A stretch of DNA of 64,000 bases from Paracyclopina nana (lineage: Eukaryota > Arthropoda > Copepoda > Cyclopoida > Cyclopettidae). A program made the translations under genes and the position numbers. Every line of letters starts with the position of its first letter. Position 1 is the first letter of the stretch. The notes beneath the pieces are model-generated. The model searched no databases. It was not told the origin of the DNA and was given only the letters and a program-made list of their open reading frames with translations. Positions 1 through 64,000 of the stretch are shown one piece after another. The stretch lies in NCBI GenBank assembly GCA_019096065.1, contig JAGUCH010000008.1, positions 5,771,001-5,835,000 on the forward strand, written 5' to 3'.

Positions 1-154
1 TGACCACGAGGTTCAAGGCGGAAGCGTTGGAGGCCAAGTAATCCACGGAAAGCCACATGTCGCATACAACGCGACCCAGGCGCCATTCCTAAGGGATACA
101 GCACTATTACGTATTCATGTATCGCCATGTATTTTGGCGGATTTGAGGATTGGA

Positions 155-945
155 ACCAATTGAACGTTTAATGAGACTCGATAGGTAACTTCCAATTTTG
201 TTTTCAGTTCCTTCGCGATAAATTGAGCGTTCAAGCCAACACTCTCATTCCACCAAGATTTTTGGCAAGTTCATGGCGATGCATTTACCTGGTGAATCAT
301 GATGATGGTCATGAGGGGCATTGATATGAGTCCGATGATAAGATCAGCTACCGCGAGTGAGAACAGAAAGTAGTTTGAAATGGTCTGCAGCTGCTTGTCC
401 ATCTTGAAGCTGATCATGACCATGAAATTGCCTGTGATGGTCACCAGGCTCAGCAGTCCCGAGGCGAGTCCAATCAAGGTGGCCTGAAGGGTTGTGTAGG
501 GAATTGTTGCTGCCGTGGGCGGAGGACTGCTCGGGAAAGTATCTGTTGTGCTGGTGCCATTCGACAAGTACGTGAAGTTGGCCATGATTGTTGGCACCAC
601 ATCATCCTCAGCCTCAAACGATTGAAAGCTCATGTTTTACCCGCTGCTGCTGAAAAGAGTGATGAAGAATGAATGCAGCTTGATTGCGATCCAATTGAGG
701 GCTGAGGCCATCTACGTCATTTCTCATAATTTTCGCCAAGTTTCAAGTGTCTGCACCTCTGAAGAGAGAATTTGGCCTAAAAGTTGTATTTTAGCGTTTT
801 CTAGCATAATTTATTTTAAATAACTTAATTTATAGATTGGCAACAAAGGAACGTTTAATGAGACTTGATAGGTAACTTCCACTTTTGTTTTCAGTTCCTA
901 CGAGGGAAATCAAGCTTTTAAGCAAACAAGATCATGCCACCGAGA
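155..945 (+). repeat. Diverged direct duplication flanking the receptor exon
   Basis: About 110 bases at 155-265 recur at 848-945. The best-matching stretch is AACGTTTAATGAGACTYGAT, followed by a shared GGTAACTTCCAMTTTTGTTTTCAG. One copy lies on each side of the receptor exon. The shared part ends in a plus-strand splice-acceptor-like pyrimidine tract, which may be chance. The copies differ at many positions, so the duplication is old. Confidence 0.6.
286..633 (-). CDS. Muscarinic acetylcholine receptor, first coding exon (partial gene)
   Basis: This is the N-terminal coding exon of a class A G-protein-coupled receptor for acetylcholine, acting at the plasma membrane. The start is the ATG at 633. 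The first ~50 residues form a short extracellular tail with two N-glycosylation sequons (NFT, NGT). TM1 follows (around [16 protein letters not shown]), then the intracellular loop [13 protein letters not shown] and TM2 ([16 protein letters not shown]). The loop and TM2 are nearly the signature of muscarinic receptors, including the conserved N in TM1 and LAVAD in TM2. A GT donor (CAG|gtaaat) ends the exon near 286, so the remaining exons lie to the left, outside the window. The insect A or B subtype cannot be settled from this exon. The family call is firm. Confidence 0.88.
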
Positions 946-3900
946 TTTTCTGTAACTTCATAGATGGACATTGCATCTATGCGATGCCGTATGCGAGAGT
1001 CCCAATTGAATTGACGCATATACCACCATTATATCATGTTACTAGAGCTATACAGTATAGCAGAGCTAGCTTAGAGAAGGGTGTCTCACAAAGGAAAGTT
1101 TGCCTCAAAAGCGAGCTGGTGTTGTACTACAGCTTGTCTCGAGGCCAAGTGGAACTAATTGCAAACACCACCACCAAACAAACATCGAATAATTGCTACG
1201 TTTTAAAAAGCTCATCATCATCTCGTGACTGAAGCTTACCAGGGCATGCACTTTAAAAAGACTCAAGTAAACGGTGAAAAGAGGCGATTTTCTGGCTTTT
1301 TGCTTTATCTTTCGGAGGCCATGTGAGCCTGCTTACACTCTGCTTTCGTAGTGATTATTTGTCTTGGCTTTGTATATGAAAAGCTGATGGCGCAGCAGTC
1401 GTAGTATTTTTCTAGGAATTTACTCACATGCTATAATGTGCACCGCCCAATTTTAGCCAGACCACCAACTTGATTTGTGGGAAATACTTTGGCTTTTAAC
1501 AATGCTGATGACAAACTTTGCCATTGGGATTTTCCCATAGATTTGGATTTCACAAAGTGTAGTAGTAGTACAAATCCAAGCGAAATCTTGAGCTAGCCAT
1601 TTCTTTCAATTCCAGCTCGAAACTTTTAAAATTGATACTTTTAGGATTCCTTTTAAACTGCAGTTTTTGAGGTAGTATAACAAAATATTCTTTGGTAGTT
1701 TTAAAAGATGTCTGCCCTGGTTAATTGCATGCCTCTTATAAGGCCACGTGGTAACTAAAGACCTGGAAAACTTAAATTTCTCTTTGACAAAAGTTACCTT
1801 GGCTAGATCGTGAGCTGAATCTCGAAGAAAATTCTGTACAGGCTCGTATTTTCACAAGTTCTTTAGTGGTATGAAAGGCAAAATGAGAATGTTGCGAAAA
1901 AAATGAATGAAAAGTGCTATAATTTTCAAAGCAGCTCATTTGTTTCACTTATATGTTGACGTTGATAAGTTGTGCATGGCACTTTTATTGAACAATATTT
2001 TCCAGCTGAGATGCATGCAGTAGTCACTTATTTTCTTCCTGATTCTACTACACTCTCAGAAAGGAAGAGTTTGTGCAGTAAAAGCATCAAATATTAGGGC
2101 TGTGGAAATGACAGCTTGAAAAGGCTCCCTAAGAGCTAGCTTTTCCATCCCAGGCTTGAACTCAATTGATTATCAACTCAGTTAACGAGATGTCTGTGTT
2201 TGAAATGAACCGAAATCGTTCAATTTCATATTAAATACTGGCTGTTCATATTTACGACAAATGAACTCTCTTTTCGAAGATGATTTGACATTGCAAGGAA
2301 AGCCATGAATCATCGGTTTTTTTCGGCAATTCGTCTGTAGCGGCCAGAGGACAATTTTCGTGAAAGGCTGGTTTTGAACTAGACAATGGCATGATTGAGC
2401 CGTCAAATCTTGTTTACAGTTCTGCAGCTGAAGGTTTCCCTTTGTTAGCTCCTCGATGGACTTGAGCTCGGCCTCGCATACACCGTTCTGTATAAGGCCT
2501 TCTTTTCACTTCACTATGAAAGGCATATATCATCCTTTGCAATGCTTCAATGGCTTTTGCCTTTAAAAGAGCCAAAAAGCTCAAAAGCTCATCATTTACC
2601 CTTCCTCGCCGAGCAAAAAATACCCTGAATAAAGTGCTCGGAGAAATGTCCATTTACATCAAAATCGCGTAAAGCTTCTGCACATTTCTCTGTAGATCCT
2701 ACATTTCATCGAGTGAACCATCAAAATATTTTCACTTCCTTTCATGAAAATCAATCAGACCGTCTGATTGCGCCACTAATTGCAATCAATTCGCAAATTC
2801 GCGCAGCAAAAATCCTGAGTCCTACCTGCGAAGACAAGTCTAGACGAGTCTGTACGCTAGGCTGAGTTGGCGTCCACCGCCATGAAAAGAAGACAATTTA
2901 GCTGATGATGATTGGGATGCTGCCTTCACCGGTCTGGCGACGTTGCAAAGGACAAAAAAGGCCAGAAGAGTGAAGGCCGCTGCTCAACAGGGAGGGAAAA
3001 GCGCCAGCCTCATTCCCGAGTAAGTGTAGAAGTAGTATATGAGCGCGCGTCCGAGCGCCCCGCCAAAGTCGTGAAGCGTGAGCGCACGCGATCCTCATCC
3101 ATCCTCTTCTTCAGTTCTTCTTGCTTCCTTCTTCCTTCGACCTCCTCCACGCGGCGGCCCCACAATGCGATGTGCAGCCTTTGCCTTCGCAGTTTGCCAT
3201 ACACTAGAATAGCAAGCCGAGAGGAGCGTCGTAGTAGCAGCAGCCTAGCCCACTTAGAGAGGCTCACTCCATCGCAGCTTTTCCTGCATTTCCCTATTCT
3301 TTTCTTAGGAAGGTGTGTCACTAAGCAGAAATTGGGATTTTCTCGTTTTGTCTAGAGCGCTCTTTGCTTGGAAGCTTAGAGATCATGCTTATTTTATTAA
3401 GACCACAGGATGATTTTATGGTGGTGTTTTATTTAGGCTTTTATATCTGGCAGCCAGGTCAAAAGAGCCTGCAAAAATCAATCAAATAGAAGCATGAAAA
3501 TTACTTTTTTAGTGTAATTTAGTCTGCAAAGAACATGGTCTATTCAAGATGATCTATAATGTAAGGTGACCTCTTATCACAGCTGTACTTCAATACTTCT
3601 GACTATGCTATGGAAAAAATTGGCGCTAAAATCTAAATTTGAATTTCCCGCTTTTCATGCAAGCGAGTAGCATAAGCGCCACCGCGCAAATGACGAAAGA
3701 ACTATAATAAGTTTGGCGAATCTATTTGCATATTTCCGTCTAGAATTGTCATTGCATAGTGGATGGCCCTGTAATGGGTCTGATTTTAAATGAGTTGAAC
3801 AGCATGTCATTTCCACTTTTAAGTGAGTAATAGTATTTTGAAGATTGAGCCCTTAAAGTATTTTGAGTGCTGGGTGAAATCATGCGACGGAATGAGCCCA

Positions 3901-5010
3901 ACTCTACTATAACTATATAGCTGCTCAGCACCAGCCTCACCACCACTACCACGAACACTATGTGTGTGTACGGGCTGGAATAGCAGGAGAAAGACAAGCA
4001 AATTCACATCTTTTAGCAAGGATGACAACTTCCTACTTTGTTGAACCTCATAAAGAGCATTTTTTCCTAATAATATTAGATATGCGTGGGTTTATTAAAA
4101 AAGCATGATCACACTATGTTTTACATAATCTTTTTTTTGCAAGTAATTCAGTATTTTGTAGCACTTTGTAGCACTTAGTACACAATAAATATAAATAGCA
4201 CCATAAAGTGCTTCATGGGCCTACTGTGCATGAGTATATGCATGATTGATCTAGCCACTTATTTGATACATTGCATTAGTGGAAATATTTGTTAACATCA
4301 GAAAAATATAAGTCATAGCCAAGGAAGTAGGGGAGAAGTTTCTTATAATAATCTAATTAACCTAATAATACCACACTACTTTTGTATAATCACCTTAGCA
4401 ACATTCATAATGTTATCTATTGTGCTATGTGTAAGTACTCTGCAGCAGAAAAGAGAGGCATTACCACATTTCTACTCCTTGTTGTTTTCCTGCAATTTCA
4501 AAAAGTTACCAAGATTTGTTGTCTGCTCACATCTTTTAAAAAGAGAAGCTTGGTGTATTTCATGATTGTAAATGGTTCCTTTATCATTTCTGCAAGATTT
4601 GGAGCAATGCAGTGAAAACTTTTCCTATGATTACTCCACTATTGAAAATGACTTTCACCTTGATGGGAGGCACTCTTTTTGAAGTGCTAAATCATCTCAA
4701 ATTGCATCTCACATAAGTGAGATCTTTGCATCTGAACAATCAAAGCTTTTCAAAGTGCCAAAAAGTTAGGCCTAGAAAGTATTTTAGCATGCCACTCTTG
4801 GCAGTTGTCAACTACATAGTAATGTACCCATTGACCCCTTAGAACACACATCATTTCTTTGTATGTTTATTTTGAAAAATAAACAGCAGAGTCTTCATTC
4901 CTACGCTAGCATTTCAAAACTAGTCAAGGTGGGTTATTTTGACCCTCAACTTTGATATAGTGATCAATAAGTGATATTTGTTATAGTCCATCAATTGAGA
5001 TTGATTGAAA
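634..5010. other. Intergenic region upstream of the receptor and hydrolase genes
   Basis: I see no convincing coding sequence here. The short open frames at 885-1232, 2912-3355 and 3749-4028 are low-complexity or lack recognisable domains. A stretch at ~2890-3300 is richer in GC and CT tracts than its surroundings and could be the 5' UTR or promoter of the minus-strand receptor gene. Near 2753-2771 is an 8-9-bp inverted repeat with a one-base centre (CAATCAGAC/GTCTGATTG). Confidence 0.4.
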
Positions 5011-6668
5011 ATGTTGGAACCCTGGCAGAAAAGATTGGCTCTTTTCTCTTTATTGGTTTTTGGTGGGCCCAATTTCATCAAAGGATCTCCTTTGAGCATT
5101 CAGGAATCAAAGGATACCCAGGATAGCGTGATAGAGATTTACCACCAAACCAAAAATAGTAAACATGCTCTATCTTTTTGTGCATGCAGGATTTTTTCTA
5201 TTCTACCAGCATTTTCCTATGCAAAATATGCTAAGAAGAAGTTGCTAGTTTCAATGCTTTTTCTTCAGGTGAACTTGAAGAGATTGGCTTGGAAAATGAG
5301 AGGCCTATTATTGCAATTCTATCCCAAGAATTGGGATCAAGTTTGCTTGGGGCTTATGAAAATATGAATTTCTCAAGCTACATTGGAGCAGCCTATGTCA
5401 AAGCAGTTGAATCAGCTGGGGCGAGAGTGGTGCCAGTTTTAATCAACCAAGTATGCTAGTTGCTCAACTTTAAATACACTGACTCATATGCCTAATTTTG
5501 CTCAGGATGACGAGTACTATGAGAAAATATTCAACTCAACAAACGGTCTATTGATTCCAGGTGGAGCTGTATCACTTACTACATCAGGTAAATAAATGCC
5601 CTTAAAGTAGGGAAACTTTACCCTTGCATGGCTGAGTAACTTTTGTAAATTAAAATTATTTTTGGATAGTAATGTCAATATGGCAATTTGCTGCATATTC
5701 TTTATTTTCCTTTGTCAATATATGCATTGAATTCTTTTCAGGATATGCCAAGGCAGGCAAGAAATTTTTTGACATGGCCAGGAAATCCTGGGATGAGAAC
5801 AAGGACCCATATCCAATTTGGGGCACTTGCTTGGGATTTGAACTTTTGGCCCTTTTAGCAGTTGATGGCCAGCGAAATTTAGCTTCGTGCTCTTCGCAGG
5901 ATCAAGCCTTGCCACTAAATTTTACTGAAGCCTGGGTGGACAGCTACATTGGCAAGGTACTATAAAAAAGTCACTAGTTTCTTGGATCATCAATTAATGG
6001 AACTTCTTTCGCAGGCAATGCCTGAGGATGTACAAGAAATAGTGGCTTCTCAAAATGTCACTATCAATTTCCACAAATGGTGCCTCACACCAACAAACTT
6101 TTCAGTCTTTCACATGGAGAACTTTTGGAGTTTGCTGGCTACAGGAAATGATCTCAACAATCTTGGTAAAATCACTTTTGTGCCGTTCATCTACACCAGT
6201 TGGCCTTATCGTAATGGAATCTTGCATTCCTCATTTCAAAACTAATTTATGATGTGACAACTTGAGTACAAAAATCTAATTCAATAGAAACGAAAGTCAG
6301 TTTCTCATCACGCTAATTCAAAAGTTGAGATTTTCAAAATGTGCAATTATAAAAGAAGCATTCATTTTTCTTCAGAATTTGTTGCGTTGATAGAAGCCAA
6401 CGATTATCCTATTTGGGGAAGCCAATTTCATCCGGAGAAAAACGCCTATGAATGGACCACCAAATATGAGAATATACCTCATAATTTCGAAGCTGTGAAA
6501 GCTGGCTCCTTTTTTGCGGATTTCTTTGTGCAACAGGCGAGGAAAAGTTTCCACAAGTTCTCATCGCAAGCAGAAGAGGAAGAATTTTTGATATATAACT
6601 ACAACCCATATTACACTGGACATTCAAACGTTGGCTATGTAATGGAGCAATGCTACATGTTCACTTAA
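5011..6668 (+). CDS. Gamma-glutamyl hydrolase (folate hydrolase), six exons
   Basis: This enzyme removes gamma-linked glutamates from folylpolyglutamates in the lysosome or outside the cell. Exons lie at about 5011-5158, 5269-5451, 5506-5587, 5742-5956, 6015-6168 and 6376-6668; all joins keep frame with GT-AG introns. The ATG at 5011 opens a signal peptide (RLALFSLLVFG). Exon 2 holds the RPIIAILSQE strand and SYIGAAYVKAVESAGARVVP, matching the family N-terminus. Exon 3 has LLIPGGA. Exon 4 has PIWGTCLGFE with the nucleophilic Cys of the class-I glutamine-amidotransferase-like (C26) fold. Exon 6 has PIWGSQFHPEKNAYEW with the catalytic His. An AATAAA polyadenylation signal follows near 6735. The predicted ~320 residues fit the family, and the gene looks intact. 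It has no functional link to its neighbours. Confidence 0.9.
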
Positions 6669-7108
6669 ACATCTTAAGTCGAAAAATTCGATTTTTGCAG
6701 TTATATTTTAGGATTACAAGCACGATTCACAAGCAATAAATCTTATTGTACGCAAAAATTGAAGAAAATTCACGCAACCTCGAATTGTTTTTTCTCACTT
6801 TTGCTTTACATGAGAGCAAAGAGGTAATTATTTTCCAGTTCATCAATCCTTTAGTGGGCCTCAATGAAGCTCTCTTCCAGTATAGCTTTGGGCATTTTTT
6901 TGTTATCAGGCTGCTCTTGTTTGATGCCCCTCAATTTTGTAGTCATACTTTCTTTTTTTCCATTATTAGTTCTGCAAACCGAAAGCATGCCAACAAAACT
7001 TCTATTTGGCAGAGAAGCAAACTTCCTATAATAGCGTTGAGGTGTGATGTACTCAATGCTATAAAAAGGCTTTTTTTAGGCAAAACTTATTTTATGAACA
7101 CACTAGCC

Positions 7109-10100
7109 TTACAGTAACCAAAGAAGGCTAAAAGAGAATCCACCTATAAGAATGATATATGCAGTGAAGCATTGGCTTAACCCCAAAGGTTGACCATTGT
7201 AATCAGGGCAAACTTGAGGGGGCGTTTCATACCTCAATACACTGGCTCGAAACTCTCCATTTTCCTTCAGTTTGTTCATATGATACCAGAATGCTTCAAA
7301 GTAAGGGGAGTGCTTTTGTATGGCATAAGCAAATTGCACTGGGAAATATGCAATTGGTACATCCACAATTTTGCAATCAATGTAATAACTGTAGGATCTT
7401 GATGCGTAGAAGTTGTCAAAAAAAGCAAATCCAGAATGGGATAAAATGTATTCGCTCAATTCCTTTTTTACCTAAAATAAGCATTACACAAATAAGGACA
7501 CTAACTTTATGCTTAAGGATACGACAAATGAAAGATTTAGTCAAACAATTTTCAATACAAGAAAATGACGATTGTGCCTTAGCATTTTTTCAAAGTAGCA
7601 AAAAATTGAAAAATCAGAGTAAGAGTGGGCTTTCAACATTTATGTTAAAAGTACCTTTATGTAATACACCTCTGAAAGCCAAGCTAAGCACCAATTCGGA
7701 AAGCTGCAAAGCTTATATGCCGAATTTGGTTCTATTGTTACCTCAAGTAAACCTTAAAACTGGTCTATTTGTTGCTATCTAATTTTTGTCAGAGTTATTT
7801 TAAGATTAATATTTTTCAATATACAATTAGGCCCTTCAATTAATGAATGCAAATGAATTTGAAAAAAAATATAAGAGGCAAATTTGAGCATTATTTTAAA
7901 CTCAGACTTGCTCTGTTTACAGCATACCCTTGGATAGGTTTCAGCATAAGGTTCAATGCGTTCTTTGTAGATTCTTTGCAAAAGATCATTGCTACTGTAT
8001 CGAAATGTGTCCATGTAAGCTGTTCCAGGTTGTACAACCAACTAATAGTAAAAAAATAAAGATCAGATATGTTTTTTAATTTAATCAGAAAGCATACTTT
8101 GACATCTGTTTTTGTCAAGAGTTCTTCAAGTGAGTTAAATGGTAACTCAATTGTCCTAACTGCCAAGTAAGATATAATCATTGCTTCCCAATGCCAAAAG
8201 ACAAGAGTGCCTCCCATCATAATAGCAAAGAAAGCAATCCTGTTATGTAATATCTTTGGTGTATGGCTCCAAGGTTTTGCAATCAACATGGCCCCACCCA
8301 CAAAGCAAAAAGACTTGGTCAATGAAAATTCATCATGAGCTGGCTCAGCCCTTCCAAAATACATAAGTGAAGCAATGACAAAAGGAGTTGTCACTATAAA
8401 TACAACCAAAACACCCCAAGACGTCCAGGTCAGTGGATCAAAAAAAGCCATCCAATTGAGTGAATCTGCAGGATTGACCACAAACAATCTTTGGTGACTT
8501 TCAGCAATTGGAACTAAGAAATCTACAACTTGACTCCTAATCTGAGACACGGCATAACTCATAGGAGAAATATCAACTTCATCATCTATTAGCTGTCCTA
8601 GAATTACAATGAAAAAAATGCTTTTGACAATTATGGATTTTTCCATGCTTTTCATTTCTACACATGTACAGCATGGTTCTCTGATATTGCACACTACTAA
8701 CGAAAATCGGCCAAATCGATAAACCGATCATAGAATTTTAGGGCAAACAATTAGCTGTTGCTACTGACGCATTTTTAGGCGGACACATTGAGTTGTGTGC
8801 TCGCCATGGGTCGCAACAGGCAGTTTGAGAAATAGTTCCTCAATCGGGCTAGCCCTACTCAGCCTTTTACAATAACACATCAACTGCTTTTGTTCAAACA
8901 TTGTAATTTTGTGAGTTTTTCATTGGATTTTGAAAAAGGTGTTTTTATTATTAAAGAATAAAGGAGGTTTTCATTGCTAAAGTTCCTCAAGTGATACTAC
9001 CACAGTTGGGTAAGCCTTAATTAGATGAAAAATCAACACAGAATACAGATACTTGAACAGTGCATCAACAAACTAAAGCTTTATTTTTTCTGGCAATTTT
9101 AGTGATAGTGATTTCAGCCTTGCCAAAAATGACAAAGTATTTGTCTTCTTGAACGTCCTAGAGCCAAAGTACAACCTGAAAAACCAAATAAAGTTAAGGT
9201 TGGTATAATTGAGGCACAAAGCGTCCACTTTTTAAATATCTGATATCAGCTCTTCAGCCATGACTTGAACGACCTAGTACTTGTCTTCTTGAACATCATG
9301 AAGAATTTGTATTGATCTTGCTAAAAGTATTCAAGCGTTAGTAGTTGATTTTGCCTTGTGATCAATGCTCCAAAATCAGCCTCAAAAAGCTGTTCACTTT
9401 CTAGAGCAAAATTAAAGCAAAATATGCTGTACTTTCATAGACCAGCATTGGTCAACAAAATTCAAGGCTTAAATATTAGAGTCTAGCTCAATTCAGCTAC
9501 TACTTTTTGCAACCTTGGAAGTTTTGGGAAGCCAAAAAGCCAAATTATTTAACTTGTAGCGCCATTGTAGCAGCTTCAATTTGATGGAAAAATCAAACCG
9601 GATAAAATAAAGCACCACAGCATGGCCCTGTGTGCATTAATGATGCCAGCAAATCAGCCATGACTTGAACGACCAAGTACTTGTCTTCTTGATCGACTAA
9701 GTACTTGTCTTCGTGAACATCCTGGTGCTTAAGTACAACCTGAAAAACAAAATCATTTCAAGGGCTGGGTCCACATGGGTCAAATCCACTTTTTGGTCCT
9801 GTACCTGTTAATCCTAGCTACACACAACCATTTTATTTTAGGCAGCTAAACTAATGATTCAAAATTGATGCAAAAAAGAACAAATCTAGTGGTCATTGAA
9901 AAAATCCTTTGATTTAGTTTAACTTCCTTGTCTTGAATGTCAGGTACTTGTCCTCTTGAGCATCCTGGAGCAAGGGCAGGCCTGGAATAGAAAATGAACT
10001 CAAATATGGCGCAATTTTGAAGGGAGAGGTTTTTCATACTTATTTCTAATGATGTTAGCACTTCAGCCTGGTCCTGAACGTCCGGTACTAGTCCTCTTGA

Positions 10101-12974
10101 ACATCCTGGAGCTAAGGTAGGCCTGGAATAGAAAATGAACTCAAAAATGGAGCAATTTTGAAGGGAGAGGTTCTTCATACTTATTTCTAATGATATTAGC
10201 ACTTCAGCCTGGTCCTGAACGTCGAGTACTTGTCATCTTGAACATCCTGGAGTTAGGGCAGGCCTGGAATAGAAAATGAACTCAAATATGGCGCAATTTT
10301 GAAGGGAGAGGTTCTTCATACCTATTTCTAATGATGTTAGCACTTCAGCCAGTTCCTGAACGTTGGGTACTTGTCCTCTTGAGCATCCTGGAGCTGAGGT
10401 AGGCCTGGAATAGAAAATGAACTCAAAATTGGTTTAATTGAGGCAATGGGTCCAAGGATTATTTCATTAAAGTTTCTATGGGTTAGTTTCTGCTCACAGA
10501 AGCTTCCAGATACGATCACTGTAATTCCTTAACACATGGTGAAAGGCAGCGCTTCTCTGGACTAAGTCTTTGGTCTTACAAGGCCATTGAGAGCAACTGT
10601 GTGTTAGAGACCTACAAAAATGCCTAAGTAGTTTGTTAGTCTTTGTTAGTACTACATGAATGAGTCTTGAACTTGTCTCGGCAAATTGCCATTGCACTTT
10701 GGTCATCTTGAAAATTGGCAAGTCCTTGACAAATGTATGGATGTCATCTTAGGATTCTGTCAAGAGACCTGAAAGAGAAAACTTAGTTAAAAATCAGAGT
10801 CTTTGCTAACTTTCACTTGCTTTACCTAATAAAGACGAAAATTGCACTTTGGTCTCCTTGAACAAGCCAGGGTAGGAATGACAGGTGTCTGGAGATGGAG
10901 ACTCTTCCATTGATTCTGTCAAGAGACCTGAAAGAGAAAACTTAGTTAAAAATCAGAGTCTTTGCTAACTTTCACTTGCTTTACCTAATAAAGACGAAAA
11001 TTGCACTTTGGTCTCCTTGAACAAGCCAGGGTAGGAATGACAGGTGTCTGGAGATGGAGACTCTTCCATTGATTCTGTCAAGAGACCTGAAAGAGAAAAC
11101 TTAGTTAAAAATCAGAGTCTTTGCTAACTTTCACTTGCTTTACCTAATAAAGACGAAAATTGCACTTTGGTCTCCTTGAACAAGCCAGGGTAGGAATGAC
11201 AGGTGTCTGGAGATGGAGACTCTTCCATTGATTCTGTCAAGAGACCTGAAAGAGAAAACTTACTTAAAAGACGGACTCTTTGCTAATATTTTCTTGCATT
11301 ACCTAATAAAGACGAAAATTGCACTTTGGTCTTCTTGAACAAGCCAGGGTAGGAAAGATAGGTGTCTAGAGACTCAATCTTTGTCTTACCTTATCCAAAA
11401 TGAAGCTGCAGTGGCACACATTTTTTGTTTGTAGTGAACACACACAAGATGGCTGACTGAGTGGTATACAGAAGAAATTTACTTATAGCTCAAATAGTTG
11501 TAAAAAAAGCCAAATTAAGTGCTGTCAGAATCGGAAACTAAAAAAGCCAAAATAATAACACTCCTGACGAGATTGCACGCGCCAGCATCCCTAGCTAGAT
11601 CGGCTGATCAGCAATGCGTCATGATTCCTCCGCCGCGCTGCTCTGGTCATGTATTAACGCGCTACTTTTGGCACGAGAAGTGTCAACACTCATTGACGCA
11701 CTCAATCGAGCTCGACCTAGCCATTTTCATAATTACGTGTGGCGCCATCTTACGAATTCAGCTTTTTGTGTGCAATATCAGAGGACCATGCTGTATTTTA
11801 TAAGATTTGACAGAAATTAACTCTCTAAAATGTAATAGATAAAACTTCAAAAGAAATTCTTTGCACTGAGTTGTACAATAATTATACATTTATACTTGCT
11901 CTACCATTAAAAGTAACATGCTTTCATACTTATCATTCCATTCCATGTGCCATTAATTAAGGTTCCATAGGCCATATCTTGTGGCCTGGTGAGTTTGAAG
12001 GTAAAATTCATGACATTTTTTACAGTATGCCAAACATCTGGGTAGATTCCTTTAAAGCAATCAGAACTTTCACATCCCTCATCAGCAACAGTGATGTACG
12101 GTTGATTTGGAATTGCAGCTATTCGAAAAAAGTGGCCTTGCAAATCCTGCCTTCTTTGCCATATTTTCAAGCTAGAAGTCGCCATGAAACCACTTAACGG
12201 AGTCCAGTATGCATAATTCAATACTTCCACGTTTGTATCATTGATGTGAATTTTATACGCCTCAAAAATTGTGATAACATTAGTAACATCTAAAAAATGG
12301 ACATTTTATATGGCACATCTAAGTTACTGTTAAGAGCATAGTTTACTGTTGTAATAGAAAGGGAAAAGTAGAGAGTCATATTGCAGATAAAAATCACTCA
12401 AAATGTCTTTAATGCTTCCTTTTTCATCAGCATGAAGTTGAACTAACAAAACTTCATTCAAAATGCATGGATATTGACTGGCAAAAATGTCATGCAACTC
12501 ATTTAAAGATTTTTTGACATATAAATTCATTGTAGATTTACTCCCACTGTAAGAGAAGCAAAAAAAGTTAAACTTATGCTATGTATTTTGTACAAGAACC
12601 ACTTACCACAAATAAGTTTGATTAGTCACGGATGCTATAGGAATGATTGCATTTTTGGTTTTATACAATGATTTTATATTTCTTTGCCAGTCTCCCTGAA
12701 AGAATATTTTTGCTTAACTTTAGGCATTTTATAAAAAAATAATATATACGCCATCAAAATGCAGCACAAGACTTTTTGCAAGTTGTTGTTTCATCATTGA
12801 AACTGTCATATTCAAAATATCAAAGCATTTTTCATCCTCAATTGAAGCCCTAACATGATAAAAAGGGTATTTTACTTTTGGAAATAATATTAAAAAGAAG
12901 GTTTACTTCGTTGGTAATAGCAAAATAGCTAGCATAAATAAAATAGCAATCTGCAAATCATTTTTAGAAACCAT
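7109..12974 (-). CDS. Variant ionotropic glutamate receptor (IR), copy 1, eight exons
   Basis: This is a divergent ligand-gated ion channel of the protostome IR class, usually chemosensory. Exons run at about 12974-12907, 12849-12750, 12695-12607, 12546-12347, 12289-11930, 8598-8098, 8042-7925 and 7480-7109. Exon 1 gives a signal peptide (QIAILFMLAILLL). There is no full amino-terminal domain. The S1 half spans exons 5-6 (FKGIYPDVWHTV, then WNGMI joined to QLIDDEVDI, then the binding-site-type Arg in SQIRSQVVDFLVPI). M1 is TSWGVLVVFIVTTPFVIASL; a pore loop follows. M3 lacks SYTANLAAF and reads WHWEAMIISYLAVR instead. S2 is in exons 7-8, M4 is AYIILIGGFSFSLLWLL, then stop. The predicted length is ~600 residues, normal for IRs. 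A paralogue with the same exon plan is at 34.4-38.5 kb. The ligand is unknown. Confidence 0.87.
9915..10430 (+). repeat. Tandem repeat, ~141-bp unit, in the IR copy 1 intron
   Basis: Three to four copies of a ~141-bp unit recur with CTTCAGCC landmarks near 10061, 10202 and 10343. Each copy contains GTCCTCTTGARCATCCTGGAG and GGCCTGGAATAGAAAATGAA. Related, more decayed phrases (ACTTGTCTTCTTGAAC) occur upstream at 9140-9740. The array lies wholly inside the intron between the two S1 exons. Confidence 0.85.
10755..11375 (+). repeat. Tandem repeat, ~159-bp unit, in the IR copy 1 intron
   Basis: Four copies of TTCTGTCAAGAGACCTGAAA start near 10755, 10914, 11073 and 11231. The first three units look almost identical; the last is diverged and shortened. 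The ~159-bp period is close to nucleosome length. No open frame persists through it. Confidence 0.9.
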
Positions 12975-13106
12975 TTTTTATGAGCTTTCTTTTATGCAAA
13001 GGTTAGACAACTGCCAGTCAGCAAATTGTGCTACTTTTTTGCTGCTGTTAGAGTGTTCGCATGTAGATTTAGCCAACTAAAAATGAGCTAAGCAAGGTAG
13101 AAACCA

Positions 13107-13301
13107 CTAGGGCTCTAGAAATTCCTCCGCGACTTCGTAGCACTACGTTTAGGGTAACCCATAGAGAAAATCAGCTGTACTCATTTGGAACAGTTTACTT
13201 AGTAAAAATCCCCCATGTTCCAAATGGGGTCAGCGGTTGCCTCTGTATGTTACCCTTTAACGTAGTAAAACGAAGTCACGGAGGAATTTCTAGAAGCCTA
13301 G
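13107..13301. mobile_element. MITE-like inverted-repeat element
   Basis: Arms of about 45 bp face each other. The left arm begins CTAGAAATTCCTCCGCGACT and ends near GTTTAGGGTAAC. The right arm, read in reverse complement, begins CTAGAAATTCCTCCGTGACT and ends with the same GGGTAAC. About 90 bp of unrelated sequence separates them. It has no coding capacity. I could not define a clear target-site duplication. It sits just upstream of IR copy 1. Confidence 0.65.
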
Positions 13302-13654
13302 AAACCTCTACAGAAAGAGGCATCTAGTCTGAATGATACTTCAATGTATTTGGGGGAAAGCAAAGGAATGTTTAAAAAGTTGAGCTTTAAGCGTCGGTCA
13401 CTTACTACACCTTGCTTGGCGAGTTTTATGAGAACAAGCTCATGACCTACTTTACAAGATAATGAAAAATCAACTAGCATGTTCTGTGGCATAAACGACA
13501 ATTAGCCATATAATTAATCCAATCATTACGCAACAAAAATAAATCAAACACACTAGTACTCACAACCAGGGTTATGAAATCCAAAATCCAATTTTTCACA
13601 TAAAAAATTAGCTGCAATATATGTCAAAAGGTACACATAAGAAATGAGGCTATA

Positions 13655-13815
13655 TATGTGCACGTGCAATGCCTACCAATACCATTGCCATGTGACAAAA
13701 CCCTATGCAATAAACACTTATGAGAAGTATAGCCACGTGGCACACTGACCCATGCAACAGACACCTATGAGAAGCATTGCCATGTGGCACACAGCCCTAT
13801 GCAACACATTGCTAT
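13655..13815 (+). repeat. Short tandem repeat, ~47-bp unit
   Basis: About three degenerate copies share CTATGCAAYARACACYTATGAG and GCCAYGTGGCACAC, with ATGCAA landmarks near 13705, 13752 and 13799. Confidence 0.7.
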
Positions 13816-14044
13816 GGAACAGATTCTTTTGGGACACAGCTGCACAGTGGTAATAATAGGCATTTTGTCAGCTTAGCGGTGCAGGGTTCACTACATACGG
13901 CAGTGAAGCGAAAATCCCTGTATTTTGCTGAGATTTGGCGTGCGCTCACATCTACCGTACAATAATGGATTTTATTCGTCACATGTGAAGAAATAATGGC
14001 CATTATTGTACAGTGGGCAGCTTGAGAGTTCTTCTTCAATTAAA

Positions 14045-14120
14045 AAAAAGACTTGACTGGGATTCGAACCCGGGTCTACCGAGTGAAAGGAGTGCACTTT
14101 GCCAGTGTACTAACAGAACT
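14045..14120 (-). pseudogene. tRNA-like sequence (possibly tRNA-Glu derived)
   Basis: On the minus strand an A-box match (TAGTACACTGG) is followed by CTTTCAC, which resembles the anticodon loop of tRNA-Glu (TTC), and a perfect B box inside GGGTTCGAATCCC. The acceptor stem does not pair convincingly, so I call it a tRNA-derived pseudogene or SINE head rather than a working tRNA. Confidence 0.45.
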
Positions 14121-14514
14121 TACTCAACACATTGTACGGTGGTTCATTAAGTGGTTTTCACGCGCATGATAAATTCTGCCAAATCGCCAATTCTCATTTG
14201 CCACCAACTTTCAGCTTCTTTTTGGGAGTTTCTTAGCCATGAAAATAGCTCAAATTCGTGAAATTAGGTAGAAATTCATCCTTAAAGTTTGTCTGAAACT
14301 GTTTCCATGAGGGAAAACAGTAGACCAGCCAATTTTGTCACTAAAAGTCAATTTTTTGCTTAGAGCCCTGTGAAAATTGGCTCCGACTATTTCGCGAGTG
14401 TTATTATCTGTCTTTCAAATCATTTTTATCACAGAAAGACTTCCAAAAAAGGAATAAAAAAGTAACATCTCTTTAAATTTCAAGCCAAATGCGACTTTTG
14501 GCACTTTTTTGAAA

Positions 14515-14900
14515 AAGGGGCTGGCAAATGAGTCACTATGATTTGACACAAATGAGGCATTGCTTTTTTTGACTATAGGCCTACCCGATTTTTTTTGCTC
14601 AGCTCTTCAGGGGCCCCATGGGATCGCCAAAACTCAAAAGATTTTTTCTCTACGTGCCCGGGAAGTCCCTCAAATCGACGATTTTTATCCGCCTAGCCAT
14701 CCGCCATTACGCGAATTTTTTTAATCACGGAGTTTTAATTTTTCCGTCAAATTGCCGTGCGTTATTTACTTAGCGCTCCCCGTAGTGACGTCATCATAAT
14801 TCACAGCTCGTAATTCGTGAAAAACAAAAACAGCAACAGGCCAACAGCTGATTTTCTGCCCAACAGAAAAAAGAGGAAGCAAAAAAGGAAGATGAAATAA
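14515..14900 (-). repeat. Dispersed repeat family, copy A
   Basis: In reverse complement this stretch matches 32930-33251 closely and 24050-24168 in part. The shared core includes GGCAATTTGACGGAAAAATT, then AAAACTCCG, and a distal part with CCATGGGGCCCCTGAAGAGC. Homology with copy C stops at GCCAGCCCCTTTT, which is probably the element end. Its other side continues straight into the 23-bp satellite, as in the other two copies. I saw no open frame. Confidence 0.75.
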
Positions 14901-14904
14901 GGCA

Positions 14905-17900
14905 TTCACAGCCAAAAAGCCTCGGATTCGGCCGTCAAAAAGCCTCAAATTCGGCCATCAAAGCAGCCTCGGATTCGGCCGTCAAAAAGCCTCGGATTCG
15001 GCCATCAAAAAGCCTCGGATTCAGCCGTCAAAAAGCCTCGGATTCGGCCGTCAAAAAGCCTCGGATTCGGCCATCAAAAAGCCTCGGATTCAGCCGTCAA
15101 AAAGCCTCAGATTCGGCCATCAAAAAGCCTCGGATTCAGCCGTCAAAAAGCCTCGGATTCAGCCGTCAAAAAGCCTCGGATTCGGCCGTCAAAAAGCCTC
15201 GAATTCGGCCATCAAAGAAGCCTCAACATTCACAGTCAAAAAGCCTCGGATTCAGCCGTCAAAAACCTAACCTAACCTAACCTAACCTATTCAACTGTCA
15301 AAGCAGCCTCAACATTCACAGTCAAATAGCCTCCGATCTCAAAGCTGCAGATGCCTTTAAGCCAGGGTAATGACAGTTGAGCAGCCTCGGATTCGGCCAT
15401 CAAAGCAGCCTCGGATTCGGCCATCAAAGCAGCCTCGGATTCGGTCATCAAGCAGCCTCAACATTCATAGTCAAAAAGCCTCGGATTCGGCCGCCATAAA
15501 GCCTCGGATTCGGCCGCCATAAAGCCTCGGGATTCGGTCATCAAGCTGCCTCAACATTCACAGTCGAAAAGCCTCGGATTCAGCCGTCAAAAAGCCTCGG
15601 ATTCGGCCGTCAAAAAGCCTCGGATTCGGCCGTCAAAAAGCCTCGAATTCGGCCATCAAAGCAGCCTCGGATTCGGCCATCAAAGCAGCCTCGGATTCGG
15701 CCATCAAAGCAGCCTCGGATTTGGCCATCAAAGCAGCCTCGGATTTGGCCATCAAAAAGCCTCGGATTCAGCCGTCAAAAAGCCTCGGATTCGGCCGCCA
15801 TAAAGCCTCGGATTCGGCCATCAAAGAAGCCTCAACATTCACAGTCAAAAAGCCTCGGATTCAGCCGTCAAAAAGCCTCGGATTCGGCCGCCATAAAGCC
15901 TCGGATTCGGCCGTCAAAAGCCTCGGATTCGGCCATCAAAAAGCCTCGGATTCAGCCGTCAAAAAGCCTCAGATTCGGCCATCAAACACCCTCGGATTCA
16001 GCCGTCAAAAAGCCTCGGATTCAGCCGTCAAAAAGCCTCGGATTCGGCCGTCAAAAAGCCTCGAATTCGGCCATCAAAGAAGCCTCAACATTCACAGTCA
16101 AAAAGCCTCGGATTCAGCCGTCAAAAACCTAACCTAACCTAACCTAACCTATTCAACTGTCAAAGCAGCCTCAACATTCACAGTCAAATAGCCTCCGATC
16201 TCAAAGCTGCAGATGCCTTTAAGCCAGGGTAATGACAGTTGAGCAGCCTCGGATTCGGCCATCAAAGCAGCCTCGGATTCGGCCATCAAAGCAGCCTCGG
16301 ATTCGGTCATCAAGCAGCCTCAACATTCATAGTCAAAAAGCCTCGGATTCGGCCGCCATAAAGCCTCGGATTCGGCCGCCATAAAGCCTCGGGATTCGGT
16401 CATCAAGCTGCCTCAACATTCACAGTCGAAAAGCCTCGGATTCAGCCGTCAAAAAGCCTCGGATTCGGCCGTCAAAAAGCCTCGGATTCGGCCGTCAAAA
16501 AGCCTCGAATTCGGCCATCAAAGCAGCCTCGGATTCGGCCATCAAAGCAGCCTCGGATTCGGCCATCAAAGCAGCCTCGGATTTGGCCATCAAAGCAGCC
16601 TCGGATTTGGCCATCAAAAAGCCTCGGATTCAGCCGTCAAAAAGCCTCGGATTCGGCCGCCATAAAGCCTCGGATTCGGCCATCAAAGAAGCCTCAACAT
16701 TCACAGTCAAAAAGCCTCGGATTCAGCCGTCAAAAAGCCTCGGATTCGGCCGCCATAAAGCCTCGGATTCGGCCGTCAAAAAGCCTCGGATTCGGCCATC
16801 AAAAAGCCTCGGATTCAGCCGTCAAAAAGCCTCAGATTCGGCCATCAAAAAGCCTCGGATTCAGCCGTCAAAAAGCCTCGGATTCAGCCGTCAAAAAGCC
16901 TCGGATTCGGCCGTCAAAAAGCCTCGAATTCGGCCATCAAAGAAGCCTCAACATTCACAGTCAAAAAGCCTCGGATTCAGCCGTCAAAAACCTAACCTAA
17001 CCTAACCTAACCTATTCAACTGTCAAAGCAGCCTCAACATTCACAGTCAAATAGCCTCCGATCTCAAAGCTGCAGATGCCTTTAAGCCAGGGTAATGACA
17101 GTTGAGCAGCCTCGGATTCGGCCATCAAAGCAGCCTCGGATTCGGCCATCAAAGCAGCCTCGGATTCGGTCATCAAGCAGCCTCAACATTCATAGTCAAA
17201 AAGCCTCGGATTCGGCCGCCATAAAGCCTCGGATTCGGCCGCCATAAAGCCTCGGGATTCGGTCATCAAGCTGCCTCAACATTCACAGTCGAAAAGCCTC
17301 GGATTCAGCCGTCAAAAAGCCTCGGATTCGGCCGTCAAAAAGCCTCGGATTCGGCCGTCAAAAAGCCTCGAATTCGGCCATCAAAGCAGCCTCGGATTCG
17401 GCCATCAAAGCAGCCTCGGATTCGGCCATCAAAGCAGCCTCGGATTTGGCCATCAAAGCAGCCTCGGATTTGGCCATCAAAAAGCCTCGGATTCAGCCGT
17501 CAAAAAGCCTCGGATTCGGCCGCCATAAAGCCTCGGATTCGGCCATCAAAGAAGCCTCAACATTCACAGTCAAAAAGCCTCGGATTCAGCCGTCAAAAAG
17601 CCTCGGATTCGGCCGCCATAAAGCCTCGGATTCGGCCGTCAAAAAGCCTCGGATTCGGCCATCAAAAAGCCTCGGATTCAGCCGTCAAAAAGCCTCAGAT
17701 TCGGCCATCAAAAAGCCTCGGATTCAGCCGTCAAAAAGCCTCGGATTCAGCCGTCAAAAAGCCTCGGATTCGGCCGTCAAAAAGCCTCGAATTCGGCCAT
17801 CAAAGCAGCCTCGGATTCGGCCATCAAAGCAGCCTCGGACTGGCCATCAAAGCAGCCTCGGATTTGGCCATCAAAGCAGCCCTCGGATTTCGGCCACCGT

Positions 17901-18190
17901 ACCGGATTCGCCACAAAGCCTGATTCGGCTGCCATAAAGCTCCGATTCGGCCATCAAAGAAGCCTTCAACATTCACAGTCAAAAAGCCTCGATTCGCAAA
18001 TGGCCAAAAGCCTCGGATTCGGCCGCCATAAAGCCTCGGATTCGGCCATCAAAGAAGCCTCAACATTCACAGTCAAAAAGCCTCGGATTCAGCCGTCAAA
18101 AACCTAACCTAACCTAACCTAACCTATTCAACTGTCAAAGCAGCCTCAACATTCACAGTCAAATAGCCTCCGATCTCAAAGCTGGGCGAG
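14905..18190 (+). repeat. Higher-order satellite of 23-bp units with telomeric pentamers and a captured exon fragment
   Basis: The basic unit is about 23 bp (GCCTCGGATTCGGCCGTCAA plus A's), with variants such as CCTCAACATTCACAGTCAAA. Units are organised into a higher-order repeat of ~863 bp. The AACCTAACCTAACCT landmark recurs near 15265, 16127, 16991 and 18102; the last interval is ~1.1 kb with a scrambled part at ~17840-18000. Each higher-order unit holds four to five AACCT pentamers, the arthropod telomeric repeat, and the 36-bp stretch starting GATCTCAAAGCTGCAGATGC (15335, 16197, 17060), which matches an exon end at 24235-24270. Frames through the array are open only because of the repeat structure. 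Confidence 0.93.
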
Positions 18191-18237
18191 GACTGCATTC
18201 CCAGCCTACAAATGCTCCCAAAACCATCCAATACAAT

Positions 18238-18465
18238 AGCTAGAACAAGCTGAACAATTTGAACATGCTGAGCAATCTGAGCAACCTGAACAACCTGAAC
18301 AACCTGAACATCCTGAACAAGCTGAACAACCTGAACAAGCTGAACATCCTGAACAAGCTGAACATCCTGAACAAGCTGAACAACCTGAACAACCTGAACA
18401 AGCTGAACAAGCTGAGCAATCTGAGCAACCTGAACATCCTGAACATCCTGAACAACCTGCAAAGC
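18238..18465 (+). repeat. 9-bp minisatellite
   Basis: About 25 tandem copies of CTGARCAAC, CTGAACAAG or CTGAACATC occur. All three frames on both strands are open because the unit is a multiple of three with no stop. Nothing suggests it is translated. Confidence 0.9.
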
Positions 18466-18808
18466 ATATTTAATTGATGAAATGAAACTAGCCTTCGTTC
18501 AGTATAGCAGGAGCAAAAACTGAAATGTTTCTATTTTTAATTGGTTAAGTTGTAGGACAGAGGATTATTTGGGTTCTACACCTTCCTTACACCATGTAGA
18601 ACTAAAATATGTATCAAGTTCATACATCTACACCACATGCAAAGCATATTTAATTGATGAAATGAAACTAGCCTTCGTTCAGTATAGCAGGAGCAAAAAC
18701 TGAAATGTTTCTATTTTTAATTGGTTAAGTTGTAGGACAGAGGATTATTTGGGTTCTACACCTTCCTTACACCATGTAGAACTAAAATATGTATCAAGTT
18801 CATACATT
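18458..18808 (+). repeat. Near-identical 180-bp tandem duplication
   Basis: Two copies of ~170 bp, starting GCAAAGCATATTTAATTGAT at about 18459 and 18639 and ending GTATCAAGTTCATACAT, look identical along almost all of their length. The duplication is recent. It starts inside the last unit of the adjacent minisatellite. Confidence 0.9.
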
Positions 18809-19149
18809 TTACTTATTTTTGGGGCATGAAAACTTGGCCTAGGATGGCAAAAAAACGACAAGCCATGGAGACGAAGATACTGAGATTGAGACTGAGGCCT
18901 CCACTGAAGAAGAATCTTCTTCCAGGATAGCTTCCCCCGAGCTCAACCACAAGCTGATGCAAGGTCAAAACCCAAATCCAAGGAAAACCAAGGAAAAGCT
19001 TTCATTTTCACCATTTCAGTCGCATTTTTGTTTAAAGTTCTGCAAAAAAATTGCTTGGCTCAGTTGGTCAAACCTTTCCTGGAGCAGCATCATCTCGTCA
19101 GAATAAATAAGTTTATTATCACTCAACTACACTGTAACAGCTATTAGCG

Positions 19150-20433
19150 CAGAAAATCGCTGAGCACGGGCTGCCTTTTTCGACCCACAAAATTGAACGT
19201 CTGCTCTTCAAGTGATGCAAAATCTTTTATTTCAGCATTTGCTGGTTTGGGCAATATCAAGAGCATAATGGGCTCCTCCAGGGCTGCCAAAGCAAAGCCT
19301 ATTCGAGATAAAAGATATGCAGTGCATTAAATTAGAAAGTAATGATAAATACCCACTTCCTCTTGTAGTACAAAGCTCCACATGCAGCAAAGATGAGGCA
19401 AACTAGAACAGCTGCCAGGCTACCAAAAATGGCTACAAAGTTGACTTCAGTTTCTTCTAAAGAACAGGGATCATAGTTACACCTGCAACGATAAGACATA
19501 TTCGATTGGAATTGTTATTTTGGTGTCCAAGCACTGAGCAAAAAGTAGCCTGATTCTTCAGAAGCTGTTGTACATCAAAGTGAGGTTTTGGCTATATATT
19601 TCTTTTGAGATCAAGCTTTTTTTGCAAGCTTTATCTATCTCAGATCCTTTCTATAAGGAAAAATATGCATGTGAAAATTGGAATTGTGCCCTATAGCAAG
19701 CAAGACAAATGTAGTTCGGTAAAATGACACGAGAGCTTTTTGGCGTCGCTAGTGGTCAAGGGGGCTTATTTGGCTCAAGATTAAAAAATATGCTCTTTAA
19801 AAGTAATTTATTTTCATGGCCTAGTTCAGATATTCTTATCCATACACTGATTTTGAAGGCGAAAAATGAAGTTTTTTCTTCAATATTTACCGAATACCAC
19901 CCTGAACAAAAGTTTGCATACACCTCAGCGAGTAATCTGCCCCCCTAAAATACCGTGTCGCCACCTAGCGGAATTTTGAGTCCCTGATAAAACTCATTTG
20001 TCTTGCTTGCTATTTTGGCTAGAAGTACCTATTTTTAGATAGTTTTGGTCATTTTCTTGCAAGCACTTTTCCGATCACCATTTTTTTTTTTGACCAAATC
20101 AAGTCAAAAATGACCACTTTGGTCGTTTCTGACCACTGTTGATAACATTGATTCCACTTACTTGTCGCTTTTACAAGTCCGGTAATTGAACAAATCTCCA
20201 ATAAGGCTGCTTTCAGTAGCTCCAGCTTCAACCATTTCCCCCTTATTGCACTGAAATATAAATAATTACAATGTAATAAAAAGAAAGGCATCAATCACTC
20301 TATTTACCTTGTAGTAGCAACTGCCTTTGGTAGATATCTCAAAAGTCAGATTTCCCTTCTTCTGGATGCAAATCAAGGCCTCAGTGATTCCAAGGACTAG
20401 AAAAACCAATAATAAAACTTGAGATGCAGCCAT
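19150..20433 (-). CDS. Small single-pass membrane protein, unrecognised family, about four exons
   Basis: The ATG at 20433 opens a signal peptide (SQVLLLVFLVLGITEA). Exon 1 ends near 20310 at YYK. Exon 2 (~20253-20162) begins CNKGEMVEAG and ends CKSDK. Exon 3 (~19481-19368) starts CNYDPCSLEE and carries a transmembrane helix (FVAIFGSLAAVLVCLIFAAC) followed by YYKRK, giving a type I topology with a short cysteine-containing ectodomain of ~75 residues. A last exon starts near 19302. Its frame depends on which of two neighbouring GT donors is used: one gives a ~20-residue tail, the other runs to a stop near 19152. I do not recognise the ectodomain. The splice sites and topology support a real gene. 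Confidence 0.55.
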
Positions 20434-21269
20434 TTTTCCCTTTTCTTTTGTTATAACTTCTCTTGACTGTTAGCGAGTTAACTAGCTTTGCTTTGACGAT
20501 ATTTTTTATTTGCATCAATAACAAAATAAAAGCACTCACTTCAAAAACTGAATCAAAGCTCAACGTCAATGTGGACAATGTTATCATTTTGATGAGGACC
20601 AACTGCCAGTTGGACATTATCGCCATCAAGGTTGATAATGCTGTCCATTTTGAAAAGTGCCCGGAGGCTGAGGCTGCAAAATCCGAGTATGTTTTTATAG
20701 AGCAAAACAAAACAGTCAAAACTTGACTTCCAATGGTTCAGCTTTTACCCCAATCCCAATATTATTTGAGATGCTCACTACAGTTTTCACAGAAAAAGCT
20801 ATTTAAGATTTAAGTCACTAATTTGATATTGATTTACTATGATGTATTGCCTTGTTAATTTGTTAAAAGTTAAAAATGCAATAGACTCCTCACTCATAAC
20901 AATAACAATCAACTAGCGAGGCAGCTATCGGACGTTAGTCATCAAAATAGTAGGTGAAAATCTTGTCATTGAGGGATCCAGATACTACTACTTTTTAATT
21001 TTGCCTTAAAAAAAGTACATCACTTTATTCAATTTTCGCCTACGTTAGGACCCGAAAGGGGAAATAATTGGAACAAGAGGGTTTTGCCAGTCTTTGAGTG
21101 AAGATATGGGCCCATGACAAGCAAACATCAGCTGATGCAAAGTGTTGCTAATTAAAAATACTAGGCCTTGGGTGTGACAAGCGGATGACCATGTAACTAG
21201 CAGCCAAAACAAACTTAACAAGATGACACAATCAATGTGGATTTCTAAACAGGCTCATATTGGCCATCA

Positions 21270-21440
21270 TAGCAGGCAGCCTCAGATACAGGATTTTTAA
21301 AAAACCTTGGTTTTGGCTATCAAAACAGCCTCGGATTCAGCCTTCAAAGCAGCCTCAGATTTGGCCCTCAATGCAGCCTCAAATGCATTGTGGATTTCTA
21401 TGAAGCCTCATATTTGGACAACAAAACAGCCTTGGAATTG
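21270..21440 (+). repeat. Decayed copies of the 23-bp satellite
   Basis: About six degenerate units are visible, for example CAGCCTCGGATTCAGCCTTC, CAGCCTCAGATTTGGCCCTC and CAGCCTCAAATGC. They match the array at 14.9-18.2 kb at lower identity and lie downstream of the gene that ends at 21565. Confidence 0.65.
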
Positions 21441-21564
21441 GCTGCCCTAGGAGCAAACTGACACCTGAGGAATCAAAACTGATTGTTTTTATTGCAACCA
21501 TTTAGCTTTCTTTTATGTCACTCCTAATTTTACTTCACTGTGGGTCAAATGATAAAAAAATGCA

Positions 21565-22860
21565 TCATAAAGTGGGGGCTTTGGCTCTGAGTTCTTCAAG
21601 CAAAAGGCCTCTATCAGCAATGACTTGTTCTACTTCAAGTTGATTTTTCTTCTCTGATCTTTTAGCCAGGATCCAAGCAATAATTGCAGTGATGATGGGA
21701 CTACAAAGCTCCATAATCTCCACTGGTATTGAATTCAACATGCTATGAAGCCAGCTTGTGAATTGATATTGCTGCCTTGATGCTCCCCAGTGGTAGACCT
21801 TGTCTTCCTCATTGTCCTCTTCAATATGGGATGTTGGCATTAGGCAATGAATGGTCACAACATTCATTTGCTTGCTGTAAGTTCTCACAATTGGGACTAC
21901 TCCTGGCTTGTACAAGTCATCAAGCTCAACATCAACAAACAGCCTTTTTGGATACAAATCCTCATTTTTCTGGCTTATTATGTTTGCCATTTCCTCATAG
22001 CCAATGATGCTGTTAGTAAGGTGCTGAACATTTGGGTTGATTATTTCTGCAAAGAAAAAAAGCACCTACCTACAATTCCATACAAGCAAGAGCTAGAGCA
22101 AAAAATACCTTCATTAAGATCATGAGAAATGTCGCAAATAAGTGCAACATTGTCACTCAGATGGTTGATTTGTTCTTGGATAAAATTGAATGATGTCAAA
22201 AGCAAGGTTCTGTCCTCGTCATCAACCTTTCTAAAATCTCCTTCATCGAATTCATAGCCAGCAACAATGTCTTGGAAAATTGTCTTGGTTAGTTCCAGAG
22301 GTTCACCATCTAAGACGAACTGTCCGTATTTTGCCACACCTTTGAAAAATGAGGATACAAAAGTGCCAAGCTTCTGGTCATCGGTTGGGTCCACCCTCCA
22401 GGAATCGTTTATTTGGATTAGGTCTCCTTCCTCCTCTTTGGCCTTAACCAATATTGTGGTCTGCTTGACTGACTTGTATTTGTAGATGCATCGTTCAAGA
22501 CGAGTACTCAAAGATGTCAATCTCACAATTGCCTTTCTTTGGATAAGAGCATCAGCTGCAAAAATTGCAGCTCGCCATTCACTCCTTGGATCTACATTCT
22601 CAAGTTTTGGGCTAGCTGGGATATAATATGATCCATTGTTGAGGGTGTCCAATCGAAAGTGGATGCCTTCCAAAAGTTGTCCAAACTGAGCTTCAACCTC
22701 TGTCAAGTTTAAGCTCACATTTATGGGCATAAAGTTATCCTGGAGAAAGAAGAGAAGACTATTGAAATTGTGACACTAAAAACTTCCATGAATGCAGTTT
22801 ACCTCATTAGCGCAATGCACATTGGCCAAGAATGATGCCATTAAAAGCAAATGAAACATG
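21565..22860 (-). CDS. Secreted-type single-pass membrane protein, lineage-specific family, three exons
   Basis: Exon 1 (~22858-22803) encodes a signal peptide (MFHLLLMASFLANVHC). Exon 2 (~22738-22110) encodes an ectodomain with several N-glycosylation sequons and a mostly helical, acidic composition. Exon 3 (~22048-21565) ends with NSIPVEIMELC, a hydrophobic segment SPIITAIIAWILA and a charged tail, so a C-terminal membrane anchor is likely. Total length is ~400 residues. I recognise no domain. A related C-terminal half lies at 24.2-24.6 kb on the other strand; the two share the pattern ELYP(K/R)(R/K), KPG(V/I), P(V/I)(V/I)R(T/S)YS and N-S-(I/V)-PVEI. That conservation argues that the frame is real. 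Function is unknown. Confidence 0.65.
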
Positions 22861-22919
22861 ATGAAATAGAAGTCACCTGTGGAATGTGACAAGGTATTCA
22901 TCAAACTGGAGAAGATCCC

Positions 22920-23330
22920 TTGATTTCGATCACAGGCTCATCAGGTATCACAATGGCTTTTTCATTCATTCAATGATGAAGGAAAATTGTATTAATCACC
23001 TTGACTCCTGAAGCTGTCAGCAGCAACAAGATCTTAATGCACAATTTGCTGCCCAATGTGAGGTCTGACAAAGGGGACTCTTTTTCACTGGAATTTGGCG
23101 TGTATCCTCAGCTCCCGGTTCTTCAAGGCTGAAAGGTTTTTCAAGGCTGAAAGGTTTTTCAAGGCGTAGGATTTTCAAGGCCTAGGATTTTCAAGGCATA
23201 TGATTGTTTTCACTGCCATTTCAGCTTCTTTTTCTGTGTTGCTTATTCCAGCAATAAGGCCTGTTCTTCACGAGAAGACCCATTCGAGAGAGTCTCAAGT
23301 CTCCAATTAATCTCGCCAAGTCTTGGCAAA
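22920..23330. other. Non-coding stretch with short tandem repeats
   Basis: At 23115-23205 there are about five copies of a 16-20-bp unit (TTCAAGGCTGAAAGGTTT or TTTCAAGGCCTAGGA). The rest shows no gene. It lies between the promoter side of the membrane-protein gene and the satellite array that starts near 23335. Confidence 0.55.
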
Positions 23331-23334
23331 GTAC

Positions 23335-23880
23335 TTGTGATCCGTATCTGGGTTCCTTCTTGACGGCCGAGGCTTTTTGACTATGAATGTTGAGGCTGCT
23401 ACTTTGACGGCGAATCCTAGGCTTTTTGACAGTGAATGTTGAGGCTGCTTTGACGGCCGAATCCGAGGCTTTTTGACAGTGAATGTTGAGGCTACTTTGA
23501 CGGCCAAATCCTAGGCTTTTTGACCGTGAATGTTGAGGCTGCTTTGACGGCCGAATCCGAGGCTTTTTGACCGCCGAATGACGGCCAAATCAGAGGCTTT
23601 TTGGCTGTTTATGTTGAGGCTGCTTGACAGCCGAATCCGAGGCCTTTTGACTGTGAATGTTGAGGCTGCTTTGACGGCCGAATCTAAGGCTTTTTGGCAA
23701 TGAATATTGAGGCTGCTTCAACGGCCGAATCCGAGACTTTTTGGCAATGAATATTGAGGCTGCTTCGACGGCCGAATCCAAGGCTTTTTGGCAATGAATA
23801 TTGAGGCTGCTTTAATTGACGGCCGAATCCAAGGCATTTTGACGATGAGTATTGAGGCTGCTTCGAAGGCCAAATCCATT
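23335..23880 (-). repeat. 23-bp satellite array, reverse orientation
   Basis: About 20 diverged units of the 14.9-18.2 kb family are read here as GACGGCCGAATCCGAGGCTT alternating with GTGAATGTTGAGGCTGCTTT. Divergence is higher than in the large array and no telomeric pentamers are present. It leads into dispersed-repeat copy B. Confidence 0.88.
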
Positions 23881-23989
23881 TTTGAATGTTTGGGCTTTTG
23901 AGGCCAAATTCCGTAATGGAAGTTCGTTAACTCTATGCTTTTTCTTCCTTTAATTCGGGTTGTTTTTCACGGGAATTCTAGGCTCTTTT

Positions 23990-24168
23990 TTCTCTCTTTG
24001 AATTTGAGCTGAAAACCACAGAGCTCGAATTCTGTTTCGCGCAGCGCACATTGCAGCTGCTTTTGTTTTTTCGGCTAAGTGCTGAGTGACGTCACACACT
24101 ACAGTGGGAGCGATACGCAATTAACGCACGGCAATTTGACGGAAAAATTAAAACTCCGTGATATAAGA
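23990..24168 (+). repeat. Dispersed repeat family, copy B (truncated)
   Basis: Shared with copies A and C are the CACATTGCAGCTG stretch, GTGACGTCAC, and AACGCACGGCAATTTGACGG followed by AAAACTCCGTGAT. Homology stops at about 24168, where coding sequence of the membrane-protein family begins at once. The distal ~200 bp present in A and C are missing. Confidence 0.75.
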
Positions 24169-24649
24169 CTTGATGAATTAGAGAGAATTGTGGGTCAAAA
24201 AAATCAAGAGCTCTACCCAAGAAAGGAATACATTGATCTCAAAGCTGCAGATGCCTTTAAGCCAGGGTAACAACAGTTATGATAATATTGATTTGCATTT
24301 ATTAATTGGATATTCTTTCAGAGTCATTCCTGTAATAAGGTCCTACTCCAGGAAGAAAAACCTGCTTAATATTCATGTCCTGTTGCCAAAAAGTGCCCAC
24401 ACAGATGAGGAAAGACTGGAGTTCAAGTGGGGAAATGCCAGAAAGACTGTACCTAATATTCCTTGGATTAATGATGTCCTCAATTCAGTGCCAGTGGAGA
24501 TCCTGGAACTGATCCTCCCAATTGTGTCTGGATTGGTTGCTTGGTTTCTAGCCAGGAGATCTGGCCAAATTGATCTCAAGAATCATGACTTGCCTAATGT
24601 CATCAATAGAGAGGAAATCATTCAAGAGCTAGCAGTATTGAACAATTAG
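24169..24649 (+). pseudogene. 5'-truncated copy of the single-pass membrane protein gene
   Basis: Two exons remain: ~24169-24269 (ending DAFKPG at a GT donor) and ~24322-24649, ending in a stop. The encoded part corresponds to the last exon of the gene at 21565-22860 and includes NSVPVEILEL and a hydrophobic anchor (PIVSGLVAWFLARRS). The signal-peptide and ectodomain exons are missing because a dispersed repeat abuts the first exon. The remaining frame has no internal stop, so the loss may be recent or the segment may serve as a tail exon of something further upstream. The first exon's last 36 bp are the piece found inside the large satellite. Confidence 0.6.
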
Positions 24650-24692
24650 TCAATTGAATTGAATCCCAGATTTATTGAGATTTTGAGCTGAA

Positions 24693-27600
24693 ATGTCTCA
24701 AAATAGCTCCATTAATTCATTAATTAAGGGCAATCACACACTTGAAACCCTTTTAATACTCTTGCATTGTTTCCTGAGACTTGATATCTTCCAGTGCATG
24801 AGTGAAGAGTTCATTATTTGCACCCTGTTGAGCATGTTGATATTTGAGGCTTTTGAATGCATACTCCTTTCACTGACGAATAAATGCAATCTAATTCAGT
24901 CTGGATACAACTGCACAACAATGAAGTCAAATCTTCATGTTAAGGTTTTCTTCAATTTGCAAGAAGATTTGCTAGACAGACTCAGAACAGATGATAATCA
25001 GCATTTCTTAAGTGATATCTTTGAGTTGACAATATTGGCTGGTGATAAACTTTTGACCGTTGGGAAAAAAAGTGCTGAAAACCTTAGCTCTATTGATGTC
25101 CAAAAGTTGCTCCAAAAGTTGGTCAAGTGTGACACATCAATAACATTTTTCCGCTGCTCAGGACCTGATAGGGACATTCCATCCAAGGTAAGAAAAAATG
25201 GCTAGTTGTTAGGACTACTCTGTTCAGCTCCTTTTCTGGTCTTGAAGTGCCCAAGGTGCAATAGAGGCTGTGGAGTGGAGGCAGCCATTGCAGTAGAGGC
25301 CCTCGTAGTGGTAGAGGCCCTCGTAGTGGTAGAGGCCACCATTGTGGTAGAGGCCACCATTGTGGTAGAGGCCACCATTGTGGTAGAGGCCACCATTGTG
25401 GTAGAGGCCGCCGTTGCGGTAGAGGCCGCCGTTGCGTTAGAGGCCACCTTTGTGGTAGAGGCCGCCATTGTGGTAGAGGCCGCCGTTGCGGTAGAGGCCG
25501 CCGTTGCGGTAGAGGCCGCCGTTGCGGTAGAGGCCGCCGTTGCGGTAGAGGCCGCCGTTGCGGTAGAGGCCGCCGTTGCGGTAGAGGCCGCCGTTGCGGT
25601 AGAGGCCGCCGTTGCGGTAGAGGCCGCCGTTGCGGTAGAGGCCGCCGTTGCGGTAGAGGCCGCCGTTGCGGTAGAGGCCGCCGTTGCGGTAGAGGCCGCC
25701 GTTGCGGTAGAGGCCGCCGTTGCGGTAGAGGCCGCCGTTGCGGTAGAGGCCGCCGTTGCAATACACTTCCTGTGCAACCTGCTAATACTGCGCTTTTGGA
25801 TTGCTGAGCCACTTGCCGCACTTAAGCTGAGCTACCTGATAGAAAAATATTGTTCATCTTGTCTTTGACTTTTTTTTAAACCATTTTGAAACCACCAGTC
25901 CCGGAGGAATATCAAGAACCCTATAGTCGTGTTGCTTTTTTAATGTTACGAGATAAGTAACGTTCTGGCGAGCAGCACTTTTGGCATTTTTGGCGCGGTT
26001 TCGGCCCAATGTGCGCAACCTTGTCAAGTGGCACTTTTTCATTGAGTTTCAAGCTTTCATCCATGGCAAAAATACTGGTGGACTTATGAAAAAATAAGTT
26101 CACAGCTATTAAAAGCTTATATCATGGAAATGCTGCATTCTACATAGCACAAGGAAGGCTGTGCTATTGTGGTCATTCTATTGATACGTTGGCTCTTGGA
26201 CTTGAAGTGATTTGCTTTCTAGAATTTCTTTAACAGTAAATTGCTCCGTTTGCACTGAGCAGAGACAAACTTCGAAATGAAAGTGATCTTAGAGGTTTGC
26301 ACTAGTAATAAAAGTTGTAGAGGTGCTCAACGTGAATTCATGGGTGCAAAAAGGAGTCAGCTCTGACGCTCCGTTGCCGAGATATTGCGCATCAAAGTAT
26401 ACTACAATAATTGTCATGATTTTTTATGTTTCATCCCCATTTGAGCTTACTTAATTGATGCAATTTTTCAATTTCAGCTGCCTGCTCCAATTCACTATGG
26501 CTTTTGCCATAAGTGCAATGATGATAGGTCATTTCATCTGCTTGAGACAGACTGTTCAAGGAAGAACTTTTTCCGACACACACGTGGAATCCATGAGCCC
26601 AAAAAGAGTGTCCAATGTCAGACCTGTGGAAAAACTTTCTCTCGAAGCTACAATTTGGACAGCCACTACTGCTTCAGAGCTTCCAAGTCCTCAGCAGAGT
26701 TCCAAACCTACAGTCAGAAAAGTCCAAATTCAAAGCTTGTGGAATTGTTGCATCAGTTCACTCCATTGCAACTGTTTGAGCTCCTATCAGAGGAGAAAGT
26801 GTCAATCCCAGGCATTTTTCCTGCCATCAGTCCCTCCCTCCAGGATAGAGCACTTAACTTTGAGGCATATGGTACCACAAAGTCTAGGAGCTTCTACAAG
26901 AAAGTGCTGGCTGAAAAGTGCAAGTCAGGCAGAGAAAATGCTATCAAGGTGCCCAAAAACATCAAAGTTGTTGATGACGGTAGAAAGGAGGTTTTTAGGC
27001 TTTCTGAAGAAGTGCTGAGTCCACGCAGCAAGTGCTTCAAAATCATTGACATTGATGACAACTTTTGGAAGGTATCTTTGCTGAATCCTCCTCAAATTGA
27101 TAGCCATCTGAAGGGAAGAAGTGAGCTTGATAGCCTTGTTCATGAGCTTGGGCTTTCTGAATACAAGAAGCATCTCCAGGATGGGAGGCATAAACCACAT
27201 GCTTATCCCAATGCTGAGACAGCTTGGAGGAACAAGTTTATGAATCCTTCATATCTGACTGAGATGGAACTCCAAAAATGTGTTGGCATGAATGCCAAGG
27301 AGTTTTGGACTCTGGTTGAGACCTTGGCTTCAAATGGGCTTTCCAAAAAGCACACCTCTCTGTCAATCCCTGCTACAGTGGTTCTGTTCAGGCTCAAGCT
27401 ACGACACAACCTTTCCAATGATCTGTTGTCAATCCTCTTCCAACTGACCAAGCAAGGTGTCTCTAACACATTTTGGAACTGTGCTTTGGTGCACTATTCC
27501 ACCCTTGTTGATGAGTTTGGATTCTGGTCAAGGCTTGACTTGACAGACTCAGAAAAAGACATTGCCTTTGAGCAGATGATCAAACGGCAGAGTGTTCAGA

Positions 27601-30600
27601 TGAAGTCCATTACCTCTAAGTTTGCTGATCCTCTTGGCAAAGACAGGACTCCTTACCTGGTCATCATTGACTCCACCAAGATACCTTTTCAAAAGAGTTC
27701 TGATATGGAGTTTCAGAAGAGTACCTACAGTGCCAAAAATGCATGTAAGATGATCTTTTGCTTAAATGTGATTTAAGAAGTACATTGATGCTTTTATTTC
27801 AGGCCACTGTGGAACTATCACCAATGTCACAACAGCTGAAGGTCATGTAGTTGCTTTCAGTATGACCAGTGCTAGCATCTCACCTGCACATGGTGACACT
27901 GTTATAATGGGCAAAATAATCAGTGATGAGATCAAGGCTCAACAGGCTGGCTGCAAATTGGACTTGGGCATGATCAACATCCTCAAGGGTACTGAAAAGC
28001 ATTTTGCACTTGTCATTGTGGACAAGGGCTATGATTTTGTGCCCCACAACCTTGATATGAGCAATCTAGTAACTCTGAAGGATTACTGCCTCAAGTCTGG
28101 TGCTGTCTTCATTGCTCCTCTTGGCCCTGACCCTGAAGAAATAATGCAGTTTAACAGTGAGTTACTTTTAGCACCTTCTTATGGCATGTATGTCATTTTT
28201 TTTATTTTTCTCAGGTGCAACCAAAAAGATTGAACCAGTCAGCACGAAAGGGCTGGATGGCCTTGAGAGCAAGATCTTAAACCACAAGTGTTTGGTTGGC
28301 ACTTTGAGAAAAGGTGAATCAACTAGATTTTCAACTTCTGTAACCTAATGTTTCTTTTCTTTCTTTGTAAGGTGTTGAAATGGCTCATGCTGCCATAAAA
28401 CAGGACAAAATATGGACAACTCCTCTTCAATACCACTTTCTTGAACCAATTGGTTCTCCAATGGCCAAAAAGCTTGGGTAAGAACATAAGCTCCATTAGA
28501 AACTGTGAGACATAAACCATTTTTTGCCTAGGCTGAACCAGGAGTATGCTGCTATATCTAAGCTCCAGATCCTATATGGGTGCAGCATTGGAGCATACAA
28601 CCAGAGCCATGCCAAGTTTCATGTGAAATTTGCCAATGAGGAGGAGCAAGAAGAGTTGGCTAATTTGATTGACAAGAGGCTCAATCTCATCAATCCTTTT
28701 GAGTCCAAAGTGAAGTTTCCATTTAAGATTGGTGAGTTAAACAATACATGTACTGATCACACATACAATGCTTGTTTTAGATGGCTTCCCAAGGAAAAAT
28801 GACAAGAACTGGACCACTTTTCCATTGAGTGACCTTGATGCCATGAGAGATCACTTTCCTATCAAAATTCCAGTGCTAGAAGAGAAAGATAAGTCTGCAA
28901 TAATGGACTTAGGTAGGATCAAATGTGCTACAAATTGTCTTTTGAAAAAAATAATATTTTTTCTTAAGCCATGGGCAATTATCGCTGGAAAAGAGCTGGC
29001 TTTTATACTACTTTGGCAAGAAGGGCTGAGCTGGAGGACTGCCTTGGTGACTTTAAAAGCCATGAAGAATTTATTGCAGCTTGTAGGAAGAGACCTCAAA
29101 AATTAGAGATCAAGGCCAGGCTCTTGGAGGAATGCCCAGATGATTGGGACATAGAGGAGTTTGGAGAGTTTCCAAAAGATGGACTGTTGATATTGTACAC
29201 AAGGTTTCCATCTGCCAATAGGAGTTCCAAGGCAAAGCAGTACAGAAAAGAGGTCATGATTGCCTTTGCCAACCAGCCCAACACAAAACTGGACCTCAAG
29301 TCTGGGCTACAGTCCCTCTTTGGCTGGAGATGCTCCAACAAGGTACTTGATTGCACTTATTGTTTATTTGAATCTCACTTCATTGCTTTCCAGGCAAGAG
29401 TCCCTGATGTATGCAGCAGAATGATGGGCCTAGGAGCTCATCCTTTGGCATTTCTGTTACTGCTTTTGTGTCCTTGGTGGGAGAGTCCAATTGTGTGCCC
29501 AATGCCCTTGACTGACACTAGGAAGCCAGACCACCTGCAGCCAAGGCATCCTTTCAATAAGGTGCAAATAACTGTTTATATGTTATGCAAATGCCTAAAC
29601 CTGCTCTTTGAATAAAGGTTTTCCCTGATGGCCAAGGAGATGCAGAAGACTCAGATGAGGATGATGATCCAATGGTTGGAGGGTTCGATGATTATGATGA
29701 TCAAGAATCTGTTATTGAAGGCCTTGACACTACTCAACTAGATGATCTTGACCTTGTCAATGACCCTCCAGAGTCATCTCACTTGGTCCTAGATGATGAG
29801 CCATCCATAGCAGATATATCTGAAGAAGAGCAACCAGATGAAGCTATGGAGGTTGATGAGGAGCCCCTGGACAGCTTCAATTATCAGGCTCAAAGTGAGT
29901 AGCCTTTTACAAGTGTCACTCTAAGGATTGATTTTGACAGTATATTTATATTACAGTTCATGCTGTTGGCAACTTGAGGCTTGTGCAGATCAAGAACAGC
30001 TCCAGCACCTCTTGTTGGCTGGCCTCTGGTGTGGTTAGTTTGCTCTGGGCAATTAGACAGTCAGGCTTGGCAGCAGAGACAACTAGGTGGAGTGATCTGC
30101 CTCAGCCAAGAGATGGCTTTAATGCTGCCATGACAAAATGGATACAAGTTGCCACTAGTGTGACAGTTGAAGACAAGCCTCTTTTGAAACTCTTTGTTGA
30201 AGAGCTCAAAAGAGACCACTCCTACTTGGCTGAGTACAAAGCAGCTGAGGACTTCTTCTTTGCCTTGCTGCCAGATGATGTAAGCCCAGGATGTCTTTTG
30301 GCTGAAGTTGCTCAGCCTGAAATTGTAGAGGTCACCACAAAGTCAGGTTGTGGATGCAAATCATTCACACAGTGTTCTCAACCTACTGTGGTTGGTGTTT
30401 ACTCAATGGAATTCCCAATGAGTACTCTACAGGAGGCAATACAAGACTCATTCTCCCACCAAAGACAGGGAAAATGCAGCAGTTGTGGTCAAGCCTACAC
30501 TGAGAAGCTGAAGAAGGTCTTCAACAATCCCACACCAATCCTTGTAGTTTCCATCAATAGGATCTTGTGGAGTAATGGCCCAAGTCAAAAAGTGGAGGCC

Positions 30601-30819
30601 CCTGTTGACATTGGAGGAATTCTAGCCATACCAACAATGGGGGAGTCTGCTAGCTACCAGCTGGTGTCAGCTATTGAGCACAAAGGCTCTCTGGATTCAG
30701 GGCACTACACTGCTCATGTTCTTGATGACAGCTCATTTTTTGAGGTGGATGGAGGCCATCCCATAAAGATGTCTGCTGGAGTTTCAAAATGCCAAGTGTT
30801 TTTGTATAAAAAACAGTGA
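24693..30819 (+). CDS. Zinc finger - DDE transposase - ubiquitin-specific protease fusion, eleven exons
   Basis: Exons lie at about 24693-25187, 26478-27744, 27803-28156, 28215-28313, 28372-28477, 28532-28731, 28781-28912, 28969-29342, 29394-29561, 29618-29894 and 29957-30819; each join is in frame at GT-AG sites. The product is ~1,445 residues. Exon 2 opens with two zinc fingers (FCHKCN...HTRGIH; CQTCGKTFSRSYNLDSHYC). A DDE core follows: IDSTKIPF with KSTYSAKN, then IVDKGYDF, then GVEMAHAAIKQDK, the order seen in DDE_Tnp_4/ISL2EU-Harbinger-like transposases. After an acidic linker in exon 10, the last exon encodes a USP (C19) domain: Cys box TSCWLAS, a CGC...CSSC zinc site, and the His box GHYTAHV. 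Assignment of exon 1 to this gene is the least certain step. All catalytic residues seem present. It could be an active transposon or a domesticated host gene. Confidence 0.75.
25260..25758 (+). repeat. 18-bp minisatellite in intron 1 of the transposase-protease gene
   Basis: About 27 tandem copies of GTAGAGGCCGCCGTTGCG occur, nearly perfect in the right two thirds and varied (ACCATTGTG) in the left third. The gradient shows the array expanded from the right. Because the unit is a multiple of three, several frames on both strands are open for 109-232 codons; none is likely to be a gene. Confidence 0.95.
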
Positions 30820-30924
30820 TAAACATAATATATTTATTAGCATCATTTAAGATTTCTTAAAAGTTTTAAGATTCTAGTAAAGCAGCTTTTTTAAAATTCA
30901 GTTTAATAGAGGACCAAGGTATCA

Positions 30925-32100
30925 CAGAGCAGCCAGCTGAGGTGAGGGGTGCTTGTGAGGCCGTAGGCGTGGCTCATCAAAAATCCTTGGCCATCAGAAT
31001 TTTAGCTGAGGTCTGGTGAACTAGTCCATGGGTTTGCAGTCACTCCCCCAACACACCCTCTTTTCTTTTGAGGGTCTTTCGTTTCCACTGTACTCCATAG
31101 TACAGGCAGCCGAGGTGAGGGGTGCTTGTGGGGCCGTAGGCGTGGCCCATCAAAAATCCTTGGCCATCAGAATTTTGGCTGAGGTCTGGTGAACTAGTCC
31201 ATGGGTTAGCAGCCACGCCTCGGCCCCTCCCTCGTGTCATATTGAAGGTCTTGCGTTTCCACTGTACTCCATAGTACAGGCAGCCGAGGTGAGGGGTGCT
31301 TGTGGGGCCGTAGGCGTGGCCCATCAAAAATCCTTGGCCATCAGAATTTTGGCTGAGGTCTGGTGAACTAGTCCATGGGTTAGCAGCCACGCCTCGGCCC
31401 TCCCTCGTGTCATATTGAAGGTCTTGCGTTTCCACTGTACTCCATAGTACAGGCAGCCGAGGTGAGGGGTGCTTGTGGGGCCGTAGGCGTGGCCCATCAA
31501 AAATCCTTGGCCATCAGAATTTTGGCTGAGGTCTGGTGAACTAGTCCATGGATTAGCAGCCACGCCTCAGCCCCTCCCTCGTGTCATATTGAAGGTCTTG
31601 CGTTTCCACTGTACTCCATAGTACAGGCAGCCGAGGTGAGGGGTGCTTGTGGGGCCGTAGGCGTGGCCCATCAAAAATCCTTGGCCATCAGAATTTTGGC
31701 TGAGGTCTGGTGAACTAGTCCATGGGTTAGCAGCCACGCCTCGGCCCCTCCCTCGTGTCATATTGAAGGTCTTGCGTTTCCACTGTACTCCATAGTACAG
31801 GCAGCCGAGGTGAGGGGTGCTTGTGGGGCCGTAGGCGTGGCCCATCAAAAATCCTTGGCCATCAGAATTTTGGCTGAGGTCTGGTGAACTAGTCCATGGG
31901 TTAGCAGCCACGCCTCAGCCCCTCCCTCGTGTCATATTGAAGGTCTTGCGTTTCCACTGTACTCCATAGTACAGGCAGCCGAGGTGAGGGGTGCTTGTGA
32001 GGCCGTAGGCGTGGCCCATCAAATATCCTTGGCCTCCACAATGTTGGCTGATGACTGGGTATCATGTCGAAGGGTTTGCAGCCATACCTGGCCACGCCTT
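30925..32100 (-). repeat. 174-bp satellite, about seven copies
   Basis: GGCAGCCGAGGTGAGGGGTG starts copies near 31105, 31278, 31452, 31625, 31800 and 31974; a more diverged first copy starts near 30929. Inner copies are almost identical and outer ones decayed, the usual pattern of unequal exchange. 174 bp is close to a nucleosome repeat. Open frames of up to 131 codons on the minus strand follow from the period being divisible by three. Confidence 0.93.
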
Positions 32101-32299
32101 CATTTTAACACAGAACTGGCGCTGAAAATATCTTTTTTTTTTATATCTCAAGCAAAGAAATAAGGGTAATTTTACCTTTTTCTCTTTGAATTTGGCATCT
32201 AGGCTCCTTTTAGTTCCGGCGCCTTTTTTTTGTGAATTACGGCCCGTTTTCCTCCAGAATTTAGCCAATTTCTCATGGATTGTTTCCATGGCAATCTTC

Positions 32300-32630
32300 C
32301 AAGGCTTTTTTTTGACTGAATGTTGAGGCTGCTTTGACGGCCGAATCCGAGGCTTTTACACTGTGAATGTTGAGGCTGCTTTAACGGCCGAATTCGAGGT
32401 TTTTTGACGGCCGAATCCGAGGTTATTTGACGGCCGAATCCGAGGCTTTTTGACGGCCGAATCCGAGGCTTTTTGACGGCCAAATCCGTGGCTTTCAGAC
32501 TGTGAATGTTGAGGCTGCTTTGACGGCCGAATCCGAGGCTTCTTGTCTAGGAATATGAGGCTGCTTTGATGGCCGAATCCGAGGCTTCTTGTCTAGGAAT
32601 ATGAGGCTGCTTTGACGGCCGAATCTCATT
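32300..32630 (-). repeat. 23-bp satellite array, reverse orientation, third site
   Basis: Around 13 units of GACGGCCGAATCCGAGGCTT and its TGTGAATGTTGAGGCTGCTT variant are present. The array again leads into a copy of the dispersed repeat on its right. Confidence 0.9.
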
Positions 32631-32699
32631 TTAATGGAAGCTCTGGCTTTTTTGCTTAACTTCACTGAACGAGCTCTGAAAATATCCTTTTTTGAATAT

Positions 32700-33251
32700 T
32701 TCAAACAAAGAATTAAGAGTAACTTTACCTTTGTTCACAGGAATCGTGGCCTCTTTTTCACGGGAATCCTGCGCGTTTCCTCGGCAATGCTTGGCTCCTT
32801 TTCCCGGCAGTTAAGCCCGGGTTATGGCCCGAAAATCTCGGGAAATTCGGCCCGGTTTTATCTTAGCTCATTTTTTCCAGTAATTATCACCAAAAAGTCT
32901 CAGACATTTGAGCCTCCAATTCTGCGCAGTGCGCACAAGCCGCACATTGCAGCTGTTGCTGTTTGTTTTTTTTGAGCTTACGTGACGTCACAGTTGGCAA
33001 TTAACGCGCGGCAATTTGACGGAAAAATTAAAACTCCGGGATAAAAAAAAATTCGCGAAATGGCGGATGGCAAGGCGGATAAAAATCCTCAATTTGAGGC
33101 ACTTCCCGGCCACGCAGAGAAAAAATCCTTGGTGTTTTGGCGACCCCATGGGGCCCCTGAAGAGCTGAGCAAAAAAAATCGGGTAGGCCTATAGTCAAAA
33201 AAAGCAATGCCTCATTTGTGTCAAATCATAGTGACTCATTTGCCAGCCCCT
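32700..33251 (+). repeat. Dispersed repeat family, copy C
   Basis: The right part (about 32930-33251) is a close match to the reverse complement of 14515-14800. It includes GTGACGTCAC, GGCAATTTGACGGAAAAATT, GCGAAATGGCGGATGGC, CCATGGGGCCCCTGAAGAGC and CTCATTTGCCAGCCCCTTTT, after which the copies diverge. No open frame or terminal inverted repeat was found, so it may be a non-autonomous element that ends in a satellite. Confidence 0.78.
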
Positions 33252-33454
33252 TTTGTCTAAAAGTGGTTAAAAATATCTGGTTACCCTGCAAATGTTGAGT
33301 TCTTGTCTTGCGTGTGTGGAAACTCGCGTGCGCGCACAATTGACCGCAAGGTTTGACCTGCAACTGAGCTATCTTTTTTAGGGCTATTTTCCAGATAAAA
33401 TCAATCAAATTTCAACATTTAATAGTAATTTAGGGATTCAGAACCATCACGAAG

Positions 33455-33635
33455 CTGACAAAAATGTCAATACTGTCCTGATGACTCGTCCATATAGGGT
33501 TTTTCGCTCAATCGTAGTAAAATTCCAGATCACTCGTGGCTCCGCCACTCGGTGATCTTTCATTTGACTACTCATGAGCGAAAAACCCTGTATGGACTCG
33601 TCATCAGGACAGTATTGTTACATTTTTATGCTGTT
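33455..33635. mobile_element. MITE-like hairpin element
   Basis: Two arms of ~50 bp, CAATACTGTCCTGATGACTC on the left and its near complement on the right, enclose ~58 bp. Arm identity continues through GGGTTTTTCGCTCA. The pair would fold into a long hairpin. Arms extend weakly into the flanks (AAAAATGT). Confidence 0.68.
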
Positions 33636-33639
33636 TTTT

Positions 33640-34406
33640 ATCTGGAGCTGGACACATGCATGTAACAAAAAATGAAGACTATAAAGTGTTGGTAAAATGC
33701 ACAGCAAAATAGCATTTTTCTTAATAAATCTAATAAGAATAAATAAATAAAAATTAAAGACACCTTAAATGATCCAACTGAAATTATTGTGCTGTGAACA
33801 ACAATGACGGACCATATATTTAACAACTGACAGGCAGATCGCGCAGAGCAAAGCTTGGTTGGCTGCAAGGGAGATGGCATTTCAATTTAAAAACGTATAT
33901 TTGAGAGAGAGCTTTGGCCTTTGAGTTGTTCACTTAACAAGCTTGGGCAAAGCAAGAGATCTTATCAAAAATCTAACTAGATCACCTTACTTGACCTTCC
34001 AAAATGTTTATTGTCAATTATTAAAATGGACAACCATGAATGCTATTTATTGGTCTTCCAATTTGACCTCAAATTTGCTTCCATACCCTTTATTTTTTGT
34101 TTAAATAGACAAAAAGTAAAGTATTTTCCAAAACTTCTATTCTTTTATGAGCCTTCTTGAGGCTTTCTTCCAATAGAGCTTTGGGCATTTTTCTGAAACT
34201 TGGTTGTTCTTTCTTGATGGCTCGCCATTTTGTAGGCATGCTCTCACTTTTCTCACCATTTGTTCCAAGTACAGAAAGTATGGCATCAAAACATCTATTC
34301 GGCAGAGAAGTCAATTTCCCATACATGCTTTGAGGAGTCATGTACTCAAAACTACAGTTAAAAATATTTTAAGTACATTATTTTAAATAAGGGAAGTATC
34401 TAAATC
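33640..34406. other. Intergenic spacer downstream of IR copy 2
   Basis: I see no gene. The stretch 34120-34380 resembles the 3' flank of IR copy 1 at 6840-7050: both have GGGCATTTTT, ACTTCTATTYGGCAGAGAAG and related phrases. It is probably the shared 3' UTR or downstream flank carried along when the IR gene duplicated. Confidence 0.5.
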
Positions 34407-37400
34407 TTACAGCAGCCATAAAAGGCAGAAAGAGATGCCACCTAAAAGAATAATAAAAGCTGTGAAACATTGGCTAAAAGCCAATGGCTGACCACTGTAA
34501 TCAGGACAAACTTGAGGCTGGGTTTCATATCTTTTCACACTGACTTTAAACTCTCCATTTTCCTTCAGTTTGTTCATGTGATACCAGAATGCATCAAAGT
34601 AAGGGGATTCTTTTTGTATGCCATAAGCAAATTGCACTGGGAAATATGCAACTGGTACATCCACAATTTTGCAATCAATGTAGTAACTGTATGATCTTGA
34701 GGAGTAGTAATTATCAAAAAGTGCATATCCAGATTGAGATAAAATGTATTCACTCAATTCCTTTTTGACCTAGAATGACAATAAATTATTTTCTAATACA
34801 TAGCACAAAAGTTTTAGAAAATGATAAAAGTATTCATGAAATTATCTTTTTCCTAAAGTAGGTGTCTTACTTTATAATTGAGACATCACTTCAATAGATA
34901 TTTTGCTTAAATATTTTGTCCTTTCATTGATATGATGCAACCTAAGATTGGGTTTTATGGGCTAAATGTTTGTTTTTGCTGAGTTAGATTATGACTTAAT
35001 GAAAGTGAGACTGTGTCATGCTAAAGCAATCATTGGGCCAAAGTACATAAAACGTTACTAATAAGCTAGATGTGAAATCATACTATGGAGTCTACATAAA
35101 CACATACATTAAAGTATGATGTGTCTGCTCTAAGATTACCGGGATGTGTTGGCGCAAAAGCAACTCTCCCAAAAGTGTCATCACTAACCCAACCAGAATT
35201 TTGCCGAAATTATCGGTTAATATTCGGGACCATTTTGATATCAAATTTGATCTTGAATACTTTGCGAATAGGGGTTTAATCCGTGACGGAATTCATTGCT
35301 GAGAAATTGATTATCTCATGAAAAGTAACTGGAATTCAATGTTGATTACTTCGAATTATTTCATATGCTTGGCCACTTTCAGCAGAATATTCAGGAACTT
35401 TTCAGGAACTTTTCAGGAATTGATTTCAGTTAATATTCAAGGACTTGATTTCAGTTATATTCAAGGACCTGTCAAAAATTAATTTTTTGGGGAGCTTTCT
35501 AGCTTTTTGATTAAGCTTTCTCTTTCTTTAGACTATGATGGATTTTAAGTGAAAGAAAGAAAGTTAGAAAAGCTAGAAAGAAAGTTTACCCATGGTGGAT
35601 TCGAACCCATGACCCTCAGATTTGGAATCCAGCGCCTTGCCTCTAGACCACAGATGTCCCACTCTGATTTGGGCTTTTTTTAGCTATAATATTGTGCAGA
35701 ACATACTCTAGATGGAGCTAGCTTTAATTTTTAGAGTACTTGGAAATGTCTTTTAAGTCCAGTTGTCACTGAATAGTTTTTGAACTTGAACTGAAATCAT
35801 TCTTGAAAAGTTATTGACATGAACACTCCTGAATTGTAATTGAATATTCAAGTTTCATTCATTATTGAAAAGCTACTGAACATAATCTCTTGCATAGTTC
35901 TTGAATTGTCAAGAAGCTTTTGTTGCTGAAAAGTTGCTGAAATGAACATTACTGAATAGTTCTTGAAAAATTAAGCATAATATATTGTTGAAAAGTTGAT
36001 GATTGAAAGTTGTTGAATAGTTCTTGAATTATCAAAAAGTATTCATTATTGAAAAGTTGTTGAATTGAACATTACTGAATAGTTCTTGAATAGTCAAGAA
36101 GTATTCATTGTTGAAAAGTTGCTGAAATCAAAGTTTCTGAATAGTCAAGTCATATTCATTATTGAAAAGTTACTGAGCTAAACCTATTGAATAGTTACCG
36201 AGCAGTCAATAGCTTTTCACACTGAGAAATTGTTGAAAAGTTATTGAGCTTAAAGTTCCTGATTTGTTCCCAAGCACTCGAGAAGTTTTCATCAATGAAA
36301 AGCTCCCGAAAAGCTCATTTTGCCAATTCGGGAACTATTCAGGCCCGAATCGGAAACTAAAATTCTGGTTGGGAAAGCATCTCTTGCAAAAGTGTCACTA
36401 ACTCTCACTATAAGAAGCATAGTGTCATTATTGATGGCGCTCATTTTTAAAAAAAGGGCTCTTTTCTAAGTGCATTTAAAAAACAGTTTTATGATAAAAA
36501 ACTTTAAGTAAGTGTTATTTTCCTGCTGTTAATGGTAAATTGGTAAAAACCTGTCAAAATATTTTTCTCACCTTTGGGTAAGAGTCAGCATATGGCTCAA
36601 TGCGTTCTTTGTAGATTCTTTGCAATATTTCGCTACTACTGTACCTAAATGTATCCATGTAAGATGTTCCAGGTTGAACAACCAGCTAAAAAATGAAGTA
36701 CATTTTACTGAAGCTACATCTGACAGAAGATGTCCCCCTTACTTTGACATCGGTTTTTGTCAAGAGTTCTTCCAGAGAATTAAATGGCAACACCATTGTT
36801 CTCACTGCTAAGTAGGATATGACCATTGCTTCCCAATGCCAAAAGACAAGAGTGCCACCCATCATAATAGCAAAGAAAGCAATCCTGTTGTGAATTGTCT
36901 CAGGTGTATGACTCCAAGGTTTTGCAATCAACATGGCCCCACCCACAAAGCAAAAAGACTTGGTCAATGAAAATTCATCATGAGCTGGCTCAGCCCTTCC
37001 AAAATACATAAGTGAAGCTATGACAAAAGGAGTTGTCACAATGAACACAGCCAATACACCCCAAGATGTCCAAGTCAGTGGGTCAAAATAAGCCATCCAA
37101 TTGAGTGAATCTGCAGGATTGACCACAAACAATCTTTGGTGACTTTCAGCAATTGGAACCAAGAAATCTACAGCTTGACTCCTAATTTGAGTTACAGTGA
37201 ATTCCACTGGGGCAATATCTACTTCATCTTCTAATAATTGCCCTAAAAAGACAGCAACATATAATCTTATGTAGTAGTGGTATTTTAAAGGATTTGGTAA
37301 ATTAAAAAGCTAAATTTGTTATGAGGCTACAACATAATGCAATGAAACAATCAAATTCTTTGGAGTGACTTTGACTTTGAAGGAATAATGTTCACTGCAG

Positions 37401-38505
37401 CAAGATTTCCCATTGATTCACATTTGCCTAAGTACTATAGCTATCATCATACTTATCATCCCATTCCATTTGCCATTAGAGAAAGATCCATATGATTTAT
37501 CTGGTGGTCTGGTCAGTTTGTAGGTGAAATTCATGACATTTTGCAAAGTATGCCAAACATCAGGGTAGATTCCTTTGAAGCATTCTGAGCCTTCACAGCC
37601 CTCATCTGCCATAGTAATGTAAGGCTGATTTGTCAATGCAGCAATGCGGAAAAAATGGCCTTGCAAGTCTTGCCTTCTTTGCCATATTTTCATGCCAGTA
37701 ATCAACCTGAACCCTCTCAATGGGGTCCAATAGGCATAATTTTGTACTTCTAAATTTGTGTCATTCGAGTGAATTTTATACACTTCAAAAATTGTGATAC
37801 ATTTTGTAATATCTAAACATTTTGATTAGTATTGAATCATCTAATTATTCATAATTGATCAAAATACCGTTGTAAAAGAAGGGGAAAAGTAGAGACTGAT
37901 ATTGCAAGTCAAAGTCATTAAAAATATATTGAATTTTGGCTTTATCATCAGTGCTAAGCTGGACTAACCATACTTCATTCAAAATGCAAGTCGGTAGACT
38001 GAAAAAAATGTCTTGCAAATCATCTAAAGACTGTTTCAGATAGAGATTCAAAGTTGATGTGCTCCCACTAGAAAAAGAAACACAAGTAGTCTTATGATAC
38101 TAATTTTCAATGTAATTAGAATTCACTTACCAAAAAAACGATTGGTTGGTTACAGTTGCAATGGGTATGGACACATTGTTGTTTTTATACATTGACTTGA
38201 TATGTCCTTGCCCAAAACCCTTTGGTTAAAATATTAGCTCAAAACATTTGATAAATAATAATGCTTACATCATCCAAATGTAAAACGAGACTTTTGGTTT
38301 GTTGTTCTTTCATCATTGAACCAGCCATATTCCAAATATTTAAGCATTTTTCTGTCTTATTCAAACATCTGCATACAGAAAAACTGATAAATTGGGTTTG
38401 CTTAAAAGATATTGTTATAAATAAAGTTTACTTTATTGGTGAAGGCAAAAAAACAAACAAGAATGTAATGCTGATAACAAACAGTGGAACATTATTAGAG
38501 TCCAT
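34407..38505 (-). CDS. Variant ionotropic glutamate receptor (IR), copy 2, eight exons
   Basis: This is a paralogue of the IR gene at 7.1-13.0 kb with the same exon order and intron phases. Exons are at about 38505-38432, 38370-38269, 38219-38132, 38068-37868, 37812-37452, 37245-36744, 36688-36573 and 34772-34407. Exon 1 encodes a signal peptide (VPLFVISITFLFVFLP). S1 carries FKGIYPDVWHTLQ and WNGMI, then an Arg in VTQIRSQAVDFLVPI. M1 is TSWGVLAVFIVTTPFVIASL. The M3 signature is again replaced by FWHWEAMVISYLAVR. S2 and M4 (FIILLGGISFCLLWLL) end the protein at ~600 residues. The pore region (KSFCFVGGAMLIAKPWSHTP) is identical in the two copies, as expected for a constrained channel. The gene looks intact. 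The last intron holds a ~1.2 kb inverted-repeat element. Confidence 0.87.
35189..36375. mobile_element. Non-autonomous inverted-repeat element in the last intron of IR copy 2
   Basis: The left end begins CCCAACCAGAATTTT and the right end is its exact complement, AAAATTCTGGTTGGG. Both ends continue into related CGG-rich sequence (ATCGGTTAATATTCGGGA left, CGAATCGGAAAC right). The interior is AT-rich, holds a tRNA-like sequence at 35590-35665 and many decayed copies of TTGAAAAGTTGCTGAA with TGAATAGTTCTTGAA at 35730-36330. No open frame is present. Flanks on both sides share CAAAAGTGTC and CACTAAC, suggesting insertion into, or creation of, a local duplication. Confidence 0.65.
35590..35665 (-). 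pseudogene. tRNA-like sequence (possibly tRNA-Trp derived)
   Basis: On the minus strand, TGGTCTAGAGG (A box), TTCCAAA (a seven-base loop with CCA as possible anticodon) and GGGTTCGAATCC (B box) are in order and correctly spaced. Acceptor and T stems are imperfect, so this looks like a tRNA pseudogene or a SINE promoter carried in the surrounding element. Confidence 0.5.
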
Positions 38506-39940
38506 TTTCTTAACTGCTTTATTACGGCTAGCTAGACAACCGCAAAGCTAAAGTCGGCACAGTAGACTGCCATTTTCTGATATACTGTAAACAACATAAT
38601 AAAATATTGACAAACATTCATATTAAGTATCCTATTTTGCTAGGGGCTATGTAACCAATGGAGTACATTCATAAATCATGATTTCTATTGCCACTCTGAG
38701 AATAACGGAGCAAGTTTGAAGCAGTTCAAGAAATGGAAATAAATAATAATGACAAGTACTTGATTTAATGTTATTCATTGTTAATAGTACATAAGCTGCC
38801 ATGTTATAATTTACTTCCTTTTTCGTAATCCAGTATTACGTATTTTGTGGCTTTTTGTATGAGCAGGTATAATTTTCTTGAGTTATTCCATATTATTCAA
38901 AGCAATTTGTTCACCATTTTGGTCACATAACGTACAAATCATTTTGTCCTTTTGTCCCTATCTAGCGAAAAAACGCAAGCAAACGAATCCTGACGTAAGT
39001 TTTGCCGAGAAAGTAGCCTGGTTCAAACATGGAATATCAGCATAGTATAGTACGGTAAACAAGTTAAGCCTGATCGAGCGCGCGAGCTAGCTGAGACCTG
39101 ACAATGCTAAAAAAAGTCAAGTAACGTCTCTGACTAGGCTGATTTTCAATTTTGGAACTGGGCTAGTGATACGTACAATTTTTGGCACATGCCCTACTGT
39201 AGAATGATGGCAATAAACGGCAACAAAGTGCAAATAATTAATAATTAGCTTTCTCTCATTATCATTTGAATGAAAAAGCCAGATTAGTCGAGTTAATGTT
39301 GATATGGGACAAAAGGGCCTATATTCTGAACGCACAAAAACCAATAAAAAGCACACGAAGGTACCCAAATGTAGAAAGAGGGCAATAAACGGCCACAAAG
39401 TGCAAATTAATTAATTAATAACTTGCTATCATAAACATTTCAATAAGCAAAGCAAGGCGCTTCGCTCGATTATATCTCAGCATCTACTCGTCCGATTGGA
39501 ACGAATTTTGGAGTAGCATAGTCATGCCTATGTAAATCCGGGTTTAATTAAAGGCGGCCGTACTTGGATCAACCTAAATGATCTAGAATATAAGGTGGAC
39601 TACCAGCTGAAATTAGCTAAACGCGCGGTCTAACTATGCTATGGAAGGGCTTCTGACTGAATAAATAGAATTCCGTGGATATAGCCAGGCAGCGCTACTA
39701 TTTTTTATCATAAAAAAATATGTCACTATCAGAAAGAGTCAAATGAGGGCAAGTTTGTTGGAAAAAAGCCAAATCTGGCAGCACATATTACTACGTCACT
39801 TCACTTCCGCGAGGGCCGAGGGGGAGCAAAATCAAATTTTGAATATAGCGCTTTTTTAATGTACTACGACGACTGCAGCGCCCTCCTACTTATGACATAA
39901 TCTTGGTTGCATGAGGCTTAAAAAAGTTGCGTCAAGACGA
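38506..39940. other. Intergenic region between IR copy 2 and ACSL
   Basis: No gene is visible. A ~45-bp stretch at 39201-39245 (GGCAATAAACGGCAACAAAG followed by TGCAAATAATTAATAATTA) is duplicated at 39378-39421 with few differences, about 177 bp apart. Confidence 0.5.
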
Positions 39941-39944
39941 GCCT

Positions 39945-40620
39945 TGGTGGACGGGCCTGGGATCGACTAGAACATGCTGTCCCCTGGATAAACAGTGAGG
40001 CAGTCCATGGACTGTGAGAGCATACAGTCCAAGGATCGACAAGACGGTACTTGGATCGACACTTACGACAGAGAAGTCGATCCAGAGAAGGAATTGGATC
40101 GACGAGAACTAACGTGCTACAACCAGGAATTCCTATCTAGAATAAAAATTCTTATGCCACATCGGAAGACTTTTCAATCTTGCTTTTTTAGCCTTGAAAA
40201 GAGCCTGTGTAGCATATTTAGACTTGTGTAACCAAGCAAAACTAACAAAGTAAGACTAACAAACCTACACGTGGGTGACTAAACAAGGCTTTCCAAGCTT
40301 GACTTGGATGACTAAGACTTTTGGGCTAGGTTAGCTTTTTTATGTTAGGTTAGGTCTTATTATGGATTGTGGTGGCTAAATCGTACTTTTTGCCGATCCA
40401 AGTACGATTCGTTTTATCGATCCAAGAATTGTGCGTTCTCATAGTTGATCTAAGGATGGTCTGTCTTGTCTATCCAGGTAATGTTCGTTTTTGTAGTCTA
40501 ACTGGTCTATCTAAGGATTGCGTGTCGATCTTATGACTTGAATTCGTTACGTCGATCCAAGTCAGGTTTGTCGTAGTCAATCCACGTTTTCGATCCAGGA
40601 GCGCGTTATCAAAAAAGGGT
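39945..40620. repeat. Cluster of TTGGATCGAC motifs in both orientations
   Basis: About fourteen exact or near copies of the decamer TTGGATCGAC or its complement GTCGATCCAA occur within ~650 bp. The forward form dominates on the left (for example AAGGATCGACAAG, CTTGGATCGACAC) and the complement on the right (GCCGATCCAAGTAC, ATCGATCCAAG). Spacing is irregular, so it is not a simple tandem array. A TTAGGTTAGG telomere-like string lies between the two halves near 40340. Confidence 0.6.
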
Positions 40621-41331
40621 AACAAGTTTTTTTGATGATAAGGACAAATTAAAACCCTAAAAAATGGGGAACACAAGATAGTTGAATCAGGGCAAAATCG
40701 AGACATTTTCGTCAAAAAATGATACAATTATTTTAATGGAACGGAAGAAACGCTTACCTTATTTGAACGGCGCGGAAAATTCATGATTCTCACTGGAAAT
40801 GGATTTTTGCCATCTCTTTGAAGCACAGTTCATTCTAGCATTTTTAGCAAAAATTGAAAACTGCCTCGCGAGTCGCGGGCTCGCGGCCTAAGCGCCAAAG
40901 CGCGTACTCAGCCAAGAAGTAGATCGACATATTAAGTCAAGCTATTGAAGCGAGTCGTGATTTCCCGCAAAACTGCTATTTTTCCCATGGGTCCAAATCA
41001 TCGCAAACCAAAAGGAGATAGTTTTTTTTTTTGTAATGACCACCAGAATTGCAACTTCCCATTCCTATTTTAAAAGAACAAATAAAATTCTTGTTGTTAA
41101 ATCTTGTTTTGATGCCTGATAAAAGCGCGCTCGAATTGTTATCCCAGTTAGCGTTTCAGAAGCGTGCGCGGGAAGAAAAATACGGGGAAAAGTGAAAATC
41201 TCCCAAAAAACGAAAATGAGTCAGCATCACACAGTGCGCAAATTTCGGGGGAAAACTGGAAATTCAAGAGGATGGGCAAGAACTTGAACTTGAGAAGGTA
41301 AGGCGAGATTTTTTTAAGCTAGCGATTTTAT

Positions 41332-43691
41332 TTAGGAAGTTTTCAATTTCGGCGTTTCTACTCCACTTTTGGCATACATGACTTGAATATCATACTGAAA
41401 TTTGAGTTGAATCTGCTTGCGTTTCAACTTGAACGCAGCAGTGACCAATCCACTCTCAGGAGTCCAAGATTGACTCGCCAGTACTATTTTCTTGGGAATT
41501 TCAAACTTCTCTAGATTCTTAGCCACAGAGGCTGTGATGTCATCCAATGTAGCTTGGATTATATCCGGATGCGAACAAAGATCCTCAAATGCTAACGAAA
41601 TCCCCATCGACGAGGCCAATTGGGTCAAAGCCTCTTTAGCTGGCACCACAATGCCCACGCAAAAAGTCTCTCCGGAATCGGCAATGATGCACACATTGTC
41701 CACCAATTTGTTGACCTTGATTTGAGCCTCAATTCTGCCAAGGCTCAGATATTCGCCCATTTGGAGCTTGACCAGATCCTTTTTCCTGTCAATGATAGTC
41801 AATCCAGCATCATTTGGACATAGGTAGCCAATGTCTCCAGTCTTGAACCACATGGAGTGGTCCTCATGATCCACTTCAAAGGCTTCATTGGTCAAGCCAG
41901 CTTGATCAAAGTATCCTTGAGAGACCATTGGTCCTCCAATGAGGATTTCTCCAGTGTTGTTCTCTATGAAGTAGCCAGCTTCAGTCCAGTTTCTCAATTT
42001 GACTTTGACTCCTGGCAAAAGTTGTCCCACCCTTCCAACGCTCAAATCTTGAGCAGTACATAATGAAATTCCTCCAGAACTTTCAGTCAAACCATAGCCT
42101 TGAGCCAAATTGATGCCCAATGTTGACCTTAGGTAGTCATGCACTTCTGGACACAAGGGGGCTCCACCAGCTATGATGGTCTTCAATCTTCCACCTAGGG
42201 AACTTCTGATCTTGCCAAAGACAATTTTGTTCAAGATGGGCGTTTCAAATCCCTTTTTGATCCACCAAGTTCTGTAGCTGACACAGTAGTCAAAGAGCGC
42301 TTGAAAAGGCATGCCTTTTTCGCTCACTCTACTCCTGAGTGATTTGTAGATCCTGTCTAGTATCAGCGGCACAGCTGACATCACTGTGGGCTTTAACACG
42401 CTGATATCCCCCCTGTGACCTGGTAGGATGCCACTGCTCGAGTCTGTCAAGGTTGCAGGGCTGGAATAGCCAATTTTGATGCCCAACGACAACACGATGA
42501 ACTCTTGAGTCAATTCAAAAATGTGAGCTAATGGAAGGTAAGCTAAGTAAGCTTCTTCAGGGTGCCTTTGATGGCCTAAAAGGTTGCAAGCACGTGGGCA
42601 ACATGCTCTTAGAGAAGCTGTCAAATTGGCGTGGGTCAAAATGACACCTTTGGGTTTACCAGTGGTGCCACTGGTATACATGATAACTGCTGTGGTATCT
42701 GGGGTTGGCTTCCTCGGTGTCACAAATGACCCTGGTGGATTTTTACTGGCCATGTGCAAAAATGGGACAATTGTGAGCCTGTTTTGCTTCAAGTAAATCA
42801 GTTTCTTCTCAGCTGCAAACTTTTCCTCGATCACGACTATTGTTTTAATGGACGGAGTTTTCTCTCTCAACGCCAGCAATTTTGGAAGCAAAGATTGGCT
42901 GCAAGGTTTAAAAAAGAAGAGGTTTAGTGAGTTTTGAGGAAATGTTGCGCAATTGATGACTCACTTGGTGACGACGACTTGAACTTTGACTTGATTGATT
43001 CCATCCACAACTCCTTGCTCACCAAGGTTGGTGTAGAGTGTCACGACTGTAACAGACATTTTGAAGCATGCCATAGCAGTGATCATCCATTCCGGACAAG
43101 TGTCGGCAAAAATCAATAACTTATCCAAAGGCTTCACACCTATGGACTGCAACCCCATGGCCACAGCTGATACCTGTTCAGATACCTCTCTGTATTTCAG
43201 CCAGTAATACCTAAAAATACCACATTTTGGGGCGTTCTTTTTTTGAGAGCATTTCCAAATGTTATATACTTGTCTTCAAAGATGACTTTATTCAGCACTT
43301 TCTCCTCCTCGGTTAAGTGCTTTGTAGTGCCCAGGACCTTCCTTGAGCCAAGGCAGGGCTTGTTCAAGTACTTTTTGGTCATGTGGTCAAAAACTTTGTC
43401 CATCGTGTCCAGATTCTCTTTTTCCATGAGTTCCTTGTTTGCACATGTTGCTTCCGGGTATTCCTGTTTGACCGTAAGTTCACTTGAGTCCGGACTTAAT
43501 ATGAATTCATGAGGTTGGTGATTTTTTGGCCTCCGTTTGCGAAGAGGCCAATTTTGCTGAGCCAAACATGTCATGGGAAACATGATCAAATCGAGTACAG
43601 TGATGAGCACGTTGAGCGCACAAATGGCCCAACTGGACATTATGCTAGCTTCAAATACCCGGTTATACTGTGGATCTGGTGTAGAAACCAT
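41332..43691 (-). CDS. Long-chain fatty acid-CoA ligase, ACSL3/4 type, three exons
   Basis: The enzyme uses ATP to join long-chain fatty acids to coenzyme A at ER, lipid-droplet or mitochondrial membranes. Exons are at about 43691-43271, 43210-42967 and 42903-41332, joined in frame (EDK|YYWLKYREV, VVVT|N). An N-terminal hydrophobic anchor (ALNVLITVLDLIMFPMTCLA) precedes the catalytic part, as in ACSL3 and ACSL4. Motifs seen are the AMP-binding loop YTSGTTGKPKG, LPLAHIFELTQE, QGYGLTESSGG, the hinge KTGDIGYL and IIDRKKDLVKLQMGEY, and the C-terminal VTAAFKLKRKQIQ with a final MYAKS. The total of ~740 residues is normal for the family. The start could instead be the internal Met at MSSWAIC. The gene looks intact. 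Confidence 0.9.
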
Positions 43692-43739
43692 ACAAGTGCT
43701 ACCTTGAGAGTTGCGAAGCGTGGCATAACTTAGAGCAAA

Positions 43740-46700
43740 TCCACGGTAGGGGATTTTATAAACCGTTCGCGCCGATCAATGCATAGGAAAGCTGGCTATA
43801 ACAAGATATATCCATGCCGAAGAAATGGCACTGTCACTTCTCGAGGTTGCGTGATTCACACTTGTAGCATTGCGTTACTTCCAGTTGTTACTTATGCCAT
43901 CTAAATTAAGCGCAGCAAAATTGGTGATTCGCCAAATGGATGGCAAAAAAATGCCAACTGTGAAAATTCATATTAAAAGTTGCTCAGATGTCGATACCTT
44001 TTGTGCAGCAAATTGGAATTCGAATGGGGAATGCAAATTGTTCTCAATTGGAGCCAATTTGGTAATTTTGTCTCTAAGTTTGGTAAATCCCATGCTGTCA
44101 TTCGCTGCATTTATCATGGGATCCCTTTCTCTTTGAATATCGAATTAAATCGGTGGTCCTCCCCTTCCTCTAGCTCGAAGCTAATATAGAGGATGATCAT
44201 TATTCAAAAAGGAAAGACAAATGTGAAGTGCTGCTGTTGCCACACCACCCCTGCATTTAAAAACACTCAAATTTTCAAAGAGTGGCAGGCAGCCTTTGAA
44301 AGGCAACTCTGCAGCGTTTGGAAATTTCGACCCCTCTTTGTTTACCCAAGAATTTAGCTGCATCTGCTTAATGAAGAGTGGTCTGACTACTCTTTGAAAA
44401 AATTCAGAAACGCTTTTAATGGTCCACAATGGTGACACGTGTCATCATCATCCAGGGAATCGATTTCATTAGGCTAAGCAGTGCACCTTTCACCTCGGAA
44501 ATTTACCCTTCAAATTTGAATTTATACCGTGTTCATTTATGACCAATTTCCTTTACCTCGATGGAAAGCTCTCTATTTTGAAAATTCCCTTATTTTTCCA
44601 TTTACAGCTGCAAAAAAACCAATCAAACTACTTAGTAATTTTGTCGAACCAAAGATTTTGCGAATGTAACTAGATTGAAATGTCTTCAATTTGATTTCAT
44701 TTCAGGGCAATTCAATTATGCGTTTATATTATTTATGCCAAGTTTTTCATATTTTTCCTTCTGCCATAAAAGTGTATGCATTGCATTGTAAACCGCAAAC
44801 AGTAAGCTTAGCTTTTAAATCTGGTTTTAATTGAAGGATACGTAAATCATGCCAAAAATTAGCTTGTTAAGCCTGTCCTCGCGAGTGCGGCAAATTATGG
44901 GCCAAATTGCTCAGTTAATGGAGAAGCTCTAATTTATAGCCGCTACTCACTCTCTCAGTGGTCTCAGCAGTAATTTGCCAAAAGTCTTTCTGGAAAGTGT
45001 CAAAATAAAGTTGTAAACCACAGAAGACAGAATGCGTGCAAAGCAATTATTCTTCCAACTTCTTCTTCAGTTACCTCCAGGGCTTTGGTGCCATCAGCCA
45101 GTGAGTCATTATGGCTTGATGATTGGAATTTCGTGTCCTTTCAATGATGCCGACACGAGTGTGCACAATAATTCTGTTTGTTTTTCTTGCTTTTCCCCCT
45201 CAAAATCTCAGTGAGTCATTACAACATCAGCAGCTGATAGAGTCCCATAAAAAGTCATTTCTCATTGCACAGTGGGAAATTCAAAGGCTCATCACCACTG
45301 CAGCAATGGCATAATTAAAATCCTGCTCAACACCCCAGCAGCGAAATGCTAATTTTCCACACCCACCCATATTTTACGTGTGGCTTAACCCACGGTGCAG
45401 TAGAGCACATTAAAGCACTATTCATGTACAAAAGCCGCGAAAGTCTTTAAGACGTTTCTTTACTTAAACGCATAATTGAATTATCATTAACTGACTCTAA
45501 ATTGGAATCATCCCAATTGAGTTGCATTTGTAAAATCTTTGATTCGAGTGAATTATTTTGGCATCAAATTGCTATTGAAAACAAAATATTTGTAAAAAAA
45601 ACAGCTTGAATTTTTCGAGCTTCGTTATGATGCAGATGAACGGGACATTAAATATACCCAAGAGATATTTGAGAGTGGTCAGTAAAAACCTCCCTTGAGA
45701 CGATTTTCATCCCCAGCAGTGAGGAGAGAAAGCTGCCAATTGGCCGTGCATATCAATAGCTCCAGTTGCCAAATCCAGGACACATTTTGAGAAAGAATAA
45801 CACACTGGTTGTAGCACTAGACATTGTTATGGCCTCCCATATTCGGGGGTAATGTGATGAAAATGGCATGAATATATTTATTCCCCCTTTTTCTTGTTGT
45901 GTGGAGTATGCATGTGTCCAGGGGGTCACAAAAATGCGAGAGGTGCAGGGATACGCCCCATTTCATGTTATGATGATACCGTGGATTTCTTAGTGTGCAT
46001 AGTTACATACTTTTTTCAAGAAGAAAACATTCCGCGAATCACTCGAGCAAAATTGCTAAAAAACGCAAATTGGCAGTTGCGGATATTGAAACCTGCACCA
46101 AGTTTTTCGTGTGAAAACATTAGACAAACTAGTTGCGAGTGCAGGCGCACTAATCAACCAAGTTCTCATGAAGGCTAATCGAGAAAAACGTCAATTTTGC
46201 TGCTGACATGACATTTCCCAAAAAATCGCTCAATCTCTTTTTTTTATTCATATTTTTCGTAAAATGTTTGCTTGCAATTAAGCGTTAATAAAATGTCATA
46301 ATTGGACTTCAAACTTTTCCTAATGGAATCAAGTTAAGGAAATTAAACAAAAATGCATGGAAGCACTTCAAAGATTCCTCGAGGAAAAAAGAACCTTAAG
46401 GGAAGATTTTGGGGGGAAGAAATCAATTTTGAGCATGCCAAAATTGGTGGGATCCAAATTGTGGGATTTACATGACAATAGGTGGCCTAATGATCTTGCA
46501 ATCACTCTCTGTGGTGGTGGCAAGTGATAAGAGGTGCCATTTTTGAAAAATCACTTTTGGAGGCTGTGTATGTGTCACAGTCATGCAAAGCCTGATCACC
46601 ATGTGTCCACTACCTTCGTCTTCTTGTTGCTGATAGATAGCCTTCGTTAATGGAAAAACCCTTCAAATTCAACCTCGCTGAGTCAGATTACATTTGAGCA

Positions 46701-48800
46701 AATCTATTGACACATGTCACTGGTTCACCCAAAGTGCACAAAAGTGAGCCAACCGTACTACAGTGACTGGCAATTTGGAAAAAGGATTTTGTGACCAATA
46801 TTCAAATTCTGCTGTGGAAAGGCAATGGACTATAACTGAGCACTTTTTGCAAATCAGCTTTGTTTACAAATTTGCAACTTGTCTACGCAAAATGTTTCCG
46901 TGCAAACCTTTTTTTAGTGCAATTAATTTTCAAATGTAGAAATATTTAGCACAATGTAGACTCGCTTCCTTAATTGTTATTAATTTAACTTGCAAAAAGA
47001 AAAAACTTGAAAATGACGGCAAACAGTAAAATTGATGTTGCCTCTGTTGATTAGTGCACTTGCACTCTAAACTAGTTAGCTTACATTTTTACCATCATCA
47101 ATTCTGTGCAGATTTCAAGAGCTTGTTCTGCATAAAAGTGTTTTTCAACAATTTCAATTATTGCGTCACTGTAGGTGACTTTTTTTGAGCAACTTATTTG
47201 TCGTTCCTAGCTCTACATCGAGTACTATGATAAAAGTATTCTATATAGGCAAAAGCTGACAGACTACTACAGCAGCGTACGTGGGGAGCCAAGTTTATCC
47301 AGCTGTTCTCCTCTCACCAAAATGGTGCGATAAGCCACTTTGCCTTTACATACTTTGTACATTATTTTTCTCCACCTTCATCTATATAGCAGGATTCTTC
47401 AGCAGCCAAATCAAGTTTAAGTACAAGTGTATAGAATGTCATCAAATGTTCGCGTCAAAGCAGTGAGCCAACTTTTAACAACACCTTTTGCTAATTGATG
47501 CACATCTCAGAAAATCAATTATTATGATGATGCAAGGGAAAAAGGTGATCTTCTTCAGCTGACATTATGACACAGTGATAATCTACCAAAATTTATGCAA
47601 ATATAGTGAACACCTGTCGGTTGTCACATTTCATGTCTGTGGACAAAATTTCGTTTCTGCCTTTTGTGGTTGTTGTGGACACATAGTATTTTGAAATGAG
47701 CCTAGGTTATTTCCATTTTGAACCGAAAATACCACAAAATGAACTTAGGTTATGGGAGGCAAGGAAAAAAGCTTAAGCCTAATTATTGAGACTATTTTGA
47801 GAAATGACAGGATGTCATAGAGTAGGATAATTTAGACTTTATCTGCAGTGGTTCAATTATCAGATAGTGCTGCTACCTAGTGGTAAATGCCATGTGCTGT
47901 TCGTCTGCCGAAATATTTATTTGGACTAACCTTCGATTTTAAATACTTTAAAGTCTTGTGACTTATTATCAATTAGGTTGTTCAGTTTATCCGCAAACAT
48001 CATTGCAGATATTTGATTTTTTTATATAATTTTTTGCAAGTATTAAAAATTCCCAAAATTGAGTTATCTAGCCAAAGTTTCAATTTTCATTACATAGGTG
48101 ATATAATTAAAGCCGTTTTAGTAATTTTTACAAAAAGGACAAAAATGGTTAAAAACGTAGGTAGATGAACAGCACATCAAGTGGTGTACCCCACACACGC
48201 CATGGTTGTACGTATAAAGTGGATTACTCTTGATTTGTCATCACAATGGCATTCCCTTTTGATGGATGTTTGCGCAAGTCGAAGTGTAGTCGTAGTAAAG
48301 CTCTGCTTTCCATCCAGAGGAATCAAAAAGGATTAGTATAGGTTACCAAAAGGAGCAGCGCAAACAATTCAATTTTGGGCTGCATTTGGCCAAGATTTAG
48401 GGCTTCCCTCCTCCGATAAATCCGGGAAAAAATCGACCTAGCTTTTAACGGCGAGCTGCTGATCACAATCTCAAAAGCTAGAAAGTTGGCTGCTTCTTCT
48501 GCTGCTGGTTATAAAAAAAAACCTGACGAAGAAGACGAAAGCCACTATTGGTACAGATTAGCGAAAAACCCTTTTTCACATTTATTTTGCACTCTTTTAT
48601 GTACTACAAAATTGAGAGATTTTTAGCTGCAAATGCCCGCATCTAATACCATTATTTTACTCGCGAAAACCAAAGAGGTTTGAGGAATTGCATTCTGGAA
48701 GCTGAGGCTAGTTTGTGGTAAAATCGCCAATCTTTGGCAAGAAATGCCAGAATCTGGCAGCTACACCTAGATCTTTAACATCTTTAAGCAGCTTTAACTA
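43740..48800. other. Gene-poor intergenic region
   Basis: Both strands were read; no open frame over 100 codons and no recognisable domain was found. The sequence is AT-rich with scattered A and T runs. It probably includes the upstream control region of the ACSL gene (minus strand, start at 43691). The ORFs at 43870-44189, 45894-46178 and 47281-47466 have no supporting features. Confidence 0.5.
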
Positions 48801-48805
48801 ATTTA

Positions 48806-49027
48806 GGCATGGTTCACCTGCTTATAATATCGGATATTTTGACAAAATATCGGAGCGAAATACTGAGAAACTGAGAAATTAGATACTGTTCTAGGATGGC
48901 TTTTGGTACCAAAAGACCGAATCCGAAGAGAAAATCTAAAAATTTTTTTTGGAAGTACCTGATATTTGCAAATATCAGCATAATATCGCTCGATATTTTG
49001 ATCATAATATCGCAGGTGAACCAGGCC
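48806..49027. mobile_element. Harbinger-like MITE with TTA target duplication
   Basis: The 222-bp element starts GGCATGGTTCACCTGC and ends GCAGGTGAACCAGGCC, a 16-bp terminal inverted repeat with one mismatch. Inner arms carry repeated AATATCG motifs that extend the pairing (ATAATATCGGATATTTTG). TTA directly precedes the left end and directly follows the right end. A GGC start and a three-base TTA/TAA duplication are typical of PIF/Harbinger elements. It has no coding capacity. Confidence 0.8.
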
Positions 49028-49059
49028 TTAGTTCAGTTACTTTTGGCTTTGAAATAACA

Positions 49060-50074
49060 AAGCCTTAAAAGCAGTAAATCCAACATTAATTCTTCTACGA
49101 ATTGACTAATTTACCTTACATGAGGTTTATTGCTTCATTGCTAATGAATTGGTGTGCGACGGTCACACCCTCTGAAGCCTAGGATGGTTAGCATCGGCTT
49201 CATGGTCGCGGTACCGTTCGCAGCCTCCGGGTGCTGGCCGGATGTCTACCCGCCTTGGACCCAAAGCCGCAGCCTCGGTGCTCCAACTCTGGCGAGATAC
49301 ATCACATGGCAAGCTTCAGTGCTGTAGACCTGTGATTGGGCCTCCTATCCAAGTCCTCAGCGGCCTTAACAGCATCAGGTTAGGATGCATAACTGCCCAG
49401 GAAACCTCTATACAAGTTATGGTCGAACAAAATCCAACAAGGTTGTCTTATTCACTCGGCTTTTAACACCACACAAATTAATGGCAGCAAATACAAAGAA
49501 ATAAGTACTGCAGTAAATATTCTTGTGGCCATCTTCTTCATGCCTCAGCACACTTTGGAGAACTTTGGTGGGACAATAGCAGGGCAGAGCTCACTCAATG
49601 GGCCATGTGCACTAGGTCCATGTCTTGTTTCTCTGAAGTCCCCCATCGAACTCCTCGAGTATTCTCCTTCTTCTCCCCTCGATCCATCGCAGCAAGTTCC
49701 ATCAGCTTCCATCTGCTTCTCTCCGTTATCATGCAGCTGCAGGTCCTCTCTGTGTAGCAGCTAGCGACTCCTCCACACAATGGCTAGCAACTTCTCCACT
49801 CAAGGTCAGGTGAATTGCCATAGGTAAGGCTCAACGCATAGGTAGTAGCAGCAGCAGCAGCAACAATCAGAGAGTTGGAGGAGATGAAAAGGTGTTTTTA
49901 AGAAAGGAGGTTTTGTGATTTGGAGGTGGTGACGTAGCGGTGAATGGGCAACCTTCCGGACTTCTGGCGGCTCCACGGGCTCCACGGTTTCCACAGGTTC
50001 CACTGGAGGGGTCCAATCAAGTCCTATTCTAATCGTAACGTGCACCAGAGACATGATGTACTTATTGCCCATCA
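49060..50074. other. Flank of the retroelement; possible LTR
   Basis: This ~1 kb has higher GC content than the region to its left and no convincing gene. Short low-complexity parts include a CAG/GCAGCA run near 49845 and the CCACGG/CCACAGG repeats at 49970-50010. By position it is downstream of the envelope-like gene and could be the 3' LTR; the 5' partner would lie outside the window, so this cannot be tested here. Confidence 0.35.
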
Positions 50075-50090
50075 TTCCCCGGCCCTAACT
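50075..50090 (-). other. Candidate polypurine tract
   Basis: On the minus strand, downstream of the envelope-like stop, AGTTAGGGCCGGGGAA is directly followed by TGATGG, a possible TG start of an LTR. The tract is interrupted by pyrimidines. Weak support. Confidence 0.2.
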
Positions 50091-50178
50091 TTTTCAGCTT
50101 TTGAAATAGTTTTATGCTCTAAAAATATAAAAAAAGGTGTCATTGATCGCTTACATCACATTAAGGTTGATACAGTTA

Positions 50179-52065
50179 TTATACTAACGTCGCGCCTCCC
50201 AGGCCACCCATTCGCATAGTAAGGCGCTGATTTTGGTCAGCATCTTTCTTGCGATCTCCTCTATTGTAACGAAGCCGTGAGCGGGACGTATTAGGTCTCA
50301 CATAGCCTCCATCATCATAACATCGGCTGCATACTCGCCGCCTTTTCCAAATCAATATGCCCATACACGTGAATCCCAGTGCTGCAGACAATAGGCTCAC
50401 CGTCAGGATTATTTCCCAATTATTGAATAAACCTCCAAGTTCATCTTCAGGGAATTTTGTAAAGAACTTCACCATATCACTTTCCCAAGGAGAGTCCTCG
50501 TATCCAGTACTTTGAGTTCCAAGGGAAACTTTACAATTGCTAAGGATCTGATAGGATCCTGGTTCCAATACCATCGAGTTCTTGAAGTCATTTAAACAAG
50601 TCCTATTAATCATTGCACTTGAGACCAAATTTAAGAACCCTTTATAATTTGCACATCCCACATCAGTGAGTGTGTTAGTTTTAAGTGGCTCTAATTCACA
50701 GGCGTCAAAAGGGTCACCCAGAGCTAGCCCTAAAAGTACTTTAGCACAGTGTTGGACTCCTTCTGTCAAGTCAAAGTCCTTGTTTTCACACACGGTTAAG
50801 TTATGGTCATGAACGAAGCAATCACTATAGATGGGTATTTCCCGAGACACAAACACTAGATCATTTCGGCGGGTCAAATACCTATCATGCAGTAAGAATC
50901 CGTTTTTGCTTCGTGACACAATATGATATGTGACCTCAGGGGTAGGGTCCATTTCTTTATACCCAACTATTCCCTGAGTGACAAAGTCTCCACTCTGCTC
51001 AGTGTTCGCCAAAGGTTCATAAACATTAGTAATAGTGGCCGCATTTCTGTCACTATTATGCGCCAGAGTTGGTATGCTGAACCGTGTGCCTGCCTGTCCA
51101 AAATTTCTGGCAAATTGCACAACTGTGTCAGCACATGACAATACTTGCTGCAGATCATTTGGTATTAATCCAGACTTCAAAAAGACCTTGCTAAAACCTT
51201 TCAATAGTCGAAAGGCCAAAGAAACTTTCGGTGGTACTCTCAGTGGAGTGGTATTTGCTATCATGCCATCGGTGAATTTTGTCGATTTACCTGATTCTGC
51301 TAGGGCCATCACGGCGTTGTAGGCCTTTTCAAGGAAGCTTTTCCTCCCAGACAATTCAGATTTGACAAAGTCCTTATGGGTGATGACAAAGTCATTTTGA
51401 ACACATATTGTTGCCTTCCCATCACTGTGTGGTGCATGGGCTTTAACTGACGTCATGGTCCTCGGCCCTTGTCCCACAGTGAAATACCCCGTGATACACG
51501 GGTAACCTGCAATTATCTCATCATCCGGTTTTTTCTCATACCCCACTTGAGGAAATGTGGTTTGCCCATCCAAGGACATAGGTACCTCATTGACGATCCG
51601 AAACTTTACACATAAAGTTACCTTAGTGGCAAGAGGGCTTTCCTTTGCCGTATAACGTAATAGTTCTAGAAAAACGTCCATGTCTTCATAAGTTTTAGGG
51701 GCAAATGGTACAAACCCTTGACGTTTGGAACAAGCTTTGTCGATGGTGTTAGGGGTACTCTCTTCTCCAACTGCCAACATATTCCCAATATGGACCAAGT
51801 CCTCCTTGTCCTTAACTTCTTTTACCACGGTGTCAATATTATTCAGGACGCCAATTGTTGATTGCAAAAGGCCACTGTAATCCTTCGTATCTAACACCAT
51901 AGCCTTTTTCACCATTCTAGGATGATGGACCACTCTAACTGGAACTAGGGCATGTCCGGAATGGCAAAGTGCCTCATCCAGTACGAACTGAGTATTTGGG
52001 TAGTTGGACAGGCCCCAAGTGCCAGATCCCAAAAGGGTGAGTATGAAGGCCAATTCAAACGACAT
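50179..52065 (-). CDS. Envelope-like type I membrane glycoprotein of the retroelement
   Basis: An uninterrupted 628-codon ORF. The N-terminus is a signal peptide (FELAFILTLLGSGTWG). A ~560-residue ectodomain follows, with many cysteines and N-glycosylation sequons (NTT, NLT, NRT). Near the C-terminus is one transmembrane helix (IILTVSLLSAALGFTCMGIL), then a basic tail starting KRRR. This is the layout of retroviral and errantivirus-type envelope proteins. Its position downstream of pol on the same strand also fits env. I do not recognise the family: I found no RXXR-type furin site followed by a clear fusion peptide, and I cannot place it among baculovirus F-like, chuvirus-like or other captured glycoproteins. 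A TTCCTTATAA motif 55-65 bp before the start suggests its own promoter. The ORF has no breaks. Confidence 0.7.
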   Translation of the reverse strand: MSFELAFILTLLGSGTWGLSNYPNTQFVLDEALCHSGHALVPVRVVHHPRMVKKAMVLDTKDYSGLLQSTIGVLNNIDTVVKEVKDKEDLVHIGNMLAVGEESTPNTIDKACSKRQGFVPFAPKTYEDMDVFLELLRYTAKESPLATKVTLCVKFRIVNEVPMSLDGQTTFPQVGYEKKPDDEIIAGYPCITGYFTVGQGPRTMTSVKAHAPHSDGKATICVQNDFVITHKDFVKSELSGRKSFLEKAYNAVMALAESGKSTKFTDGMIANTTPLRVPPKVSLAFRLLKGFSKVFLKSGLIPNDLQQVLSCADTVVQFARNFGQAGTRFSIPTLAHNSDRNAATITNVYEPLANTEQSGDFVTQGIVGYKEMDPTPEVTYHIVSRSKNGFLLHDRYLTRRNDLVFVSREIPIYSDCFVHDHNLTVCENKDFDLTEGVQHCAKVLLGLALGDPFDACELEPLKTNTLTDVGCANYKGFLNLVSSAMINRTCLNDFKNSMVLEPGSYQILSNCKVSLGTQSTGYEDSPWESDMVKFFTKFPEDELGGLFNNWEIILTVSLLSAALGFTCMGILIWKRRRVCSRCYDDGGYVRPNTSRSRLRYNRGDRKKDADQNQRLTMRMGGLGGATLV

Positions 52066-52118
52066 CTTACCAGCACAAACTCTGATCAGAAACTATTTGG
52101 GCCCCAAGACCGCTAACT

Positions 52119-52130
52119 TTCCTTATAAAC
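52119..52130 (-). promoter_or_regulatory. TATA-like promoter element before the envelope-like gene
   Basis: TTTATAAGGAA on the minus strand lies about 60 bases upstream of the ATG at 52065. The same ten bases (TTCCTTATAA on plus) precede the neighbouring 427-residue ORF. It suggests that each gene is transcribed separately. Confidence 0.45.
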
Positions 52131-52395
52131 CCAGACAAGTATGGGCACGCCACCTTACTATGTCTAGACATTCTTTGCTTTTTTCCATTGGTTTTTTATT
52201 ATCATAGCATGTCGACATGTATGGTAAAAAGTTAAGAGTATTGGCCCACAACCAAGTATTTTATCAATATGTACAATTCGATTCTGAAGGGTAATTTCAT
52301 TTTTTAGAACTGCCCGACAAATCCATTAATCGCCTCAGTGAATACCTTGATGTCGCTGGGGGTCATTTCCTCCATTTTAGCCTGGAGGAGATAGT

Positions 52396-53679
52396 TCACA
52401 CGCTCCTTATTCTTATCGACTTTGGAGCGCTTAGCGTGCAAAATGTCTGGTCCATTCGTTCCTGCGCCAAAGGGCGCCCGCGCGCTACATCGGCGTACAG
52501 TCTAGGTCCTCGCCTTGGTTTTTGTTGCCAAGACTTCTCCACAAACGCAGCTAGTTTTTGGGGCCTGGCCCCGGCTGTGTACCTCACGCATTGCGGATAT
52601 GTCCCAATGGCTCGATCGACAAACTGGGCTACCATGGTAGGCAGGAGTGCGGTCATATCGATCTTCACGTCCAATTTTCGTGGTGCTTGAGCCACACCAT
52701 TGTTAAGGCAGGACGGCGGTCCCACATACAGTTGCAAGTAAGGCGACGTCAAATCATGGAACATCCGCGGATCCCAAAATGTTGAGTCCAATGTTGGCAT
52801 GATCTGAATGCAGCCTCGCTTGGTATAATGTTTTGAGACTACCACAGGGAGTTGAGCTCCACCCTGTCCACGGATTCCATGAACATAATACCCAACAGCT
52901 GTTGGGCTCTGGACGGCAGACCAACTCCTGACATTGGCCAACTTATGGACATTCTCGTCATATTCCATCTTGTCAGGCAAGTTGTAGACTGGTAGATTGT
53001 CTAGCATCGGAAATATAACAAGAAAATCGGGAATCTCCCCTCCTTTACTCACTGGCTCGATAATCAATTCAATGCAGTCAAAGTTTTTCACCTTCAATGG
53101 CCTACGAGGCTCGGTCCGTTCATAGGGTTCTCCATTTATCCTAATCGTTAGGTCAAAAGGCACCTCCTTTCCAACAGTCATGACCTCTTTCGTAGCTATC
53201 TTCAACAGGCTTGCATCATAATGCTGCTGTATAGTAGCTCTGGTCCGGCTCGCCTCCCTCGCATAGGCCTGTAGACCCTCCATGTGGGGAGGCCTGATCA
53301 AATCCTCAAATGGCAATGGGTACCCCAAACTGGAGGATACCCTTTCCAATGGGACCTCGAGGGGTTCCTCTTGGTCCTGGTGCCTAGTTGTCTGATTCTG
53401 GGCTTGATTCTCAATATTGACAGCAGGCATGTTGCGATCCATAACTGGCTCATCATCCTTTAGGAGCTCACTAACCTCATGCTCGTTGAACTCTCCAGTC
53501 TTATCAGTCTCCATCATGGAGACCAATGCAGATTCTCCTTCCATGGATTCGGTGATCAGAGACATCCTTAGGTTATCGAGGCTATTCAAGCTATCGCTCA
53601 TTTCCAGACTGTTGCTGTAGGGCCGTAAACTGCCCTTTTTATACGCATCTTTACAGGTATGCCCCACACTCTCGGGCAT
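52396..53679 (-). CDS. Unrecognised 427-residue retroelement protein
   Basis: One long open frame lies between the plus-strand accessory genes and the envelope-like gene. An alternative start is Met 27 (MSDSLNSLDN). The first ~110 residues are acidic and probably disordered; the next ~250 have alternating hydrophobic strands (for example CIELIIEPV, DFLVIFPML, YLQLYVGPP, LDVKIDMTALLP), suggesting a beta-rich domain; the C-terminus is basic (KPRRGPRLYADVARGRP). There is no signal peptide, membrane helix, zinc knuckle or protease motif. The beta-rich core with a basic tail would suit a structural (capsid or matrix) or movement-type protein, but that is a guess from composition. It stops 330 bp before the envelope-like gene starts. 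Confidence 0.55.
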   Translation of the reverse strand: MPESVGHTCKDAYKKGSLRPYSNSLEMSDSLNSLDNLRMSLITESMEGESALVSMMETDKTGEFNEHEVSELLKDDEPVMDRNMPAVNIENQAQNQTTRHQDQEEPLEVPLERVSSSLGYPLPFEDLIRPPHMEGLQAYAREASRTRATIQQHYDASLLKIATKEVMTVGKEVPFDLTIRINGEPYERTEPRRPLKVKNFDCIELIIEPVSKGGEIPDFLVIFPMLDNLPVYNLPDKMEYDENVHKLANVRSWSAVQSPTAVGYYVHGIRGQGGAQLPVVVSKHYTKRGCIQIMPTLDSTFWDPRMFHDLTSPYLQLYVGPPSCLNNGVAQAPRKLDVKIDMTALLPTMVAQFVDRAIGTYPQCVRYTAGARPQKLAAFVEKSWQQKPRRGPRLYADVARGRPLAQERMDQTFCTLSAPKSIRIRSV

Positions 53680-53767
53680 TTAAATGCGTGGGTTGTCCCT
53701 TTTTTAAAAAACCCAAGGTCATTTTTTGTCTAGGTAAAAAAAAGAACAAGGTAACAGGACTTATACC

Positions 53768-53781
53768 ACTTCCTTATAAGA
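53768..53781. promoter_or_regulatory. Palindromic TATA-like element in a divergent promoter region
   Basis: TTCCTTATAAG lies in the 290-bp gap between the minus-strand ORF (start 53679) and the plus-strand gene (start 53970). CTTATAAG is its own complement, so it could serve either side. It is ~95 bp from the minus start and ~190 bp from the plus start. The minus strand also has GTGGTATAAG beside it. Confidence 0.45.
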
Positions 53782-53969
53782 TGGGCGCGTGCGCGCACGC
53801 TCATCGTTAAGTTGCACGGACATTTTTGACTTCCTAGGTCGAGAAACGTAGCGAGGGTGCAACAGGCAGTTGCAACTCTCAGCTTTCACTTAATGTTGAT
53901 CATTCTCCCATCGGACTTCGTCCAAGCTGGTCACTTTTCTAGAGATATTCCAATCCCAATCAACCCGCG

Positions 53970-55021
53970 ATGGTCATTTTAGCCTGGGTTTCTCTAACTC
54001 CAGAGGGCAGCTCTACAGAGGCTCCCACTGAGGTTCCAATCCAGCCATCAACGGTGGATCCTGCGCTAGTGGATTCTCAAACCACGGGCCCAGTAGGTCC
54101 TACTGTTGCTATTCCTGAGAGTGGCATTTCTGAAGCTGAGGGTGGACCTGGATTTGACCCAGCTCCTGTCGATCCCTTTGAAGTGGAGGTGTTTAACCCC
54201 CGAGATTTAATGCCAGCGGTACCAAATGGTTATCGTCCCGTTGCCCCTCAGAGGGACTGGATCGATGAGGTTTTCAATTATCACCGATATGGTGTAATGG
54301 GGTGGATCGGTCTTGGAGCGTCCATTGGGATGGCTTTGGTAAGTTCAACCTTATAGCTAGTTTAGCAACTATGGCCAAACTTTTATTTACCACCTTCTTT
54401 CTTACAGATTTTGCTTGGCATGTTGGTGTACTTCTGCGTGTGGACGTCACGATGGTGCCGAAGGTTCGTGGCCACGTTTCGAGCTATTCGTACGGAGTCA
54501 TCGACTGCAAGTGGAGCCATGCAAATGCTTCCCACAAAGGCCCCATCAGAGCATGCAGCGGTATTTCACTGCTGTACCCCAGAGGTCCGAGCTTTGCCAC
54601 CAGCCCCGATTATGCGTGACCCTGATGTCCATTCGCTCCAAATGGCAATGGCTGCCATGGACCCCTATGGAACACTACGCCGGAATCCCAGCATCATGTC
54701 CGGGCTGGCCCACATCTATGACGTCCCTAATCCCAAGGGCTGGGTAAGGACCTATCAATTTATGAACTGTAAACAGGTTACTCATGTACTCTTTTTCATG
54801 CACCTTTTCAGGTACCTGTTACTGAAGGGTGCGGGCCGCGGACTTTGAAGAGACGATCTCGCCGGGCTCGAGCCCGAGATAACCGTCGCTTGGATTCGGC
54901 AGCAGATTCCATTCCGGACAAAGACGAAGTCAATGAGGCTGAACCTCTCTCAATCGCAGATGAGGACCAGGATTCGGCTGGATCAAAGGCTTCCCAAGAC
55001 GTCAACAGCGATGCCAACTAA
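53970..55021 (+). CDS. Accessory single-pass membrane protein, three exons, antisense to pol and env
   Basis: Exons 53970-54338, 54408-54743 and 54812-55021 are joined in phase 0 by introns of 69 and 68 nt with good GTAAG donors and pyrimidine-AG acceptors, giving ~304 residues. Exon 1 encodes an acidic, Pro/Thr/Glu-rich N-terminus without a clear signal peptide and the first half of a hydrophobic segment (GWIGLGASIGMAL). Exon 2 continues it (ILLGMLVYFCVW), followed by an Arg-rich stretch. Exon 3 has a basic patch (LKRRSRRARARDNRR) and an acidic tail. The helix is split exactly by the intron. An AATAAA signal follows at 55322. No homologue is recognised. A signal-anchor protein with the N-terminus outside is plausible. 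Confidence 0.6.
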
Positions 55022-55321
55022 GGATCGCCACAAACTTATTGCAAGACGAGAAACGCTCTCTTTTCGCACGTATTTAAGCGCGTTTTCTGTAACTTTTGCA
55101 CTTTGTTCTTCTTATCGCGTGCCAATTCTCACTTTATACTTGCATTTCCCGCAGTCTTCGCGGACTTTTCCGCTTTTTCGAGATCTCACAGACTTTTCGA
55201 GGCTTCGCAGACTTCTTTAAAGCCGGCTTTTTGCACTTGCACTCGTCTTGTTTTTATTTTGATCTCAAAGCTTCCAATATACTCGAGTATATACTATAGT
55301 ACTTGTATTCTATATATATGT

Positions 55322-55327
55322 AATAAA
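55322..55327 (+). terminator. Polyadenylation signal of the first accessory gene
   Basis: AATAAA lies about 300 bp after the stop of the plus-strand accessory gene and before the next plus-strand gene. It supports separate transcription of the two. Confidence 0.4.
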
Positions 55328-55502
55328 GAATTCGACTTCAAGTGGGGTAGCAGGTATTAGCGAAGCCGTTATCTTCATCTGACAGCGCTCCCAGGCTTTA
55401 CGTAGAGGCGCGTAATAAAAAGAGGCTTTTTTACACGAAATTTGGCCGATTTCAGACCAGATTTTTCTGGTAGCGCGCCTTGTTTACTAAAAAGTCCAAA
55501 AC

Positions 55503-56026
55503 ATGGCGGGCTTCCTACACGGCTTGTTCGTAAGTTTTTATTTCGATTAAAATCCGGTGAATCCTTTCGCTAAACTGTATCTTTTTCATTGGGAATGCAG
55601 AATCCTTCTACAACAACGGTGGCGCCAGCCACCGAGGCTCCCGTAGGGGCGCCCCCCGCGGCCGAGTCCGCGGCGGGGTGGCCCCAGCCACCTGCGGCCC
55701 CGCCCGCAGCCCCTTTGGGCCATCAGGAGGCGTGCCCTCCCTGCCCCGTTCAGGGCTTCGTAAGTGCATTATTCGTTATCTATTTGGTCAAAGGTCGACT
55801 TTTTCACGTATTACAGGCCGAAGAGATCCTCTAGGGCGTGGCCCTGAACGTGGCAGGGGCAGCCACGTATTACGTGGTGGTGCTCCCCGCCCTCGTCTGG
55901 GTCCACCGGACGAAGCCGAGAGGCCTCTACCGGCTTGTCAGCCGCGTGTGGGCGGAGCCCGAGGACCTCCCCCGCATCAGTGCGTGGGTCCTGGCGGAGG
56001 CGGACCCCCTCGAAGGAGTCGTCTAG
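55503..56026 (+). CDS. Second accessory membrane protein, GC-rich, three exons (tentative)
   Basis: Exon 1 (55503-55529) encodes MAGFLHGLF. Exon 2 (55601-55759) encodes a Pro/Ala-rich segment ending CPPCPVQGF. Two acceptors are possible for exon 3. The one at 55834 gives a hydrophobic helix (NVAGAATYYVVVLPALVWVH) and a ~35-residue tail ending near 56026, about 125 residues in all. The one at 55816 ends after five codons. The first choice mirrors the neighbouring accessory gene (Pro-rich N-terminus, membrane helix, charged tail) and has an intron of the same size (75 nt). Base composition is far more GC-rich than the surroundings. A third frame, rich in Gly, Arg and Pro, is also open here. Function unknown. 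Confidence 0.4.
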
Positions 56027-56049
56027 TAAGTCTAACTTAATCACTTAAG

Positions 56050-59000
56050 CCATCACGGCTTCACTATATTCATCTTGTCTTTTGCAGAACTCGTCGTGTT
56101 CCCGGTAGGCCACCGCACCGGCCAGGGCTGGCCCCAACGTGGCCCAAGGCCAGCCCGCCCCCCTCGCCAGGAGGCCTCCCATTGGGACAATAAAGTCCAC
56201 GTTCATTGTACTTTTGTGTCTACTGTGTTTACCGCAACTCATTTCGCGTTTACCTCAGCAGATAGCTCAGCCTTATGAAGCTCAGCACCTTTCTAGTCAA
56301 GTTCAGCAGTTCATTATCATAGCCAAGCACATTTCGAGTCCAATTTTTTACATTTCATGGCCAAAAGGACCGTAGACCATATCTCAGGTGTCAAGAATTG
56401 CATTTTAATTGCATAATTAATCATTAGCGAATCATTAGCGGCCCAAATCCACAGATTCGGGCCTGTAAATAAGCTAGCATTCCAGCTCGACCTTGACGGC
56501 CTTGACACTGCAAACGATGCTTCAATGTTCAAGAAAAGCGTTTACTATAGCCCTGCATTCCAGCTCGGGCTTGATGCAGCACCATATTTGAGTGTCTGCG
56601 ATTACTACCGGCCAAGCGTTGGTGCTTATGGGCTACCAATGCCAATTTGGCATCCTTTTTTCCTTGGGCATTCCGGCTCGGCCTTGAGTGCGGCGAAGGA
56701 AACGTAGTCCCTACAGGACTGGAAAACCGGCCGTATGTCATTGCACATAGCAAAAGCAAGCTCAAGCACTAGGCAATGGCACAATATTCTTTTCCATATC
56801 AGGCTAGAAGACGTGTATTTTTCATTTTCTCACATGTCAGTCTACAATGTGTGCTGACCTAGCTTGTTTTGCTAGTGCTGTGTTTAGCGTAAATTGAATT
56901 CTCCACCAAAAAAGAGGGGATTCATGTGGCAACTGCAAGATAGCCACATTTCAGCACTTCTTTTATTTAACAATATGCCTAATCTTTGTGCACTTTGAAC
57001 CTTTTCTTCTGTTAGTCCATCTGGCGATCATTAGCGGTATCATTATAACATTAGTCATTTTCATTCTCTTGACTTTTATGCAACGTTTTATTTTATTCCT
57101 TGTACCCGCCTAATAAATCCCGGAATTTGGGTCACCACTCGAGTCAAGTATGGCCATTTTTGAGTTTAGATAAGTTCAAAAACCTTCCCAGGTGAATTGT
57201 AGGTGCACCGGCGGTTCCACTCTTCATTGTTCGTTTTAGCCTTGGGCAAAACGTTTTTAGTTCGTGGTTAGGCGCATGGTGGCGCCACCATTCTACATCT
57301 CCAAGCGAAGCCGCTCAAACTGGATTTTTCTAGTGTGGGAGCGTCTCTGGATTTTTGTTCCATAACAACTTTTTGCCCCCCTTGGAGTCGGGTATCTGTT
57401 CAACAGAAACTGGCTCAGCGTCTTTGCGCCATGCAACTCACATTTCAGTCTATCTTGCTCAAATGTTTTTTGTCTAGCCATTTTGAACAGACTCATCGAT
57501 TACGTTTTTATCTGTTATCACTGAATTGCATAGCTATTATAGCTCTGCATTCCAGCTCGGTCTTGATGCGTGCATCAAGTTCGGGTGCTCATAGCCGAAA
57601 TTAATTTAAAAGATTGAGGTTATCAGCACCGATCTTTTCAGCTAATTTCGGTTAGCACTAATAATAAGATCCATAAAGCAAATTTTGCACCTTTATGTGC
57701 TAGTGTTCAGATTTATAGTTTTTGTGGCACTTTGCCATTTCCAGTTTTATCTAGAAATTTTGTTTACAATACTTTCTCAGAGCGCGAGTGCGCTCAAAAT
57801 TTGTGAAATTTTTGGGGCGCAGGCTGCATTTCCTGCGGCTACGTATATATACTCCCCCCTCCACAATTTTCTGCATTTTGTGGGAACTGTAGTGAGCAGT
57901 CACACAAAATTCAGGTAAGTATGTTTTCGAATCTTTAACTATAAAAGATTTAGCAGCTAGGCTAATTTTATTCAATTTTTTATTTGTACTATGGCGCCCG
58001 TGGGCACCCTCCATGATATCAAAAACCTAAATCGTGCCACTGTAAGGAAGGAAGGTCGGCACATACTAAATTTTATTTTTATTTAGAATTACGATTTCCA
58101 AAACAAGTTCAGTTGTCACACATAGACTGTTGTGGCAATCGAACTTAAAATGGTATTTTATGGGGAAACACTTGTTCAACCCCCAAAATACCCCAGTGGT
58201 ATCCAAAGCTGAAGAATTCACCAGCATATAGGATTTTTGTTGCCTTTATTAGCCACAAGGGAGCGGCCTATTCCAATAGAGAGTGGGTCCCCACATTTTG
58301 TTGAGGCAAGAAGGCCATAGTTTGGGCTGATTATTCGCCCAGGCACAAAGCTGTACTTAGTATTTCAAAATCCCTTTTAGGGAGATGAATCCCATTTTTG
58401 TACAGATTTCCATGTTCCATCCTACTCAAAGTCCGGAGGCGTCACGCCTAGACCTGCGTTATGCAACCAGGTCAAGGTCGAGACACTCTGATATTATAGG
58501 CACAGTAGTCGTTGCAACAGAGTTTTTGTTTTATGGCATATGCTACTGTAGTATCGTTTCCATGCCAGAACATGTGTGATTTATAAACGTTCTTTTTTTT
58601 TTATCGATGCCCAATCCTCATTTCAGATGTTGTGCATTTTCCTAACTTCTTCTGAAAGTTTTCAATATCGTTCCAAGATTTTATATAGTAATGCGGCCAA
58701 CACAAGTCCTCATGCGTATTGTGAGGTTTATTGTGTCCCACTTGCACAGTGCCTAGTGCCAACTTTTGCTGTACTAAGGTACGAATGTCCCAGTAGCTAT
58801 CAATCCACGCAAGGCATGGAGTGGATAGCGGTTCCATTTGGACATAGCTCAGTGGAGCTTTAACCATAGTTTTCAAAGCATATCTATTCAGATGGGGCAT
58901 TAGCCCCTCTGGTATTACGCCCATCTGCAACTTCCCTCTTGCATGGCGTGTTCATAGTACTTTACTGTATATAACTTATATAACAGTTAACTTTATTCAG

Positions 59001-59160
59001 GCCAATCGGCCCATCGTCTATTGTAAGCTTGGCCTCCTACTATAGTAGTAAGGGGCAAGCACACGTAAGTACCGGTCAAATTTTGATTTGCATCGGTATT
59101 TGTCAGGAAACAGGACAAAATTATTTGTCCCATCAATATTGTAAAAATAACCTACGCAAA
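56050..59160. other. Non-coding or unassigned central part of the retroelement
   Basis: No convincing large gene is present. Four spaced copies of CATTCCAGCTCGGYCTTGA-like sequence occur near 56478, 56557, 56680 and 57550. A TATATATA box at ~57844 is followed by a GTAAGT donor after AATTCAG at ~57913, which could be a plus-strand promoter with a 5' leader intron. A minus-strand frame at 58601-58930 (109 codons) has a balanced composition but no recognised feature. Confidence 0.4.
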
Positions 59161-59166
59161 CTTCAT

Positions 59167-59548
59167 TTATTTTGTCAAAGCAAGCGAGGTTTGGTTTGTT
59201 GTTGGATTGAACAATCCCTGGAGGAAGTCCAAATCCAGTGCCTTGTGGCTTCCATCATTTTTATACATACTTCTAGAACCGCTAACGAACTGCAGAGAGT
59301 ATGTTTCGTTAGTTGTTTTCTTGCTGTCAATGTACTGTTCAGCAACTTATCACCTTTATGCATATTGTACCTTACTGGCGGGCATGTGAAGAGACATTGC
59401 CCGTTCGTATCCATTTCTATGATCTTTTTGGCAAGTGGCCAAATTCAGGTCCGCAATCGACATTTTGCATTAACTTACTTTTGGGTGCGCTTGATTGGTA
59501 AAACGGTGCGCCCATATTGGACTGACAAAGTAAAGGTAGTGACCCCAT
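59167..59548 (-). CDS. Small spliced candidate gene downstream of pol
   Basis: Starting at an ATG near 59548, three short exons can be joined in frame across introns of ~61 and ~86 nt (donors GTAAGTT and GTAAGGT, acceptors ending TCATAG and CTGCAG). The product would be ~75-80 residues. The middle exon has two cysteines (GQCLFTCPP); the last ends FNPTTNQTSLALTK. Intron size matches the two accessory genes on the other strand. There is no similarity I can name, and the overlapping plus-strand open frame of 173 codons makes the call uncertain. Confidence 0.3.
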
Positions 59549-59597
59549 AAAATATGGGCACTAAGATTACCGTCATCACGTCCTTTCTTACGAATCT

Positions 59598-62500
59598 CTA
59601 TTTAAACTTCTTAAAAGCTAGCTTGTATAGGTCATCATAGGTGAGACGCAGCCGCTTCATTTCATTTATGTTGCTATCATCTTGGTGATCCATGCCAGTC
59701 GCTTTAAGAAACTGAATATAATCAGGGACTGCAGCCATGTTTTTATTCAGTTTCCAATTAGGAATTACCTCTTCTAGTAACTCTCTCTCTTTTTGGTCTG
59801 GCCTTTGGTTCGTATTTGTAAACCTAACACGGGCGAATTCCTTGTCCTCCCGATCTAAAGGAGCTATTCGTGGAATATTAGGGAAGTATTTTTGTTCTTT
59901 ACCAGCTTTACTTTTCTCTTTCCCATACTTTCTTATGCCCGCTAACCTTCTGTAATCTACAGTTTCTTTTCTCTCCCGCAGTTGTCGTCTGGGAAGGATC
60001 CGTATTGGAGTGGGCTCACTAATCTCAGGTTCAACTGTTGGTTGGACAGCGGCCGAGGATTCTGGTTCCTTTGGTTCGGCGAATGATGTGGCTGCCGAAC
60101 TACTCGGCTGGTCAGAAGACACCAAAAGGTTCGTGTCAAGGAGCTGTTGAACATTCTGTGAAGGACTTGTATCCTGTTCAGTTGTCAATGCTGCTTCGGA
60201 ACGAGTCAATGCTTCAGAGGGATCAGGCTGAGCAATCGCAGGAAGACCCGCAGGTACGTTCTTTTTATTATACTTTTGAAACCCTGCCAGGGAGCGATAA
60301 TTAACGTTTTTTCTTCTTCTTAGGTTATGAGGAAGAAAACTTAATGGAGACAACTTTTCTGGTTCATACGGAGCCCGTACAACAGCCTCAGGTGGCTTCT
60401 GAGTACCCGGTTGTGGAACTACTGGGCCAGTTTGCCTGACAGTGGGGTGTGCAACCCCAGGAGTAGCTTGATGAGCAATGTGCTCCTTTTCAGTCATAGC
60501 CAGGTCACCCAAAGGTGTAACCTTTGCCGAAAAGTGCTCAAGTACGTTTGTGCTTGGCACAGTTTGTGGTACTCCCGCATTTGGTAACTCACTATTTCTT
60601 GGTTGCAAATCAGGTTTTCTGACCGGACTTTTCATTATAGTATACCGAACTTGAGGCTCCCCTCCTTCAGCTCCATAAATCTCCGGTTTCGGGGCACTGG
60701 GCCCTTCCATAGGATTATCGATTGGTGGAGAGGGAGGCCGTTTACGTGGTGAGAGTTCTAACTGGCGTCGTACAATATCGATTGCTTTTTGAACATTCTG
60801 TTTAATGCTTTTTGTCAGCGGTGTACGCCGCAGATTTTTACGAGCAGTATAATAAATTGTAGTTGTGTCATCACTATCACTACTTTCATGTTCATCGTCG
60901 TGTGTATTTCCGCCGAATGGATCAGTAGGCAGTGCTAATTGCATACTTTCCAGGCCAGCAGATAAAGATTCTAGGTCAGTGTCAAATTTGGAAGGTGCGA
61001 TGAGAGATGCTGCTTTTTCAACAATCTCCTCTATATTATCATTGTCCTTATTAGGAGTTGCGGACATACTTTGGTCAGGAGTGTGATATTTCTCCAGACT
61101 TTCAGGTATATCTGGCACACGTTGATCACGGTATTGGCCACGAAAGGCCCACTTTACAGGGCTGACCCCTGCAAGTGTCCCTTCACTGACGTTCGAGCGA
61201 TCAGGAGTACTAATATGGTCAGGTTTGACACTTGGTAAATTCGGGTATAATCTTTCTTGTTGGGCCATTTCAGCAAAAGTAGGAGGGCCACGTTGGCTCA
61301 AGGCCAGCATGTCCTCATAAAATGCTTCATTGGGCCCTGTATTTGCACTTAGTGCAATTGCTTGTTCAATAAAATCATCAGTGCCAGTGTCAGACAAAGA
61401 ATCACTTGCTTCTTTGTGGAGAATATTATTACCAGCATTGTCAGCTAGGTATTTTTCTTCTAACTTCTTACGGTCATATTGTTCCCATTGCTTTTGCACG
61501 AGTTGTTTATTTTCCTCCTGTATTCGCAAAATATCTGAGGGCTTAAACAAGCTCGCTGCCTTTTGCATGAGAATAGAACCAGAGCGCTTATAGGTTTGGT
61601 GAATCGCACTTGGCTCTGTGTCCATTGATGTGGACTGTGAAATCAATGAACTTTGCGAGGCCACTATACTAGAGGCCTTTGTATGACCCCGCAAACTATA
61701 ATCATGACTTTCAGGGGCTGCCCCTTCAAGAAATTCGATAACCTCATTCCTTGCTTTTTTACGTAGAATTTCTTCCGGAGTGTAAGGTCGTTTCAAGAGG
61801 TTGGACAACTTTTCCGGAAGAAATCTATATAGTTCATGGAATCGATATAACTTGACATGATCTAAGCTTACTTCACGAGTAAGCCCATCATAAAGGTATG
61901 GCTTTACAGTCACAGTTGAATGCTGTCCAATGTCAATAACTTCAAACAAATCATCCATAAATTTATACCGTTGTTTATTTATGGGATGTTTTATAACTAA
62001 CACTAATGATCCAATCTCTGGTTTAAAGGAAGGTCTTTCAGTAGCCTTCATTTTTTCTAAGTGGAACTGTTCTTCTAGATCATATTCACGCATGCGTTGA
62101 CGCCATTCGGCTTTATGAATTTTGTCCTCGCTTTCACTAAGTATTTCAAATACATCCCGTCCTAAATGATAGAACGGCATTTTATCGAAAAATAACGAAA
62201 AAGGTGTGGGGGTGATCTTCACCCCTTTATCATCAGTATATGCCAAATAAGTAAGAGGGCGATTATTTATTGCGTAAATAGAAGTCTTAAACACATCGCA
62301 TAACCTCATATTGTATGAGTTAGAGTTTAGGACTAAAGCACTCCTTATTATTCGTATAGCATTTTCAGCGTAAGCGTTCGAATGCTTGTATGGCGATAAA
62401 GTTCGGTAATGACATAACTCCTTAATTTTATAACGATCAACAAGGCGTTGGAGGGCCTTATTAGTCGTTAGCTGGGCACCATTATCTGCAAGTAATGTTT

Positions 62501-64000
62501 TTGGCACCCCAAACAAAGAAATTACTTCTTCCATAGCATTCGCTACCTGCTTATATTTAGCATCCAATAGTGGTTTAGCAATTATCATCTTAGAATAAAC
62601 ATCGACAAATACTAACAGGTCTTTTGCGGAAGACCCTTTGACTAAAGTGTCATCGAACTTGGCCAAATCAATCATTACCAATTCCCATGGCTGAGTCGGG
62701 ATGCGGAAACGCCCCTTCCCAACAAACCTAGTATTAGCTTGGCGGTATAAAGCACAATGCATGCACGCACCAATAATAATACGACTGATTCTGGCTGAGT
62801 AAGTTGAATACATAGATTGAGTAAAAAGGGTATTGGTCTTTTTACTCCCCAAATGGTTATGTAACAGATGAATACATGCCATAAGGTACACACAGTTAGG
62901 CATGCTCATATACACTTTTGTATTAGTAGCAACACTGAAGGGTAACTTTACATTCTTGCGTATAACCAACAAGGCACCATCAAGAACTCGGTATTTTACC
63001 GCAACATCTAATGGTACTTTCTCAGGAGGCGAAAGCATAATTAAATTTATTATCTTTTGTGTTTCTTCACAGTTTTGTTGCAACTTAATGAGTAGGTTGC
63101 GTGTAATTCCTGGTAAATGTGGCGATATTCGCCGTTTAACAGTTACTGTATCTACTCTTAAGTTATTTTCTATATGATTTACTGGTGAGTCAAAATCAGC
63201 TTCCCCATGAAACGAATGAGATAGTTTTGAAAGTATCTCGTCCTCAAGATATTCATCATCATCATGTTTTGCTTGAAGTAAGGTTGACGTGTCGTCGTGC
63301 ACAAATGGCGGCTTCGTGCCGATCATGTCAACCCATTTGTCATTTAGGCAATGCAACCTTTTCTGGAGTAGAGTCTTACTCATAGTTCCAGAATTCACAA
63401 GTGTATCATACACGTGTGTAAGTAATTCCTGGGTTGTAAGCACCTTATCTTTGATCGCATCGGGTAGAGGGTATTTATTTGAATAAATATCCTTAGTAAT
63501 CTGTCCCGCAATAGAGTAAGGCGCATAAAATACAGTTTCACCTTCTGGTGTTTGATGGTATTTATTTAATAATACATCAACTACTTCTACCTCTGTGCGA
63601 GGTACAGCCCTCAATTTCCATGCTACAGGCAGGGAATAAATACGAGCTGCTAATCTATGAGTAAATGCATCTTTACCAGTAAACGAACTAGCAAGTACGC
63701 TAGCGATAGATAAGCAATCAGTAACTATTACCAACCGCTCATAAGCGAATAGTATGCTTTTAAAATGGTTTATCATTGTTAAAACTCCTAATGCTTCACG
63801 TTGAAATGAGTGGTATGAGAGGCAAACCGATAGAGGAAAGCGTGCGCTGTGTGCACCAACACACACAGCTTTCCCATCCTCATTCACCTCCATTAATAAG
63901 GCTGAAGTACTTATTACCCCAGAATCAACCACTAAATAACCTTCTTTAAAACGTGGTAGTGCCAACGACATACCCGTTTTAATCTCGTCTATTACTTTAT
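59598..64000 (-). CDS. Retroelement Pol: RNase H and integrase with long C-terminal extension (5' partial)
   Basis: The frame is open to the window edge, so reverse transcriptase should lie beyond it. Numbering from the Met at 63971: RNase H at ~1-135 with acidic residues in VVDSG (D16), QREAL (E59), VTDCL (D85) and VVDVL (D132). Integrase follows: zinc-binding HLLHNHLGSKKT (H368/H373) with CMHC (C403, C406); catalytic D435 (MIDLAK), D496 (LADNGA) and E536 (AENAIR), a D-x39-E spacing longer than the usual x35. An SH3-like C-terminal part lies at ~654-710. The RNase H-integrase order fits Ty3/BEL/retrovirus-type pol, not copia. Residues ~711-1457 are a hydrophilic, Ser/Pro-rich extension with two copies of a basic motif (VNYRSLAGFQKY, VDYRRLAGIRKY). 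No breaks are seen. Confidence 0.85.
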   Translation of the reverse strand, partial: KVIDEIKTGMSLALPRFKEGYLVVDSGVISTSALLMEVNEDGKAVCVGAHSARFPLSVCLSYHSFQREALGVLTMINHFKSILFAYERLVIVTDCLSIASVLASSFTGKDAFTHRLAARIYSLPVAWKLRAVPRTEVEVVDVLLNKYHQTPEGETVFYAPYSIAGQITKDIYSNKYPLPDAIKDKVLTTQELLTHVYDTLVNSGTMSKTLLQKRLHCLNDKWVDMIGTKPPFVHDDTSTLLQAKHDDDEYLEDEILSKLSHSFHGEADFDSPVNHIENNLRVDTVTVKRRISPHLPGITRNLLIKLQQNCEETQKIINLIMLSPPEKVPLDVAVKYRVLDGALLVIRKNVKLPFSVATNTKVYMSMPNCVYLMACIHLLHNHLGSKKTNTLFTQSMYSTYSARISRIIIGACMHCALYRQANTRFVGKGRFRIPTQPWELVMIDLAKFDDTLVKGSSAKDLLVFVDVYSKMIIAKPLLDAKYKQVANAMEEVISLFGVPKTLLADNGAQLTTNKALQRLVDRYKIKELCHYRTLSPYKHSNAYAENAIRIIRSALVLNSNSYNMRLCDVFKTSIYAINNRPLTYLAYTDDKGVKITPTPFSLFFDKMPFYHLGRDVFEILSESEDKIHKAEWRQRMREYDLEEQFHLEKMKATERPSFKPEIGSLVLVIKHPINKQRYKFMDDLFEVIDIGQHSTVTVKPYLYDGLTREVSLDHVKLYRFHELYRFLPEKLSNLLKRPYTPEEILRKKARNEVIEFLEGAAPESHDYSLRGHTKASSIVASQSSLISQSTSMDTEPSAIHQTYKRSGSILMQKAASLFKPSDILRIQEENKQLVQKQWEQYDRKKLEEKYLADNAGNNILHKEASDSLSDTGTDDFIEQAIALSANTGPNEAFYEDMLALSQRGPPTFAEMAQQERLYPNLPSVKPDHISTPDRSNVSEGTLAGVSPVKWAFRGQYRDQRVPDIPESLEKYHTPDQSMSATPNKDNDNIEEIVEKAASLIAPSKFDTDLESLSAGLESMQLALPTDPFGGNTHDDEHESSDSDDTTTIYYTARKNLRRTPLTKSIKQNVQKAIDIVRRQLELSPRKRPPSPPIDNPMEGPSAPKPEIYGAEGGEPQVRYTIMKSPVRKPDLQPRNSELPNAGVPQTVPSTNVLEHFSAKVTPLGDLAMTEKEHIAHQATPGVAHPTVRQTGPVVPQPGTQKPPEAVVRAPYEPEKLSPLSFLPHNLRRRKNVNYRSLAGFQKYNKKNVPAGLPAIAQPDPSEALTRSEAALTTEQDTSPSQNVQQLLDTNLLVSSDQPSSSAATSFAEPKEPESSAAVQPTVEPEISEPTPIRILPRRQLRERKETVDYRRLAGIRKYGKEKSKAGKEQKYFPNIPRIAPLDREDKEFARVRFTNTNQRPDQKERELLEEVIPNWKLNKNMAAVPDYIQFLKATGMDHQDDSNINEMKRLRLTYDDLYKLAFKKFK

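What the first reader, a model, noticed from the sequence alone, without database searches (positions are those of the whole stretch)
50080..64000. Ambisense, multi-promoter, envelope-bearing retroelement
Seen: large intact minus-strand ORFs for RNase H/integrase, an unknown 427-residue protein and a signal-peptide/TM glycoprotein, plus two spliced plus-strand genes for membrane proteins between them. Known: LTR retrotransposons and simple retroviruses express genes from one LTR promoter on one strand. Inference: separate TATA-like motifs, short introns and opposite-strand genes make this look like a virus with DNA-type gene organisation built around a retroelement pol. It may be an undescribed lineage of arthropod retroelement or endogenous retrovirus-like virus.
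Basis: partly seen in the sequence, partly recalled or inferred. Interest (0 to 1): 0.9.

Follow-up and report, generated by a model that had tools for sequence, protein, structure and literature searches.

The report
Two-way giant retroelement of an arthropod
The window holds one copy of a young, 23,000-base, virus-like jumping element that carries an envelope-like gene and, unusually for animal retroelements, also small intron-containing membrane-protein genes on the opposite strand.

Summary
The finding is real. The window cuts through a 22,925-bp LTR retroelement on the minus strand, from window 49150 to C8:5843074, 8 kb past the window: identical 925-bp LTRs, 4-bp target duplication, primer-site-like and polypurine stretches, gag, a Ty3-like protease/RT/RNase H/integrase pol, ORF427 and an env-like gene. 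Between pol and ORF427 lie two plus-strand genes (P1, P2) with introns. P1 is under purifying selection within lineage 1 (dN/dS 0.10-0.17); an intron splits the membrane segment of the P1-like gene in four element lineages whose env proteins are down to 27% identical. In one copy a sense-strand intron is missing exactly, as expected of reverse transcription. A TATA box stands 55-110 nt before 7 of 9 sense-gene starts. Env and ORF427 have no detected relatives. No RNA data were available: separate promoters and protein functions are inferred. Best filed as a new, ambisense, envelope-bearing lineage of Ty3-type elements in an arthropod.

The parts
49150..50074 (-). 3' LTR, 925 bp, TG..CA; identical to the 5' LTR at C8:5842150-5843074
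   Evidence: TSD GAAT on both sides
50075..50086 (-). polypurine-like tract next to the 3' LTR
   Evidence: sequence printed
50179..52065 (-). env-like gene: hydrophobic N-terminus (by eye), 10 invariant Cys, N-glycosylation motifs, one TM near the C-terminus; TATAAGG 62 nt before the ATG
52396..53679 (-). ORF427 (458-aa frame in most copies); no relatives found; TATA 99 and 86 nt before the ATG
53970..54338 (+). P1 exon 1 (antisense gene): Ser/Thr/Pro-rich ectodomain and first half of the membrane segment
54408..54743 (+). P1 exon 2: second half of the membrane segment, cytoplasmic part
54812..55021 (+). P1 exon 3 with stop; AATAAA at 55322
55503..55529 (+). P2 exon 1
55601..55759 (+). P2 exon 2, Pro/Ala/Thr-rich
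55835..56026 (+). P2 exon 3 with membrane segment; uses the acceptor ending at 55834; a more usual-looking acceptor ending at 55816 would give a short product; AATAAA at 56189
57180..57960 (+). most conserved non-coding block of the element's middle; TATATATA at 57844 (5 of 6 aligned copies, TATATATG in the sixth) and splice donor AGGTAAGT at 57913 (6 of 6)
59598..63998 (-). pol: end of RNase H, integrase, integrase C-terminus and a ~700-aa tail; continues right of the window with RT, a ~450-aa unrecognised stretch and protease, then gag and the 5' LTR

Best explanation
It is a recently active, proviral LTR retroelement of Ty3 type, 22.9 kb long, that codes on both strands. Shown from sequence: LTRs, target duplication, gag-pol, env-like gene, and two intron-containing antisense genes in the same place in dozens of copies, with P1-like genes in four diverged lineages. 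Inferred: the LTR promoter makes the full-length sense RNA that serves as genome and gag/pol message (pol started at a stop-start overlap, UAAUG); ORF427 and env are made from their own TATA promoters; P1 and P2 are transcribed from the other strand, spliced, and give small single-pass membrane proteins. Because the genomic RNA carries the complement of P1 and P2, their introns are invisible to splicing in that RNA and survive reverse transcription. Env most likely mediates entry of an enveloped particle; P1 and P2 probably help at the membrane (assembly, shielding or cell-to-cell spread); ORF427 is probably a soluble internal or regulatory protein.
For: Ends: LTR pair 925/925 identical, TSD GAAT/GAAT; second copy 924/925, GATT/GATT. 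Primer-site-like stretch 3 nt from the 5' LTR (that it matches a tRNA 3' end is my reading). gag 863 aa, RT closest in PDB to Ty3 (E 5e-23). 19 LTR pairs from 40 LTR hits, 14 of 19 spanning 22.9-23.4 kb. Companions: 38/58 env hits, 62/67 pol hits, P1 59/59, P2 77/79. P1 dN/dS 0.10-0.17 in 7 comparisons of five lineage-1 copies; splice sites kept in 6/6 copies. Phase-0 intron inside the membrane segment of the P1-like gene in lineages 1-4. Exact absence of a sense-strand ORF427 intron in one lineage-4 copy, present in two. TATA 55-110 nt before 7 of 9 sense starts, and 60-62 nt before env in lineages 1, 1b, 2 and 4; TATA+Inr in 2 of 13 windows against 0.09 expected. Gag stop overlaps an ATG as TAATG in three copies read; it opens pol in two.
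Against: No RNA or protein data. TATA+Inr pairs in only 2 of 13 windows; of 4 antisense windows none has the pair and only one (L3, start uncertain) a TATA within 110 nt. L2 env reaches its place only if the Met aligned with the other lineages is the start. P1-like genes of lineages 3 and 4 show no sequence match to P1; they are equated by place, strand, shape and intron. P2 needs an unusual acceptor because the usual one meets a conserved TAG; its frame is disturbed in 2 of 6 copies, and P1 carries a stop in one of 6. P2 was not found in lineage 3. The missing intron could also be read as a gain in the other two copies. Env is called env only by shape: no Pfam, PDB, protein or profile match; structure models were useless (pLDDT 31 and 32). 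The window's own copy has a broken pol start.
Confidence: 0.8

Rival explanations
1. An ordinary envelope-bearing Ty3/gypsy (errantivirus-like) element with one LTR promoter and a spliced env message; the TATA boxes are chance, and the antisense genes are minor additions.
For: Pol is of Ty3 type and its nearest named relatives are moth elements with a Baculo_F env (23-25% identity). TATA+Inr pairs in only 2 of 13 windows.
Against: TATA 60-62 nt before env in four of five lineages read; AATAAA between ORF427 and env in lineages 1, 1b, 3 and 4; P1 kept by selection within lineage 1 and a P1-like gene in four lineages; env not related to Baculo_F by profile comparison.
Confidence: 0.2
2. The plus strand makes only non-coding antisense RNA, which regulates the element; the P1/P2 frames are not translated.
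For: Antisense RNAs without proteins are widespread in retroviruses (PMC10186651, abstract); the most conserved block of the middle is non-coding.
Against: dN/dS 0.10-0.17 for P1, and 0.03-0.20 for P2 in the four comparisons with undisturbed frames; membrane segment and intron place of the P1-like gene in four lineages.
Confidence: 0.08
3. Chance neighbours: a pol fragment, an unrelated env and ordinary host membrane-protein genes that happen to lie side by side.
For: None after the copy search; it was a fair default from one window.
Against: 62 of 67 pol hits carry the same neighbours, 38 of 58 env hits carry all five, matching LTRs and target duplications enclose them.
Confidence: 0.01
4. 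A DNA virus or DNA transposon that picked up a retroelement pol and replicates as DNA.
For: DNA-virus-like layout: both strands, introns, TATA boxes and poly(A) signals inside.
Against: LTRs, 4-bp target duplication, primer-site-like and polypurine stretches, gag with a zinc-knuckle-like motif, and an exact intron absence that suggests an RNA step. No DNA-polymerase or DNA-virus capsid family matched among the proteins scanned.
Confidence: 0.03

Closest known systems
Metaviridae (Ty3/Gypsy), incl. insect Errantivirus
   Same: LTRs, PBS- and PPT-like stretches, gag, pol with PR-RT-RH-IN, env-like gene downstream of integrase; RT nearest to Ty3 in the PDB; layout as in the ICTV profile PMC7879559 (Virion and Genome sections read).
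   Different: Internal region 21 kb (profile: 3 to >15 kb), ~450-aa stretch between protease and RT, ~700-aa pol tail, ORF427, unrelated env, genes on the opposite strand; RT region 22-25% identical to the proteins found.
Retand elements of plants
   Same: Ty3-type elements whose long pol-3'LTR region holds antisense coding regions in all cases (PMC11963269, abstract and discussion read).
   Different: Plants; no env gene mentioned in the parts read; antisense ORFs mostly with a predicted DNA-binding TRP28 domain. Here: membrane proteins with introns plus a sense env-like gene, in an arthropod.
HTLV-1 HBZ and other retroviral antisense genes
   Same: A gene read from the opposite strand of a provirus (PMC10186651, abstract); that HBZ is spliced is recalled.
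   Different: Driven from the 3' LTR; here two internal genes for membrane proteins.
Steamer-like Element-1 of the mussel Mytilus chilensis
   Same: An animal LTR retrotransposon with an antisense mRNA (PMC10974842, title and start of abstract in a listing only).
   Different: Not compared; whether it codes for a membrane protein or has introns was not looked up.
Burro giant elements of planarians
   Same: Very large Ty3/gypsy-like LTR elements (internal region up to 25 kb) with env homology (PMC6431247, passages read).
   Different: Env lies in frame between gag and pol in one giant polyprotein; the word antisense does not occur in that paper's held text.
MDG1-group retrotransposons with sORF2
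   Same: Insect LTR elements with a small transmembrane protein used for cell-to-cell transfer (PMC11952523, abstract and one section read).
   Different: sORF2 lies upstream of gag in elements that lack env; P1/P2 are antisense and accompany an env-like gene.

Membership tests
Metaviridae (Ty3/Gypsy) | paired LTRs with TG..CA ends and short target duplication | tested here: met
   (target duplication read in two copies)
Metaviridae (Ty3/Gypsy) | PBS after 5' LTR and PPT before 3' LTR | tested here: inconclusive
   suitable sequences read; the primer tRNA gene was not looked up and no statistic was made
Metaviridae (Ty3/Gypsy) | pol order PR-RT-RH-IN | tested here: met
   RVT_1 above its cut-off; RNase H, integrase and protease matches weak, below their cut-offs
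Metaviridae (Ty3/Gypsy) | RT groups with Ty3/Gypsy in a tree | not tested
   no tree built; best PDB match is Ty3, best protein matches carry gypsy-type domains
Errantivirus (insect env-bearing gypsy) | env of the Baculo_F/gypsy type | tested here: not met
   no Pfam match; profile comparison with A3 (three moth proteins carrying Baculo_F), probability 0.1%; both profiles are shallow
BEL/Pao (Belpaoviridae) | BEL/Pao protease and pol domains | tested here: not met
   the protease/RT/RNase H families listed are of general or Ty3 type; no BEL/Pao family among them
Retand-like ambisense elements | antisense ORFs between pol and 3' LTR | tested here: met
Retand-like ambisense elements | TRP28 antisense domain | not tested
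   no TRP28 model was used; P1 and P2 exons matched no Pfam family
Retroviridae | dual RNase H (as said of retroviruses in PMC9040795, abstract) | tested here: inconclusive
   one RNase H region matched by Pfam; no specific search for a degenerate copy

The most novel reading that the evidence does not exclude
A new family-level lineage of reverse-transcribing viruses that expresses its provirus like a DNA virus: each late gene has its own promoter and poly(A) signal, genes run both ways, and the strand opposite the genomic RNA is used as a refuge where genes can keep introns through reverse transcription. It carries new envelope, ORF427 (capsid-associated or regulatory) and accessory membrane-protein families with no known relatives, and has spread very recently in an arthropod genome.
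Probability: 0.5. Interest if true: 0.87.

Novelty: new variant of a known kind. Interest (0 to 1): 0.77.

Why it matters
Retroelements that copy through RNA are expected to lose introns and to keep genes on one strand. This lineage breaks both expectations in a testable way: antisense introns are present in each copy read, while a sense intron seems to have been lost. With dozens of near-identical copies it offers a live system for studying envelope gain, gene addition and genome-size limits in Ty3-type elements, and it adds protein families that the databases searched do not recognise.

Tried and rejected
Host genes or nested insertion for P1/P2: rejected. Nematode host (first thought from a weak DUF1265 match): the SL1 search gave nothing but its control was silent too; Chitin_bind_4 gave 80 matches, so most likely arthropod. 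Mite-specific allergen family: no match, control silent, so not informative. Read-through of gag into pol in one frame: rejected; in the two copies where it is open, pol begins at an ATG overlapping the gag stop. The 131-aa 'small ORF' before pol: it belongs to the N-terminal part of pol in two other copies. Homologs of env and ORF427: none at E <= 0.001 among the scored candidates of 5.8 billion proteins (the 7993 sharing most words, 6268), none in IMG/VR (pol likewise), only a designed helical bundle at E 0.1 in the PDB for env (ORF427 was not tried there). Structure by AlphaFold2 on single sequences: pLDDT 31 and 32, not used for fold search. Rfam on 49100-64000: nothing. A further gene in 56200-59600: no frame of 60 aa or more aligned over its full length without a stop in all five compared copies. 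Ten paper searches: in the listings I saw no animal retroelement with this layout; the mussel element with an antisense mRNA (PMC10974842) is the nearest title and was not opened. Opened: PMC11952523 and PMC11963269 (abstract and one section each), PMC7879559 (abstract, two sections), PMC5408684, PMC10186651 and PMC9040795 (abstract and outline), PMC6431247 (passages).

Full report
What was asked.

The element. The window is C8:5771001-5835000 of a 92-Mb, 10-contig genome that has 80 Chitin_bind_4 matches and so most likely belongs to an arthropod. The unit lies on the minus strand. Its 3' LTR is window 49150-50074; its 5' LTR is C8:5842150-5843074, beyond the window. The two are identical over 925 bp and the insertion is flanked by GAAT on both sides; a second copy has one difference in 925 and GATT on both sides. 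The span is 22,925 bp, the internal part 21,075. Just inside the 5' LTR is a TGG-starting stretch whose complement reads like a tRNA 3' end (my reading), and a purine-rich run precedes the 3' LTR. In sense order follow gag (863 aa, with a CX2CX3HX4C motif visible in the translation), pol, the antisense genes, ORF427 and env. Pol matches RVT_1 above cut-off and RNase H, protease and integrase families weakly; its RT is nearest to Ty3 in the PDB and 22-25% identical to the 15 proteins found, seven of them moth proteins that carry a Baculo_F env domain.

Is it one unit? Proteins were searched through the whole genome. Of 58 env hits of at least 1.4 kb, 38 have ORF427, P1 (opposite strand), P2 (opposite strand), pol and gag in order; in 34 of these 38 pol lies 9.4-10.9 kb and gag 14.0-16.6 kb before env. 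The other 20 lack one or more detected parts; 8 lack P1 and gag only, of which 7 are lineage-2 copies where the lineage-1 queries fail, and one is a lineage-1 env that probably borrows its P2 and pol from an adjacent lineage-2 copy. Of 67 pol hits 62 have both sense ORF427 and antisense P2 within 16 kb downstream; of the 5 others, one has P2 only, two are lineage-3 copies in which a diverged env was found (L039, L040; ORF427- and P1-like genes were read in L039), and two were not examined. All 59 P1 hits, a few of them fragments of one copy, are antisense and just before ORF427; of 79 P2 hits 77 are, and 2 have no ORF427 hit within 10 kb. Of 40 LTR hits entered (of 126 candidates the tool scored 40), 38 form 19 pairs and 2 are single; 14 of 19 spans are 22.9-23.4 kb, the rest longer. 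In 15 of the 19 pairs the two LTRs have equal bit scores against the query, which fits recent insertion. The counts are lower bounds, as the tool says.

The antisense genes. P1 is a 304-aa protein from three exons; Ser/Thr/Pro make up 33% of its first 90 residues, followed by one membrane segment and a long tail. P2 is about 125 aa with one membrane segment. Neither matches a Pfam family. In six aligned copies all P1 and P2 splice sites keep GT and AG. P1 dN/dS is 0.10-0.17 in 7 comparisons of five copies; a sixth copy (L035) has a disturbed frame with a stop and was left out. For P2, four comparisons among undisturbed copies give 0.03-0.20; L033 is out of frame and was left out, and three comparisons with L035, whose frame is disturbed, give 0.58-0.81. 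In all four lineages the membrane segment of the P1-like gene is split by an intron of the same phase: L1 WIGLGASIGMAL^ILLGML, L2 WIGLAATVTVIL^VLLILT, L3 WTTAAFCTLV^LCLIGIG, L4 TISFGVWII^IILSALAW. By sequence alone only lineage 2 shows a (marginal) match to P1, E 0.001; lineages 3 and 4 show none, so there the identity rests on place, strand, shape and intron. P2 was matched in lineages 1, 1b, 2 and 4, not in 3. The lineages are old: env 65 (1b), 45 (2), 27 (3) and 28% (4) identical to the window's, ORF427 44 (2) and 23-24% (3, 4), pol 44% between lineages 1 and 4.

Why antisense introns matter. In one of three lineage-4 copies compared, a sense-strand intron of ORF427 is missing to the base while the other two keep it. 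Loss through spliced, reverse-transcribed RNA is the simplest reading; a gain in the others is not excluded. The P1 intron in the membrane segment is present in each copy read: six of lineages 1 and 1b, one of 2, two of 4 and two of 3. This is what an RNA genome of one polarity predicts.

Promoters. TATA[AT][AGT] stands 55-110 nt before the ATG of env or ORF427 in 7 of 9 cases, and 60-62 nt before env in lineages 1, 1b, 2 and 4 (for lineage 2 counted from the Met that aligns with the others; before the first Met of that frame it is 13 nt). The exceptions are L3 env (155 nt) and L4 ORF427 (none). A TATA plus TCA[GT]T initiator at 27-35 nt occurs in 2 of 13 windows, L3 ORF427 and L4 env, with 0.09 expected from Markov shuffles; among 4 antisense windows only one, with an uncertain start, has a TATA within 110 nt. 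AATAAA lies between ORF427 and env in lineages 1, 1b, 3 and 4. This favours separate sense transcription units, but it also means that genomic RNA must pass those signals, which is unexplained. For the antisense genes a promoter is likely but not located.

Env and ORF427. Env has a start that looks hydrophobic, 10 cysteines invariant over six sequences, N-glycosylation motifs, one C-terminal membrane segment and a basic tail. No family or sequence match was found, and a profile comparison with three Baculo_F-bearing moth proteins gave 0.1% probability. Entry function is therefore inferred from place and shape. ORF427 likewise has no match. Single-sequence AlphaFold2 models had mean pLDDT 30.9 and 31.9 and were set aside.

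State of this copy. Its LTRs are identical, so it is young, yet its ORF427 ends early against the 458-aa frame of most copies and its pol frame is interrupted near the start, where the two other copies read are open. It may have been moved in trans, or the assembly may hold errors.

Literature. Antisense genes in LTR elements are known from plant Retand elements (PMC11963269, abstract and discussion) and from retroviruses (PMC10186651, abstract); a mussel LTR retrotransposon has an antisense mRNA (PMC10974842, listing only). Giant Ty3-type animal elements are known (Burro, PMC6431247, passages). Small membrane proteins that pass capsids between cells are known from MDG1 elements (PMC11952523, abstract and one section). 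In the listings of ten paper searches I saw no animal element that joins env, internal promoters and spliced antisense membrane genes.

Verdict. Observation confirmed; interpretation supported except that promoter use and protein roles are unproven. New variant of a known kind: an ambisense, envelope-bearing Ty3-type lineage, possibly of family rank.

Noticed in passing
57180-57960: The most conserved part of the element's middle is non-coding and holds a plus-strand TATATATA (57844; 5 of 6 copies, one base off in the sixth) followed by a splice donor AGGTAAGT (6 of 6): perhaps a third antisense promoter with a leader exon of unknown target.
   Followed up: partly
L027, L050 (pol): Pol has a ~450-residue stretch between protease and RT shared by lineages 1 and 4 (within a 1040-residue alignment at 44% identity) that no Pfam model recognised.
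   Followed up: partly
L027:5098-5102 (-), L051, L052: Gag stop and an ATG overlap as TAATG, and the pol N-terminus before the protease, read in two other copies, has two hydrophobic segments: possible termination-reinitiation and a membrane-tethered pol precursor.
   Followed up: partly
L044, L045, L043: A sense-strand intron of ORF427 is present in two lineage-4 copies and exactly absent in a third, which suggests that spliced RNA was reverse transcribed.
   Followed up: yes
L044:156-788 and 961-1680; genome-wide: Lineage 4 carries a tandem pair of DUF5662 ORFs just after pol; 14 of 16 DUF5662 matches in the genome lie 4.6-5.9 kb before a lineage-4 ORF427 hit. The strongest match lies elsewhere (C2:11424858).
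   Followed up: partly
P1 in lineages 1, 2, 4: The predicted cytoplasmic tails share Tyr-Asp-Val (IYDVP, VYDVL, TYDVE), but other lineage-1 copies read YEV or YKV, so the motif is loose; a sorting or SH2-type signal is only a recalled idea.
   Followed up: partly
55816-55834: Two possible 3' splice sites 18 nt apart before P2 exon 3, with a TAG kept in frame in all 8 copies shown; alternative splicing would give a short and a membrane form.
   Followed up: partly
14800-18200, 25185-25830, 30920-32240: Large tandem arrays (23-, 18- and 174-bp periods) in the host part of the window.
   Followed up: no
7891-8727 and 36686-37309: Two closely similar ORFs in duplicated DNA (93% over 300 bp) that look like ionotropic receptor fragments (recalled, not searched).
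   Followed up: no
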